Of a stretch of DNA of 64,000 nucleotides, positions 1-64,000 are shown one piece after another. The notes below the pieces were generated by a model. It searched no databases, was not told the DNA's origin, and saw only the letters and a list, made by a program, of their open reading frames with translations. The translations under genes were made by a program, and so were the position numbers. How positions within the stretch are numbered: position 1 is the stretch's first letter; each line of letters starts with the position of its first letter. Origin of the DNA: Rhizophagus irregularis (taxonomy: Eukaryota; Glomeromycota; Glomeromycetes; Glomerales; Glomeraceae); NCBI RefSeq assembly GCF_026210795.1, contig NC_089429.1, forward strand, positions 6,233,001-6,297,000. Reading direction: 5' to 3'.

Positions 1-169
1 ATGGTAATGTGATTATTGCTGTTAGATTACCGGCAATGCAACGATGACAAATACAATGACATAGCAAATGAACTAGTCAAGGCTGGTTCGAGTATTAAAG
101 ACCCTATTCATTAGGTCTCATACAATGGAACAATGTTTATGTAATTGACTATAACATTAGAAAATGGAG

Positions 170-1717
170 TAACACCATCTGTCATACAAGCTCGAATTTT
201 CACATCAGTTAACAATTCTACATTAAACGTCATATCCTAGAATATAATATAGATTGGTATTATACCAAACGATGGATCAATCACAACCCTTTTGACACTC
301 CAACGAATGATATACTCTCATCCCTACAAAGTTCACGTATCAAAAAGGCCAACTTTATTTATCCGACGGCTGGCATACTTCAACGTAATTATCTACGACT
401 CTATCCATCAGGACCAATACTTTGCATAGATTGTACACAACACCTGAAACTAATGATTATGTTGGATTATGCAACCATCATTATAACAAAATTTGGGACA
501 TTTTACGCAAATTCAAGCCTATTTTGAAGGACATTAACTTTAAATATGCCACTGACTAAACTTTTGACCTACATAGTGTTCCGAAAGGGTCGGGTCAAAC
601 CCGGGTCATTTGACCCGACCCGTGTTTAAAATCTGAATCAGGTTTATCATTATTTGACACGAGTCTTATATTCAACCTGACTCGTCGGGTCAGGGTCACA
701 CCTTTGCTTGACCCGGGTTGACCTGGGTTGACCCAGGTTTAATCAAATATTTATATTTAAAATATTTATAAACGTTTACATTACACGATTTTTAATTTCT
801 AACTTTGTTTGTGTATAAAATGAGTGAAGCTGAGAAATTAACTCTTGGAAAGCGAACTTATTTAAGAAGTCTATAACACTTGAGCAGATCGAAATCAAGA
901 TGTTCTACTATGATGGAAGATATATGTTTAATAATAACTAGTCTATTTTATTAGATTTTATTAATTGTTATGAAAATATACTAGTTAAATATAGTAAAGT
1001 ATTCACAGTTTCACACCTAGCAGCAATGGTAAGAGATTATATTGTAATCATTGAATAATATTAAAATTGGTTAAATTTTTTTTTTACCTGTAATTGAAAG
1101 TGTTACAGTTGAAGATTTTTTCTGGAGGAACCGGCCAAAAGAAGCAATCTAAAACCAAATACAAATCACGCGTTATATGTTTGAAATCAGGCTGGGCGTA
1201 AGGAGGATTTAAAAAATTATAAAATATCTGAAAATTTTATTTGGACCCGGGTTATCCGGGGGTTAAACTATATCGGGTCAGATCAGAGGTCGGGTCATGT
1301 AAATATTAACCCGGGTATTTGTACGGGTTGGTTTTTATACTCAGGTCAAGTTCGAATACATCCTCAAACCCGACCCGACTCGACCCTTTCGGAACACTAG
1401 ACCTACATCATCGTATCAACAATTCAACGTTTGTTGATACTATCAATGTCTTTACAGCATCCAACAATTTGTCAAGTGACCACCTTGTTTATTTGCTTCT
1501 TTACAATTTAATCCCAGCAGATTTAACTGCCCTATTTTACAATTATATAGGTAAAAGTCGTCTTCGAGACGCCGCCTTCAAAGTATTTATTACCACATTG
1601 ATGCAAGAAATTAACACATCAATATGGAACGAACGTTCATCTAAATTCAAACAGTGGGAACTTCACAGAGAAAAAGAAGAAATGTTATTATGTTATTATA
1701 ACCATTACTTCAAATGA
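170..1717 (+). pseudogene. Decayed LINE-type retrotransposon ORF, C-terminal end, split by a hAT-like insertion
   Basis: Bases about 245-565 and 1400-1717 read as one plus-strand protein once the insertion at 574-1399 is ignored. The left part contains a Cys-x2-Cys then Glu-Thr-Asn..Cys-x-His-His cluster (CIDC, ETNDYVGLCNHH), the zinc-knuckle-like pattern seen near the end of many non-LTR reverse transcriptases. The right part ends with TSIWNERSSKF followed by a charged K/E-rich tail, like the C-termini of the other LINE remnants near 16.2 and 58.2 kb. One frameshift near 450 and one in-frame stop near 558 show decay. No reverse-transcriptase core is in the window, so the 5' part lies outside or is lost. 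The open frame starting at 1319 is artificial, because its first codons come from the inserted element. Confidence 0.6.
574..1399. mobile_element. Non-autonomous hAT-like element (826 bp) with 8-bp target duplication
   Basis: The ends are inverted repeats beginning TAGTGTTCCGAAAGGGTCG. The element is flanked on both sides by the identical 8-mer GACCTACA (566-573 and 1400-1407). An 8-bp duplication and TAG..CTA termini fit the hAT superfamily. The subterminal 100-150 bp are packed with GGGTC/GACCC and CCCGGGT words in both orientations, as expected for subterminal transposase-binding repeats. The interior is AT-rich and has no transposase-length frame. It is inserted in the LINE remnant, and removing it plus one target copy restores that reading frame. 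A relative with very similar ends lies at 37325-38179. Confidence 0.9.
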
Positions 1718-2707
1718 GATCATAATAATGTCTCAGTAAACTACAACAACATCGCATCGATGATATAATTATGCATCATGCACCTTTCACAATACTTCCC
1801 TATATTCAACCGAGGGACGTATTGACAATAATGCACATATTCGGTAGACATCTAGTAATTTTTTACATTCTGGTTCTTTGGAAACATATAGAGATAGTTT
1901 ATTATTTGATACTATAGATTTGTGGATTTATATAATATTTTTTATGATTTTTCTTTAATTAATAAATAATTCTATCTAGTCTAACTACATATTTTTATTT
2001 CTTCTATTAATTTTATACCTCGGTGGGTTCGGCTGTGCTTTTTAAGCATTCCGTTCATGATTCTATTTTACATCAAGGTGACATTACCCTCACGGCTATA
2101 GTGATTTGATTATCAGTTGTTAGAGTTACTTTCAATTCTAGTATATAGTTTCTTTGTGATTTTTTAACTTTGTCCACTTTGAGAAATAAAAATAAAAATA
2201 AAATAAAGGAGAGAATTTAGCAACCACCAATTATAATATACAATAATGTGAATTTTATATTAATATTTACCAATATAATTACTGCTGCACATCCTACAAA
2301 AAGGAAAAGAAAAAAATGTCAAATGTCTTTATTTTTTTAATTTTTCTTTTTTTTTTTAAAAAAAAATATAATCAAAGTTGGATGTATCAATTTGACTGTA
2401 CATAAGAATGACTGAAGAATTCCTGAGTTTTAATTAGTCTAGTAACTCCATCATTGTTACCATTCTAATTAATAATAAGTTCCAATTCTTTAACTGATTA
2501 ACTGATTTGCAAATTTCTTTATATTCGTATAACATCAATATTTGAAAAGCAATGCTTAGTAAATTTTGTATTTTTCATTAATAAAAAGACGAGTAATTTC
2601 ATTGTAAACAATCAACACTCCAGCTAACTCTTTGGTTACATTTAAATTTAAATGTTTACAAAAATTAACATAATTAAATAAAGGTTTTTTGTATTAATTA
2701 ATTGTAA
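1718..2707. other. LINE 3' flank and AT-rich intergenic DNA
   Basis: Bases 1718-2150 follow the LINE relic and contain a moderately GC-rich stretch (2020-2110) that may be its 3' untranslated part. The remainder is AT-rich with homopolymer runs near 2335-2370. No gene is visible. Confidence 0.4.
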
Positions 2708-3014
2708 GGCCACACAAATTCAATTTTTCGGTTCACGTAACATTGAAATTTAAAATCAACCCGGGGACCCGGGGTTTATTGTTTATTAGTAAAAAAAGTT
2801 TATATATAAAATCGTGACATTTGATTGGTTGACTTTTAAAAGGGAGGAATTTATTTTCGCTCTAGAAGTTCTCAGCCGCGTGATAAACTTACCCGCCAAT
2901 AAAATTACGTCCTGATCACATGATAAATTTTTTATATATAAACTTTTTTTTATTGAAATTTGAAAAAGTGACCCGGCCGGGTGAAGTGAACCGAAAATTC
3001 GAATTTGTGTGGCC
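2708..3014. mobile_element. Tourist-like (PIF/Harbinger-type) MITE, 307 bp
   Basis: Terminal inverted repeats begin GGCCACACAAATTC at both ends and are flanked by the 3-bp direct repeat TAA (2705-2707 and 3015-3017). A 3-bp TWA target duplication and GG..CC termini are typical of PIF/Harbinger elements. The two halves pair further inwards, including AGTTTATATATAAAA on the left against its complement near 2928-2945, so the whole element can fold back. No transposase is encoded. Confidence 0.8.
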
Positions 3015-3073
3015 TAAAGTTCATATTATTTGTGAAATAATTACATCTAGTAGGAATTTTCCTTTTGAGTAAT

Positions 3074-3219
3074 TTAATATTTCCAAGGATTTCTCCACAG
3101 AATTGGAATAGTAATCTCACACTGAGTTTTTTTATATATTATTTATTAACTAAAAGGCAATAATGAAGAGTATTTTTATCATTATGTAACTCTTTGAAAA
3201 ATATTAAATAAAGAACTTC
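3074..3219 (-). pseudogene. F-box domain relic
   Basis: Minus-strand translation gives EVLYLIFFKELHNDKNTLH, then CLLVNK, then, after a stop and frame change, QCEITIPILWRNPW. This is the N-terminal F-box signature (LxxIFxEL..SLxSCLLVNRxWCExxIPILW) also seen in the genes at 4961-6375 and 19525-20709. Only about 50 codons survive and there is no start codon in frame. The leucine-rich part is absent. Confidence 0.65.
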
Positions 3220-3844
3220 TTTGTTTAATTAGAACATTTATTATTATCTATTATTATTATTATTTTAGGTTAAAGGTTAAAAGTGCGCATAATTATTAAT
3301 AATAAAATGAATCAAATTATATTACAAGTACCGTAATTTTCTGCAAAATTTGACCGCAAGTCCCAGGATTATGCCAAAGATCTACTGATTGCTCGCTCAA
3401 TAATGCAGTAAGTCACAAAAAAATCTATCAGAAATTTTAGTTAAAAATTTGTTAAATGGAATAAAAATACAAAGAAAAATTTCACAGTAATTCATATGCA
3501 TTTTACATAATAAAACTATTATTTCATAATAATGATCAATCATCTTAAAATTTAGCTGCTAATTCACATTTACCAAAAAAAAAAGAATTCTTTATAATTT
3601 TGCAACATTTGCGGCTAGATTTTTTGTGCCTTACTGCACTATGATTAAGAATTGCGTAACTATTGCGTAGTCAATTATCCACAGGCACATGCCAAAATCT
3701 TGCAGCACAGCCGCTAGTGATACTGCACTTGCAACGTGAATATGTCACAAATAAAAAAACAATTCATTTTGAATACTCTTTCAGTAAAAATAACTATTAT
3801 TTTATAGTAGCCAAATTTAAGAAGTCAGTGATGTTCTTTAATTG

Positions 3845-4300
3845 GGTTATGGTACATTTCAGTTCGCTGAAGGAATGTTTCACCGAAGGGATGTTTCACC
3901 GAAAGGACATTTCACCAAAAGTGCATTTTATCGAATCCATTTTTCTGAATCATCCATTCCATTCCCCCGAAAATGGTAGCGATTAATATTTTTATAAAAA
4001 ATATTCATCATGTAATGAAAATTAAAATTATTTTTAGAGGTCTTTTTTCCAGGACATTATCACTTTAACATTCAAGCAAGCAAGAAATAAATAACTTTAT
4101 TTTACTAAAAACATTTATTCACGAAGAAGTAAGTACTAAAAAAAAAATTCAATAAAAATCATCTAATTCAAAAATTTTTCTAGAAAAGATTTCTTTATGT
4201 ACTTAATAAAAAGCTTTGGCGAAATGGAATTCAGCGAAGCGCCTCTTTGGCGAAATATCCCTTCGGCGAAACATCCTTTCGACAAAAAGTCCAGATACCT
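3845..4300. mobile_element. Fold-back element with internally repeated TIRs
   Basis: The left arm (about 3860-3935) contains repeated words such as CCGAAGGGATGTTTCACC and CGAAAGGACATTTCACC. The right arm (about 4212-4295) carries the inverted equivalents GGCGAAATATCCC and GGCGAAACATCC. Each arm is therefore a short tandem array of roughly 18-bp units, and the two arms pair across about 270 bp of AT-rich DNA. No coding capacity or clear target duplication is visible. The open frame at 3663-3986 overlaps the left arm and is not considered a gene. Confidence 0.6.
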
Positions 4301-4346
4301 TTTACTTGATATTCAGAGGGTTCCATAATGGTATTAGATTTTTCAT

Positions 4347-4410
4347 TCTTGCCTTTTACTAGTTAATAGAACTTGGTGAGATTATTATTCCAATTTTATG
4401 GAAAGATCTC
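4347..4410 (+). pseudogene. Short F-box motif relic, plus strand
   Basis: The plus strand reads SCLLLVNRTW, then after a one-base shift EIIIPILWKDL, matching the central F-box motif of the intact gene at 19525-20709 (SCILVNRTW..IPILWK). About 20 codons remain, with stops on both sides. Confidence 0.5.
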
Positions 4411-4960
4411 TAGAAATGTTTGTGTAAAAAGTGAATTTTCTGAGATGTAAACATTTATCATGCGGATCTATTAAATAATATAAAGAACTAAGCTGTATAC
4501 AAAACCCGTGCAAAAATTTTATTTAATTATGTTAGTTTTTGTAAGCATTATTTACAATCAACGAGTTAGTAGTTATGTCTTATGTGGTATATTGGATCGA
4601 ATATAAGTGATAGTAGTGATAGTGATTTAACTGGATTGATAGAAACGTACAGATTAATTAAAGAATTGGGACTTATTATTAGGTATATTAGCAATCAACA
4701 TACTGTATTATAATGATGAGTAAAGGAATATAAATTTGTATATAATAAATACAAAAAATAGTTTATTAGCTTAAAATTCTACCTAGCAATAATACCATCT
4801 GAATTATTGACTAATATCGATTCATTTAAAGCAATTACTTTTAAAAGACTGCATTAAAAATTCATGACTGTTGTTAAATATTGAGAATATTGAGGCCAAT
4901 GTTGTATCCTCCACAGAATGTCGTTAATGTTCCAGAATGATTTTTTGATCAACTTTAGTG

Positions 4961-6375
4961 CTAACTGAAACAAATATTTGTAATGTAACCAATAAAATCT
5001 ACATAAGCCAAATTTTCAAAGTTTTTGATTACTCCTTCTCTTTTATATTCATTAATCACTTTTGTACAATCATCATCTATATCATTTCCAGTAGTAAACA
5101 GGGAGAGTGCATGCCTGCCTTTCCATTCTTCTAAGAATTCCTCCAAGTTTTTTAAAGAAAATTTAAATTTACGACTGAACCTAATTTCTTTTAAATTGGT
5201 TGGCATTGACCTAATTAATACTCTTAATAATTCTTCTCCATTGTTCAAAGAGCAAGTATCATCATCATCTAATATAACTATTAATAATGACTTTAAATTT
5301 TTACAAACTCCTAGTAGTTTTTCAAGTTCAATAAAATGCGCCTTTGTTGGCGAAAATGCAATTGATAAATATTCAATTGAAGGAAATTTCATAAATTTTA
5401 CGAATAAAGTATACAGAATTTCCATTAAATTCATCATATTCGTAATCAATATTATAGGGTTCGAACAAAATTTTCTTGAGATTTGCTCCACTATTTTCAA
5501 TTATACTAGAAATCACGTTTAACCTATTACCCTCTATATTAAGAATTTCAAGTTCGCGATAAGCTTGCATTTGCAATTTTTCCAATTTTTCTTCATTAAA
5601 AAAAAGATAAACATCAATTGTTAATATTTTTATATTATAAAATTTTGGAAGTACCTCTTGCAATAAAGTGTGTTCATAATTTTCCACATATCGGGCAAAC
5701 AATTGAGATTTCAGCTTTTTTTCTAGCGCGAGAAAAACTTTTTCGTAAGGATCATTATCTGTAAAATACCCATAATCAAAATCATCATCCCATTGAAAAT
5801 ACTTTAAGTTCTTTTGAACCTCAATTAACTTAACAATCCCATGATTAGGTTTTATGTCAACATTAACAATGATAAGTCTCTGTAAATATTGACAGAATTG
5901 TGAACCATGGCTTCTGGAAATTGAAATATTTGGTGTTTAATTGATCTCATATCAAAATATTTCAATTCTAAACATTTTTTCATAAAGAGAAAGTAAAATT
6001 TTTGTTGCATATTAAATTGATTATAATCTAGATCTGAACCAATAGAAATTATTTCCTTTATAATATTTACATTGACACTTCTACAGTAAGAAAAATAATC
6101 AAACAAAAGTGATTGATTTGAACCTGAAGGTAATTGTATTTCTTGATTTGTTATGAATTCTTTGATATCGTCAAATAAATATTGAGAAATATTATGAATA
6201 AAGAGATATTGTTACAGTAATTAATACCATTGTAGCACCAGGGATTCCTCCATAAAATTGGTATCGCAGTTTCACACCAAAGTCTATTAATCATTAGACA
6301 TGAAAAGAGAGATTTCGAATCTTCTCGTAATTCCTCAAATATTAAGAAAAGAATATCTTTGTTGAGTTTGGACAT
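4961..6375 (-). pseudogene. F-box/LRR-like protein, frameshifted
   Basis: Starting at 6375 the minus strand gives MSKLNKDILFLIFEELREDSKSLFSCLMINRLW..IPILWRNPW, an N-terminal F-box of the kind that docks substrate adaptors to SCF ubiquitin ligases. Leucine/isoleucine-rich segments of LRR character continue to the stop at 4961. The frame changes at about 6190, around 5900 (with apparent loss of several dozen codons after KHQIFQFPEA) and about 5385, so four separate frames must be joined to follow it. Ordinary introns do not explain the shifts, because GT..AG pairs are not seen at the junctions. It is a full-length but broken relative of the family. Frames on the opposite strand (5025-5522) are shadows. 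Confidence 0.85.
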
Positions 6376-7439
6376 TTTTAATAAAATGGTTTAAAATAAA
6401 ATAAACTCTACATAACCGAAGTATTTTCAAGGGTAATTTTTCAAAGTATTAATACAAAAGAAAATTTAATACTACAAAAGAAAATCACAAATATTACGAC
6501 AAATGTCATGTGATTGCTATTTTCCGTTGGGTTTGGAATAATCCGCAAATTAAATATAAATCACGTGCTAATGGCCATATTCATTATTGCAGCAAGAATT
6601 ATTAAACTTTTTTATATGATAGTTAAACTACTATATATAAATAACTTAAAAAATTCAAATAAAAACTACATTCATAATCCTTCCTACAACCACGAATACT
6701 CTGAACTTAATCCAGTAAACTCTGTTTGTTCATTTATATTATGCATTTAATAGAACAAACACTTTTTTTAACAAGAAGCCGCAGTGATGGCCGCAGCTGC
6801 TATAATGAATTCGGCTTATCAAATTATTTTTCCACTATTATTATTAATATTATCTTTAATCTTTAAGAATTCAGCCGCATAATTCAGGTTCGATTCGTCG
6901 ATGACCATTCGGTAAAGAGTCTAAATTAAAAAAGTAAATCGAAATACAACAATCGTTTTTCAAAAATACGACTTCGTATAGAAGTCAAAATTAAGTTAAT
7001 GAGAAAGAAATTGCTAGCAGTAACTACTAACTAGAATCAAAATTTATAGAAAACAGAAAATAAATAATCACAACAAATGATATCTTTATTCTACAAGAGC
7101 GAGTAGGGAACATTTAAATTAATGTTGAACATTTCTTTTTATCAAATTAATTATTTTTAGCCATTTTCCATGAATTTCTTTATTTTCATATTTTAGGTAA
7201 TCCTTTTAAAACAGATTCGTATAGGTAGGTGAATTTAAAGTAATTTCAAGCTTAATATTTTGTTTTTATTTTGGCTCAAAACATTTGTTTGTTTTTTACT
7301 TATTTAAGTTGAATAGGTTGAATGTGTATTAAAATATCAATTATATCATGGACACTTCACAGATCGATGGTTTACACGAACTTAAGTTTATACTATTAAA
7401 ATTTGTCCAATTTACATGGTGTACGCCAGATTTCAATGA
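6376..7439. other. Intergenic, no gene recognised
   Basis: AT-rich DNA upstream of the F-box pseudogene. A 78-codon hydrophobic frame at 6514-6750 has no recognisable domain and is probably chance. Confidence 0.4.
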
Positions 7440-7905
7440 AGTTTCCAGTTTTTTATAAAAAGAGTTCCGGCATCCTATAAAAAAGAAGAGAGAAAAATCC
7501 TTAGCATCCTAAAAAAAAAGAAGAGATCCTACGTTGATATGTTTCTTTAATTCAATTGAACCCACCACTCCCATACATACCTAAGTCAGATTCGTCAATC
7601 CGGTAATCTAAAAGAACAAAGAAAAAGAAACGTTACTTTAACCCAATTAAACCACCAATACACTCTCCTACAGGTTCGTTCAACTTTCCAGCGTTTCTTT
7701 AGCCTAATTAAACCCAATCCCCCTCTGCATAGCAACCTACAGTTTCAAGTCTCAAAGAGTTGGTATTTCTACCCGACGTCTGACGTCCTACAAAAAAAAA
7801 GAAAGAAATCCAGCGTCCTACAAAAAAGAAAGCGTCTTATATAAAGAAGTTGGCTACAAAGAAATAAAGAGAGGAAAAAGAATGGGGGAGAAAAGCGGGA
7901 TAAAT
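7440..7905 (-). repeat. Degenerate spliced-repeat (introner-like) array 1
   Basis: The plus strand shows repeated CCTACAAAAAAAAAG and CCTATAAAAAAGAAG words, which on the minus strand are TTTTTTTTGTAGG 3' splice sites. They are spaced by short GC-richer pieces and by GAAACGTTA half-palindromes. The array ends at 7860-7905 in a purine-rich run (pyrimidine-rich on the minus strand), matching the leaders of the arrays at 19.0, 33.2 and 57.0 kb. It is more eroded than the arrays at 33.4-35.3 and 55.3-57.1 kb. Confidence 0.55.
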
Positions 7906-9465
7906 TTTTTTAAAAATCTAAAAAAAAAAAACGAATAAAAAAAAATCAATAAAAAATAATTTTCGATCAAAAGACCGAAATTTTCGAGAACGAAATAAAA
8001 AAAAAATTTCGAATTAATTAAATAAAAAAACGGTTAAATAACCTGACCCGATACACTTGAATTAGACTCACTCTTATCCATTAGAATAACTCTTTGTTTG
8101 TTAATTTTGTTAATTGATAATTGATCATTAATGTAACAATTGTAACATGTATCTTAAATTTAATTTACAAAATTTATAATATTGAAACATAGATACTGTA
8201 CCATCAGATAAAATATACAAAAGATATACATATACAACATATAAAATAAATAACGGACAAATTTCCTACATGATTTTAATAAATAAATAATCCAATTCAT
8301 CGGATGTAACAATATTAATTCCTTCAGTTGATTCTTTAATATATTAATAATTTTTATTTCTTCATTCATCCAACTGCAACCATCAGTTACTTCGTGTAGT
8401 ATACCCAGAAAAATCTACATTCACAAATTCAGTTCTCAATATTACAACTCTTAATGATATGATTGTATTTACTAATGAAGATAATTTTCCGGTTATTAAC
8501 ACTGCATTAAATAAGACAACATAAGAGTAATTTAAAAATTTAATAATGCGCGAAATTAATTAAAATTTAATATAGATCTTATAAATGGTAGTGATATATT
8601 AGTTAAAAGAATTTCCCAACAACCAAAAAATTAATGCTCATTTTTAATGACAATTCAAGTATATTCCACAATATTTGATAAATTTGACGATAATGTTTAT
8701 ACGCACCAAAATATGGTATTAAAATAGCTTTCAAGTTTGGGATAATTGATTAATAACGAAAATTTGAGGGAATCTAAAGAAGAAAAAAGGAAATGTGAGG
8801 GTGAGAGGAATTTTTGAGAGGTTTATCACGAAATTCTTGCATTTTTCTATTTTATTCTTAACTTGTTTGTGGCAATTTCTAATTCATCCAGTCTTTCCTT
8901 GCAATTACGAAAATTATTTATTATTACTACAAAGATCTTTAATATCATTTTTAGTGCAATATATTGTATGATCAATAGTACTATATAACTAACATAAACC
9001 TCTTTTCAAAAGATACTTTCCAATTTATTGATTTAATTGACCATTCAGTTGTGATCATACCCAAATTTTTTAGATTATCAAGATTATCTATTGGGCGATA
9101 ACGTTTATGTCAATTATGTGTGACAAATTTTTATTTAAAAGAAATTTCAGATCAGCGTGCTCTTTATTGTTAAAGTCTTAAAGAATCCAGTAACAGATTT
9201 ACTTTTAAACATTACCTCTTTCATAAATTCAAATAATTAATTACTAATAAAAAATTTATAATGTGTGACCGACCCAATCGTACGAAATTTACGGATGTTA
9301 AAAAATCTTTAAATTTTAAAACTTCAATTAAAATTCCGTATAATTATTTAAATACAGTAAATAAAAATGTAAACGGGGAAGTACTAAGTATCTTATGATT
9401 GATTACATTATGTTGTTGATTATTTTTAAACGAAAATCTCACTAATATTTCCTCTACTATTAAAA
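7906..9465. other. AT-rich region without a recognised gene
   Basis: A 69-codon minus frame at 8160-8369 and scattered plus-strand fragments have no recognisable domain. Some may be gene debris, but no family could be named. Confidence 0.35.
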
Positions 9466-9561
9466 GTGGTCACAGTTACTACATATTGTTATAGTTAAAG
9501 AATAGGTACTAAAAAAGATTTAAAAATAGCTGCTCCTTGGTATGAAAAAGCTGAAATATAA
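9466..9561 (+). pseudogene. Sel1-repeat relic
   Basis: The frame contains IGTKKDLKIAAPWYEKAEI followed by two stops, matching the Sel1-like repeat core (GIGTxKDxxKAxxWYxKAAE). Upstream, YYILL may be the remains of LGYCY. Sel1 repeats often follow kinase domains in these fungi, but no kinase sequence was seen here. Confidence 0.5.
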
Positions 9562-10021
9562 TAGCTATGAACAATCTTGATATTTGAATATGAATTATAT
9601 ACATTATACAATTTATTAAAATTAATTTATCTTCGTGTATTCATTTATTTTATAATTTATTTTTATTTTCGTTTTTATTCTTCTTTAAAAGAACCTTCCC
9701 TTTCTTTTTCCTTATTATATTATTAATTAACAATTATTTTTCATTTTATGTATTCATTTTTTTTTTAAATAAAAAAATAAATTTGTAATATAATATAAAC
9801 ATTTTCAACATTACAATTTTCTATTATCGTTTAACCATTGGACATTACTAATTGCGCTAATAAATCTCAAATCTTTTGTTACCACATTTATTATTTCGAT
9901 CAGGAAATGTACTTATTACTCCTCAAAAACTATTTCCAAATATGTGTTAAATGGCAAATAAGAAAACTTAGATCTCGAGAAGATCAAATACAATATCGAT
10001 ATATATCGATGATGCAACAAT

Positions 10022-10174
10022 ACACATGAGCGCGCTGTGGCCAACCCATCACAATTTCCACACGTGCACTACGTCCGCCGCAATCTCCTCTTCGGCCACT
10101 TCCTCAGAAAATACGATCCTTTGCAAGGTCATCATCAACGATTACGTCGTCGTGACTTACTCCGTCTTCAATAA
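10022..10174 (+). pseudogene. GC-rich coding fragment of unknown family
   Basis: A sharp GC-rich island encodes about 50 codons ending in TAA: RAVANPSQFPHVHYVRRNLL, then FGHFLRKYDPLQGHHQ and an RLRRRDLLRLQ end. The basic, H/R-rich composition and codon use differ from the surrounding AT-rich DNA, which suggests a 3' coding fragment of a mobile or recently inserted gene. No start codon or upstream exon is evident and no family was recognised. Confidence 0.3.
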
Positions 10175-12217
10175 AATAAAATCATTCATATCAGTATAAC
10201 AGGCTTGCTAAAGTTAACTGTAATCACGTTCGATATTTTTAAGAAAAGAACGTATAATAATAAAACTTTGAATTACTGATAATTTCGAATTGCATGTTAG
10301 CATCAAATTATCCTTTGATTATCGTATATTGATTCATAATTTTATGTTTAGTAATTGATAAAATAATTTTTTTTTACGTTCATCTTAACACCAGTGTGGT
10401 CATTTGTCATTGGCCATTTGGCCTTAATTTATTCGGTCATTTCACTCATTTGATTCTGATCATTCAATGGTATCACTTACACCTTCAGTTTTTTTGGTCA
10501 ACCAAAGGTTTAACAAGAGGATATAGCTTTCACGAACTTCGCTTCTACCAACAGAAATTTTTGTTATAATAATATGCGATATTGAACCTTGTTTAAATTT
10601 TGTCCCAGCCAGCTTGGAAGTTACATCGGCCAAATGCTTCCTTTACTATAACCATGAACATAATATGCGCAGTAGTTGGTCCATTAGCAGCTTTTTACAA
10701 AAGATTCCAGAGATGAAAGATTTAAGTTTTTATTTACTCATGTATAATATTATCATAATTAATCTTCTTTCTATGCGGATAGCAAGTTCAAACTTGACGA
10801 ATAACAGAATTGGCTCCAATAATGGATCCATTGGTAATTGTCATAACTGATCTGATTTTACCGAGGTTTGTTGAACTTCGCTTTATGGTAATAGAACATC
10901 AACGTTTGAGTTTTATATAATGCAGATGCAAACGATGGGTATTTTGTTTCCTATCACCAGCAGGTATACCATCGATTTCATTAAAGATATGTGTTTCTTT
11001 TTCCGTAACCTCATTTGTGCTTTGATTGAGAAAATCACTAATCGACCTAAAAGTTTTTTTTTTGTTATTAACGGACTTCAAAAAGTTTTTTTTTTGTTCC
11101 CAGTATCATCAGTATTAGGATCAATCCTTTGAGTTAATTGCAATAAGATATTCCGGGAGAACGTTCTTTGATCTTAAATTAAGTCATCTTTGCAAATCTT
11201 CACGAGATTCTGATCACCGCGAAAATTTTTGAGAATTTGGCGACATTTTTCTTTTCATAATGGTACAGTTTTAGATAAGGTAGGTGAGGCAACTGTCAGG
11301 TCAATTTAGTACGTGGAATACAAAAGTGCGAGCGCAGAGAAAGGAACATATCTTTTTAAAACTTCCTTTATTATATTTATCAACTTCATTTTTTAAATAA
11401 AAAGAATCAAATAAAGAAATTATTTATTGGAACATAATTTCATTTAAAAATCTAAGCATTTACAGTATATTTTTTTTTAATGAAATGATATAATACAATT
11501 TATATATTTTACTTTCTTCTACAGTAAATATACATGATGTCAATTCTTTTTGTTCATTACACGATTTAGATATTATGATTGGTATTTTCTCTTATTACTT
11601 TCTCGGCTTTTTTAATACATCATAATGATCTGACCCACCCGGTTATGCTAAAGGATATCCAACAAAACTAGATATACAGTAATAAAATAGTTATGACATG
11701 TAATAGTGATAAAAAAAATATTATTAATTAAGTTATTAGTTTGATTTCATAATAAATTTAATGACATGATATTATCCGCCAAGAAATCTGTTAAATATCC
11801 GCGAAATTATTTTATCCGGATACTAATCACTAAATTGCGCATAATATATAAAATCTATTTTTAACCATATATTATAAGTAATTTGAACAGTTGTAACGAA
11901 ATTATTATTTTGTCAGATATAAGTAATTACATAATTATGTTATATCCATCCCTTACATATTGTAATATATAAAAATGAAGTTCTAATGCTAGTATCAAAA
12001 GTATCACTCCCCAAAAAACATTTTCTGTATATTCAAAAATACTAATTATTATAATAAAAAATTTGTAAAATTGGTATGTCACCTAATAGTTATTGGCTTA
12101 ATTGTCTTATTTAAGGCGTTTCTCTCAATATGATTTGAGTAGTTATAAAGTAGGAAAGTAGGCGCTTTAGAGTCATTATTTTTTCGGTAAGATAGTAGGA
12201 TCAGAAAATTTAGATAA
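10175..12217. other. Region without a recognised gene
   Basis: Medium-length frames at 10614-10850 and 10899-11132 show no known motif. A minus-strand segment (10899-11081) has a hydrophilic coding look (IFNEIDGIPAGDRKQNTH) but cannot be joined to a family. Bases 12137-12175 carry a TAGTTATAAAGTAGG word that recurs inverted at 19250-19285. Confidence 0.35.
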
Positions 12218-12219
12218 TT

Positions 12220-12762
12220 CTATTGCGTGAACTTTGCTTCTCGTTCCCTTAAGATAAGTTCACGTTCTTTTAAAGCTAGTTCTCTTTCTCGATAGTATTC
12301 AAGTTCTGTAATAGTATTTTCCTTGGTTTCCTTATTATTATTATTATCACCGTCATCAGAAATTACAATTGTCTTAGATTTCTTTTGTGCATTTGCGTTT
12401 CAGTAGTTGATTTTGTTTTTTTTAATCTGTGCATTTGCTAAAATATGGAAAAAAAATAATCATCTTATCCTAATTTTGCTAGTCCTTCGCAGCCACAATG
12501 TGCAGAATTTTGTTGGCAGACGCCAAGATTTGAAGTTTCGTTCGAGAATCCTGAATGGAAAGCATTAAAATGGCCACAGTAATAACATTTTTCTGGATTG
12601 TCTTGATCGTTCAGGTAATTTTGACAGCCGCAATTTTTGTTTTGATATTGACAAATTCGAAGTGACATCTAGAAAAATTTAATCCATTAAATTAAATTAA
12701 ATATATCATAAATTTACAATTTTTATGTACAATATTACCTTTACGTTTGTAAAATTGAACAT
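12220..12762 (-). CDS. Small Cys/His-rich zinc-binding protein with downstream coiled-coil exon
   Basis: A likely first exon (12739-12762, eight codons MFNFTNVK) joins through a GT..AG intron (12669-12738) to the exon 12465-12668. That exon encodes two Cys-rich modules: CQYQNKNCGCQ..KCYYCGHFNAFH and then CQQNSAHCGC. The spacing of Cys and His (CxC..CxxCGHxxxxH) suggests structural zinc binding. Below it, 12220-12400 reads as a charged helix (ELEYYRERELALKERELILR) ending in TAG at 12220, probably the C-terminal exon. The expected donor between them reads GATAAG rather than GTAAG and a frame change is needed, so the present gene may stop at 12465 (75 aa) or be broken. Its 5' exon overlaps the transposase relic upstream. 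Confidence 0.45.
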
Positions 12763-14295
12763 TGCGGGCTATCACGTCCTATATTATATGTTTGATGAAT
12801 GTTAATAGCTATGAATCTTTCTTTATCCAATCTTTGTTCTCCATAATAAATTAAATTGTAACGAATAATTTGATTTTCTCATCACGACTGAAGATGTAAG
12901 AAACTAAAACCTTTCCGACACAAAAGTCTGTGTCACAATCTGTCTTTTGCCTTTCGATGGAACAGAATGAAGCAATTCGGTTGTCTCTTTAACTTCTTTT
13001 CATATAAATGGTCCTAAATTAGACGCAAGCTAATAACATAAAAATTTTATTATATACTACATTATAAGAATATATAAAATAAATAATTAAAATGTTACAT
13101 ACTGTAAAATTGCTGTTACAAGTTTGAGATCTTTTCCTCGGCGGTTGCTTAAGGCGTGTGTTGCGCCGTTGCCTCTGCAACATTAGTATTATCAGGTGAA
13201 GTTGCATCATCAATTTTTGACATACATTTATTAAGTGATATAATGACTCACTTTTGAGGGTAGAAGGTAAAATTTAACCAAATTTATAAAAATGATATTA
13301 ATAAACATTATAATAAAAGTAAAGAAATGGAACTTATCAAAAAAGATTTACTAACCTGCAGCATCATCTTCACCTGTCTGAATATTATTAAATATTTGGT
13401 CAAGTAAAAAATACATATATATCATTTTTTAAAGTATTATTATTATATTTTTTCTTGAATTTTTCTATATGATAAATAATTAAATATTATATAGTATAAA
13501 ATTAAATAAAAGTAAATGAAAAAATTGTAATATCATTCTTACCTTTTGTAATGCACCTGGCATGATTTAAAAATTAAATGTTCTTCCCAATCCATTGTTC
13601 TGTCTATATTATTTAAAATTGTTGCCTGTAAGCGCAAAGATCTTTTGCTTGTGTATAGTCTAAATCTGCAATAATGCAGCCCCAACCGACTTTATAAATG
13701 TGTTTAAGCTGTGATGGAGTGCCAATTAATTTATATAAAAGGTTAAATAGAGTATTGAATTCTTTCATATGCAACAATTGTTGCGCAAAAGTAAAATCTA
13801 AATAATAAATAAGAATATTAATGTAATGCATAATGATCAATAATAATATATATAATAGAAAAACTTACTTAATTATGTTCGGTATTATAGTCATTTCACT
13901 GCTACACGTTTAAAAGAAAGGTCTATTTGAAAATATTCACACTTTGTCATTCAACTGATCGCTGTGAAATAGTACAAATTATCGTCACATGTTTATCTTC
14001 AAAAAAAAAAAACTCTAAAGAAAATATTATTAATTCCGTTAAAATTTTGATATTTATTATTTAAATTCATTTGCTATATAATATTTACCTAATCGCTTCA
14101 CATAATCACAAAATTATTTAATGTACGTGAATCATTATAAACAACACCATGAAGTCCTTGTCCTTTGAGGGTGAATTTCTTTTTGTATCTTATCAACATA
14201 ATATCGAAGATGATCATTATTATTTAAAGATATATGCACTTCAAAAAGACAATCAGTTCCGAAGTATGAGTATATCTTGATAAGATTTCCTAAAT
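12763..14295 (-). pseudogene. Degenerate MULE-like transposase
   Basis: Minus-strand fragments in order from 14295 are: CLFEVHISLNNNDHLRYYVD; EYFQIDLSFKRV (the region of the first catalytic aspartate in MULE-type enzymes); a segment with KVGWGCIIADLDYTQAK (second conserved Asp region); ATSPDNTNVAEATAQHTP; and EQRLDKERFIAINIHQTYN. The IDLSFKR, DLDYTQAK and DNTNVAEA order fits transposases common in this lineage, but the superfamily call is an inference. Stops (TAA where CAA is expected at about 13150), frame changes and possible introns break it. It lies directly upstream of the Cys-rich ORF at 12465. Confidence 0.5.
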
Positions 14296-15039
14296 AATAT
14301 TTAATTAATAAATTGAATAAAACTTTATTTATTACTTGGCTATAATATAAAAAATTTTATCATCATTTTCATGTTATAGATACTCACATATGATATTTAG
14401 CTACCTCTGCTATAAGATCATTCTTCATAAATAATATCTTCCTTATTAGTATTCATGGTTAAAAGTTTTATTCGAAAGAGAACGAGGGAAAAAAAAATCT
14501 TCTTTGATCGACTGATTATTATTTATTATTGTATGTATTACACAACATGATCTTATGTTTAAAAATTGTAAAAAAGCGTGCAGTATTTTAGTATTTAGTA
14601 TTTCCAGTTCATCTTAACCCACTATTTGAACTATTGTTACTGCTCTATATACTTCTTTCTGAATATTAAATAAATCTATATTTAGTTTATGTGTAAGGTG
14701 ATATGGTTGAGGACAGCCTCTGTATTTACATTTTGGCTAAATTTTCAAAGTACGCATTCCTGAAACAGAGCGTCCGTAATATTTCAATTTCATTATCAAG
14801 TAAACGAAGAAAGTAGAAATTATATATTAAAATCATTCTTACTGATTGAAGTGGTAGGTAATTTTCATTTTTATCTTTAGAATTTTTTCTACGACAGAAT
14901 TTATAACACTGCCAAAAACATAGAATAATTATTAGACGAATGAAATGACACTAAAGAATAATACTGAACCGTTTAGGTGCAAAAATACTCCGATATCATC
15001 ACTTATTCCATAATATTAATACAATAATATATATCTTTT
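14296..15039. other. No gene recognised
   Basis: AT-rich sequence with short frames only. Confidence 0.4.
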
Positions 15040-16460
15040 ACTCGGATTTTTTCTAATTGCACAAATTTAGAAAAAATATCCTGTAAAACAAACGGTCAAA
15101 GATAGACAACTTATTAGAAATAATAAGTAATAAGTCTCCTTCAACCTTACAAGAATTCTCTGGAGATGATTGGAATTTCTCGAAAAATGGTTTGTATGGA
15201 AAAAGCAAAACTAATAATAAGAAAGATTGAAATATATAATAGATTGTAAGTTTATGAATGGATCAGTTGGTAAAGGAAACGAGACACAGATTGTATGGGA
15301 AATGGTAATAAAAGAAGTAGACAAAACTAAAGCAAATGAATGTTGCAAGGTATAATAATTTTATCCTTTTTATTAGTTAAAGAAGAAAATGTTATCAATA
15401 TAATAGCGGACAACTCGTTAATCTATATAATTGAAAAATTTAGTGACGAAAATGGCGAACGCAGAAGATTATTATATTAAATTATCATTGGATAATAACT
15501 TACAGTGACATGGAATGTATTGGATGATGGAAAGCATGGAAAAGATGACGGGACTAATATAAAAGTAGTTGATGATAATATGAAATAGCGCGAGCCTTAA
15601 CAATTCGGAACTGAATAAATTTGTATTGCGATGGATAATATTTGGTGACTATCGAAATTGGGATTAAAAGGCTAATGCAAATCAAATACAAAAGTGAGTA
15701 ATAACTTTAAAGAAATATTTTATAAGAATATTTTACAAAAAACTAACTTGGTTAAAACGGTTGAATTTATTTATTTCAAAAGAGAAAAGGAGACACTAGT
15801 GAATTGGACAACAATTTACGAGCGTATAGATTAAAAATCTAATTAAACAGTTACCAACATATAATATATTAGTAGAAAGAAAGATAGCGCAATACTTAGA
15901 GACGCATGTATAAGATGCGAAGACAACATTGAGAATATTCGTTTTGTAGAAAACTGATCGCACGTTTGGGAATGTCCTAGTAACCAATACGCAGAAGAAG
16001 AGATATTTATAAATACGTTGATATCATTAGAAGAAGAATATAAATGAAAATATAAGTACAATTCGCTATTATTTTTACAAGAAAAATCTAATATCCTAGT
16101 TATTAATAAAGACAAGAAGTTAGAAAACTAACTAGAGGTATTTTTAACGATAACATTTATGAAATAGCAAATTTTAAAGAAGAAAGACGTTTATTAGAAG
16201 AAATATGGAAAACATGCTATGATGATGTAAGAGATAAAATATGGTTGCAGCGTTGTAAAGAAGTTGGGAAAGCAGATGGAATTGTAGCAAAAGATAAAAA
16301 AAGGAAACTTATGGAAGAAAATAATAAATTAGACAGTGATACAGAAAAAATAAATAAAATTAAACAAATAATCGAAAAATAGAAAAAGATATTATAACAG
16401 ATGAAATTGTTAGTAATAGCATAATGATTAATAGATCGTTTCAAATATTTGGAGTACACA
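15040..16460 (+). pseudogene. Decayed LINE ORF2, C-terminal part (copy 1)
   Basis: Fragments read on the plus strand include LNKFVLRW (15610), a segment QLPTYNILVERK (15855), a zinc-knuckle CIRCEDNIEN..HVWECPSNQY (15905-15990) and DKIWLQRCKEVGKADGIVAKDKKRK near 16230-16310. The same series (FVLRW, QLPTYDILVERN, KIWLNRCEE) occurs at 57700-58330, so both belong to one LINE family. The zinc-knuckle followed by HVW.C is usual for jockey-like retroelements. More than ten stops or frameshifts are present. ORFs on the opposite strand here are shadows. Confidence 0.65.
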
Positions 16461-16524
16461 GTATATTAATTATATTAGTTATAGATAGTTTATAGATAGG
16501 AAAAGTCCAGAATCTATATCGGCG

Positions 16525-16945
16525 AACAAAAGTTAAAAAAAAATGAGTTCACGTAGCCTCTTACCTTTCCGATATAGTAATTCTTTCAACATCTTGAGCC
16601 GAAGGAGCTTGTGTGCTGGAGTCGTCGGGAAGTTGATTGTCTCTATTTGATCGATGACAGTCTTGTAAGAATTGTCTGCTGGAGGCACTGGGAAATCCAA
16701 TGCTGGTTGGTTCGATGACAGTTATGTATGAGCTATCGCTCGCGATGGTATAAGAATCGTTATCGGGAGGAGGAGTTCTTCGGAATAAACGTCCGGGGCG
16801 TTGATGATGTTTTGATCGTGTTGGGAAATTACTACGTAGGTGGGTTCGTATTAGTGGTTAGCGGTTAGTGTAACATCTTGCATGATCAAAGATCGTTTTT
16901 GAAGGTAGTGTTGTTGGAGTTGTATGGCACGGTCGACCCGTAATT
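16525..16945 (-). pseudogene. GC-richer S/T/P-rich coding fragment, minus strand
   Basis: This stretch is clearly richer in G+C than its surroundings. From about 16940 downward the minus strand reads RTHLRSNFPTRSKHHQRPGR, then NDSYTIASDSSYITVIEPTS and DDSSTQAPSAQDVERITIS, ending at a plausible GTAAGAGG donor near 16565. One or two stops occur in its first third. The family was not recognised. It directly abuts a LINE tail at 16962. Confidence 0.35.
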
Positions 16946-16961
16946 ATATTGTGGTATAGCA

Positions 16962-17115
16962 TATTTATTTATTTATTTATTTTATTCAAAAGAGTAGTTA
17001 ATACAATTATAGCTATATGTCTAATAAACAAAGGGAACTATCTGGTAAAAAGAACTAGAAATTCATCCCGTTACCAGGACCTCACCCTTCGGGAAGCACT
17101 ATTTTAACAGTAAAA
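16962..17115 (-). repeat. LINE 3' end with (TAAA)n-type tail
   Basis: On the minus strand a segment with AGTGCTTCCCGAAGGGTGAG leads into an (ATAAA)n tail (16967-16995). A 3' sequence ending in a short A-rich tandem tail indicates a 5'-truncated non-LTR insertion. A similar CTTCCCGAAGGG hairpin word is found at 39603-39615. Confidence 0.5.
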
Positions 17116-17219
17116 CTACGCTACTGAGAAATTTTTAATAAAAACGATAATCTAACTAAAAAAAGCAAAATAGAACGTTAAAAAGATTATCTAATAGACC
17201 CAAAGGGGATTATATATTA

Positions 17220-17400
17220 AAATAAAATAAATCAATAGAATTGAAGCGTGAAGAACGCGTAAAGGAAGTGGATGATAAATCTATTGTTAGAGACGAAATC
17301 CAAGATAGGTTATGGAGGAAATTAGAACAAATCCAAAGAATAGGGCTCTTGTGTCAGTAAATGGATGAGTATAACCATGAATATTATATAGATCGTAACG
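17220..17400 (+). pseudogene. LINE C-terminal coding fragment
   Basis: The plus strand reads ELKREERVKEVDD, RDEIQDRLWRKLEQIQRIG, a stop, and MDEYNHEYYIDRNEDWYRG. The RDxIxxxLWxK..I pattern resembles the C-terminal tails of the LINE copies at 16.2 and 58.2 kb, which suggests another fragment. Confidence 0.3.
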
Positions 17401-17439
17401 AAGATTGGTATCGAGGTTATTATTGATGGAAGATTGTTA

Positions 17440-17765
17440 TTGTTGTTTATTCACACGTTTATAGTCTTTAAAGGATTTTTTTGTGATGTCGTATGCGGTT
17501 TTCCACTTTTTCCAACAAATGGAACGTTCACGCCAAATGTGGAACATCTATCTAATATTAATATATAAATAAATAAAATTAACAATTTCACAATCACATG
17601 ATTCGCATCATGAAAAGAACGAATGTTAAAAATCGTTTCACTATACCTAAGGAGAAAAATAAAGTCCAAGTTCGACCTGAAATAAAAAATTCGGAAAAAC
17701 AAAATTAAAAAAAAAAACTTCAAAGAAAAAAGTTTCAAAACGAACCGATTTGAAACTTACTGATC
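17440..17765 (-). repeat. Spliced-repeat array 2, 3' part
   Basis: The exon ending ATGGGATCGATCA (minus strand) is followed by a donor GTAAGTTTCAAATCGG whose first bases can pair with TTTTGAAACTT about 20 nt downstream. Bases 17560-17660 closely match 55280-55500 (TTTCACAATCACA..GATTC/GATCC and TATACCTAA words), so two arrays share these 3' segments. The order and spacing of GT and AG sites suggest exons of 40-80 nt. Confidence 0.55.
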
Positions 17766-18650
17766 GATCCCATCATCCGGGATAAGGTGGTTGTGATTGT
17801 TTGTGTGTTTGTCCCTGGCGCATGATATCCTCCATAAATGTTTGTTAGAGAAACGATTAGAGGTGGTATGCCAGGACAAGACATTCCAGTATTTATTTGT
17901 TGTGTCTGTGCGTGAAATCCTATCATTGGAGATGAAACAGTACATCCGCAAACAAACGGGTCGGCAGACTTTGATTTTTCTTCGCTTGGCTGTCAATAAC
18001 CGTTCTAGGGGTATGCAAATAAAAAAAAAAAATGGCCACCCATTAAAAGTAATATACTCGATTCGGAAGAAAATACGAACCTGCAGCACTTCTATGTCTT
18101 TCCCCTTTACCATCCTTTTTGAACGCGTATGATACAGTAATTGGTATATTCATCAGATATTGCCCGTTCATCATTGCATCAATTGCCGCATCTGAAGAAT
18201 CGAAATTGTCATATGAAATAAACCCATACCCTTTACTATTACCAGTATCGGGATCTCATGCAATCTAAATTAAATATTTTGACTTAATAAAATTAAATAT
18301 GTAAATTGAATTCGATATTCGATTATTAGTCTATATTAATACCTTGGAAGTAATACCAAAAGTGCTGAACGTATCGTACAACATTTTTTCACCAATACCA
18401 GAATCCAAATTCCCTATAAATAATGAAGCGCTTACGTCCAAATTCTTTTTGCCCAAAGTTACCTAATAATACGACGAAACGTCAATGCTACACAACAAAC
18501 AATAAAAACAAACCAAAATGTTTCCGCCTACTTTATTGACACGAATAGGTTTCCCATACAACTTGATTTGATTCATTATCTGCATCACCTTCACTCATAT
18601 ATTCACAAGACTCAATCTTGTAAGAAGAATCTTAGTTCTTTCCGTTCTTC
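17735..18650 (-). pseudogene. SF3B4-like: Splicing factor 3B subunit 4-like gene (two RRMs), broken
   Basis: Minus-strand pieces in order: MNQIKLYGKPIRVNKVGGN (end of RRM1, 18535-18590); [20 protein letters not shown] with [13 protein letters not shown] (start of RRM2, RNP2 motif LFIGNL, 18380-18470); [20 protein letters not shown] and [20 protein letters not shown] (RRM2 end, RNP1 motif KGYGFI, 18130-18260); [13 protein letters not shown] (18070-18115); then a divergent Gly/Pro tail. This order and the DPDTGNSKG and NGQYL words identify the SF3b49/Hsh49 family, the U2-snRNP subunit contacting pre-mRNA near the branch site. A stop in front of RDPDTG, a frameshift at MNQIKLYG and two more in the tail break it. 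Introns interrupt it at 18089, 18260-18345 and 18460-18530. The RRM1 start is not recognisable. Confidence 0.8.
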
Positions 18651-18850
18651 AGAAGCCACCTGAACTGTTCTTATTACCACGAACCCGTTTCGTCGGGCAA
18701 TACCTACAAGAAAAAGAAACGTTAAAACGTTTCTAAAATAAAAAAAAAGGACTCCCTTTCCCAATTACCTTATTATTCAAATTCCAGTTCGTAGGTTTGA
18801 CCGGCATTCCCGTTCCTACACGAACAATATAAGCATTTTTTTAAGAAATT
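18651..18850 (-). repeat. Spliced-repeat array 2, 5' part with a clear introner-like unit
   Basis: Intron 18704-18768 (minus strand) runs from GTAATTGGGAAAGG through a GAAACGTTTTAACGTTTC palindrome (18716-18733) to TTTTTCTTGTAG. A second 3' splice site lies at 18816-18819, leaving an exon of about 47 nt. This is the same architecture as the plus-strand units at 33.4-35.3 kb. Confidence 0.65.
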
Positions 18851-19024
18851 ATATATTTTTGTATTTATATTTATTTATTTATAATAATAAACGAAATAAT
18901 TTCTTTAAGTAAATATAAATATAATGGATTTTATGCGGATATACGTTTTAGTCAAGCGACAAAGTTGTGTTTGATTGAGAGGACATTGAGTCGCATTAGA
19001 ATTTAAAAAAAATATTTTTTTTTT

Positions 19025-19100
19025 TCCCGCGTCCATAGAGCCAAAGGACGAAAGGAAATGAAAGGACGAGGAAAATGGGAAGAAAGGAAGTTAATAAAGT
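19025..19100 (-). promoter_or_regulatory. Pyrimidine-rich leader of array 2 (purine-rich on plus strand)
   Basis: The minus strand is an almost pure CT tract with CCTTTC and TCGTCC words, lying just upstream of the first unit of array 2. Comparable tracts precede the arrays at 7.4, 33.4 and 56.7 kb. Such tracts are common at fungal transcription starts, so a promoter/leader role is inferred. Confidence 0.4.
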
Positions 19101-19524
19101 TTAAAAAATAATGCTTTTAGTGATCCTTTTTTAAACTTTTAATACGCGTGACGCGTGACATTTAATTAATGTACTATTCGACCATAATTCAACAAGGTTG
19201 AATAAATGTCTAATCGTAGATCATTACCAGAATATAGGCTGAATTTTTACGAAAGCGCCTACTTTATAACTACTAGAAGATGAAATCAGTTTGAGCACAT
19301 TTTCTTCATTTTACAATCGATCAATCATTAGTTATGATTTAATTACTGAGAATCAGTTGTTTTTAAAAATTTAGATATAATTTATTAATATGATATGAAA
19401 AATTAAATCTTATTTATAAAAATGAATAAAATACTAGTTTAATAAAAAAAAAAAAGAAGAATATAAAAATTTTAATGATTTAAAACCACTTTTTCATTCT
19501 TATAGGTGAATTTGATCGGAAGTT

Positions 19525-20709
19525 TCATACATATTGTTCCCTATTAAGTACATCTTTATCGGACATATTATTATTTTCTTTTGTAAAATAAATTTTTTTC
19601 AAATGTACACAATTTGAAAAAATATTACCAACTAAATTAAAATTAATAGGGTTAATGACCATAGTTAATCTTATTATCTTTGAACAATAATTAGATATAA
19701 TTCTAATTAAATTTTCATTTTCGATTCTATAATATCGAGACTCAAGTGTACGACATATCTTAATTTCTAAAATTTTGCCACCAGATCTTTCAATTATTAA
19801 GCATTCAATATTACATGGTAAGTATGAAGTTTCTAAATATTGTAAATTTGGAAAAAAGGACGTTCTTAAATAGAGCTCCCATTCTTGCCATTTTATACTA
19901 TTATAAAATTCACCATCATCATCATTATATAAGATTAAATATTGTAAGTTCTCCAATGATGGAAAAAATGTGGGTGAAATTAATGTGATTGATAATCTCA
20001 AAATGATTTTTTTTAACGTAATAGCATTTTTACTGATCATATCACTTAATTGTGTACATAAAAGTGGTAGATTATTTTTCATCCTAATAAATGAAATTAA
20101 ATCATCATCTTTACTATTTATTACTTCAAGATCTGTTATGTTTATGATTCCAAGACTAAATAAAAGTTCCGGATCCATATATTCTATATTTATTTTCAAT
20201 TGATGTATGCCGGAAAAAAATTCTTTTACATTTGGACATAATAAAAATAACCTCTTATTTTTAATCCAATCGAAATACTTAATATTTTTACATTTACTAA
20301 AAATCAAAAGATATATTTCAAATTCTAATAAGATTTTTTTGTAAACAGAAGGAGAATCCTTCTTAAATGAAAGTTGTACCATATCTTCAATCCAAATCGG
20401 TGAAAGATGGGTAAAAAAATCCATATAATTAAATAATAATTTATTTGAAATTGGATTTGAAGGTAAATTAATATTTAATTCGGACAACTTTTCTTTTGGT
20501 AGAAAATGAAAAATTACATTGTAAAGTTTTTTACGTGATTCTTTTTTATGAGCGTAAGGATTATAAGAATAAAAAAAATATTTCCATAAAATTGGTATTG
20601 CTAAACAACACCAAGTTCTGTTCACTAAAATGCATGAATATAACGAAGCGGGGTCAAACCGCAATTCAGTCAAGATTAATAAAAGAATATCATCGATAAG
20701 TTTCGTCAT
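19525..20709 (-). CDS. F-box/LRR-like protein, intact
   Basis: This is a single uninterrupted frame of 394 codons from ATG at 20709. Residues 1-45 form an F-box (LIDDILLLILTELRFDPASL..CILVNRTWC..AIPILWK), the domain that binds Skp1 in SCF ubiquitin ligases. Residues about 60-390 are leucine/isoleucine-rich with repeated LxxLxxLxL spacing (for example FPSLENLQYLILYN, FFPNLQYLETSYL) typical of irregular LRRs that select substrates. F-box proteins of this form are a hugely expanded family in Glomeromycotina, and three relics lie at 3-6.4 kb. No signal peptide or membrane segment is seen. The length is somewhat shorter than the roughly 450-500 residues usual for the family, so the last repeats may be missing. 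Two in-frame frames on the plus strand are shadows. Confidence 0.85.
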   Translation of the reverse strand: MTKLIDDILLLILTELRFDPASLYSCILVNRTWCCLAIPILWKYFFYSYNPYAHKKESRKKLYNVIFHFLPKEKLSELNINLPSNPISNKLLFNYMDFFTHLSPIWIEDMVQLSFKKDSPSVYKKILLEFEIYLLIFSKCKNIKYFDWIKNKRLFLLCPNVKEFFSGIHQLKINIEYMDPELLFSLGIINITDLEVINSKDDDLISFIRMKNNLPLLCTQLSDMISKNAITLKKIILRLSITLISPTFFPSLENLQYLILYNDDDGEFYNSIKWQEWELYLRTSFFPNLQYLETSYLPCNIECLIIERSGGKILEIKICRTLESRYYRIENENLIRIISNYCSKIIRLTMVINPINFNLVGNIFSNCVHLKKIYFTKENNNMSDKDVLNREQYV

Positions 20710-21950
20710 TATTAATGAAGAAGGATAACGATAGAAATTATTAAATTGTGTAATAAAAATAAATAAATTCTGAAACGTTACGTTATTGAATACTAAATTG
20801 TACTGTAAAATAAAAGTATGAAACAGTATGAAACGATAAAATATAATTCATGCTTAATTTATAATGTTTGTTAAATTTATGGGTTGTACATGTGAGAAAC
20901 GAAAAAATATGAATTGATCTACTAACAATAAAAAAAACCCCTTTGTAAGAAGATCATTATCTCCTATTTCTTAATTTCTTGTATAATTATTGTATAAAAT
21001 TCTGATTATATGAAATATTTTGTTACAATTCAATAAGCTTGATTTGGAGTTCAAAAAATTATTTTATTAATTATAACGCTGATTGTTAAACTGATTGTTA
21101 AAATCATCATGCATAATTATCAATTTAAAGTGATCCAAATAACCTTCCATTTAGAGTTTTATTGAAATGTATAAGTACTTATATAATATTTCTAATTTTT
21201 TTAAGCCACTTATTTATTTATTTATGGAGTTTAATTTATTGAAGTGATTTGATCCATTTATGATTTTATTGAAAGTATTGAAAGTACATAATTTTCCTAT
21301 ATAACATGCCTAAAAAAAACTCCGGTAGATCTGAAAAAGCTCGGATATGGTCAATTTTCTAAGAAAAATTCTATAGGGCTATCAACTTTCAATAAAGATT
21401 TTTATGTCGTAATTATTAATTTGAACTATTGATTGTGTATAATTCTTTTTTGAAATTTCTTCAATCCTTTATAAAGAAATCCATTTTCAAATATCCGAAT
21501 CCATAACAAAAAAAGTAAATAAGTCATAGATTTTTATTGTTTCCAATTTTAGACGTTAATTAAATTGTAAGGTTTCACAATATGGATTTTTGAAACATAA
21601 TTATTATGACCGAGAAAGTCCATTGTTCGTATGTAGATCATTATTTTGTGGACGTACGAGTTGATGTAAATCGAAAGTTAATAACTGATAAGCCACGAAT
21701 AAAATCAGTAATATGTTCGTTATTGTCTTTGTGTTGTCTACATTCGACACGCCGTAGGGTAGCTAGCGAAGGACATTATACTTTATGTATATACTATGAT
21801 GTGTAAAAATTGACAAATCACGTGGGATTTCCGTCGCGTCATTTCTGATTGGATAAATTGCGTCAAAGCCATCAAAACAAACGCTTGCCACGCTCCGGAC
21901 TCATAATGTTTTTAGTTGTTGATCATTTCCTTTTTTACTGACCAAAATAA
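20710..21950. other. Intergenic between divergent F-box and phosphatase genes
   Basis: No gene was recognised. A 66-codon frame at 21606-21806 has no domain and no family resemblance. Both flanking genes are transcribed away from this interval. Confidence 0.45.
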
Positions 21951-22172
21951 TCTATAAAATAGAACAAACCTCTGTAACGCTTTCTTCGTTTCTTCGTTTC
22001 TTCGTTATATCGTTTTATATCGTTATATACGTAAATTATTTATACACAAAATAAAATATTTCTAAGGCTTTTTACTTGATTTTTAAAAGTAAATAACGAA
22101 TATGTATAGTAAAAGTATGATGTTTGATATAAAAATTTAGTATATTAATTGTTATCATCGTTATTTTTTTAG
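21951..22172 (+). promoter_or_regulatory. Promoter and 5' leader of the pseudophosphatase gene
   Basis: A TATA-like CTATAAAATAG lies at about 21952-21962. It is followed by a run of TTTCTTCG repeats (21985-22007), a probable initiator region. A GTAAAT near 22030 and TTTTTTTTAG ending at 22172 may bound a leader intron that finishes two bases before the ATG. Confidence 0.4.
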
Positions 22173-22173
22173 C

Positions 22174-23163
22174 ATGTCAAATCCCGCTAGAACTATTACT
22201 GCTGAAAATATCGAAAATGAAACTGCGCATACTTATTATATAGAATATGTTAGTACCTCAAATTTATAACTTCTATAACTTCTCAAACACAAATTTGGTT
22301 CTAAATATTTAAATAAATATTTAAATTCTTTTAGGAAAAAAAACTTTCCAAACTTGCCTCCAGATTAGCCCATGGAGCTGAAAATCCAGCAGAGATAGTT
22401 ATGGATTTTTTATATATATCAGATGCGGCTACAGGAGCTAATAGTGACTTGTTAGCTCGATATAAGATTACACACATCATAAACGTCTCTCCGTGTGTAA
22501 ATTTTTTTGAAAAAAATGTTCCTCAAAAGTGAGTGATTAAATAAATAATATTTAATTTTATTTTATCTTTTTTTTTTATTAATTTTTTTTTTTAATTAGG
22601 TACCCTAATTGGGATCCTCCCAAATATTTAAGATTAAACACATCAGAAATAAATATAGCAGAATTTTTTGATGTAAGTATACTTTATAATTTTTAATAAT
22701 TATATGAATATTCTTGTTTGGATGATAATAACAATAATTAATTCTTATAAAATTTTTAGGTTTCGAATTTATTTATATATCAAGCAGCACAAGAAGGTGG
22801 TCGAGTTCTAATTTATTGCTGGACGGGAGCATCGGAATCTGCCACATTAATGTTAGCTTATTTAATGAACCATTATTGGCTCACCTATCAGGATGCTTTT
22901 AATTATTTAAACGGAAAATCGATTATAGATCCACACTCGACTTTCCGTTTACAATTAATTAATTACGAATTAGAATTATTAAGAGCTTGGAAGTTTCCGG
23001 TAAGTAAATAAATTTATTTTTGATTTGTTATTATAATCTTTAAATAATATATGTAAAAATAAAATACTAGGTTGACGATGATGATGACATTTCCGAGCGT
23101 GATGAATTAAAATTTGAAGATTATATAAATTATGACGATGAATCTGAGGAGATAACAAAATAG
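22174..23163 (+). CDS. Dual-specificity phosphatase fold, catalytically dead (pseudophosphatase)
   Basis: Five exons (22174-22248, 22335-22528, 22600-22672, 22760-22999, 23071-23163), joined by four GT..AG introns, give a continuous 224-residue protein. Residues about 35-175 match the DUSP domain: IVMDFLYISDAATGANSDLL, ITHIINVSP, YLRLNTSEINI, a helix, then VLIYCWTGASESATLMLAYL and a C-terminal QLINYELELL. The signature HCxxGxxR reads Tyr-Cys-Trp-Thr-Gly-Ala-Ser-Glu: His is Tyr and the phosphate-binding Arg is Glu. The general-acid Asp loop (normally near xxDxxxxxI) reads TSEINI without Asp. Loss of Arg should abolish catalysis, so a binding or scaffold role (STYX-like) is inferred. The tail is Asp/Glu-rich (VDDDDDISERDE). 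Reading frame and splice sites are fully intact, so this is not simple decay. Confidence 0.85.
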
Positions 23164-23279
23164 AAATTAAGTCATTATCAAATTTTTGTAAATAAATTTA
23201 TAATATTATATTTATTGTATTATCCGTAGTATTTTTTTTTTTTTTAAAAAAAATAAAGTAAAGCTCAATTTTACTCATT

Positions 23280-23560
23280 TTAAAATTCGTTAAAAAATAA
23301 AGAAAAAAAACATTAGTAATGTTTCTAAAACAAAAATAAATTAAAGAAATACCTTCATTTCACCCAATTTCAAAGTTTAAGAGGCTGTTCATAAAAAAGG
23401 AACGTTCAGTTAGTACGTTAGTAACGTTCCTAAAACAAAAATAAAATGTAAAAAATAAAAAGAAATACCTCTATTTCGCTCATTAAGGTTCAAGAGGCTG
23501 TTCCTGAAAAAGGAACGTTAACAATGTTCCTAAAACGAAAAATAATAATAATAAAAAAGA
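23280..23560 (-). repeat. Spliced-repeat array 3a with paired palindromes
   Basis: Near-repeats of about 110 bp share AAGAGGCTGTTC followed by an inverted-arm motif. The arms are AAACATTA/TAATGTTT (23308-23324), GGAACGTT/AACGTTCC (23399-23430) and GGAACGTT with AATGTTCC (23512-23530). Although the base sequence differs between copies, the arms remain mostly complementary within each. It lies just 3' of the pseudophosphatase gene, on the opposite strand. Confidence 0.55.
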
Positions 23561-24779
23561 ACAATGTGCGTCAGACAATCATTTGACATTTCGGCGTATC
23601 CTATTCAAGTTCATGTAAGTTGCATGGTTACGCATAAAAAATTTCCTGATGTTCATCGACGAAGGAAGGGTTTTTTTCAAAATTTATTAAATGAAATCGA
23701 ATATAATTTAAGTCGGTGGATTAGGTTTTTTTTATAATAGATATTAAATTTTCCTAATTTTAATGAGAGGAAATAGATACGGAGAAAGATTTTATATTAA
23801 CATTTTTATTAAGATAGAGGGGAAGTGTTTTTTTTTTTTCATGATTAACATTTCTCATGATTAATATTGAATTTTCTTTCATGAATTTAAATGTATGTCT
23901 GGAGGGAAGTATAGAAGAGGGTTTTCTTCTTAGGATTAGTATTGAAGAGTTGGGTAATCACCAATTTATATTGATCAAATGAGCACGTTTTGTCTATTTC
24001 TTCGGATGATGTTACAGACACCGAAATTGAAAAAATAACGATGAAACAAGAAGATATTTAAAGACTAGCGTAAAAGATGTTTTGGAAGGACGTTTATTAT
24101 GTAAGAATATCTTACAATATATTTAGGGAGTTTGGCTTAATACAAAGCAGCATCAATGTGAATCTATAGAAAAATAATGTTCCGTTCCGTTTCCAATTAT
24201 TTGCTAGGTACAAAAGAATGATCCTCTCGTAAGGTAATATACAGTATTTATATATGAACATGTATTCTTAAAATATTTTAAAAATAATAAAAAAGGACTA
24301 CTAGAAATTAATTAGATTTATCATAAATCAAATTTTATACGATTAGAATTATATATGAAAAGACGTGATCCGCTACTTTTTGATAATAAATTTTTTACCG
24401 ACTTAAATAATTAATGCATCGCGTGAAACTTTTTAAGATACATATTATGTTAAAATATAATTGAAATTTCATAAAATTTATTTATACGATAAATAAGAAA
24501 ACCGGATTAAATATACATGATAGAATTGCTATCATTCTCAGTTAAACGAGAAAATCTATACATGAAAATTTTTAATGCTATACTGCTATACTTTATAAAT
24601 TTAGAAATTGCTAGATAACTTGATAGACTTTGATGTTCAATAAAAAAAATTTTTAAAATTAAAAAAATTTTCCTAATCACTTTTATTATTTATTTAAGTA
24701 AAACAAATCAAAATTCAAAAATAATCTATATAATAAAAGCTTAAAATAGAAACATGGGTGTTAAAATTTCGATTAACCT
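23561..24779. other. AT-rich region without a recognised gene
   Basis: Only short frames are seen, with no recognisable domain or element ends. Confidence 0.4.
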
Positions 24780-25420
24780 CGTAATTTACCATCTAATAAT
24801 CCTGGAAGACATATTGAACGCACCTGTTTTCTACAAAAAGGAAAAAAATGAAACGTTAAAATGTTTCTTTAAGTAAATTCCAATCAAATCTTCTATTGCA
24901 ACATCCAAGTCCTCCAAACAATGTTGCTCTTAACCTGCACCTTTCAAAACGTTCAGGTAGGAGTATCTAGGGTTAAAGAAACGTTAGTAAAGGTCCTACT
25001 AACGTCCCCTAACTCCCAATTCCCAACGCCTATCTTTCATTCAGAATCCAAGGCCAAATCTTCGTTCAGACGTTCAAGTAGGTACAGTACCCACAAAAAA
25101 AAAGACAAAAGAAATGCTTATAAAGTTTATTAACATTCCCTAAATCACCACTCCCTAATTCCTACCTTCCATTGAAACCGATCTCAAGTTCTGAAGTCAA
25201 ATATCCAAGGCGTCCAGTAGGTACCTACAAAATAAAAAGAAATCAAAAGGAACATTAGTAAAATTGCATTAATGTTCCTTAAATCCTGCTTCTCCAAGTC
25301 TACTTTTTAACTAGAAAACTTCGAAGTTAGATGAACTTACTAATTTCATTCGTCTTATACTTCGAAATTGGTATGGCTGGAAACGCTCAGATAGTACTTA
25401 AAACTTTTCTTTGAAAAAAA
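24780..25420 (-). repeat. Spliced-repeat array 3b
   Basis: Minus-strand 3' splice sites occur at CTACAAAAAGG (about 24833), CCCACAAAAAAAAAG (about 25091) and CTACAAAATAAAAAG (about 25224). Palindromes are at 24850-24867, 24978-25007 and 25249-25278. The last has arms GGAACATTA/TAATGTTCC, differing from the usual GAAACGTTA/TAACGTTTC by two paired changes. The intervening exon-like pieces carry CTGGACGCC and CTTGAACGTCTGAACG (minus strand), related to the exon words of arrays 4 and 5. The 70-codon frame at 24921-25133 crosses these units and is not a gene. Confidence 0.6.
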
Positions 25421-25620
25421 AAAATAAAAAAAAAATTTTTTTTTACAATTTTTTTTATTTTTTTTTAATAAAAAATAAAAAATAAAAATAATAAATAAAA
25501 CAATAACAATTTTTTTTTAATAATAATAAAAATAAAATAAAAATAAAAAAATAAAACAATTTTTTTTAATAAAAATAAAAAATAAAAAAATTTTTTTTTT
25601 CACCTTTTCTTTAAAAAAAA
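25405..25620. repeat. A/T low-complexity tract
   Basis: About 200 bp consist almost only of A and T runs (AAAAATAAAA and TTTTTTT blocks). This is simple-sequence DNA at the upstream edge of array 3b. Confidence 0.8.
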
Positions 25621-28137
25621 TGATCGATAAAATTTATCAATCTCAATGGGGATCAAGTTTTTATATCCACCGTAGTATAAAATGCATTACTATACTATAC
25701 AACATCGGAGGTTATAATTATAACTATATTATCTATAATTTTCGAGGTAATGTTAAAAACTTATGGAGAAATATTAGATCTACATTCTGCAACAGTAGAG
25801 TTTAATTGCTGGAGGTTGGAATAGGGACTGCAAATGGTGTAACTCATTAGATGTACTTGAAGAATTAATATCACCTACTGTTTCTTTAGGATAGAAAGAT
25901 AAATGCTTATATAAATATACAGTATATATATATATATATTAATAAAATAAATTAAGATGATATATATATTTAAGAAAAGACGAGCCACCTACTTAGATTA
26001 TGTATCAAGCAATTACTCGGGAAGCGGTAAGATCTTTAAAATTTGCGAGGAGGTACAAGATATGGCAAAAAGAAAACCAAACCGAATTGATCCTAAATAT
26101 TTCACAAATTATTAAAAAGAATTTAATGTCGACATGTACCGTACGAATGCAATTACTCATGAATAATAATCAGACACGTACTTAAACATCCAACTTATTC
26201 ATCACGTTCAACTTCGATCTATCCGAACTACTCATCCAATAAGTATTATTCTGCATCGACACAACTGCCAGTCCAGTCCGAAGCCACCCTTATCACAACA
26301 GATCATATCATCGATTTCAACCATCAAGATAAGTATTTCTTTCTCATTTGCATGCTCTTTCTTTACTTGAAGCTTTATCGTTGGAAAAAACCAGTAATCG
26401 ACTTATTTTTGTTGCTACTTTGATAAATGGACTCCAATTATTTTGTTGCTTTAGTATCACTAGCATTAAGCTCATCCACTTGTGCCCTTGAGTATTTGTA
26501 ATAAGATGAACAGAAGATATTATTTTAATTCTGGAGTAATTGATCGTGGATTTTAATACCCTTTTGCTCACGTCTCGTTTTCTTGAAAGACGAAAGTTAT
26601 TCTGATTTAAATCGTCGTCGTCATTAATCTCCGTTTTTGAAAGTTTTTGGTAAAACTTGGAATTTCTTCGAGATGATGTTTAATCGTCAATTATCTTATG
26701 ATCATCATCAGCTGCTAGTCCATGTTCACACATCGTACGATATAAATCTAATTATATTCCCGTTATCGCCACTTGTCCAATATATTGTTTCATTATAATG
26801 ATCCCAGTTCATCAGCACTATTAATATAATATAACAAGATTTTCATTACTAAGTGCTTCTAACCGCAAGTAATAACGATAAATGTTTTTAAACCCTATAA
26901 AATCTGTGTCATATATTATTATACAATTTGGTGTACTTGAAGTTAAACTCTTTTGTTTTTATATAATCTATTTATTGTTACCATTGATCTTTTTCTTTAA
27001 AAAATGATGCCTAACAATTAATATTTTTTTTTAGGATAACGACATTGCAGTTATCTGTTTTTCTGTTGAACGCTTCCATTTCATTGTTATCCTGCTTATT
27101 ATCATTTCTAAACCAAAATATTATTATATATTACCCATTTCATCATTAGTTTTAGTAATTAATTGTTTTTTATATATAAGTCCTCATTATTATTATTAAT
27201 TTTGTACTTTTTAATATTGATAAATAATGAGAGTCAATTTTCAAAAGTTCGTAAATTACAAACGATTATATATCTAAGAACATTTTTGTTTATTTAACTT
27301 GTGATGTTTAGTCAAAATAGGATTGGCAAAATCTCCATAGATTTAGATTAGTGGATAATCTAAATTCCAAATGAATATTGTCGCTTACAGTGTATTACAT
27401 TACATATGCAAGGACTTCTAAAATAGAATCTGTCATGCAAAAACAAGTTTCAAATTTGGAAATTTGGAGCTTGCTAATCGAAATCTGTTGTACAGAATTT
27501 TTTATTGGTATATATTTACTGTATATCATCTTTAGCCGCTAGTTCTTTTGTAATAATTTTAACTAATGTAATTTCTTTTTTAGATATGTTGTTTATGAAA
27601 TTTGAGCCAGAATGCATAATATTTGGAGAATATGCAAATTTTTTTCTTCAAACTAAAACACTTAGGTGGCGTAACTGGTAAAGTGGCAATAAGAATTCTT
27701 AATACTCTATAGGGACGTTATGCGTTAGTTTTCTGCGATGGATATGATATGTTTGTACTGAAGAAAATACTTTTCTTCTAATTAATTAATAGACAAATTT
27801 TGAGCTAATCCTATTTGTTAATTTTAGTTTCTCCAATAATGATTCTTTAAGAGTTAATGATAACGATGTACTTTTACCGTCAATTGTTGAGAAAGATATT
27901 TGGACAAATTTCTGCAATTTAATATGTGGGTGACTCTTTTTTACGTAAAAAGATCTGTATATCTTTTCTTATTTTCTTGTAAATTCACAAAATAATATTT
28001 ACGTACAATAACAACAAAAAAAAATTCATTCATGTGATCAAGTTTAACGAAATATAAAATATATTATATACATAAATAAAATTTTAATCATTCACTATAA
28101 TTTTGGAAATATACTCATTAAAAAAAAAAATATACCA
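25621..28137. other. Region without a confidently recognised gene
   Basis: Frames at 25620-25805, 26000-26185 and 26344-26571 show no family motif. The segment 26190-26330 is Ser/Tyr/Thr-rich in one frame. A possible exon at 27832-27937 (NNDSLRVNDNDVLLPSIVEK with IWTNFCNLICG), between TTTTAG and GTGACT, could belong with a second candidate exon after TTACAG at 28459 (FIEFYKSGTIKINFPDAI). If real, these are parts of an unidentified spliced gene. Confidence 0.25.
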
Positions 28138-28383
28138 GTTGGCCACTGCATATAGTATCCCCCAAAAATAGTACCCCATTATTAAGACCTGGGTATTATT
28201 CACCACCCATGCTACCTAGTTCTTGAATAATACCCGGGGTATAACCTTTAATAAATTATCACTTTTCATATAATTTATATCCAAATATAGTACCCGGTTC
28301 CTCACGAAGTACCCGCGGGTGCTATTCAATTTAAAATATCGAGTTCTTGAATAAGACCTTGGGTACTATATGCAGTGACCAAC
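28138..28383. mobile_element. Inverted-repeat MITE, GTTGGYCACTGCATATAGTA ends
   Basis: The left end GTTGGCCACTGCATATAGTA is repeated inverted at the right end with one change. Subterminal CCCC/GGGG words (GTACCCC, ACCCGGG) recur in both orientations. The outer flanks (ATATACC and GGTAT) are also complementary, so the true termini may be a few bases further out, and no clear target duplication is visible. A degenerate relative is at 47120-47185. Confidence 0.6.
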
Positions 28384-30747
28384 GGTATTTTTTTTAAATC
28401 ATGTGAACAGTATCATATTTATCGCGTGACCAATTAATATTGTTTCTTATTGTTACAGAAAAATTTTTTTTTGGAAATGACTTTATTGAATTTTATAAAT
28501 CTGGAACAATCAAAATAAATTTCCCAGATGCTATTATATTTTTTTTTGTACTAAACTCTATTTAGAATTTCTTTTATTTAAAATCCTGTTTCCCAGACCA
28601 AATTATTTATTATTTTTTTTTTTATCTTTTAAATCATTATTAAAACATTACGCACTATAAGCCCTCTTTCCTGGTTTCTACTTTTTTTCACGAGGAATTT
28701 TCTAAAAAAATTTTTTTTATTGAATAATGAAACAATATTATCGGTTTCTTCTAAAATGGATTCATTTTTATTATCGGATCTAATTATCCAAAAAAAGAAA
28801 ATCCTACCGAATGCACGGGTGACAGGCGGATCTAAATTCCGAATTCCGAATTGTTCCTTGTTTTTTTTATAGTCACTAGTCACCCGAAAAAACTTAGTCA
28901 TTAAAATTCGTTAATTAATTCAATGACGAGGAATTTATTGATATATTTTTTATCATTGTATTAATAACTGATAGCGTTAATTAACAATTAAATTGCAATT
29001 GACTTGAGGAAGAATAAAGCCTTTATTTTTTTTGTTTTTATCAAAATTCCGCGATTCAAACGCATAAATGATTCATTAAGATAAAATTTCGAAAATAAAA
29101 AACGTCGATATAGCGCATAACTTTATTATATTAAATATTCTTTCGAATAAAGAATAAATAAAAAAATATGTAAAAAATATATTTTACATTTATTAACATT
29201 AACAAAGAAAATATTCGTTCGAATAAAGAATCGTAAAAATCGATAATTTAAAATACTTGATTTTCGAATTGAGTATGCCGTAACGCCGGGTAGTCGTATT
29301 TCGACACCGTTTTAACATTTTTAACTTTAATATTTATCTTTCTCATTTTATTATAGATTGCTGGTAAAGAAATGCGAGACTAAAATAAGAATTTCGATAT
29401 CATAATTATTACGATCATATTAAATCAATACTTACCCCAAGTCTTGGTATTAAAGCGAATAAAGGAATATCACAAATTTATCCAAATATTCCTTTAATAC
29501 TATCCATTATCTTTGTATAATATTATGCGCTTTAAATCGCATAAATTATTCAAAGAATTTTAGGGCTATCCGTAAATAAAAAAATATTTATTTAGATACT
29601 ATAAAAATCTTGATAAATTATTAACATTATTATTTATTGTTTGCTTTACCTGTGGATTAGGATCTTTAATCGTTAATACACGACGCTGAAATGAAGGAAT
29701 GTAGACGTCTAATATATTTAAGATCCAAGTCCCAGAATAATGATGGTGGACGGAGTAGCTCTATATATATTAAAAAAAAAAAAACTCTGTATGCTGATGT
29801 GACAATCAAGTGTATACGTTATAACTGTATATATTATCTTGTTCATGTAAGGTTATCTAGGCTTTATCAATACAATCGTATTTATTTACACAGTATATAG
29901 TAACAAGATTATATATTGTTACATATGTATTATATAATTTATATTATACATTTTTTTATAAAATGAAATTTTCAACTACGTACAATACATAAACATGTCT
30001 AACGTTCTCAATTAAATGAATTGTTCTTGTTTTTGTTATATAATATCTCAAGTTCGAATGGATTAAATTAAAATCCAAGTTCCAAGTTATCGGAATAAAT
30101 AAAACGAAAAAGCAAAAAAAAAAAAACGAAAAGAACGTCCTCTGGCAAGTCACAAAAGTCCTCTGGAATGTCACAAATGCACAACATTTTTTCGCCCGAC
30201 ATAATTTTAATCACATTTATTAGTTTGCACTATAAAAAAACGCCATCCTACCTTAGAAATTAAAGTTTTTATATAGTATAATTAATTATTAGACGCGAAT
30301 TAACTTTTTTTGATCATTAATTTTCTTATCATGTGCAAAGATCATATGTAAAAAGTTCTTATCAATAAAATTATTAATTAAAGTTTTTGCTCTGATACGT
30401 TCTTTCCTTTATCAATCTAGAAAAAATGAGTTTTGATAGAAAGGAGAAAGAGAACTCACAGCGGAAAACCCAAAATAAGTTAATTCATTGAGAAAAAATT
30501 TTCATTTAAACAATCAAAAGTAGATTATATCAGTTTCATACATACTCATCAATTAGCAAGAGATAATCTGATATGTACAATACAAAGATATCATATAAAA
30601 TTATTAAAAGGGGAAGACGGCAACGACGGAAATACCAAATTAAGTTAATTTATTGAGAAAATAATAATGAATTTGTAGGAATAAGTTTCCCGATAAGTAA
30701 AGTTATTACTATTAAAGAGATTAATCTGAATGTAACCCGAATTTGAT
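28384..30747. other. AT-rich region without a recognised gene
   Basis: Frames at 28629-28901, 29691-29900 and 29956-30174 lack recognisable domains. Notable small features are CGGGTGAC/GTCACCCG inverted words (28818 and 28877), TTCTTTCGAATAAAGAA palindromic words (29148 and 29213), and a direct repeat of AAGTTAATTYATTGAGAAAA (30476 and 30645). Confidence 0.4.
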
Positions 30748-30824
30748 GGAAGGGTAAAATATCGGTCAATACGAGACTGCATCTAATCCATTGTCCCACT
30801 ATTGACTGTTTATGTTACCCTCCC
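30748..30824. repeat. Small fold-back (hairpin) element
   Basis: GGAAGGGTAAAATATCGGTC on the left pairs with GACTGTTTATGTTACCCTCC on the right, separated by about 30 bp. It may be a tiny MITE remnant. No target duplication was seen. Confidence 0.4.
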
Positions 30825-31610
30825 ATTTAATAACTGTATTATTATGCATGCCACTCAAGGTCATGTCTAATTTTAAGTTATTTTATAAATGTTTAGTTTT
30901 TTAAATAAATAACGTGTTGTAACCAATATTTTAATCCCACCTTCTAATAGGATATTTATGTTTTACTATATGATGAATTATTCAGCATATTTTATTTTTA
31001 ATTTACCTACCATGTTGAACTACCGACAAAACATGGTAAATCATAAGAAGAAAAGAAAATATTATAACTTTTTTTTTAAAAAAAATGAATACATTTTTTT
31101 ATTTGATTAATATTTTAATACTATCTTTAAACTTAAAAATTCTTTGGTGATAAATATTCCACTTATAAACTCATTGTATCTAAAAATACATCTCTTGATC
31201 GATTGGTTTTGGGTAATAAATTTTCGTATCAACGTTTCGATTCTAACGGGTTGCGATCCCTTTCTTTCGTCGATCAATATATAAGGTATCTTCAAATATA
31301 AAATTGCGCTTTGCGCCTATATAATTTTAATTTTTAGAATCTCGCATTTTTTTAACGTACCCATATTCACTAATCACAAAATTCTTCTTTTACAGTATTA
31401 GATTGAACTTTTGAAGATATATTAGAAAATCTTTACAAACATCATTTGAAATAAGTAATTCAATGAGAATAAGTGCCATGATTTATTTATTTAATACATG
31501 GTTGAACCAAAAGAGTGATATTTTAGAATTATTAGAATATCAATTTTTTCTAAATCATTTTATTTTTATAATTTTTTTATTATTATCGTATTATTATTCA
31601 GAATTCTGTA
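30825..31610. other. No gene recognised
   Basis: AT-rich sequence. The 62- and 65-codon frames here have no recognisable domain. Confidence 0.4.
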
Positions 31611-31612
31611 TA

Positions 31613-31796
31613 CAGTCAGAACTCGATATACCGATATTCGATATACCGATACATTATTAAAAACTTGATATACCGATAAAATTTTACATTCCCACTATAT
31701 GTGAGGACATATAAATATCGGTATAATTTGATATAACGATATTTTTTAAATTTTTTCTTATGAGTCCCGACATATCGTTATATAAAGGTTTGACTG
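31613..31796. mobile_element. pogo/Tc1-mariner-like MITE, 184 bp
   Basis: The element begins CAGTCAGAACTCGATATA and ends with the inverted TATAAAGGTTTGACTG. It is flanked by TA on both sides (31611-31612 and 31797-31798). TA duplications with CAGTCRAAMCT-like ends and internal CGATATAACGATA words are typical of pogo-type MITEs. No transposase is present. A second, shorter relative is at 39326-39411. Confidence 0.75.
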
Positions 31797-32967
31797 TACG
31801 TTATAATTACTTGATGATTATGATTACAGGACAATTACTGGACAATTACTGAATGATTATGATTATAGGACGATTCCAGGACAATTACCGGACAAAATTG
31901 TCTTTTTTATTAGATGACCTGCAGGGGGTAGCACAATTTTGAAAAGCGCAATAATAAAATTATATATAAAAGTTTTTAAAAAATCAGGAGCCAACGATCG
32001 ATAGGTGTTCATCACCATGAAAATGAATTCGTTGACGGATACCTTTTGATTTTTTTCTATCAATATAATCCCTCGGTTCACGTTCAATTACAGGTGTATT
32101 TTCGAAGAAAAAATTATATCGATTCTGAATAATGTTTTTATTTTTTGTTCTTATTTCTCGTCAACTATTTTGCGCATGCTACTGCAGTTCTTTTTATTCA
32201 ATGTTGTATTCTGGCTTTTCACCATTCGGAGAATGCAAAATCATTCACATATTGTTCATATACAGTAGGTTGGAATAAGGTAATTCTTGGAATATTTTGG
32301 CTCGCGAAAATATGTTTGTTTCATTGTAAAGTAACGCGACCGTAATGAAAAAAAATACGAAAATATTTATATTTAGGATTTAAATTTGATGTGAAAAGTT
32401 GCAAGTAGGCTTTTTTACTGTGTTTTAACCTTAACCGAAACTTGTAACACTATTGTGACATTTTTGCAAATGACGTTGTGTGCCAGGTTCGTGGCACAGC
32501 AAATTTTAAAAAAAACATCATTAAGGATTTTTTCTTTGACATGAAGTTTTTAAACTTATATAGTAGATGTAATTTCACCTGCTCTGCAAGTTTAATTAGG
32601 ATTCGGAAGAAGGTTACGAATGCCGATTTTGACTTTACATATAAATGATTGATTCTACCGTCTTTGTCGATCGTTTCCAAAAATGGATTTCGTGAAAGAA
32701 AAATTTTAAGTATCATTATTGACTTATTTAACAAAATTCGCCTAAGTAAACTTAAAAATTACATCTTTCTAGTAATTTTTGAAGTTAAAAAAATTCTCTC
32801 TGATTATCGTTGCGCCACAATTTGCTGGCTGCGCACGAACCTGTCAGGCTGTCACACAAAAAGGTGCTAAATTACTTATAATATGACTGACGCAGAAAAT
32901 TTACATCATATATGTGACGTCATTTAGGGCTAATTATGTTTTTAATATCGGGGAATATTTTAAATTG
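31797..32967. other. Region without a recognised gene
   Basis: Several 60-95-codon frames overlap on both strands (31863-32087, 32145-32345, 32450-32734, 32649-32870). None shows a family motif or convincing splice context. Confidence 0.35.
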
Positions 32968-33110
32968 CCGGAAATTAATTTCCGGTTAAATAAACAAGTA
33001 CTATAAAAATTCCGGAAATTAACTGGATTTTTTATATTACCATTATTAATATTCCGGCGGGATATAAAAGATAAACATTTACCGGGTTTATTATATCAGT
33101 CACGTGATAT
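32968..33110 (+). promoter_or_regulatory. Candidate promoter of array 4: palindrome, TATA-like box and CACGTG
   Basis: A perfect palindrome CCGGAAATTAATTTCCGG lies at about 32968-32985. A related TTCCGGAAATTAACTGG follows near 33010. A TATA-like GATATAAAAG is at about 33061-33070 and CACGTG at about 33102. All lie just upstream of the pyrimidine leader. The regulatory role is inferred from position. Confidence 0.35.
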
Positions 33111-33159
33111 AATACTAATAATCGATCTTTTTTTACTAAACTTTTTTTTTAATGAAACT

Positions 33160-33283
33160 TCCTCTCCCTTTTCTTTCGTTCCCCCCTTTCCCTCTTTTTT
33201 TCGTTCTTTCCTTCCTCTCTTTCGTTTCCCTCGCCTTTTCTTTCGTTTTCTCCTCTCTTCAACCTTCCCTTTCACCTAAATTA
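33160..33283 (+). promoter_or_regulatory. Pyrimidine-rich leader of array 4
   Basis: About 120 bp consist almost entirely of C and T (CCTCTCCCTTTTCTTTCG, TTTCGTTTCCCTCGCC). The tract ends about 140 bp before the first unit. The same kind of tract, in the matching orientation, precedes arrays 1, 2 and 5. Confidence 0.45.
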
Positions 33284-33426
33284 AACGCTTCAAAGTGAAA
33301 AAAATAAGTCTAATTTTTTTCAAGTTACGTTCTCGTTTCAGCGAATCTCTTGTGGAAATGTAAAATTTTTGGGTTTTCTAAGTAATTTTTTTTTCGTTTT
33401 TAGTACTAATCTTCCTTTTTTTATAG

Positions 33427-34565
33427 GGTTTGTCTTCGTTCCGGCCTTCAGACGCTCGGGAATTTTGGTTACTTTTTAGATGGCCAAAAAACGCGTTGAA
33501 ATTCGGTAAGAGGAGGGATTTTTTTTTTTCTATTTTTAAAAAAAAATTTTTGGGAAGAGGCGTATTTTTCATTGACAAAACGCTTATTAACGTTTCGGGG
33601 GTTTTTTTTAGATGGTTTTCTGGATCTCTTATCGGGATTCCGGTTAGACATTAATTTTTTTTTATTAATTTTTTATTTTTAACGAACTTTACTAAAAGTT
33701 TAGTTCCTTTTTCTTTTTTTAGGCGGATCTTTCAGGCCGGACGTTAGTAAACTTCTTTTTTTTAAATATTTTTATTTTAACGAAACTGTTACTAACGTTT
33801 CATTTTTTTCTTTTTGTAGACAGTCAATCCTTTGGAATATTTGGACGTGTGCGGATAGTTTTTGACTTCTGTAAATAATTCTTTCAACTAAACTTCTAAC
33901 GTTTCATAAGCTACCGCCTACCGGTCTTCGGACGCGTGGAAAACTCGGTAAGGGGTTTACTTTTGTTAATTCTTTTAATGAAACGATCGCTAACGTTTCG
34001 TTTATTTTCTTTTTAGACTTCGGAGCATTTGACGCGTAAGGTACGGGGAAATGGTGAGTTTCGCAACTAAAAAGTTAGTCTTTATATTTATTTTTATATT
34101 TATTTTTTTTTTAAAAAAAAAATAGAAACGTTTATTAACTTCTTATTTTTTACTTTTTCTGTAGATTTGAGTTCGAGATACTGTACCTTAAGTTCGGAAC
34201 GCCGATTTGGTATGTTTCTCGAAACTTCAATTTTTTAGTAATTTAATTAGAAACGTTTATTAACGTTTATATATATTATTTTTGTAGGGTTTCGGTCTTT
34301 GGTTGATGCGTGTTCCGATTCGTACGATTATACTTTCCTTTAAATTAAGACTTTCTTCTAAGAGTTAAATTATAATATTGTAGCCGCCTGTATAATATCT
34401 TTTTATACATGATTTTGATATTTTTGATTTAAAATAACTCAATTAATTAATTTTTTAAGGAAGGTGAAAAGGGTAAGTTTCGTGATGTTCGTTACGAAAC
34501 TTTCATTTTTTTTATAATCTTATTTAATTAAAAACGTTAACGTTTCTATATAATTTTTTTTGTAG
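33427..34565 (+). repeat. Spliced-repeat (introner-like) array 4, best-preserved copy
   Basis: At least eight exon/intron units run in tandem on the plus strand. Supported introns include 33506-33611, 33643-33722, 33743-33819, 33948-34016, 34054-34164, 34210-34287 and 34473-34565, with exons of 13-79 nt. Most introns hold an inverted motif just before the 3' tract: GAAACTGTTACTAACGTTTC (33782), GAAACGATCGCTAACGTTTC (33980) and GAAACGTTTATTAACGTTT (34250). The CTAAC in the right arm is a good fungal branch site. Several donors can fold: GTATGTTTC with CGAAAC, and GTAAGTTTCG with ACGAAACTT. Exons share words such as CCGGTCTTCGGACGCGTGG and do not make a convincing protein. The last unit splices into the carrier gene at 34566. 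Confidence 0.7.
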
Positions 34566-34578
34566 GTTAGCGAATTCA

Positions 34579-35046
34579 ATGATAAGCGCAGTCCTATTTA
34601 CAACATATATTACAGTTTTTTCACAATTTAATGGAACTTCTTCTTTTTTTGAATCGGATTATAATCATAGTTTACATTCACCACCACCATTTTCAATTGT
34701 ATTTACCTCTGGAGCTATTGTAGGAGCTGCGCAATCTCTAGTTGCCGCACCATTAGACTCTTTAAAAGTTAGATTTGAAGTAAATGATTTATTAGAGGGA
34801 AAGCACAAAAGCATGTTCGTTTTTGCTAAAACTACTTGGAAAGAATTGGGAGTTGCAAGTATTTATCGTGGAATTGGCTTAACGTTGGTAAAGGTTTGTG
34901 TTAATCAAATTAATTTTATTATTTATGTTTTTATGCTTTTTTTGATAATCTTAATTTTTAATTTATTGATTATATAGGATTCTTTATCTTGTGGATTGTT
35001 TTTTGGAATTTTTGAATTTGTCAAACAACAATGTTATAATGCATAA
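34579..35046 (+). CDS. Mitochondrial carrier family protein, truncated
   Basis: Exon 34579-34893, a GT..AG intron (34894-34977) and exon 34978-35046 encode 127 residues. Residues about 40-75 hold FTSGAIVGAAQSLVAAPLDS followed by LKVRFEVND, containing the carrier signature Px[DE]xx[KR] (PLDSLK). This is followed by YRGIGLTLVK-DSLSCGLFFGIFEFVK, the second helix of the repeat. Carriers have three such repeats in about 300 residues and shuttle metabolites across the inner mitochondrial membrane. Here only the last repeat and part of a preceding segment are present. The ATG follows a spliced-repeat intron and no upstream carrier exons were found, so it is either a 5'-truncated copy or a captured gene end. 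Its own intron lacks the array palindrome, indicating a different origin from the surrounding introns. Substrate is not predictable. Confidence 0.7.
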
Positions 35047-35290
35047 CGCAACGGGTGTTGCGAAACTTTCTTTTCATTAGAAAGAAGCAGATTCTAACGC
35101 TACTTACTTCATTTTTTTTTTGATGTTTCAGAATTTTGTTCTAGAATATTGGATATGGTATGTTTCATAATTGCAAAACTTTTTTAAATTTGAAACGTTT
35201 TCTAACGTTTCTCTATTTTTTTTGTAGTTTTTGGATTTTAGGTTTGGAAAACTGCAATGAGCATCTAGTGTTTTTTTTGGATAATTAGAT
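35047..35290 (+). repeat. Spliced-repeat array 4, 3' units downstream of the carrier
   Basis: After the carrier stop, an exon (35132-35157) ends in GTATGTTTCATAATTGC. The intron 35158-35227 contains GAAACGTTTTCTAACGTTTC (35192-35211) and ends TTTTTTTTGTAG. A further acceptor, TTTCAG, lies at 35126-35131. These could be 3' untranslated exons of the carrier transcript. Confidence 0.6.
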
Positions 35291-36638
35291 TAATATAGAT
35301 CTTTAACAATTAACATAGATTTTAATATAGATACTAGTATAGATTAAATAATGTATCTTTTAATTAATAAATAAACCGATTATAAACAATTACTACAATT
35401 AATAAATTTAACGCTATTTAACAAACTATAAGATATCTAATGTACTGATGATTGTTACTAAATTAACCTAATTTAACACATCATCGATAATTTTTATCAT
35501 GTGATCTTTTCATCCCGACAGTCTATCTATTATTGTGAATTTTAAGTGAGAAAGTAAAATATAGAAATAGAATGCTTTTAATAGGATAATTAGGGTCTTC
35601 TATTATAACGTATTTTAACTATTTTAAGGGCAGTGAGCCCATTGAGTAACCCATACCCCTGAAAAGAAAAATGAGAATAATAGCATCTAAACACATGCTT
35701 TTGACCGACAATAATTTATAAAAATTTTAACTTCTTTTAGAACCTAACTTCCTTAAACGTTAATTTAATTTTTTCCACTTTTGTTAAACCTTTCGGTTAA
35801 ATTTATTCCATCACTCTTTTTGGAATTGCGTAACAGGTGATGCACAGAAATCGCAGAAGATAATACTTAAAACTGTTGTATTAATGATTATGTAAATTTT
35901 TTAAATTCTTTCTTTAACCGATTTTTCTTCGAAAGTTCAAATCTATATGAATACGTTTGTGAAGGAAATTACTTGAACCAATATCTGATAAGATTCGTAA
36001 CACGACCAATAGCTAAAATACAATACACTGTATCCCGATTTCATATTTTTTGAAAACATTATAACAAAAATTATACAATATTTATTAAATCAGACACTTT
36101 ATAAAATATGTACCTAAACTTTTTTTTTGATAGTAGTTTTTTATTCTTTATAAAAATTTGAGTTAAAATGTTTCAATGTTACAGTTAAAAATTCTTCATA
36201 TTTCATTATACCCTATCATAACAAATTCTCAATTTCAATCAAAGTTTTTTGTTTATAAATTTAAACAAAGAATTCAATAAAAGAAAAATGGATTTATAAA
36301 AAATGGACAAATTGATAAAATTGAAGTGTGGATAATTAAGCATTGATGCTTCGCCGAATGTATTATTTTTTTCCATGGAGTCAGGCGTTAAATTTGTTGC
36401 AGAAGGTACCCTAATAGAGATAATGGCGCATTTATTTTACTTTTTTTTTCTTCAAATACAATTATGAAATATTGTAACATTTATTATTATTATTATTATT
36501 ATTTGAATGTTCTTTGATCATTTTTTGACGTAACAAGTGAACAAATCGTTCCGTTTCAAATTTTATTTTTCCGATATTTTAATAAAATCTTGAAGTTTAG
36601 CTCAAATTGAATCGGCGTGTGGCTGTCGAAAATTTCTT
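35291..36638. other. Intergenic, no gene recognised
   Basis: AT-rich. It includes an (ATT)n microsatellite at about 36480-36504 and an AT run at 36121-36135. Confidence 0.45.
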
Positions 36639-36832
36639 ATAAAAAGGCTCTGAAATTCCTAGCGAATTACAATTAAAATACGCGCAACCAATCTAAATTT
36701 TTATTAATATTTCTAATAATATGGCCCAAAATAGCCTTGATTGGGCCATTAGCATAAATGTTAACGACGATGAACGAGTTATTGATAAACTATTAAAAGT
36801 TCTTATGTTAATATTGATAAACTATTAAAAAT
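36639..36832 (+). other. TATA-linked short ORF with internal duplication
   Basis: CTTATAAAAAGGCTC (about 36636-36650) precedes an ATG at 36721 that opens a 35-codon frame (MAQNSLDWAISINVNDDERV and KLLKVLM). Its end lies in a 31-bp imperfect direct repeat containing GATAAACTATTAAAA (36783 and 36817). ATGGCCCAA at the start also pairs with TTGGGCCAT 11 bp later. It could be the 5' end of a decayed gene, and the family is unknown. Confidence 0.25.
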
Positions 36833-37324
36833 TTTTATGTTAATAATTTTTATGATTCATTATTATCATAGAGTTATTACATAAAGAAATTTAATTTATG
36901 GTTCTTTTTATTAAATCTCCTTTAAACTATCGCGCACGCGCTTGATGCACCAAAGTTCTCAAAACATGGTCAACAACCGATTATGGTATTGACCTAACAA
37001 GTGCTTTATAATAACTAGTATATTAATAAAATAATAACTTGTATAACTTGTAAATGATAAATCACACACATTATTTTAGATATGAAATTTTTTTAACACG
37101 TTTAAACTCCCTACTAATTGATATTCGGCTAATTACATAAATTATATGCAATGTGAAGAACTAGGTAAAACCGATGGAATAGATGTATTATATATATACC
37201 TGACCCTCTTAATATTAATCCTGATTCTATATCAAATGTTGAAAAAAAATTCTTAAATATATAGAAGATATACTTTTAAAATTTCCTAAAAATTAATATT
37301 TTTTTTCTAAAAAAAAGAATTTGG

Positions 37325-38179
37325 TAGTGCTCCTAACGGGTCAAGTCGGGTCGGGTTTTGTAGATATGTTGTGCCTCAGATCGATTCTTGCCTCAGATTG
37401 AAGCTCACGCACCTCAGATTGAGATTGTCATCTGACGCACCTCAATTGCTAATAAAAATGTGCTATAATTAAACATCAAAATTTCCAATTTTAATGTATT
37501 TTTAAGTACTAAGTAAACTTATTTATCATTACAATCCTATAATTTCAGATTAATTGGAATCATACTTATTAAATCTTTTCATTTGAAAAATGACTTAAAA
37601 TTTAATGATTTTTCAGATAAAACACAAATATAAACTTCAATATAAATCGGATTTACATAAACATTTCAGGAAACATGTAACTCATTATGGTGCACAAGTT
37701 TGCTTATGTTACAAAAAGTGGTTTAATTAATGAGAAAAAAAGTTTACTTATAACAGACTTTATTGAATGATTCAAATGAGGTGCGTCAGGTGACAATCTC
37801 AATGTGAGGTGCGTGAGCTTCAATCTGAGGCAAGAATCGATCTGAGGCACAACAGATATACCCGACCCGACCAAAGTGAAAAGGTCTTGACTCTAAACCC
37901 GACCCGAGTATAGTTCGACCGGATATCCCGGGTCTAAACCCGAATTTTCAAAGGAAAAAAAATGAGCAACCACCATTTTTTCGGCATTATAATGAATCTT
38001 TAATGAAATTATAATAGATATAATAGATTTGTAATATTATGAAGCTTTGTTATCATTCATTTATTATAATTAATTAGTATTTGTTCAATAACTCGGGTCA
38101 ACCGGGGGTCACCGGGTCATAAAAATTATTGAACCCGACCCGAGCTTTTAAGGGTCGACCCGTTCCGTTAGGAGCACTA
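37325..38179. mobile_element. Second hAT-like element (855 bp), hosting a nested MITE
   Basis: Inverted ends TAGTGCTCCTAACGGGTC (left) and TAGTGCTCCTAACGGAAC (right, read inverted) are flanked by identical GAATTTGG 8-mers (37317-37324 and 38180-38187). As in the element at 574-1399, the subterminal regions are full of GGGTC/GACCC and CCCGACCC words, so the two are one family. No transposase frame remains. About half its length is a different element inserted at 37368-37853. Confidence 0.9.
37368..37853. mobile_element. Nested MITE, 486 bp, about 80-bp near-identical TIRs
   Basis: Both ends start GTTGTGCCTCAGATCGATTC, and the inverted repeats extend about 82 bp with about three mismatches. 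Each arm contains repeated GCCTCAGAT and GCACCTCA words. A 6-bp direct repeat AGATAT flanks it (37362-37367 and 37854-37859). A 6-bp duplication does not fit hAT (8), Harbinger (3) or mariner (TA), so the superfamily is left open. The near-identity of the arms indicates recent movement, after the host hAT element had inserted. Confidence 0.85.
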
Positions 38180-38187
38180 GAATTTGG

Positions 38188-38429
38188 GATACAATTATAC
38201 CTGCAGTTATAAATGACTCGCCATAAAGGAAAAAATCTTCCTTATCTCCTTACTAGCTTTATGATAATAGGTCGAATAAAATAATTCTTCGGGAATGAAA
38301 TTTTTATATAATACATAGTAATGTACAGTATATTGGCGGGACAAAACGATTATATATTATATCGTACAATACAAAATTTAATTACTACGCGAAATTTACG
38401 AAAATGTGAAACTAAATCTTTGGCGAATT
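38188..38429. other. Short AT-rich spacer
   Basis: No gene or repeat was recognised. Confidence 0.4.
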
Positions 38430-38600
38430 GATAGTTAAGGAAAACTAGATATTAAGCCAGATGTTAAGAAACGAAGACCGTTCACGGCACTTCTTACTGT
38501 CTTCCTAGCATGTTTAGGATCCTGAACATGTGAATTGATAAAGAGTACACGTGCTAATCTGATAACTCGTGGTTTTTTTCTCCGCACTTTTGTTTTCCAC
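38430..38600 (-). pseudogene. Isolated copy of the exon segment repeated at 50-52 kb
   Basis: The minus strand reads RKKPRVIRLARVLFINSHVQ followed by DPKHARKTVRSAVNG and LRFLTSG. The same motif (QDPKRAKKIARCVVTGAHF, and VIRLARALCNN at 52270) occurs in the tandem units at 50.1-52.3 kb. The frame is open for about 45 codons here, with no clear start or family assignment. Confidence 0.45.
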
Positions 38601-38944
38601 CTTTAAAATAGGAGTATATTTGTATTTTTTATAATTTATATAATGTAAAGTTTAATGAATAAAAAGGGAATTTTTTATAAGTAAATATTTTTCGTGCCGT
38701 AATTTCTAAAGTAAGAAAATAAAAATATTAGTATAGGGTTACTTACCGCACCCTCCCATATTAATCTTGCTCATAGTTGCGCACTTCAACATTGGGCAAG
38801 TTCCACACGAGCGATTATCTGTTCAAAAAACAGTCACGTCGAATCACAAAACGTAATTCACACTTTTATCAACTCGACTTACCCCACGACGTCTACAAAA
38901 AATTTATTTTGGCAATTTAAGTCAAAACTACGTTATTAAAATGT

Positions 38945-39139
38945 TTGAAACAATTAATTTTTGAAAAGAATATTAAGGTTATTTTCGTATTTGAATCCAA
39001 AGATGAATGGAATAATTTAAATATAGATAGCAATTATCGTAATTGGGCGAAGAATTTATCTCAAATTACAAATAGTGAATTTATGATCAGTTATCCAATC
39101 TGTAATTTATCATTTAGATTAATTAAAATGAGTTGTTAG
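38945..39139 (+). CDS. Hypothetical 64-codon ORF
   Basis: This frame (MKQLIFEKNIKVIFVFESKD, then WAKNLSQITNSEFMISYP) has normal amino-acid balance for a real protein, better than most AT-rich chance frames. Its opening TTGAAACAA may continue from an upstream exon. No domain was recognised. It could be the last exon of a decayed gene. Confidence 0.3.
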   Translation: MKQLIFEKNIKVIFVFESKDEWNNLNIDSNYRNWAKNLSQITNSEFMISYPICNLSFRLIKMSC

Positions 39140-39325
39140 TTCATATTATATAGAGAACTTCAAATTTTTAATCATTTTTTCAATTATATGATGAGAATAA
39201 TAATTTTTTATTAAGAATAAATAAATAAATAAATAAATAAATTATTCAAGATTTATTAAATTTTAAGTCATGAATGAATACACAAAAATTAAATTAAAAA
39301 CTTCGCATTACTATCAAGAAATACA

Positions 39326-39411
39326 AGTCAGAACCCGATATAATAACGATGTGGTATAATGATTTTTTAAAAGATTTTATCTTATACATGTTATCTATCG
39401 AGTTCTGACTC
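39326..39411. mobile_element. Short pogo/mariner-like MITE relic
   Basis: AGTCAGAACCCGATA on the left pairs with the inverted TATCGAGTTCTGACT on the right, 85 bp in all. The ends match those of the element at 31613-31796 (CAGTCAGAACTCGATA). The outer TA duplication is not clear. Confidence 0.55.
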
Positions 39412-39454
39412 ATTAAGTTTGTTTAGAAATTAAATTTATAAATTATAATCCCCT

Positions 39455-39665
39455 GTCGCACTAAGTGTCACTCATGGCTGAGTTTATAAATGACCAGGAC
39501 TCAATAGATAGCCGAGAAATTACTAATTTATAGTTAAGTTTAAAATAGTTAATATTTAATGAGTGACACGCTTACCCATTTATTTCATGGGAAGGGGTTT
39601 TCTTCCCGAAGGGAAAAAGCCCTATTTATTCCCAATTCCCCATGAAATAAATAATATAAATTTTG
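39455..39665. repeat. Inverted-repeat region with a strong hairpin
   Basis: AGTGTCACTCA (about 39466) and TGAGTGACAC (39559) are inverted to each other. TTATTTCATGGG pairs with CCCATGAAATAA across 39580-39650, enclosing TTCTTCCCGAAGGGAA. It resembles a small fold-back element. Part of it gives a spurious 75-codon frame (39563-39790). Confidence 0.45.
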
Positions 39666-39769
39666 AGGATAAACTAAGGTTAAAGAACTGGTTATATGAA
39701 GGGGGTATAAAAGTAAAATATATATATAAAGGAATGAATAAAATGAATGAGCGAGGATTGAGGATGAGG

Positions 39770-40400
39770 GATAGGATTAAGGTTGGTTAGGGTTAAGATA
39801 GGATTAGCGAGGATTATGGTTTAAAAGAAAGGAAATTGTTCTGTCTGGTGTTTCATTTATTTGTAAGTGATTTATGATTATAAAAGAGTAATGAATCAGG
39901 TGATTGATTTAGTTGCTCGAATAATTTGTGTATAAAAGAGTGTATAAATTAAATTTTATTATGAACAATAGGAAATCAGGTGATTGAACCAGCAATTTGA
40001 ATAATCTTTATGTGCTCAAATAATTTTGTGTATAAAAGAGTGTATAAATTAAATTTGATTATGAGCAACAGGAAATCAGGGATTAAACCAGCAATTTGAA
40101 TAATCTTTATTTGTAAAAATTATGCTCAATGGTGATTTAAACCAGTATTTTATTTTATTTATAATTTGTATAAATGAAATAAACGGTGGGGATTGGTTGA
40201 TGAATAATAATATTATCATGTTAAGAAATTGGATAAATAGGTTAAGATGAGAAGTAATAGGAATTAAGGAATGGATAATTAGGTTATGGTTAGGGTTAGA
40301 GTTAGGGTTAAAGTGAGAAGTAAAAGGAATTAAGGAATGGATTAGGTTAGGGTTATGGTTAAAGTTAGAGTTAAAATGAGAAGTAAGATGAGGATGAATT
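39770..40400 (+). repeat. Tandem repeats and degenerate TTAGGG telomere-like tracts
   Basis: TTAGGGTTA-type words occur at about 39787-39800 and densely at 40270-40380 (GGTTAGGGTTAGAGTTAGGG). Between them are about 80-100-bp tandem units sharing TGTATAAAAGAGTGTATAAA (39930 and 40030) and GGAAATCAGG. The minus-strand 113-codon frame (40076-40417) is a translation of these repeats (PNPN/HFNPN periodicity) and not a gene. This looks like an interstitial degenerate telomeric block rather than a chromosome end. Confidence 0.65.
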
Positions 40401-40439
40401 TTTATATGAATATGCATATTTAATTTATTGATTCTTTTT

Positions 40440-42268
40440 GTGTTCTTGTTTTTTTTTTTTGTTTTTTTTTGTGAAAAAAAAATATTGAAATATTTTTGCC
40501 ATTTCTCTAGGAATTTTTAGAGCTTTTTTATAAGAAAAAAAAATATTTAACAATCATGCGGTTTGCAGAATTTTTAACAATAAATTAAATCATAAAAGGC
40601 ATCAGATCATCAAGTATGTTACATGATGTTACATAAAATTTTATTGTTTTAAAATTATATTATTATCATTGCTGCTATTTTTGCATTTGCTTGCATAATT
40701 GTCATTATTTATATGTAAATATCTACAATAACAATACTTTTTTTATTATAAAGTCAGATAAAGTAGAATTTATTTTTAGTAAATATCGATTTTTTTTTTG
40801 AATGATCAAAAACTTCAGATTAAAATTGATCAATTTATTTTCTAAAAATGTAAATTAATAAAGAAAAAAAAATGTCTTTAATAATGAAAAAGAAAATGAG
40901 TCATAATATTTATGCATTTTATTCACAAAGAAAAAAAAAATACAAAACTTTATTTGGCAAATTTATCCTATGTGATATAATCAAAATTTATTTATTTATG
41001 TAGGAGTAATTGTCTTACTTGCGATTATTAAATCTTTAAAACAATAAAAATTAAAATTAAAGTCTGTCCATACACTGCGGCAATCACATTATATGATTAT
41101 AGGTCATCGTCATTGTACAGCATGTACAGCATTTCATGATCATCATACAATTATCGAAATTTATAGTACAGCTATTACAGCTATAATAAAAATAAAAGAA
41201 AAAAAGTTCAAAATTGTGAGATAAATTTTCAAATGTTTTTTTTTTTTATATATTTTCATTTTTTCTGAAAAGAGAAAATAAAAGATAAAAAATATGGGAC
41301 TGCTTTTTCTTTGATAAAATGCTCAATTTAGGTTCTTTATTTTTATTTAAAAAAAAGATTTTATCTAAAATCTAAAAATAAAACCACAAAAGATGACATA
41401 TGACCAATTCTGAAACGCCAGCATACATCGGAGTTCCTAAAAGTGAAATATTTTTTTTTTAGAATTATCATTTAAACCTGTTAGAAACAAGCAAAATTGA
41501 TTAACTTACTAAAGATTTTGAAAAGTATTTTTTTTTTTATTGTGTAAAAATTCATTGTAAAATTTTTTGCTACATATTTATTCGTCTATTCGCTTATTTT
41601 TATGTTTCACATATGTTTGTATCAATTATTCCATAATTAGATTAAAATAAGCAACATATTTTTATAATGAATAATTCTTTTTTAAATCACTTTTTGATTG
41701 TTCCTTTTACAGAATTCCATATCTTAAAAAAGTCTTATGAAATACGCCCTTGATGATCACATTGTTCTACAGCATTTTTTTACGTAATTCATTTAGATGC
41801 CTTATGGAACCTCCTTTCCATCTACTGTTAAAACGCGAAAAAGGAAACTCAATGTCTTCCACGTGATTTATGGCCAAGATTATGCTTATGCGTTCGGCCA
41901 AGGATCTGCAAAATTTTAAGGCATTATACCGACATTCAGTTCTGATTAATACAATAAATTAATGCATGATTTAACATTAATAGGGTAATTTTATGAAAGA
42001 ACATCAATAAGATTTATAAAATTTTGTTTGTACCATTTCCAAATACATCATACAATAAGTAAACAACGAAGTTACAGTATGTGATCATGTCACCGATCAA
42101 TAATTTATTATTGATCACATCAATAAAAATTATTTTAGAATCCTCAATGCTTACTTAATTATATTATTCTTAATAAAGTTATTAATCAAAGTGGTTATCA
42201 CGATAAAAAAGTCATAAATTTCTTTGTCGTGAATGTAATACCATTTATTGTAAAAATAGATGAAAAAC
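40440..42268. other. Intergenic, no gene recognised
   Basis: AT-rich with homopolymer runs. A perfect-arm hairpin GATCAATAAT..ATTATTGATC lies at 42095-42116, about 220 bp upstream of the HMG gene. Confidence 0.45.
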
Positions 42269-42282
42269 TCATATATATAAGA
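42269..42282 (+). promoter_or_regulatory. TATA box of the HMG-box gene
   Basis: CATATATATAAGAG lies about 60 bp upstream of the ATG, a typical distance for a short-leader gene. Confidence 0.5.
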
Positions 42283-42332
42283 GCCTAAATTTATTTCAGA
42301 AAAAAAAATCAACATTTTCGAAATTTAATAAA

Positions 42333-42644
42333 ATGGCAGGAATTGATTACTTTGTAACATCTTTAATCAATAAAATCGATAGAAGAAATCTTTTTTTCCA
42401 CTTAAATGATCCAGAATCATATATTTCTCTTGTCGGCGGGTCTCGACCAAAAAAGCCACCCAATTCATTTTCAATATTCAGGAAAAACGTATGTAATGAA
42501 GCAAGACGACATGAAGTTTATAATATGCGTGTAGTCACCAAAACCGCTATCATCTTATGGAATCAAGCACAACGCAATGAAAAAGATATTTATAGAAGAC
42601 TATCTAGTCTCATTCATGAAACTTATTTTACAGAAGAAGTTTAA
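42333..42644 (+). CDS. MATA-type HMG-box protein
   Basis: A single-exon frame of 103 codons. Residues about 36-95 form an HMG box: RPKKPPNSFSIFRKNVCNEA, a helix with VVTKTAIILWNQAQRNEKDI, then YRRLSSLIHETYF. The PKKPPNSFxxFR opening and the W of helix 2 (LWNQ) are the standard sequence-specific HMG features of the MATA_HMG class, which binds the minor groove and bends DNA. Stand-alone MATA-HMG genes are strongly expanded in Rhizophagus, while only the true MAT locus has homeodomain genes, and none are seen here. The protein is short, with a 35-residue leader and almost no C-terminal tail. A clear TATA box and short leader suggest it is transcribed. No sign of decay was seen. Confidence 0.85.
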   Translation: MAGIDYFVTSLINKIDRRNLFFHLNDPESYISLVGGSRPKKPPNSFSIFRKNVCNEARRHEVYNMRVVTKTAIILWNQAQRNEKDIYRRLSSLIHETYFTEEV

Positions 42645-43728
42645 TACTGTAAATTTTTATTATTTCTTTTTTTTAAAAAAAAATAAAAAAAATAAAATTG
42701 ATATATCTATCAAGCATCCGAGAGAATAATGATGGCGAATCTTTTTTTTATTCTTATCGCTATATCTCATATATATAAATGTTAACATGGATATGAGAAG
42801 AACTGAAAATTTTTTTTAAATTTTATTAATATTTTTTTTCATTTTTTATTATTTTTATTTTTATTTTTATTTTTATTTTTTTTTATATAATTTATTTTTT
42901 ATATATATTGTATTATTCGTAATTCATAGCTATATATTTTTTAATATTAAAAATGTATTAAAGCGATACTTTTTTTTCTAAATGTACGGAATTGATAAAA
43001 ATCAAATAAAATATAATTAAATACGAAAAATTTAAACGTGTAATAAAGTTTTAATAAAAAATTATCATGTAGATACGAATTATTGTAGAGTCATACAAAC
43101 TTGTTAATGTTTGAGAACATGATTTTTTTAAAACATACAGTATATATACTGTATATATACATATAATATAATACATATATATGAACAGCTTCAAGCGACA
43201 AATAATACATTATTACGAAACCTTTATACTTCATGCTGATAGGTTAATAATCTGGGTACATACAATAAAATATTACTAATCTTCAATTGGATTAATTACT
43301 ATGTATTTATTTTAAGTTTTGAAGGCTGCACTTCAATTTTATCGAGTTTGACATGTAAACTTCTATCCTGTCGTTTTTTGTCGCTAATTTTATTAGATCT
43401 TTTTTTAAAAAATTTTTGTATTAGTGAAAAAATATAAACTTGAGAATCAAATATTACATTAAAAGCATCAGACGCGAAGATACAATATCATACTATTTCA
43501 ACTCTCAAATTAGTTTATTAAGCGTTCATATATAATCATGATGTTCGCTACAATAAGAAAATAAATTTCGATATAAACTTTTATATAATAATACATTTCC
43601 ATCAGTACTGTCTAATTCGAATCGTAATATTTTTAATGAATTGATATGGACAATTATTTTAGATTTGGATTAAAAAAAAAAATATTTCTTCTAAAACTAC
43701 GGTGACCGTTAAACGTCCGAAGCGGGCG
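42645..43728. other. Intergenic downstream of the HMG gene
   Basis: Poly-T/poly-A tracts directly after the stop (42663-42700) could serve as a 3' end region. An ACAGTATATATACTGT palindrome lies at 43136-43152. No gene was recognised. Confidence 0.4.
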
Positions 43729-43893
43729 TCAAGCTGCACGTTTTCCAAAGTGAAATCTTATTGGTGTAATATTTTGCAACGATTTATAAACATCACGAGC
43801 ACAACGTCTTTCACGTTGATTATGAGTTTCATTTTCTCTAATTTTGCGTTTTCTAAGTGTTTCAGGATGAATAAATATAGGCTGGCTATCCAT
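43729..43893 (-). pseudogene. Short N-terminal relic of a transposon-type ORF
   Basis: The minus strand from ATG at 43893 encodes 54 residues: MDSQPIFIHPETLRKRKIRE, NETHNQRERRCARDVYKSLQ and a short end. The basic RKRKxRExETxxQRxxR pattern resembles the start of Helitron-like and other mobile-element ORFs in these fungi. That link is tentative. The plus-strand frame at 43702-43962 is its shadow. Confidence 0.35.
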
Positions 43894-44864
43894 TTTATAT
43901 TTTTAATTTATTATTTTAAGATTTTAATGATTAATGACGAAAATAAGTTACACAAGATATAAATTATATTTTTTCATATATTATATTTTTTCGTTTATTA
44001 TTAATGAATCTTAAATTGCATGAAGAAATAATTTAAAAACAACTAAATTTAATAATATACATCTTATGAAGGTTAAACTATTTTAAGCTTAAATAAAGTA
44101 TATATATGTCACGTTTATATAAGTCACAGACACACATTGCATGCTTTTGCGTAGAATGTCGGACAATAATAAATTGCTGACGATTATTTTATGTATGGTG
44201 ATACTATATTCTATTGTTTTATCACCAAATATAACTACGGTAATTAACTAAGCTAAGTCATCTCCTCCATCTCTCTATCGAGAAAAATCGAGAATCGCCT
44301 ATTCATGAACTGTATCAGATGTTATTTTTGTCACTCGAGTAATTTTGCTTATGCTCATATTCTTGCTTCTCTCCTAAATCCGAATTTATATTATATATAG
44401 GATGCGATCAAGTTGATAAGATTTTAATAACTAATAACCAGGGAAACTTACTTTAATTATGTTTTTTTTTAAATTGTGCACGTAATTTTCAAAGTTACTT
44501 CGTGCTTGCATTTTTTTTGCAATTATTTCTATAGTTCTTCAGCTTCGGCAGCTGTCATTATTTAAAACAATATGTTAAAAAAAAATGAAATAATTTTAAT
44601 GTAAATATTTAAGATTCGGTATAACCCACGCTCAATTTCTTTCAATAAAAGTCAATTAGTTTCAAATTTTGGTAATAAAAATGCACTACCAACATGCATA
44701 CCTTTAATACAAAGTTGAGACTAAGATTGAAGGTGACTTTAATGTTTGAATTATTTTTTTTATTGAGAGATTGGAGAGAAAGTAATGGTAAAGTTCGCCT
44801 TCATATACTAATTAATACAGATTTTTTTTTTAGGAATACGATCCGAGTAAGAAATTTTCTTAAT
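43894..44864. other. AT-rich region without a recognised gene
   Basis: Only short frames are seen, with no domain. Confidence 0.4.
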
Positions 44865-45775
44865 GAGAACTATTAGACTGAAGTTTGAATATTTTTGGCT
44901 TTTTGATGGGTATTATGGTATTATACTCAATAAACGGAGTTATTACATCACCAGAAGTCACAATATTAAAAGCATTAACATCATGTAAAAGAATATCTTT
45001 AATCTTTTCAGTAGTGTTCTCTAGTAAAATAGCGGCTTGTAAAGCAGCACCATATAAAGCAACAGCCTCATCCGGATTGATAAATTTGATTAATTTTTCT
45101 TAAATAATTTTTTTATCATCTTATGAATTCTGAGAATATGTGTTGAGCCACCAACCAGAACAATTACATGAACTTTGACTTTTTTGACATTCAATTTTTG
45201 TATCATTAAGTGCTTATTGCAGAATAAGACAAATCTTCATTCAATTTTTCGAATTCGTCACGGTTTAAAGAAGGATAATAGTGCCTTTGATGTAAAGAAA
45301 ATTTATTCTTTTGTATAAAGAGGGGTCGAATTGTCGGTAAATTGACATAAGGAACACGTAGTTTTTTAAAAGAACATTTTTCGGTATGATTATAGAGACA
45401 TGAATCAATATGAACATGATTATACTCTGAAAGTATATGTTTTGCACGTTCACAATTGTGTTCTGAATTCTTGTACGAAATGATTTACTAGATGATTATC
45501 CAAGTCTTTTCCACCAAGATTATTAATAATAAAAAATCTTTTTCATCATTATTTATATTAACAACTTCAATATCATCATCATCATCAATGATTTCAACGA
45601 ATACTCCGATAATGACGACAACAACTACAACAACAATTTCACCAGAAATTACTTATTGTCATCAGCAATCAATACCGACTATAATAAATAATTATTAGAA
45701 CCTTTTTGAATATTTATGTATGCATATTTATTTAAAATATATAATTATATACATACCAACATATTCTTCTGCCAT
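44865..45775 (-). pseudogene. HSP70-like: Hsp70 chaperone gene, internally deleted and frameshifted
   Basis: From 45775 the minus strand starts MAEEYV, followed by a GTATGT donor and an intron (about 45709-45756). It resumes with VGID, matching the Hsp70 N-terminus (MAxEYxxGIDLGTT). Next come NLGGKDLDNHLVNHFVQEF, NRDEFEKLNEDL, VIVLVGGSTHI (the phosphate-2 motif, normally LVGGSTRIP), INPDEAVALYGAALQAAILL, and DVITPFIEYNTIIP of the substrate domain start. Most of ATPase subdomains IA and IB is deleted and replaced by a Val/Asp-rich low-complexity stretch. Stops occur before INPDEAVA and elsewhere. Overall order is kept but at least three frames are needed. Frames on the plus strand here (44885-45103, 45492-45698) are shadows. 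Confidence 0.85.
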
Positions 45776-47033
45776 TGTTTTTCTTCTTTCAAATACAGAA
45801 ACTAAAAAAAGAAAATTGGTTAATTATGTTAAAAATAAAGGTGAATAATCGTATTAATTCATAGAAGTAGCTTACAGTAATTAAATATGTATATATTTCT
45901 CTCGAAGTTTTAATTTTGAATTAAACTTAGGATTCGATTTCGTGACAAGAAAATGTTTATCAACCCTTGTGTGAAATATATATATTCATTGTTGAAAAAA
46001 TAAAAAATAAAAAAAAGTACCAACTTTTTTTGGAAAAACAGGAAAAAGGATTTATTGTCAAATCAACCATTCTCCATTTGGGTATAGAATTCGGGTTTTC
46101 GGCTTTCAGTTGTCTGATAAAACCGATAATCATCAGAACAAAGATCATAATAATAATAGAAGCCAAATAAAGAATAGGAGATTTTTTCGTAATTACCCTT
46201 TTTTTGGGGTTTAAAAGAGATTCTGTAAGTTTGTTCTAGATATCTAAAAGAATTGACAAATTTACACAAAAAAAAAAGTGCCACTCTTTTTTTACTTAAT
46301 TTTGACTAGTTCGAATGATGATTATTAATAATTTTAATATTCGGATTTCGGAATCTTAGTCAATATGAACAAATTTGGAAAAAAAAAACTTGTTTATCCA
46401 ATATTTTTTAAAAAAGAATTTTAGAAGTTGTATTTGAAATTTCACGTTATTTTGTCTCACGGATCTGCATACAATGAGCTGAGAGTTTGACAAAGATTTG
46501 ATAACGTAAGACACAAATCACCAGAAGTGAAAAATCACTTAAGGTAGAAATCACCCGGAGTGATATCTCTAATTTAGCTGCATACTTATTCTGCAGAAAA
46601 AAAATAAACAGGTTTGATTCAAGAATTTTTTCGGGAATCAACTCCGTGATGAGGTTATCGCAAAAATCTTTGATTTTTTCCTGATTGTTAAATTTTATTT
46701 TCAATCAAATAAACTAAAAACAGATTTAAGGTTTCATAAGGGTATTTTGGTCAAATGCCTCATTATGCAGGTTTTTTGATTTTCTTATAGATGTGATGAT
46801 CCTTAAATAAATTAGTATAATTGAAAAGCGACACAGCAACTTAATTTGGTTAATTAACCTTTTTCTTAAAAGCCTCAAATTTGAAAAGAATGTGAATCAG
46901 TGATCAATTTTTTCCAACAAAAACGCTTTATATATTAATTCATGAAGAAAATTTTTTGAATAAACTTAAATTTAAAGGTATAATTTTTTTATAATTATTA
47001 AAAAAAAAATTTATCATTCAAATATGAAAACTC
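45776..47033. other. Region without a recognised gene
   Basis: An 85-codon minus frame (46447-46704, MKIKFNNQEKIKDFCDNLIT with a hydrophobic second half) has a plausible coding look but no family. Overlapping frames at 45960-46284 on both strands appear to be chance. Confidence 0.3.
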
Positions 47034-47119
47034 ATACTAAATTACTAATAACACGATAAGTTTAACGGTGTCCGCTCGGTCATGTGATACTAATTTATAT
47101 TGATTGGTTACTTTGTCAA

Positions 47120-47185
47120 CAAATGATTAATACTGGTGATACCCGGGTCTTATAACGTGGGTACTAACTTTGGGGGAAGCAGAGA
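47120..47185. mobile_element. Degenerate relative of the 28138-28383 MITE
   Basis: GATACCCGGGTCTTATAACG followed by GGGTACTAACTTTGGGGGA parallels the inverted left half of the 28-kb element (ATACCCAGGTCTTAATAATG then GGGGTACTATTTTTGGGGGA). Only one half is recognisable. Confidence 0.4.
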
Positions 47186-47863
47186 TCACATTTAGCTAAT
47201 GATTCATTATTCAAAAGTGGTCAATCGATTTGCGATAGTAGCAGCTCACAGAGATCAATTGTATCGTCAAATCATCCAACATGGTTACTAAGAATAGATA
47301 CCACATCCTAATCCAGTGATAACAATCAATGTTGAACTTTTCTGTATATTCTTTCCCTTCTAAAACACAGGAAATTCTTTAAAGTGAAAAGGCTGTCTAG
47401 CAAACTTTGAAGATTGATTTAATAAATTAATAAAGTCAAATTTTTAGTAAATATTATATAATATAGTATACTACTTTATTTCTTTTGTATTTTCATTTAT
47501 TTCTCCCTTGAATTTGTATATTTTGTAAATAATGAATCAAATTACTTCATCTGTCCTAAATTACTGATTCAAATTATTATTTAACGAATTTTATTATGGA
47601 TTAATATCCCGAAAAATTCATGAGAGGCAGTAGTAGGAAGGTGTAATCATTTTACATTTTCGTTTCGCTCCCCAATTATTATTAAATTACCCAACGTTTC
47701 ACCCGAAATTTTTCAAAACAGAGACGAGATTTATCTGCTTCAGCAATTGATCCATTATCCTCACGCACTTGTTAAACCAGAAAGATCAGAGAAAGATACC
47801 AAAATTTATTGGAAATAAAAAAGAAGAAATGGATCAATTGAAAGGAAGGTTTTAAAGGAATAG

Positions 47864-48121
47864 ATGAAATCACAGCTAAGAATAATGAAACTCAATAATT
47901 ATTTAGAACTTATCAAGGAATATTACGTGAAGAAAGAACAGGAATTACTAGAAGTACGAACAAATCGTTCAATTTTAATTTTAAAAAAATCTGTTCACAA
48001 TAATTTGTGGCCATTTATAGGGGAAATTGGGATTTTCGATAACACAAAGCAAAAGAAATTTTTGAAGATTAAGATAGGAAATTTAAATTTCTTCAGAGAT
48101 AATATATACGAATTCAAATAA
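47864..48121 (+). CDS. Hypothetical 85-codon ORF
   Basis: The frame reads MKSQLRIMKLNNYLELIKEY, VKKEQELLEV, SVHNNLWPFIGEIGIFD and a lysine-rich end. It has a helical charged first half. No domain was recognised. The neighbouring sequence 47690-47860 is open in other frames with a similar composition, so this may be a decayed longer gene. Confidence 0.25.
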   Translation: MKSQLRIMKLNNYLELIKEYYVKKEQELLEVRTNRSILILKKSVHNNLWPFIGEIGIFDNTKQKKFLKIKIGNLNFFRDNIYEFK

Positions 48122-48489
48122 ATTTTATTCGTTAGAATTACATAAAGATGGAATCAATTTTTGATCTTAAACGTAATTCCCTTTGAATTATAATCCCTTT
48201 TATTCTTTTTCTTGTTGATTTTTTCTTAATGTATGATATAATTATTATATAGAATACTAGAAATATGTAATTATGTCTAATCATCAAACTATAAATAGAT
48301 ATTATACGGTATAAATTAATCAGAAGACAGTAACATCTTCACCAATGTCAATGCTGAATTACGCTACAATAAGCTAATTCGCAATTTTGTTATATTATAT
48401 ATTACTATTATTATGATAAATAATATTTGATGTGCTAAAAAAATGACTTTTCTCCTTAATCAAATTACTAGATGAATCGGTAAAAAGTA

Positions 48490-49033
48490 TCATCCAATTT
48501 CGTAAAAGTTAACCAGTATAACAATGGTTCGAACTCTATGCTTGAAAAAAATTGCCAATACTAATAATAAAATATACGTGTGATCTCTTTTCCTTCTTGC
48601 AAGGGCATGGAAACTAATTTTATATATTCTGATCCCCATCCTAAAGTTTGATATTTCGTTTCGTCCCTTCACATAAAATGAACGCATTTTGGTACTTCTA
48701 ACTTTTCTTCTGCCCTTATCAATTTCAGCAGGCAAATTATTGATGCATTGCCATAATTTTTCTGGTACTTTCGCCATTCCAGATTTTTTCGCGTCGATTG
48801 CTTCCATCTAACTTAACAGTGAGGAAGAGTTTCAACCTCGGGTTCTTTTGGATCAAAAATTAATTCGTCTTTGTTTTCTTTGCTGTTTTTATTGAGAAAT
48901 TTAGCAAGCTCAGCGAGCGATTCATTTTTAACAAATTCGTGAATCTAAAAATTAAGTTTTAAAATTAATGTATGCATTAATTTAAGTTTAAAAGGCAAAT
49001 AAGGAAAATTCAAACACCTACTTTATTAGACAT
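48490..49033 (-). pseudogene. Small spliced gene of a local family, interrupted
   Basis: A probable first exon (MSNK, 49022-49033) with a GTAGGTGT donor joins an acceptor at 48945 to give IHEFVKNESLAELAKFLNKN, then KENKDELIFDPKEPEVETLP and a stop at 48813. Six bases later a second frame, with little spacing, reads MEAIDAKKSGMAKVPEKLWQ, NNLPAEIDKGRRKV and FYVKGRNEISNF to about 48600. The two frames probably formed one protein, now separated by a stop and a one-base shift. Conserved-looking acidic/basic alternation and the KLWQxxxNLP motif suggest a real multi-copy family, but its function is unknown. Confidence 0.5.
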
Positions 49034-49179
49034 GCTAAATTTTTATTGAAACTCAATATTGTTATCAAATTTGTTTGGCCTAGAAACCTCAGTCATTATC
49101 CAGTTCGATCCAATCAGTATATCAGTAGGTTAAACACACCAACAGCTAATAATTCCAATACTTTGTGATTCAACAGAAG

Positions 49180-49450
49180 ACTTCTAAACACGTAATTATA
49201 AAGAAGTCCTCTCGCCTCAAGATCATAAATTATGCAGCTCTTTTGAGGGAACAGTATGAAGCAATTCAGTTGCTTCTTTTCCGTTTTGTGTACAGGGTTA
49301 CAGTATTGTAATGAATAATTCGATAATTTTTTTTTTTAATTTTTCTTTTTCATCACGACACGACTGAAGATGGAAAGATTTGAAGTTAATATTGATTTTT
49401 TTTAAAATTATCTAAACTTTATATTTAATAATAAACTTACTTTTAAGAAC
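49180..49450 (-). pseudogene. Rearranged copy of a transposase-neighbour segment
   Basis: The minus strand contains CRDEKEKLKKKIIELFIT and KEATELLHTVPSKEL. The matching pieces FSRDEKIKLFVTI and KETTELLHSVPSKGK occur at 12860-13010, but in the opposite order. The nucleotide match extends into noncoding bases (GAACAGWATGAAGCAATTC), so both derive from a common sequence that has been shuffled. Confidence 0.4.
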
Positions 49451-50110
49451 TTCGTGAAATGATCGAAATAGTTTAATAGTTTGTCAGTATATCGCTATTC
49501 AGACAACTATAGCTATAATATACTGCTCTTCACCCTTCCTTATTTCTCTCGTCTACAAAGAAAATAAAATACATCAAATAATAATCCTTGATCAACTTCA
49601 TAATAAGAATTTAACGTTTCCTTCCACATCACGTGGTCAACGAATAAATAGGTCGCATGTTGCTCATATCTTCCCCATCTCCTTTAGCTACAAATAGAAT
49701 AGTAATTCTCGCTATACAGTATTTAAACATAACACCTATTTTCCTTCAGTTCTCAAATGCCAATTGTTTACTTCTTAGGATTTTGAATATTACATGATTT
49801 TGGAATATTTCTGCGAAATCAACAGTCATTTCAAAAGTGTTCACAACAACCTATGATATGAAGCCAAGGAAGTAAAGGATAATATTCACAATAGACTTTT
49901 TACTAATAATAACATCAACTCTTCCTGCAAGAAAATACCAATAAAATCAGATCACTTTCTGGTTAAGGTGTTGATATGAAACCATCATAAATGCAAAAAA
50001 AAGTATCAATTACCGTACGAATTCATTCAATCGGGGTAATAATTTATTAAACAGATATCATCATTTACCTATTAAAATAATTATAATAAAATTAATAAAT
50101 TAAATAAATA
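49451..50110. other. No gene recognised
   Basis: AT-rich sequence with short frames only. Confidence 0.35.
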
Positions 50111-50111
50111 A

Positions 50112-52330
50112 ATAGAGTCCTTTCAATATCTGGCTGTGTTTTAAACATTACCTTAAATTTGATATAAAAAGCTCTATATAATCTTAATTATCCATCATTG
50201 CGAGTAATAATTAGTTTTGGGAAACTAGATTGAACTGATGTCGTGCCAAATGTTAAGAAATGAGCGCCAGTCACAACACATCTTGCTATTTTCTTAGCAC
50301 GTTTAGAATCCTGAGCAAGTACCATATAAATCGTTCTTTAAAGTATTTGTTGCTAAAGTTGGAATTCAGTAGCACTATCTGATTCAAATGATCAAGTTAT
50401 GAAGTAATATCCATATTAAGTTTAAAATGTCATTCGATCGAGGTAATAGTTTTATTAAATAGCTATCATTATTTACCTATCAAAATAATTAATAAATTAA
50501 ATATTATAAAAATAATAAATAGAGTCCTTTCAATATTTGGCTGTATTTTTTATGATTTAAACATTACCTTAAATTTGATGTAAAAAGCTCTATATAATCT
50601 TAATGGATCCATCGTTGCGGGTAATAATTAGTTTTGGAAAACTAGATTGAACTGATGTCGTGCCAAATGCTAAGAAATGAGCGCCAGTCACAACACATTT
50701 TGCTATTTTCTTAGTACGTTTAGGATCCTGAACAAGTATCACATAAATCGATCTTCGAAAGTATTTGTTGCTAGAGTTGGAAATTGGAATTCAGTAGCAC
50801 TATTTGATTCAAATGATAAAGTTGCGAAGTAATATCCATATTAAGTTTAAAATGTCATTCAATCGAGGTAATAGTTTTATTAAATAGCTATCATCATTTA
50901 CCTATTAAAATAATTAATTATAATAATATTAATAAATTAAATATTATAAAAATAAATAAATAGAGTCCTTTCAATATCTCGCTAATTTAAACATTACCTT
51001 AAATTTGAGATAAAATTTCTATATAATCTTAATGATCCATCATTGCGAGTAATTAGTTTTGGAAAACTAGATTGAACTGATGTCGTGCCAAATGCTAAGA
51101 AATGAGCGCAGTCACAACACATCTTGCTATTTCTTAGCACGTTTAGGATCCTGAACAAGTACCACATATATCGATCTTTAAAAGTATTTGTCGCTAAATT
51201 TGGAATTCAGTAATAGTACTATCTGATTCAAATGATTAAGTTTTGAAGTAATTTCTATATTAAGCTAATATTTCATTCAATCGGGGGCCTCATTATATTT
51301 GTTGTTTCTAATATAAGCAAAAATTTCATAGTATATGAAATTTGTTGTAAGCCATAATGATCCGTTACGACAAGATAATAAAGGAATAATTTATAAAGAA
51401 AATCCATTATATAGTAGATACTTTTTTTTTAGTAAGAATTTGCAAATGTAAATCGAAAATTTTTTTAATAAATATTTTGAATTTAAGGGTAAACCAGTTA
51501 TTTGTTGCAGATTTTACAATGGGGTATAACAAATCCTATATAAAAGGTAAAAGTAATTAGAATTAAGTAAAAAAAAACCAGGAAATCCAAAATTGTTACC
51601 TACTTCATTAAAATTGGGAATACCGTTACTTTCAATGTAATATCCATTTCTTTTTACGTAGCTTTCCAAATTTTATGATGAAGATTATTCTAGTAATAGT
51701 TTATTAAATAGCTATCATCATTTACCTATTAAAATAATTATAATAATATTAATAAATTAATATTATAAAAATAAATAAATAGAATAGAATTCTTTCAATA
51801 TCTGGCTGTATATAATTTAAACATTACTTGAAATTTGATGTAGAAAGCTCAAGAAATGGGCGCGAATCACAACACATCTTGCTATCTTCTTTAGCACGTT
51901 TAGGATCCCGAACAAGTACCACACAAATCGTTCTTTAAAAGTATTTGTTGCTGAAGTTGGAATTTCAATAATAGCACTATCTGATTCAAATGAAGTAATT
52001 TCTATATTAAGTTTAAAATATTAATTTAGTAATTAGGGCAAATATTGATTGCGGATTTTGATAGAGGAATCTTAATAAATAATAAATCAAACATCAATAA
52101 ATTTAAATATTTTTACTTGCCGATGCTTCTACTCTCGTCCAACTAAATAGTAGGTTTTGCAGTAGGACTTGTGTCAGTGCCCATTCTGGCAATGGGATTC
52201 TGACTTGAAGGCGTTCAGCCACTATTCAGATCAAAGAAGAGAGAACATCTAGATTCGATACCCAGGCACTTGATTATTACACAGTGCACGTGCTAATCTG
52301 ATAACCGATATCTTGTGATTTTTTCGACGC
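50112..52330 (-). repeat. Tandem ~0.4-kb units carrying an exon-like segment
   Basis: Units start with AGAGTCCTTTCAATAT at about 50114, 50521 and 50962, with a later diverged copy near 51787 after an unrelated spacer (51290-51690). Each holds a minus-strand segment reading QDPKRAKKIARCVVTGAHF and FGTTSVQSSFPKLIITRNDG. It is followed by a GTAATGTTTAAA donor (plus strand TTTAAACATTAC) and preceded by an intron-like AT stretch. The copies differ by substitutions and small indels, with some frames broken. A final upstream segment at 52265-52325 reads ISVIRLARALCNN, matching the start of the isolated copy at 38430-38600. This looks like local duplication of one exon plus flanking introns in an unidentified gene family. 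Confidence 0.6.
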
Positions 52331-52650
52331 AATAACCAAATCGTATGTCAATATTACCATTATGAGGCTTTTACACATTTCAATGTCTTTCATGATAAGA
52401 AATAGGATCAATTAATTATGAAAATGTCTCAGAACGCAAAAAGCATATTAATAATATTTTAAAGTCCGATGATTTAAAGATTTAAGAAAATGATGTACGG
52501 TATGTACGCAAGTTATAAACAAAAGTTTTTGAATAATTATTAATTATATATTTTCTTAATTATAATAATTAGCCAGAATTCAGACGAAAGACTCGCCGAT
52601 TATAATTCCTCCAAGGTTTCTACTTCACAAGAAACTCTGCTTAAAATCTA
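52331..52650. other. No gene recognised
   Basis: AT-rich spacer. Confidence 0.35.
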
Positions 52651-52659
52651 CTCTATATA

Positions 52660-54720
52660 GCTCTCAATCATTACGGCTTGATCGAAAAAAAAAACACCAA
52701 ATTTGAAAACGAACCAATGTTAGCAACTAAGGAAAGAACAAAAGCTCTCTAATACAACAAGTTCTACTACTAGGCATTCGAGAAAAATTGCAGTAGTAAC
52801 ACAAAAAGCGACAAGTCCAAATCCGTGGTTAAACATCTAATGGCAGAGTTGAACATTCGTAAAAAGACCACTCCCATTGGCATGACATATGAAGCAACGA
52901 AATCTATCTATTCGTACTGTTACCTAGCTAGCGGCGTATCATTATACGGTCAAGGAAACCTTGATTTGGCGATAATTAACCGAAAAGCTCTAAAACAAAG
53001 ATTGCTGATGATGGTTGATTTTGAGAAGAATCAAAGTTACTTTACCTCCCAAGAAAACGAAACGTGAACAAAAAGTTGTATTATATAACCTTCTAATAAT
53101 GTGCTATTGAATTTTCCCGATAAAAAAAAAGAAAAATAGTACAGATGATGATGGCGATGAACAAGGTATTGGAAAAGGACGAACGAATATTACTTCTAAT
53201 TAAGTTCAAGATGGTGATTAGTACTATCTCTTTAGAAGTTGAAGAAAGAAATACCTTAAAAGGCAGAAATGTGCTTACTTGGCAAACTTTTGTTTTACTT
53301 CCTATCGTAAAATGTTAAAACAAGCAAGAAGCAATTGAGAATAAAGACTAATGAGTGACATCAGCATCTGCTAGTGCTATTGTAAGAAGTGTAATGGTGA
53401 TTTAGTTGAGACAAGAACAAGAAATGCGCATGAAACTGAAGACCTTCTACAGACGATATATCTATGAAATCTGTAGAAACTAAAAGATCTCAACAACATC
53501 ATAAGCGTCGTGTTACTTTACAACCTAGTTTTAAACTTAATATGTTGTGATTGAACAGGATTCAAGACTAAGGAAAACAGAAAAACTACTTTTAATTTTA
53601 GAGTTGATTAGAATTTCTTTCATAATATGGTATTGATATAAAAAAATCTCAATCCAAAAATCTCTAAATCAAAAGCTCCCATTGTTGCAGTCGCTTCACC
53701 TGCCTTACCCGAAACTATTGCTCAATTTTGTACAGAAATGTGGTAATCAGAATCTCAATATGAAAGCAAAATATAAGAGTAAAGAATGGATAGCTGCAAT
53801 ATTAATAGGATGCAAAAATGTTAATGGGATGCAAAGTGGTTCTTAAAATTGGAGTCCGTTGTCAAAGTAGCAACAAAAAATACGTCGATTATTGGTTTTT
53901 TTCAGCCATTCAATTATAAACTTCAAGTAAAGAGCATGCAAATGAGGTGCGGAAAAGAAACACCTATCTTAATGGGTAAAATCAATGATATGCTTACGAT
54001 AAGGGTAGTATCGCTGAACGATCAAGAAAACAAGTACCCGCTGTTTTCATCTGCAATGATATCGATCACTCAATGCTCAAAACTCAAATCGTCAAGACTC
54101 AATAATTATGACAATTGCAAACGAGAGCGAATTCACAAATTCGACCAGCTGATGTGGGCGAACTTATTTGAGAAGATAATAATTTTTAACTTGCTAGTCG
54201 CATGGAGATTTGCCATGATAGTATTGATATGATGAAATAAAGACATTAGATGAATGATGTATCTTTTGTAGAAGTTGCTGAATCAATGTCTTACGAAGAT
54301 ACTGTTGTCTTGGATCACAGAAGGAGTGGAATCTTATGACAATCACAGATTCCTTTCTGTTCATGGTTATAATAAAGGAGGTCAATTTGGACAATATAAA
54401 TATAGGACAAAACTCTAAATTTCTTTCAATTGACAGTGAATCTTAATTACTTTAAAGTAACATGCGAACTAAAATTTCTGCTGGTAGAAGTGAATTTCGC
54501 GAACTACTCTTCAAATAGCCTTTGGCTGATCAAAAATTAATGATGTACATGATGCTATCAAAATTAATGGATAATTCGACGCTTAAACATATCGAACGAG
54601 CTATTAGTATAACTGCCGATATAGATGATTTTATTGAGAATATTTTTGATGAGGATGATACAATCGTTGATGGTAATGATTTTACGATTGCCTCATTATC
54701 CAAGATAATTTGTTAGCAAT
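52660..54720 (+). pseudogene. Long decayed ORF of an unidentified multi-domain family
   Basis: A chain of plus-strand frames follows one another with few gaps: KSVVKHLMAELNIRKKTTPI and YEATKSIYSYCYLASGVSLY (52825-53067); VISTISLEVEERNTLKGRNV and LTWQTFVLLP (about 53210-53310); then VKVATKNTSIIGF, MQMRCGKETPILMGKINDML, SLNDQENKYPLFSSAMISIT and KRERIHKFDQLMWANLFEKI (53849-54232); then ADIDDFIENIFDEDDTIVDG (54522-54716). Composition is protein-like and more GC-rich than flanking DNA. Stops and frameshifts break it at about 53066, 53330, 53600 and 54232. The full protein would exceed 600 residues. It may derive from a mobile element, but no catalytic motif was recognised. Confidence 0.5.
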
Positions 54721-55270
54721 TTCAAGTAAAAAAAATATAATTTTTGTAACAGGAATGCCAAATGAACGACACAACAATCAACCTCACCACAGAATAAGCA
54801 GGTCAAAGTTCAAATACACGAATGAGCCGCTGTTTAGATTCTTTACTCTATTTGATACATATTATATATTATTAGGCGAGTAGTTCTTCCCACTATGATA
54901 AATGGATTAGATAGGTCTTGAGGATTAATGAAATGAGATGTTTGAGTGTTCTTCTGATTACTCATGGGCATTATTGCGTTCATCGGTATATTTTTTATCA
55001 CTAATCGTCTAATATTCGAACTAATATTTGACTATCATTCGTGCCAATATTAGTAATATAAACTTTAAGCCGAATTATGGTCTAAAGAATAACCAACATA
55101 TATATATATATATATATACAATTTATTTCTAAAGTTTCAATATTTATTTATTAATTTAGTTTTAATATTAATTTCAATTTTAAATTTATTAAATTTATTA
55201 AACACTTTAAATATATACATATTAGCATCTATCTAATATAATCATAATTATAAATAAAAAAAGAGTCAAG
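54721..55270. other. Intergenic with (AT)n microsatellite
   Basis: An (AT) run of about 24 bp lies at 55098-55121. The rest is AT-rich. No gene was recognised. Confidence 0.5.
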
Positions 55271-55274
55271 TTTG

Positions 55275-56990
55275 GTCCACAGTTTCACAATCACACGATC
55301 CATATCCTGAAAAGAATGAACGTTATCTCATATAAGAATATCATCTGTTCCAAAAGATGCTAAACCTAAAAGTAAAGAGAAAGTAACATTAATGAAATGT
55401 TTCTAGGTTATCTTCCCAAATTCATACTTCCCAAGAAAAGTCTATCCTACCTATAAAAAAATATTCCAAGTCCAATTCGTTATACCTAAAGAAAAAAATC
55501 AATCAACGCTCATCCCGGTAAATATACTTGTTAACTGTTAGTTCCAAAAGAACTTGCCTCTTTTCGGTACCTACAAATAGAAAAGAAAAAGTAGTTAGTT
55601 TCTTCAAAGCAAAATTAAAAAAAAAACCTTAAAAAAAGGTTTCAAAACGAACCGTTTCAAAACTTACCGATCGATCCTACCATCAAAGTTCAAGGAAGCC
55701 GAAAACTACAAAAAAAAAGATAAAAAAAATGAATAAAAAAATATAATAAAAAAATATAATAATTATTTTAATGAAATTTCGGAATTTTTTTTTCGAAACT
55801 CACCTGAGAATCCGGTCTCACGCGTCCAGGTTCTGGAAAAACTATGGCTTGAAACTTCTTTTGGAAGCTCTAGAACGTGTACAGAGTGTAGAAGGTGTCT
55901 CATATGTAATTGATCCAAAAGCCAAAGGATGCTCTTTATGGTACTATATACTCTTGATCCTACTACTCTAGATGGTTTATTTACACATCTTGAGTAAAAT
56001 TGTGGACAATATTCGTGGTGAAAGTACAAAAAGACATTGGATTATTTTTGATGGTGACGTAGATTCTGAATGGGTAGAAAGTTATGTCACTAAACGTTTG
56101 GTTATTGGTGTTATTTGGAGATTTCGTACGTGGAATTACAATTGTACCGCATGCATCTCCTGGATCATCTGTTATTGACTCCTCCCGACTGTCTAAAAAA
56201 AGAAGAAAACGAAATATTAGTGAACGTTTCATTAGACGCGTTATCCTGTACGAGGAAAAGATTACCGAGTTTAAGACCAAAGAATAGCGACTTTGTGATC
56301 GAGCTTTTGAAGTTAAAAAACGAGAACGCGAATATCAGACAAGGAACTTAAATATAGTTTTCCATCGAATTCCCACGCGTCTCCCGGCCATCTAAAAAAA
56401 AAAAGAAAATGAAACGTTAACGAACGTTTCACTAAAATAATTTATTTAAAATAAAGAAAACTCTACCCACTGAAATCTATGTCCAAAAGAACTGAAGAAT
56501 CGCCTACAAAGAAAAAAACAATTGTTAGTGAACAGTTCGTTAAATGAATAAATTAAAGTAAAAATACAACCACACTAAATCCAGCACGTTCAAGAAACAG
56601 TAATTACAATTTCATTAAAACAAAAAAATTTAAAAAAATTTAGAAAGAAGTAGTCTGAAACCTAAAGAAAGAAAATAAATGAACGTTAATAAAAAAACCG
56701 AAACAAAAATTAAGATAATGAAAAAAATTCGAATACTAACTTTCTTTTCCAAAGAGAATCATCAAAAGAGAAAAATCGCTGAAACATAAAAAAAGAAGAG
56801 TTGAAGACCTAAAAAAGAGAAGACGAAAGTTAATAAAGAAAATGACAAAAACAAAATAGAGAAGGAACAGGCGAACACAACAATTAAAAGAAAAAAACTG
56901 AAAAACTTACGAAATTTCGCGTCCAGGAGACCAAGAGAGAGCGAAAGAACCACTCAAAAAAACAAAAAATAGTCCGGCGTTTTGATAAGG
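55275..56990 (-). repeat. Spliced-repeat array 5 (minus strand)
   Basis: A clear unit runs from donor GTAAGTTTTGAAACGG (at 55667) to acceptor TTTCTATTTGTAG (55571). It is preceded by a 38-nt exon (55668-55705) and another intron, 55706-55803, with donor GTGAGTTTCG. Further acceptors lie at 56193, 56392 and about 56510. Palindromes include GAAACGTTCGTTAACGTTTC (56411-56430, minus strand) and GAAACGTTCACTAATATTTC (56211-56230). Exon pieces repeat CCTGGACGCG words (55820, 56375 and 56920). The 3' part matches array 2 at 17560-17660. Confidence 0.65.
55823..56115 (+). pseudogene. Dynein heavy-chain AAA2 fragment, antisense within array 5
   Basis: The plus strand reads RPGSGKTMA (Walker A, 55823-55849), then LLLEALERVQSVEGVSYVID with PKAK, then LYGT..LDPTT, DGLFTH, and [20 protein letters not shown] with [12 protein letters not shown] (Walker B, 56038-56058). 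This is the conserved P-loop to Walker B stretch of a dynein heavy-chain AAA+ module, most like AAA2, which drives retrograde microtubule transport. A normal heavy chain is over 4000 residues. Here only about 95 remain, with a five-base insertion in the LYGT-LDPTT region, a short deletion before DGLFTH, a frameshift at HIL and loss of homology after EWVES. No start, promoter or neighbouring dynein exons are present, so it is a captured piece. Confidence 0.8.
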
Positions 56991-56999
56991 ATTTTTTCA

Positions 57000-57080
57000 A
57001 CAGAAAGAATGAGAAGCGGAAAAGGAGAAAGAAAGACGAAGCAAAAGGAACGAAGGAAAGTAAGGGAAAGAAATAGTAGT
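57000..57080 (-). promoter_or_regulatory. Pyrimidine-rich leader of array 5 (purine-rich on plus strand)
   Basis: Nearly pure A/G on the plus strand (GAGAAGCGGAAAAGGAGAAA, AAGGAACGAAGGAAAG), hence pyrimidines on the array's sense strand. It sits just upstream of the first array-5 unit, like the tracts at 7.9, 19.0 and 33.2 kb. Confidence 0.4.
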
Positions 57081-57299
57081 TTATTTAACGGATATTTTTA
57101 GCAAATTCGAGTAACGTCTAATTGCAGATTTTTACTAATTTAGGTCGGATATAGTTCTAATTAATTGTATCAGGGTTGACTAGGAAAATAGAATATAGAA
57201 AGAAATAGTTAATGGCAACAAATATTTTAGACCATATGAACCTATGGTGTTTAATGAAGTTAGGAAGAACATATAAATAGTAAAATCGATAAATTTATA

Positions 57300-58335
57300 G
57301 TTCGTGATAGTAGTATTACGGTAATTATTTAAAAGACCAATTGGAAATTTTTTAATTATAGATCAACCAAAATATTAATAGATTGTAAAGAACAAAGTTA
57401 TCTTGAGGATAAGACGATAAGTACTAGATATATAATTTTATATCGAGTTACAAAATAATATTGGGAATCAATTAAATGTATTTAACATAGGAAATCGCGA
57501 TTAAGGAATTGATAAATTTAATGATCTTGTTAATATTTAATGAATTGAATTGAAATTAATATTCCTAAAAAGATTTTGAATATGATTAATAAGTTTATGA
57601 CCGAAAGTAGCGAAAGAAAAAGTTTAAATTATAAATATTTTCTTGAACTAGTTTTTATTGGGGAGGGATTGGATTTTTAATAATAAGTTATTTATAACAT
57701 GGGATTTGACAAATTTAGAATGAATAAATTTGTATTAAGATGGAATAATAGCGTTATATATGGCAATAGAAACTTGATGAAAAGATTGGATCAAATTGAA
57801 TATAAAGTGAAATATTAATTAGTTAATAATGTTTAGTTTCAGAAAAGGTGAAAGCAATAATAGAAATTATACTAGTGAACAATTCGATCATATAAAATTA
57901 AAAATTTTTTTAAAACAGTTACCGACGTATGATATATTGGTAGAAAGAAATTGAGGAATATTTTTGTATGTTTGAAGATCGTACCTATAGGAAATTCAAA
58001 TGTGTTCATATATCTAGACCTGTAATGCTAACAAAAAGTGGTATTAGTCTATTAGATACGTTATATGATCTGGAATTAAAATATAGAGACACAGATTCAA
58101 ATAAATTCAAACAATTAATTGTCGCGATAAAAGTTGATTTAATGAATCTTTTGAGAGAGAATTCTAAAGTTAACAAGAGGTCTTTCAGGAACATTGTTAT
58201 TTAAATATACGACAAAAAATTTGGCTGAATCGTTGCGAAGAGACTATAGAGTCAGAGAAAAAAGCAGGAATCACGGCAAGAGATAAAAAACGTAGATAAC
58301 TAACATGAATCGGATGGTGAAGGAGTGGAGCGTAT
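57300..58335 (+). pseudogene. Decayed LINE ORF2, C-terminal part (copy 2)
   Basis: Fragments DKFRMNKFVLRWNNSVIYG (57705), FLKQLPTYDILVERN (57905), a region where a zinc knuckle would be expected, DTLYDLELKYRDTDSNKFKQ (58060) and IRQKIWLNRCEETIESEKKA with GITARDKKRR (58210-58300) parallel LINE copy 1 at 15.6-16.3 kb. The shared QLPTYxILVER and KIWLxRCEE words show one family. Several stops and frame changes are present. Confidence 0.65.
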
Positions 58336-58469
58336 TGAGAACAAAAAATAATAGAATAATCAAGTTATTAGTAATGATGTATTGATAGATAGACCGTACA
58401 GTAACATATGGGATATACATATAGTGATAATTTAATGTAAACGTAACTTAGAAATATTTATGTAGTAAA

Positions 58470-59372
58470 AGATTTTATGGAAACGCAATTTTTGGACAGA
58501 AAATGAAGTTTTCCTTTAACTATCGGTTTGGATGAAAAAAATATAAAATGTTTCCATATAAGATGGTTTGATGGGAAGCTAAAGGTCAAGGATATTAAAG
58601 AGCGTTGTAAATGGAAGGCATATAAAGTGCTTTACAGTGGCTATAATCAAGGAGTAGACAAAGGTGACCAATTTTTGAATATGAAAAAAATGTACGTTTT
58701 GGAAAGAAATGGTTTAGAAGGGGCTTGGATCATCCATGGACGGCATCGAGTTCGACGTAACGGTTTATCGATTGTAAACAACGTTAACACTACAACGAAG
58801 CGAAGCGTAACTCCGGAAGATAGTCCCTTACTAGAAATTAGATAACCACAAATGATCTTATGGATGAATTGATGGCCAAAGATATATTAAAGACGCCACC
58901 GTCAGTTGAGGAGGTTATGGAAACGGTCAATAAATTTCGTATGGGAACATTAAACGAGGACAACTGTTCGATCATTTCACAATCAATTAAAAAATACACT
59001 TAACCGGAAGAAGTGGTCAAGATAATTAGAAAATTGCGGGATGTTTTACATATTTTTGTATAATGCGAGCTGTACGTCTCTCACTCAGCAGTATAAGTGT
59101 TATTTGGCCAGATCTGTTTCATGGTTTACACGCTGATAAGAAAGAAGACTGTGTAATTCAAAAAGTTTATCAGACGAAGAATTTTATGATTTACTAAGAA
59201 TTGGTTAGCTCAAAAAAAGATCTCGGATGAAGAATTATACGTTTATAATCAATTAACGCAAGGTTATCGAACCAGCCGGAAGAAAAAATGATCAAATCTA
59301 CGGATGGCATAAAGAAGGGAAGAAACGCGTTATGGAACGAGAAGAAGAGGAAGAAGAGGAAGAGGAATGACA
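58470..59372 (+). pseudogene. Unknown decayed ORF with acidic tail
   Basis: The main frame (58528-58845) reads MDEKNIKCFHIRWFDGKLKV, DIKERCKWKAYKVLYSGYNQ, GVDKGDQFLN, MYVLERNGLEGAWI. After a one-base shift it continues as LMDELMAKDILKTPPSVEEV and METVNKFRMGTLNEDN. Later come KISDEELYVYNQLTQGYRTS and a terminal EREEEEEEEEEE tract ending at 59370. It lies directly 3' of LINE copy 2 but has no known LINE motif. The GVDKGDQ word is reminiscent of piggyBac-type transposases, yet other signatures are missing, so no family is assigned. Confidence 0.4.
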
Positions 59373-60955
59373 AACGGTGCAGAAAAAAAAGACGAAAAAT
59401 AAAAATAAAATAAAAAAACGAATTAATGTAGTATTACTTTCTTGTAAACTTTATTTTAGTATAGTTTTTAGTATAGATTGCTCAAAATATTTAGATAGTT
59501 ATAGTAATTAGTATTTCAATAATTTAGTATTGTCAACATTTAATACAGGATGACAAAAACCGTGACTTAAAATTTCCTTTCGAGTTTCAACTTGCAGAGA
59601 ATTTTAATGGTTCTAGGCGTCTACGCAAGCAATGCATAAAAGAGTTGAAAGCACGTTTCTAAAAGGAACAAGAATAAAAATAAAACTAAATAAGGTTCTT
59701 ATCTCTATCTTGAAAGTAAATTTTACATTCTAATAATATGTGATATATAAGTTTACTTTTCAGATATCAAATACATGTATTTTTGCGATATTTTAAACTA
59801 ATTATTATGTAAAATCTAATCTTATAATTTTTAAATGTAAATTATTAATTCCTTCTTCGTCTGTACTGTTATCGTCTGTACTGTTATTGTTTACCTGTTA
59901 AACCTTTTATTTGTCCATCAATCTCCCAAGCATACATATCTCAAGATGGGAGAACCATTGACGAATATGAGGTTTTTTGTTCCTCCGTGAGTTTCTTCCA
60001 TTCTTGGGAAGAGTTCTGACTGAAACAGACAACTCCAGTACATCGGGTTTGTTTCTTTTAAATTGCCAACCCTTGTTTTGCTCATCTTCTTTATCCCACT
60101 TTGTTGTTTAATGCGAAGACAATGAGTTTTTTGTGTCATTGGAATAAGGGAAGAATCAGAATTTTGTGTACGTTGTGATTATTGAGTGATTTTAATTATA
60201 GTTTTGTAATTTATTTTATTAAGTAATGGGTAGGAAACAGCGATAATAAATATGAAATTACTTTTTAACTTGTAAAACTTGTAAAATGGATTTGGTATTA
60301 TAGCTGTTTTCAAAAGTTATTATCCAGATAGGTACAAATAATAATCTAAGAGTATGTAGCAATTTAAAGTTTTTATCAACAATCAAATGTCTAAAGTCCT
60401 TTTATTAAACTTCTTTAATTATTTTAATTATTAGTAAAACTAAAATATTTGTAAATTAAAATATGTATGAATTTTTTTATATATATGAGTCAATAATAAC
60501 TAAAATATCTATAATTTTGGATAAATATTTTGCTGATGCAGCCTTAACAGCATATAGAGTTTTGTCCATTAGAATTAATAATTTTTTCATTTTTTCATTA
60601 TTAATTTTTTCTTTTTATCCTTCTGCAATTCTCTAATTCATCTTGAATACCATCTGATCTTTACAACAACTTTTGATTATTAAAGGATATTACAAAACCA
60701 TACAGTTTATCTTTACTATTTTATGTATTCTTAGTAAATATAAGTAGTAAAGAAAATAAAAAATAAATGTAAATATTGAAATTATTGAAATAAGAAGTAT
60801 CAGTAATAAAAGAGTTAGTTAAAAATACAAATGTATAGACTAGTTAGTTAGTTAATGATAATTCAGTTTCTATTTTACTTTTAGTATAGTTTTTTAGTTT
60901 AGGTAGTATGCATTTGTATAAGAATGTTTGTGCAAAACAAATAAATATTTTTGTT
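59373..60955. other. Region without a recognised gene
   Basis: A 73-codon minus frame (59918-60139) has a balanced composition but no recognisable domain. The rest is AT-rich. Confidence 0.35.
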
Positions 60956-60984
60956 CCCCATAAGCCTTTTTTACAAATCATCTT

Positions 60985-61475
60985 AAAAAAAAATGAAATT
61001 CGCTATACCAAGATTTTAAAATCATGAACACTAGATCTTTTTAGAGCAAATTGTTTTTTTCAAAATTTTGAGATCCAAGGCAATGTGGATAGAGTTTTAA
61101 TTTTATTAATAAATAATCCAAAATATAGTGATATAGAAATTATTTGTGAAGATAATATAAATAATATCCAAATAGGGCAATTTTAGCAGTGAGGTCAGAT
61201 GTATCCCTGTAAAAAAAATTCTGGAAAAACTCTGATAAATGATCATTTTCTAGCTTTTACTCTGAAGAAACTCAGACACGTGATCATTTTTCTGAAAAAT
61301 TTTTATAGGGTACTTGATGCTCTGCTTTATAATGGAATGAAAGTTATGAAAATCAAATTCATTTTCCAACATTTAATTCTTCTGTAATGAAATTATATTG
61401 GAATATGCTTATACAGGTTCAGTAGAGAAAAATCTTTAACCTGATAATATTATAATTCTAGTGTTACAGATTATT
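60985..61475 (+). pseudogene. BTB/POZ-domain gene relic, split by a MITE
   Basis: The plus strand reads DLFRANCFFQNFEIQGNVDR, VLILLINNPKYSDIEIICED, a damaged core and LAVRSDV up to 61200. After the insertion it continues LDALLYNGMK, a frame change, NQIHFPTFNSSVMK, and LEYAYTGSVEKNL (about 61395-61440). The YSDIEIxCED, LxxRSxVF..LLYNGMKE and LEYxYTGSVE words are the strand and helix core of BTB domains that recruit Cul3 or dimerise. Stops follow the start region and there are several frame changes, so the gene is dead. Confidence 0.75.
61201..61313. mobile_element. Short MITE inserted in the BTB relic
   Basis: The left end GTATCCCTGTAAAAAAAATT is inverted at the right end (AATTTTTATAGGGTAC). 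Inner words TGATCATTTT recur. It replaces the junction between BTB residues VRSDV and the following LDALLYNG. The exact target duplication is unclear. Confidence 0.55.
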
Positions 61476-61589
61476 TCCAATAACCTTTTTTACTTTTTGA
61501 TAATATCAAAATAAATCAAATGTAATTTCATTAGATGTATGTTGTTGCATTCATGATTATGAGGAGAATTTTAGCAAATCAATAAAATT

Positions 61590-62400
61590 GCTATCATTCC
61601 AATTGATCTTTTTTTATATCAATATATTAAGCTAATTAGTATATGAATAAGAGATCTGATTTTGATAGTATGATTATTCTGCTGCTATATTGGAGCCATT
61701 AATAAAAATTTCTTATTGGTGCTTTTAAGGTAATTGATTATTTGCTTTGTTAAATTAGTTTTTCCTGTACCAGCTGAACCAGTAATGAAGAAAAATGGAT
61801 GCTTTTTTTATCTTTTAAAGAACTCTAAGATGAAGTTATAATATTATATACTTTATATTGATCTTGTGAAGTGTTTAATAATTCATTATCTGATATAATT
61901 ATAGGTTTGGAATTAAATTATAGAGCTGTTTGCTAATAATATCTTTTATATTTTGTTGTATTGATATTAGTAAATTATTAATTAAATTTCTGTAATTTCT
62001 TGAATATAAGGAATGTGACAAATTGGTTGCATTAATTATGTGTGTTGTCATTATATATTCTCTTAGAAAAAATGCTAAAATGCTAATTGGTAAGTAGAGT
62101 GATTTTCTTTTAGTTCATTTTCACTTCTGGAAGGTTTATTAAATAACAACTGTTAATAGAAAGATGGCTTTGCATTTTAATAGTTAAATATTGAAATCTA
62201 ACCAAACTTGGGATTCATTGCTAACAACTGTCTGTTTGTTATTTTAGCAGGCCGATCAATATTGTTGTATATATTGTTCAACCATTCAACCATCTTATTG
62301 ATAGGCACATAAGGTTCTTGTTTTGTAACATATTTGCACATATATTTCTGATGACTTTCCATAATAGTAAAGTTGATGCATGGTAAGTAACTACCAATGA
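61590..62400 (-). pseudogene. Pif1-like (Helitron-type) helicase relic
   Basis: From about 62395 the minus strand reads ESHQKYMCKYVTKQEPYVPI and MVEWLNNIYNNIDRPAKITN, then ILAFFLREYIMTTHIINATN, then DNELLNTSQDQYKVYNIITS. The helicase Walker A follows as HFFITGSAGTGKTNLTKQII (61735-61800) with NYL and STNKKFLLMAPI. GSAGTGKT and FLLxAPTG are hallmark Pif1/Rrm3 motifs I and Ia, and the KYVTKQEP N-terminal word is common in Helitron-type Pif1 proteins. After motif Ia the frame collapses, so motifs II-VI are missing or unreadable. It directly follows the integrase relic on the same strand. Confidence 0.7.
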
Positions 62401-62424
62401 TCTTTTGGTTTTGTTCAACAATAT

Positions 62425-63600
62425 ATAAATCTACCTGTATTATTATTAAAATATATTATTTCTGAAAGTGGTTTAGGTCTTAATGTTTCTGGAATATTTT
62501 CTTCATCATAATACCTTTGCCAAATAAATCTTCAATTAAAGTACTTACTCTATGAGATTTGTCACCATATACAAGCTCATAAGGAGTTTTTTTGTGAGAA
62601 TAGCAATAGGAATGATTTATATATAAAATAATTGAATAGAGCCTAACATTTGCCTAATCTTTGCTGTAAAATCCCATAAGTTGCCCTTGACTTTGAAATA
62701 ATGTGAATGCCCATGATTAATTATTTTTATTGTTAGCCATAATAAATTAACCAATTCTTTTATTATTATATATAAGTCAATAACAAAATTGTTACCAATT
62801 ATGTTTGCTATAGAGGAAATTGCTGGAGTATATCCAGGTGGGATAGAAGATGGATCCCAGAATACTTTACTTATAGGTATAGTTATTTGATAAGCTGCCA
62901 AGTTTGTGCATTGCAACTAGAAGGATCACAGTGAATTCTTTTCATTGTCAGACTGAAGTATTTTGGGTAGAGAACCTAGGAAATGAAAACTTTTACCTAA
63001 GAAAATCATGTAAAATGGTCTTGGACATGACAAATATATTTATATTCTCCATTAGCATCATATTATAATAGATCAACCAAATCCATCTGTTAATATTAAT
63101 GTAAAATTTATATTAATTTTAATAAAGTTTTAAATAGAAATTAAGAAATTAACTATCTGAATATGAGAAGATTCTTGTGTAATTAACTTTGCAGCCAAAG
63201 AATGAAATGAGGGTTTATTTGTATAGTTGTTAACAAAATTTTCAACTGAATTTTGCTTTATCTAGTTCTACCTTTCTTTAATGGATTTCTAAAGCTGCTT
63301 TGCCTTGCATATTGATCTATTTCAGTATTTGTTCTACATAGAACTTCATACATATTTTCAAGCATAAGAACTGGTTTATTATTTGCTTTAACCATTACTC
63401 TAAAATCTCCAGGAACAATTTGTTTAAGACAAAATTGCTTTTTAGTCCAATCATAATAAGTGTATTTATCACAAGTATGAGAATCTAATAATACTGCTTT
63501 TATTTTATCTAACAGTTCTAAATTTATTAAAGCTTTATCCCATTTACATTCTAGAAGTTTATTAAGGTAATTATTTACTGTATTGATTCATATCTAAATA
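62425..63600 (-). pseudogene. Retroviral-type integrase (rve) relic
   Basis: The minus strand reads LLECKWDKALINLELLDKIK and HTCDKYTYYDWTKKQFCLKQ (from 63560), then MYEVLCRTNTEIDQYARQ. The catalytic core follows: QMDLVDLL with YDANGEYKYICHVQDHFT (first Asp region, 63030-63090) and LPKILQSDN (second Asp, 62943-62972). Next come KELVNLLWLTIKIINHGHSH (62700-62760) and the C-terminal HKKTPYELVYGDKSHRV with DEENIPETLRPKPLSEI (62460-62590). The MDLVD, LQSDN and TPYELVYG words are typical of DDE integrases of LTR-type or related elements. About 170 bp of unrelated sequence lie between HFT and LPKILQSDN, and stops are frequent. The GKEF..E part is damaged. Confidence 0.75.
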
Positions 63601-64000
63601 ATGAATAACAAATATTAGATTTTAATAGATTTATAAAGAAATAAAATTATTATTTACTTACTTATTATATCTTCAAAATTTGACTCTCATAAGCAATACT
63701 TAGTTAATTATATAAATTTTTATAAGTTTAAAATCTATATATATTGAAATTTATATATGCAAATTACTCATATTTTATATTCTAGATGAGTTGCTTTTCT
63801 TCAAGGTAAGCACTTTCCGGTCTGTTATAATGGACTCACTATATACTATGCAAATCTGTCTCTAAATCTTTGCTAATCTTCATAGTTTACAGGTTGATAT
63901 TGAATTATATTGATATTATCTTTTTAACCAGAAATAATATAAATTGTTATGAAATCATAATTGTTTTAACTTTATCTACTTTAATAAATGTAAACTTTTT
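63601..64000. other. AT-rich end of window, no gene recognised
   Basis: No coding or repeat feature was seen up to the window end. Confidence 0.4.

What the first reader, a model, noticed from the sequence alone, without database searches (positions are those of the whole stretch)
33427..35290. Tandem exon/intron units with two predicted intron hairpins (introner-like spliced repeats)
Seen directly: at least nine plus-strand units, each with a 13-79-nt exon, a GTAAGT/GTATGT donor, and an inverted motif GAAACGTT..CTAACGTTTC placed before a T-rich tract and TTTTTGTAG. The right arm contains the branch-site word CTAAC. The donor bases (AAGTTTCG) can pair with ACGAAACTT about 15-20 nt downstream. 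Known: introners are repeated introns spread by transposition. Inference: this is an introner-like family, or a multi-exon noncoding repeat gene, in which both splice-site regions are held in hairpins, possibly to control splicing. I know of no description of this arrangement in Glomeromycotina.
Basis: partly seen in the sequence, partly recalled or inferred. Interest (0 to 1): 0.85.

Follow-up and report, generated by a model that had tools for sequence, protein, structure and literature searches.

The report
Transposon arrays of hairpin-locked introns
This fungal genome carries mobile DNA elements filled with rows of tiny exons and short intron-like spacers whose branch sites, and often donor sites, are folded into matching hairpins, and some such rows have swallowed pieces of ordinary host genes; whether they are really spliced is untested here, but the arrangement looks new and is easy to test.

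Summary
The plus-strand array (about 33,100-35,230) is one of many in this 146.7-Mb genome. In 65 genome regions the splice grammar (donor, branch word, T-tract, AG) is strongly strand-specific and evenly spaced. The branch hairpin, and in many units a donor hairpin, keeps pairing through changes on both arms. Exons are mostly 20-60 nt, show no triplet periodicity and diverge faster than introns, so the arrays look noncoding.

They do not behave as classical introners: no unit was found in a coding gene of the window. One family of arrays is cargo of DNA transposons with inverted ends (CATCAGCAAGTTT) and 2-bp target duplications (3 of 3 examined). Seven of eight large elements with these ends contain a Plavaka transposase domain; none of 21 small ones do, and at least 11 of those carry arrays. 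Two other conserved ends also follow arrays.

Three window arrays contain host-gene pieces: a mitochondrial carrier (477 bp, 98% to a parent on another contig, intron kept), SF3B4 and, antisense, dynein heavy chain. No transposon ends were found around the window's own arrays. Recent copies look neutral. Splicing, and its control by the hairpins, remain inferred.

The parts
33100..35230 (+). main array, total extent with similarity to arrays elsewhere in the genome (interrupted by the captured gene piece)
   Evidence: blastn of window 31,500-37,500 against the 65 regions: similarity only in 50-nt bins 33,100-34,300, 34,450-34,550 and 35,050-35,200
33106..33260 (+). leader: CACGTGATATA motif followed by a C/T-rich tract with CTTTCGTT repeats; promoter or 5' part of the transcript by inference
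   Evidence: sequence; similar in 4-8 other regions; same order seen by eye in L030 and L017
33506..33611 (+). intron-like unit, 106 nt, GTAAGA..TTTAG
   Evidence: sequence; overlapping R1 match 33,513-33,615 is weak, E 0.41
33743..33819 (+). intron-like unit, GTTAGT..TTTTTGTAG, branch hairpin ACGAAACTGTTACTAACGTTTC
   Evidence: sequence; R1 33,733-33,820, E 0.0011, with its own start set 7 nt further left than the donor named here
33948..34016 (+). intron-like unit, 69 nt, GTAAGG..TTTTTAG, branch hairpin GAAACGATCGCTAACGTTTC
   Evidence: R1 33,945-34,017, E 1.4e-4
34054..34164 (+). intron-like unit, 111 nt, GTGAGTTTCG..TCTGTAG
   Evidence: sequence; R1 only a weak match at 34,051-34,115, E 9.9
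34210..34287 (+). intron-like unit, 78 nt, donor hairpin GTATGTTTCTCGAAACTTC and branch hairpin GAAACGTTTATTAACGTTT
   Evidence: R1 34,207-34,288, E 3.6e-5
34473..34565 (+). best intron-like unit, 93 nt: donor hairpin GTAAGTTTCGTGATGTTCGTTACGAAACTTTC, branch hairpin AAACGTTAACGTTT, acceptor TTTTTTTTGTAG
   Evidence: R1 34,470-34,566, 67 bits, E 5.8e-9; folding energy z -3.1, 0 of 200 shuffles as good
34568..35044 (+). captured piece of a mitochondrial carrier gene (its intron, about 34,894-34,977, kept)
   Evidence: 468 of 477 bases identical, no gaps, to L090 1,490-1,966 on contig C31; Mito_carr PF00153 E 9e-17
35047..35131 (+). remnant of a hairpin intron whose donor half is missing at the capture junction (CGCAACGGGTGTTGCGAAACTTT .. 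TTTCAG)
   Evidence: sequence, junction; R1 35,040-35,123, E 0.36
35158..35227 (+). intron-like unit, 70 nt, GTATGTTTCA..TTTTTTTTGTAG
   Evidence: R1 35,155-35,228, E 3.1e-4
55330..57060 (-). second array (decayed), with an antisense piece of a dynein heavy chain gene at 55,827-56,180
   Evidence: R1 hits at 55,570, 56,391, 56,503 and 56,192, E 7.8e-6 to 0.1; three pieces matching C10:1805564-1806499; dynein E 8e-13
17560..18780 (-). third array with a sense piece of the splicing factor gene SF3B4 at about 17,786-18,614
   Evidence: R1 hits 17,676-17,763 and 18,703-18,771, E 0.0014 and 0.004; genome match C2:3380794-3381669, 88%; SF3B4 E 1.3e-44
24785..25420 (-). further array
   Evidence: R1 24,830-24,937 E 0.088; sequence; 17 regions similar in the bins at 24,850-24,900

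Best explanation
The array is a noncoding transcription-unit-like stretch, leader first and then a row of short exons (mostly 20-60 nt) separated by spliceosomal-type introns of about 90 nt. The introns carry a covarying hairpin over the branch site and often a second one that starts 0-3 nt inside the donor. Such arrays are cargo of mobile DNA elements. In one family the elements have 13-bp perfect inverted ends and 2-bp target duplications and share these ends with longer, Plavaka-transposase-bearing elements, which presumably move them (shown: ends, duplications, shared ends, domain position; inferred: mobilisation in trans). The window's array is an older relative of these arrays; its own transposon ends were not found. 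Pieces of host genes have been inserted at DNA level between its hairpin introns. Most likely action (inferred): in the nascent RNA the hairpins form in cis and keep the branch adenosine, and partly the 5' splice site, out of reach, so that splicing of the array is slow or conditional. Single genomic copies then decay without constraint.
For: Grammar: 383 branch-hairpin-plus-acceptor hits on the majority strand of 65 regions against 16 on the other, about 41 on both strands in dinucleotide shuffles. Acceptor words fall 21-29 nt after the branch A in 270 of 323 matches from 447 sense branch words; the antisense strand gives 4 matches from 108. The nearest GTRAGT lies 50-79 nt upstream for 167 of 455 sense words and 1 of 113 antisense. 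GTRAGTTT 332 sense, 18 antisense. Hairpins: with only the outer anchors fixed, 93 of 133 donor hairpins have at least 4 inner pairs; permuting 3' arms gives 28.6 on average and 41 at most in 2,000; inner position 3 is T-A 50, A-T 42, C-G 35, other 6. Branch hairpins: 106 of 241 with at least 3 outer pairs against 49 mean, 65 maximum. 39 double-sided cells against 14.8 shuffled. The model R1, built without window sequence, finds the window units. Mobility: pairs of regions 90-97% identical over 2-3 kb on different contigs; 11 regions end in the same CTTGCTGATG with different flanks; inverted end CATCAGCAAGTTT and duplications AT, AT, AG in 3 of 3. 29 elements with both ends; of the 123 Plavaka places, seven lie in 7 of the 8 elements over 7.8 kb and none in the 21 small ones; array DNA (the 40 best places) lies in 11 of 21 small ones, in 0 of the 7 Plavaka-bearing ones and in the eighth large one. 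The window array's DNA matches three of the two-ended elements. Captures.
Against: No RNA data: neither transcription nor splicing was shown. Of 455 sense branch words 145 have no T[TG]TAG and 272 no GTRAGT at the expected side, so many units are decayed or use other donors. Recent copies show no clear constraint: stem changes to G-U (29) and to broken pairs (30) are equal, G-U and A-C mismatches are about equal at the CpG stem positions (39 against 31), and exons change fastest. The number of further pair types in the alignment is not above shuffles (25 against 23.6, 148 of 500). The donor is only slightly less accessible than in shuffles (fewer than half unpaired: 262 real, 264 shuffled of 321), and the branch five-mer as a whole is not less accessible (0.47 against 0.45). 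For the window's own arrays no inverted ends were found. Regions were chosen by these motifs or by similarity to the window, so counts per region are not genome averages.
Confidence: 0.62

Rival explanations
1. DNA-level palindromes: the hairpin words are subterminal binding sites for a transposase (as in CACTA-type elements, recalled) or palindromes kept perfect by template switching between the arms (recalled mechanism); the splice-like words are secondary.
For: In regions C16:3323555, C13:4843030 and C2:2372120 part of the array consists of palindromes of two types with T-rich spacers and, as far as seen by eye, no donors or acceptors. G-U and A-C mismatches are about equally common (39:31), as expected if both DNA strands count alike. 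The arrays lie inside DNA transposons.
Against: Binding sites would not need GTAAGT at the base of one hairpin, a branch word in the other, a pyrimidine tract and TTGTAG at 21-29 nt, on one strand only.
Confidence: 0.2
2. Introner-like elements: each intron is itself the mobile unit and was inserted into previously uninterrupted sequence.
For: Introns of adjacent units are more alike (mean 0.75) than their exons (0.55), random units 0.53 and 0.47; 27 of 121 adjacent pairs have introns over 0.8 and exons at most 0.6 alike.
Against: Exons change faster than introns even between recent copies, which can explain the same pattern. Some arrays duplicate exon and intron together (9 of 121 adjacent pairs; a run of near-identical units in C1:7180961). 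No hit in an ordinary coding gene of the window.
Confidence: 0.1
3. A repeat-exon protein gene, for example an effector family such as SP7.
For: Rhizophagus has repeat effectors with a conserved intron before the first repeat (PMC11333574, passages).
Against: Exon lengths mod 3 are 44/66/60 of 170; related exons differ by single bases in length (33 and 34 nt); exons diverge fastest.
Confidence: 0.03

Closest known systems
Plavaka-type DNA transposons (Pfam PF18759)
   Same: Seven elements with the same inverted ends as the array carriers contain this transposase domain.
   Different: The 21 small elements lack it and at least 11 hold hairpin-intron arrays instead. Nothing of the kind was seen in the listings of the searches named in the report.
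Gene-capturing elements: Pack-MULEs, Helitrons, soybean CACTA element Tgm-Express (PMC1947982, start of abstract in a search listing)
   Same: Host gene pieces, introns kept, beside or inside a mobile element, potentially spliced into new combinations.
   Different: Here the pieces sit between arrays of structured short introns. For the window's arrays the element ends are not established.
Fungal introner-like elements and symmetrical stwintrons (PMC8469720, passages)
   Same: Repeated introns with internal inverted repeats and predicted secondary structure.
   Different: Those sit seamlessly in coding exons, are supported by expression data, and their symmetry spans the intron ends and is reported as not necessary for removal; here local hairpins cover specific splice signals, exons look noncoding, and a whole transposon moves.
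Nonconventional introns of Euglena (PMC6221363, start of abstract in a search listing)
   Same: Stable secondary structure tied to the splice junctions.
   Different: Those lack canonical borders and the U1-complementary donor; these have GT, CTAAC and TAG.

Membership tests
Plavaka-mobilised DNA transposon (family with CATCAGCAAGTTT ends) | inverted terminal repeats and short target duplication | tested here: met
   CATCAGCAAGTTT / AAACTTGCTGATG; duplications AT, AT, AG in 3 of 3 elements with both flanks read. That 2 bp is the Plavaka norm was not checked.
Plavaka-mobilised DNA transposon (family with CATCAGCAAGTTT ends) | transposase in full-length members | tested here: met
   PF18759 inside 7 of 8 elements longer than 7.8 kb; the eighth holds two stretches of array DNA instead
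Plavaka-mobilised DNA transposon: the window's own array | inverted ends around the array | tested here: inconclusive
   none of the three known ends found in the window, only short AT-rich inverted words beside the arrays; its DNA does match arrays inside three two-ended elements
Introner / introner-like element | individual intron copies inserted in coding genes | tested here: not met
   12 model hits at E < 0.1 in the window, all within arrays (11 sense, 1 antisense over the main array); tested in the window only, without gene annotation
Introner / introner-like element | experimentally spliced | not testable with these tools
   no RNA data
Gene-capturing (Pack-type) element | piece of a host gene with an identifiable relative or parent | tested here: met
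   mitochondrial carrier, 468 of 477; SF3B4 88%; dynein pieces 87-94%
Gene-capturing (Pack-type) element | capture lies between the ends of one mobile element | tested here: inconclusive
   ends of the window's elements not found
Known RNA family | match to an Rfam model | tested here: not met
   0 matches at gathering score in the window
SP7-like repeat effector | exon repeats in frame | tested here: not met
   lengths mod 3 44/66/60 of 170 exons

The most novel reading that the evidence does not exclude
A class of selfish DNA elements that carry a splice-locked exon cassette: rows of introns whose branch adenosine and donor are shut in cis by hairpins, between which host-gene pieces lodge. 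The locked introns may stall the spliceosome on the element's RNA. By analogy with stalled-spliceosome-triggered RNAi in Cryptococcus (recalled, not looked up), they could feed small-RNA production against the element and the parents of the captured pieces, or switch captured exons on when conditions melt the AU-rich stems.
Probability: 0.2. Interest if true: 0.93.

Novelty: new variant of a known kind. Interest (0 to 1): 0.76.

Why it matters
It turns an odd repeat into a testable system: transposons that spread structured intron arrays in what is probably an arbuscular mycorrhizal fungus. In Rhizophagus irregularis, repeats that could not be classified, multi-copy genes set aside, occupy 24% of the genome (PMC8647823, passages). 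The arrays offer hundreds of natural variants for asking how branch-site and donor structure affects splicing, suggest a route by which DNA elements could make new introns and chimeric transcripts, and may produce false multi-exon gene models in such genomes.

Tried and rejected
Rfam found nothing at gathering score, ARAGORN no tRNA. The SP7 effector idea was dropped on exon phase. A Helitron was considered because of a hairpin near the 3' end (GGCGT..ACGCC) and dropped when inverted ends and 2-bp duplications appeared. The CACTA-type transposase PF02992 (155 matches, not all listed) was tried as carrier; 71 of the listed places that I entered lie in none of the 29 elements. Selection on stems in recent copies: the apparent conservation of stems is about what requiring an intact stem in one of the two sequences would give, so I do not use it. 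A 472-base sample of a large element held no open frame over 64 codons. One script did nothing. Other eukaryotic species could not be searched with these tools: the held genomes are prokaryotic, and no scan of metagenome contigs was allowed.
Full report
WHAT WAS CHECKED. The window is G000:C1:6,233,001-6,297,000 of a 146.7-Mb genome in 32 contigs. I add three corrections. A clean donor hairpin is present in only part of the window's units (by eye). The stretch 34,568-35,044 is a captured gene piece. Similarity to other arrays runs from about 33,100 to 35,230.

GENOME-WIDE OCCURRENCE. The branch palindrome GAAACGTTN{2,8}CTAACGTTTC has 144 forward and 130 reverse matches, reversed control 0 and 0; perfect palindromes are counted on both strands. 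The donor hairpin GTAAGTTTCGTN{5,12}ACGAAACTT has 16 and 22, control 0 and 0. DNA of the array itself has 84 matches, a lower bound (40 of 257 candidates scored). The 88 loci cut out by these three searches merge into 65 regions. They were chosen by these motifs or by similarity to the window, so they show what arrays look like, not how common units are per base.

SPLICE GRAMMAR. In the 65 regions a parser for a stem of at least 7 over a branch word followed by a pyrimidine tract and YAG gives 383 hits on the majority strand, 16 on the other, and 41 on both strands of shuffled sequence. The acceptor word T[TG]TAG falls 21-29 nt after the branch A in 270 of 323 matches from 447 sense branch words; the antisense strand gives 4 from 108. 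A GTRAGT lies 50-79 nt upstream for 167 of 455 sense words and 1 of 113 antisense; 145 of the 455 have no such acceptor and 272 no such donor within reach. GTRAGTTT occurs 332 times sense and 18 antisense; 242 of the 332 have AAACTT at hairpin distance. In 389 loosely parsed units the donor is GTAAGT in 199, the acceptor TTGTAG in 170 and TTTTAG in 128, the median intron 90 nt. Of 170 exons between adjacent units the lengths modulo 3 are 44 (0), 66 (1) and 60 (2), so no reading frame is kept.

HAIRPINS. Donors chosen without regard to pairing form stems of at least 10 bp in 128 of 337 units against 14.2 in single-letter shuffles, and of at least 12 bp in 78 against 2.4. Fixing only the outer anchors AAGTTT and AAACTT, 93 of 133 distinct hairpins have four or more inner pairs; permuting the 3' arms among them gives 28.6 on average and never more than 41 in 2,000. 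The third inner pair is T-A in 50, A-T in 42, C-G in 35, with 6 others. For branch hairpins 106 of 241 have three or more outer pairs, permuted mean 49, maximum 65. An alignment of 28 introns, picked from units with donor stems of 9 or more so that the percentage paired is biased, has 39 cells changed on both sides against 14.8 in shuffles, 11 pairs so changed against 7.5 (8 of 500 shuffles as high), and a covariation score of 0.209 against 0.139 shuffled and 0.061-0.107 for slid partners; the number of further pair types is not raised (25 against 23.6, 148 of 500). Relatedness of copies inflates such counts. Folding 321 distinct units shows the branch adenosine paired (median unpaired probability 0.07; 0.32 in shuffles that keep the motifs; p 1.6e-5) and the donor slightly so (0.24 against 0.32, p 0.012), while the branch five-mer as a whole is not less open (0.47 against 0.45) and the acceptor is more open than in shuffles (0.40 against 0.25). 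The best window unit folds at z -3.1.

INDEPENDENT TEST IN THE WINDOW. None of the 28 introns behind model R1 occurs in the window. In the window R1 gives 12 hits at E < 0.1: 11 in arrays in the sense direction and one on the opposite strand over the main array. This pointed to further minus-strand arrays at 55.3-57.0, 17.6-18.8 and 24.8-25.4 kb, and less surely at 23.3-23.6 and 7.4-8.0 kb.

RESULTS AGAINST SELECTION IN SINGLE COPIES. Between recent paralogues, stem changes that keep a G-U pair (29) equal those that break a pair (30); both-sided changes are 3 paired and 2 unpaired. At the two CpG stem positions G-U and A-C mismatches are 39 and 31, at positions 3-5 they are 6 and 6. Outside CpG, A/T sites differ by 5.6% in exons, 3.8% in other intron positions, 1.9% in donor stems, 1.6% in branch stems and 2.2% in other sequence, but requiring an intact stem in one sequence alone would about halve the stem values. 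I read this as neutral decay of single copies, with structure maintained in the source lineages, as in other mobile elements (inference). It also leaves room for the DNA-palindrome rival.

MOBILE CARRIERS. Many regions on different contigs are 90-97% identical over 2-3 kb. Eleven end in ..AAACTTGCTGATG followed by unrelated sequence. The other end, read for three elements, is CATCAGCAAGTTT.., its inverted repeat, and the flanking 2 bp are AT/AT, AT/AT and AG/AG. Genome searches with the two ends (40 of 64 and 40 of 72 candidates scored) give 29 elements with both ends: 21 of 3.4-5.0 kb and 8 of 7.8-8.6 kb. Of the 123 places of the Plavaka transposase domain PF18759, seven lie in 7 of the 8 large elements and none in the 21 small ones. 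The 40 best places of a search with array DNA (40 of 625 candidates scored) lie in 11 of 21 small elements, in none of the 7 Plavaka-bearing ones, and twice in the eighth large one, C9:2,897,248-2,905,676. Absence in the other small ones is not shown, because few candidates were scored. Two further conserved 3' ends, TCGACCTGTG (4 regions) and GTTTCTGTAAAG (4 regions), also follow arrays; their other ends were not found. The window array's DNA matches three of the two-ended elements. Its own ends were not found.

CAPTURED GENES. Window 34,568-35,044 is 468/477 identical, without gaps and with the intron, to a mitochondrial carrier gene with a longer open frame on C31. The left junction lies 2 bases after an acceptor, the right one inside the donor hairpin of the next unit, whose first part is missing (by comparison with hairpins of the same type elsewhere). 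The minus-strand array at 17.6-18.8 kb holds an SF3B4 piece with an in-frame stop and apparently retained introns (by eye); the closest copies are C2:3,380,794 (88%) and C6 (83-84%), and the sequence right of the junction recurs in 12 other places that begin at the same base or the next. The minus-strand array at 55.3-57.0 kb holds an antisense dynein heavy chain piece, made of three stretches (87, 94 and 89% identical) from C10:1,805,564-1,806,499 that are not contiguous there. So all three of the larger arrays in the window contain host DNA; whether this is usual elsewhere was not tested.

INTERPRETATION. Shown: strand-specific intron grammar, covarying hairpins over the branch site and often the donor, exons without reading frame, mobility of one carrier family that shares its ends with Plavaka-bearing elements, DNA-level capture. 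Inferred: transcription, splicing, mobilisation in trans by the Plavaka enzyme, and that hairpins make splicing slow or conditional. The introner reading fails its main test in the window, and the whole transposon is the mobile unit where that could be determined.

LITERATURE. Searches of the held open-access library combined Rhizophagus irregularis with SP7, long non-coding RNA, Helitron and introns; Glomeromycotina with introns and hairpin; gene fragments with Rhizophagus; introners with Rhizophagus, 0 papers; introners more widely; capture elements; Plavaka with Rhizophagus and related terms. In the listings I saw no description of these arrays. Subscription papers and preprints are not held, so this is weak evidence of novelty. 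I saw passages of PMC11333574, PMC8647823 and PMC8469720; PMC1947982 and PMC6221363 I saw only as search listings with the start of the abstract.

Noticed in passing
window 7,440-8,000 minus: Another array-like stretch: C/T-rich leader, short exons, several TTTTTGTAG or TTTTTTTAG acceptors; no similarity to the 65 regions.
   Followed up: partly
window 23,290-23,600 minus: Two units with branch hairpins of the changed type GGAACRTT..AACGTTCC (instead of GAAACGTT..AACGTTTC), near a phosphatase-like open frame at 22,760-23,011 (the likeness is by eye).
   Followed up: no
window 40,241-40,386: Tandem repeat of period 63 containing GGTTAGGGTTAGGGTTA, a telomere-like tract inside the chromosome.
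   Followed up: no
window 50,023-51,283: Three copies of a 425-base tandem repeat.
   Followed up: no
G000 contig starts: Six of the 40 listed 3' ends of the Plavaka-type family lie within the first 100 kb of a contig (C32, C14, C7, C2, C22, C30), possibly a preference for chromosome ends.
   Followed up: no
regions C2:2,372,120, C13:4,843,030 and C16:3,323,555: Parts of the arrays are runs of two palindrome types with T-rich spacers and no obvious splice words, either decayed introns or a different function of the palindromes.
   Followed up: partly
65 regions, recent paralogues: CpG sites differ far more than others (57 of 178 CpG positions in exons, 32%, against 5.6-7.7% of other exon positions), as expected from cytosine methylation of the arrays.
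   Followed up: partly
G000:C9:2,897,248-2,905,676: An element of 8.4 kb with the same ends but two stretches of array DNA and no Plavaka match, perhaps two elements in tandem or nested.
   Followed up: no
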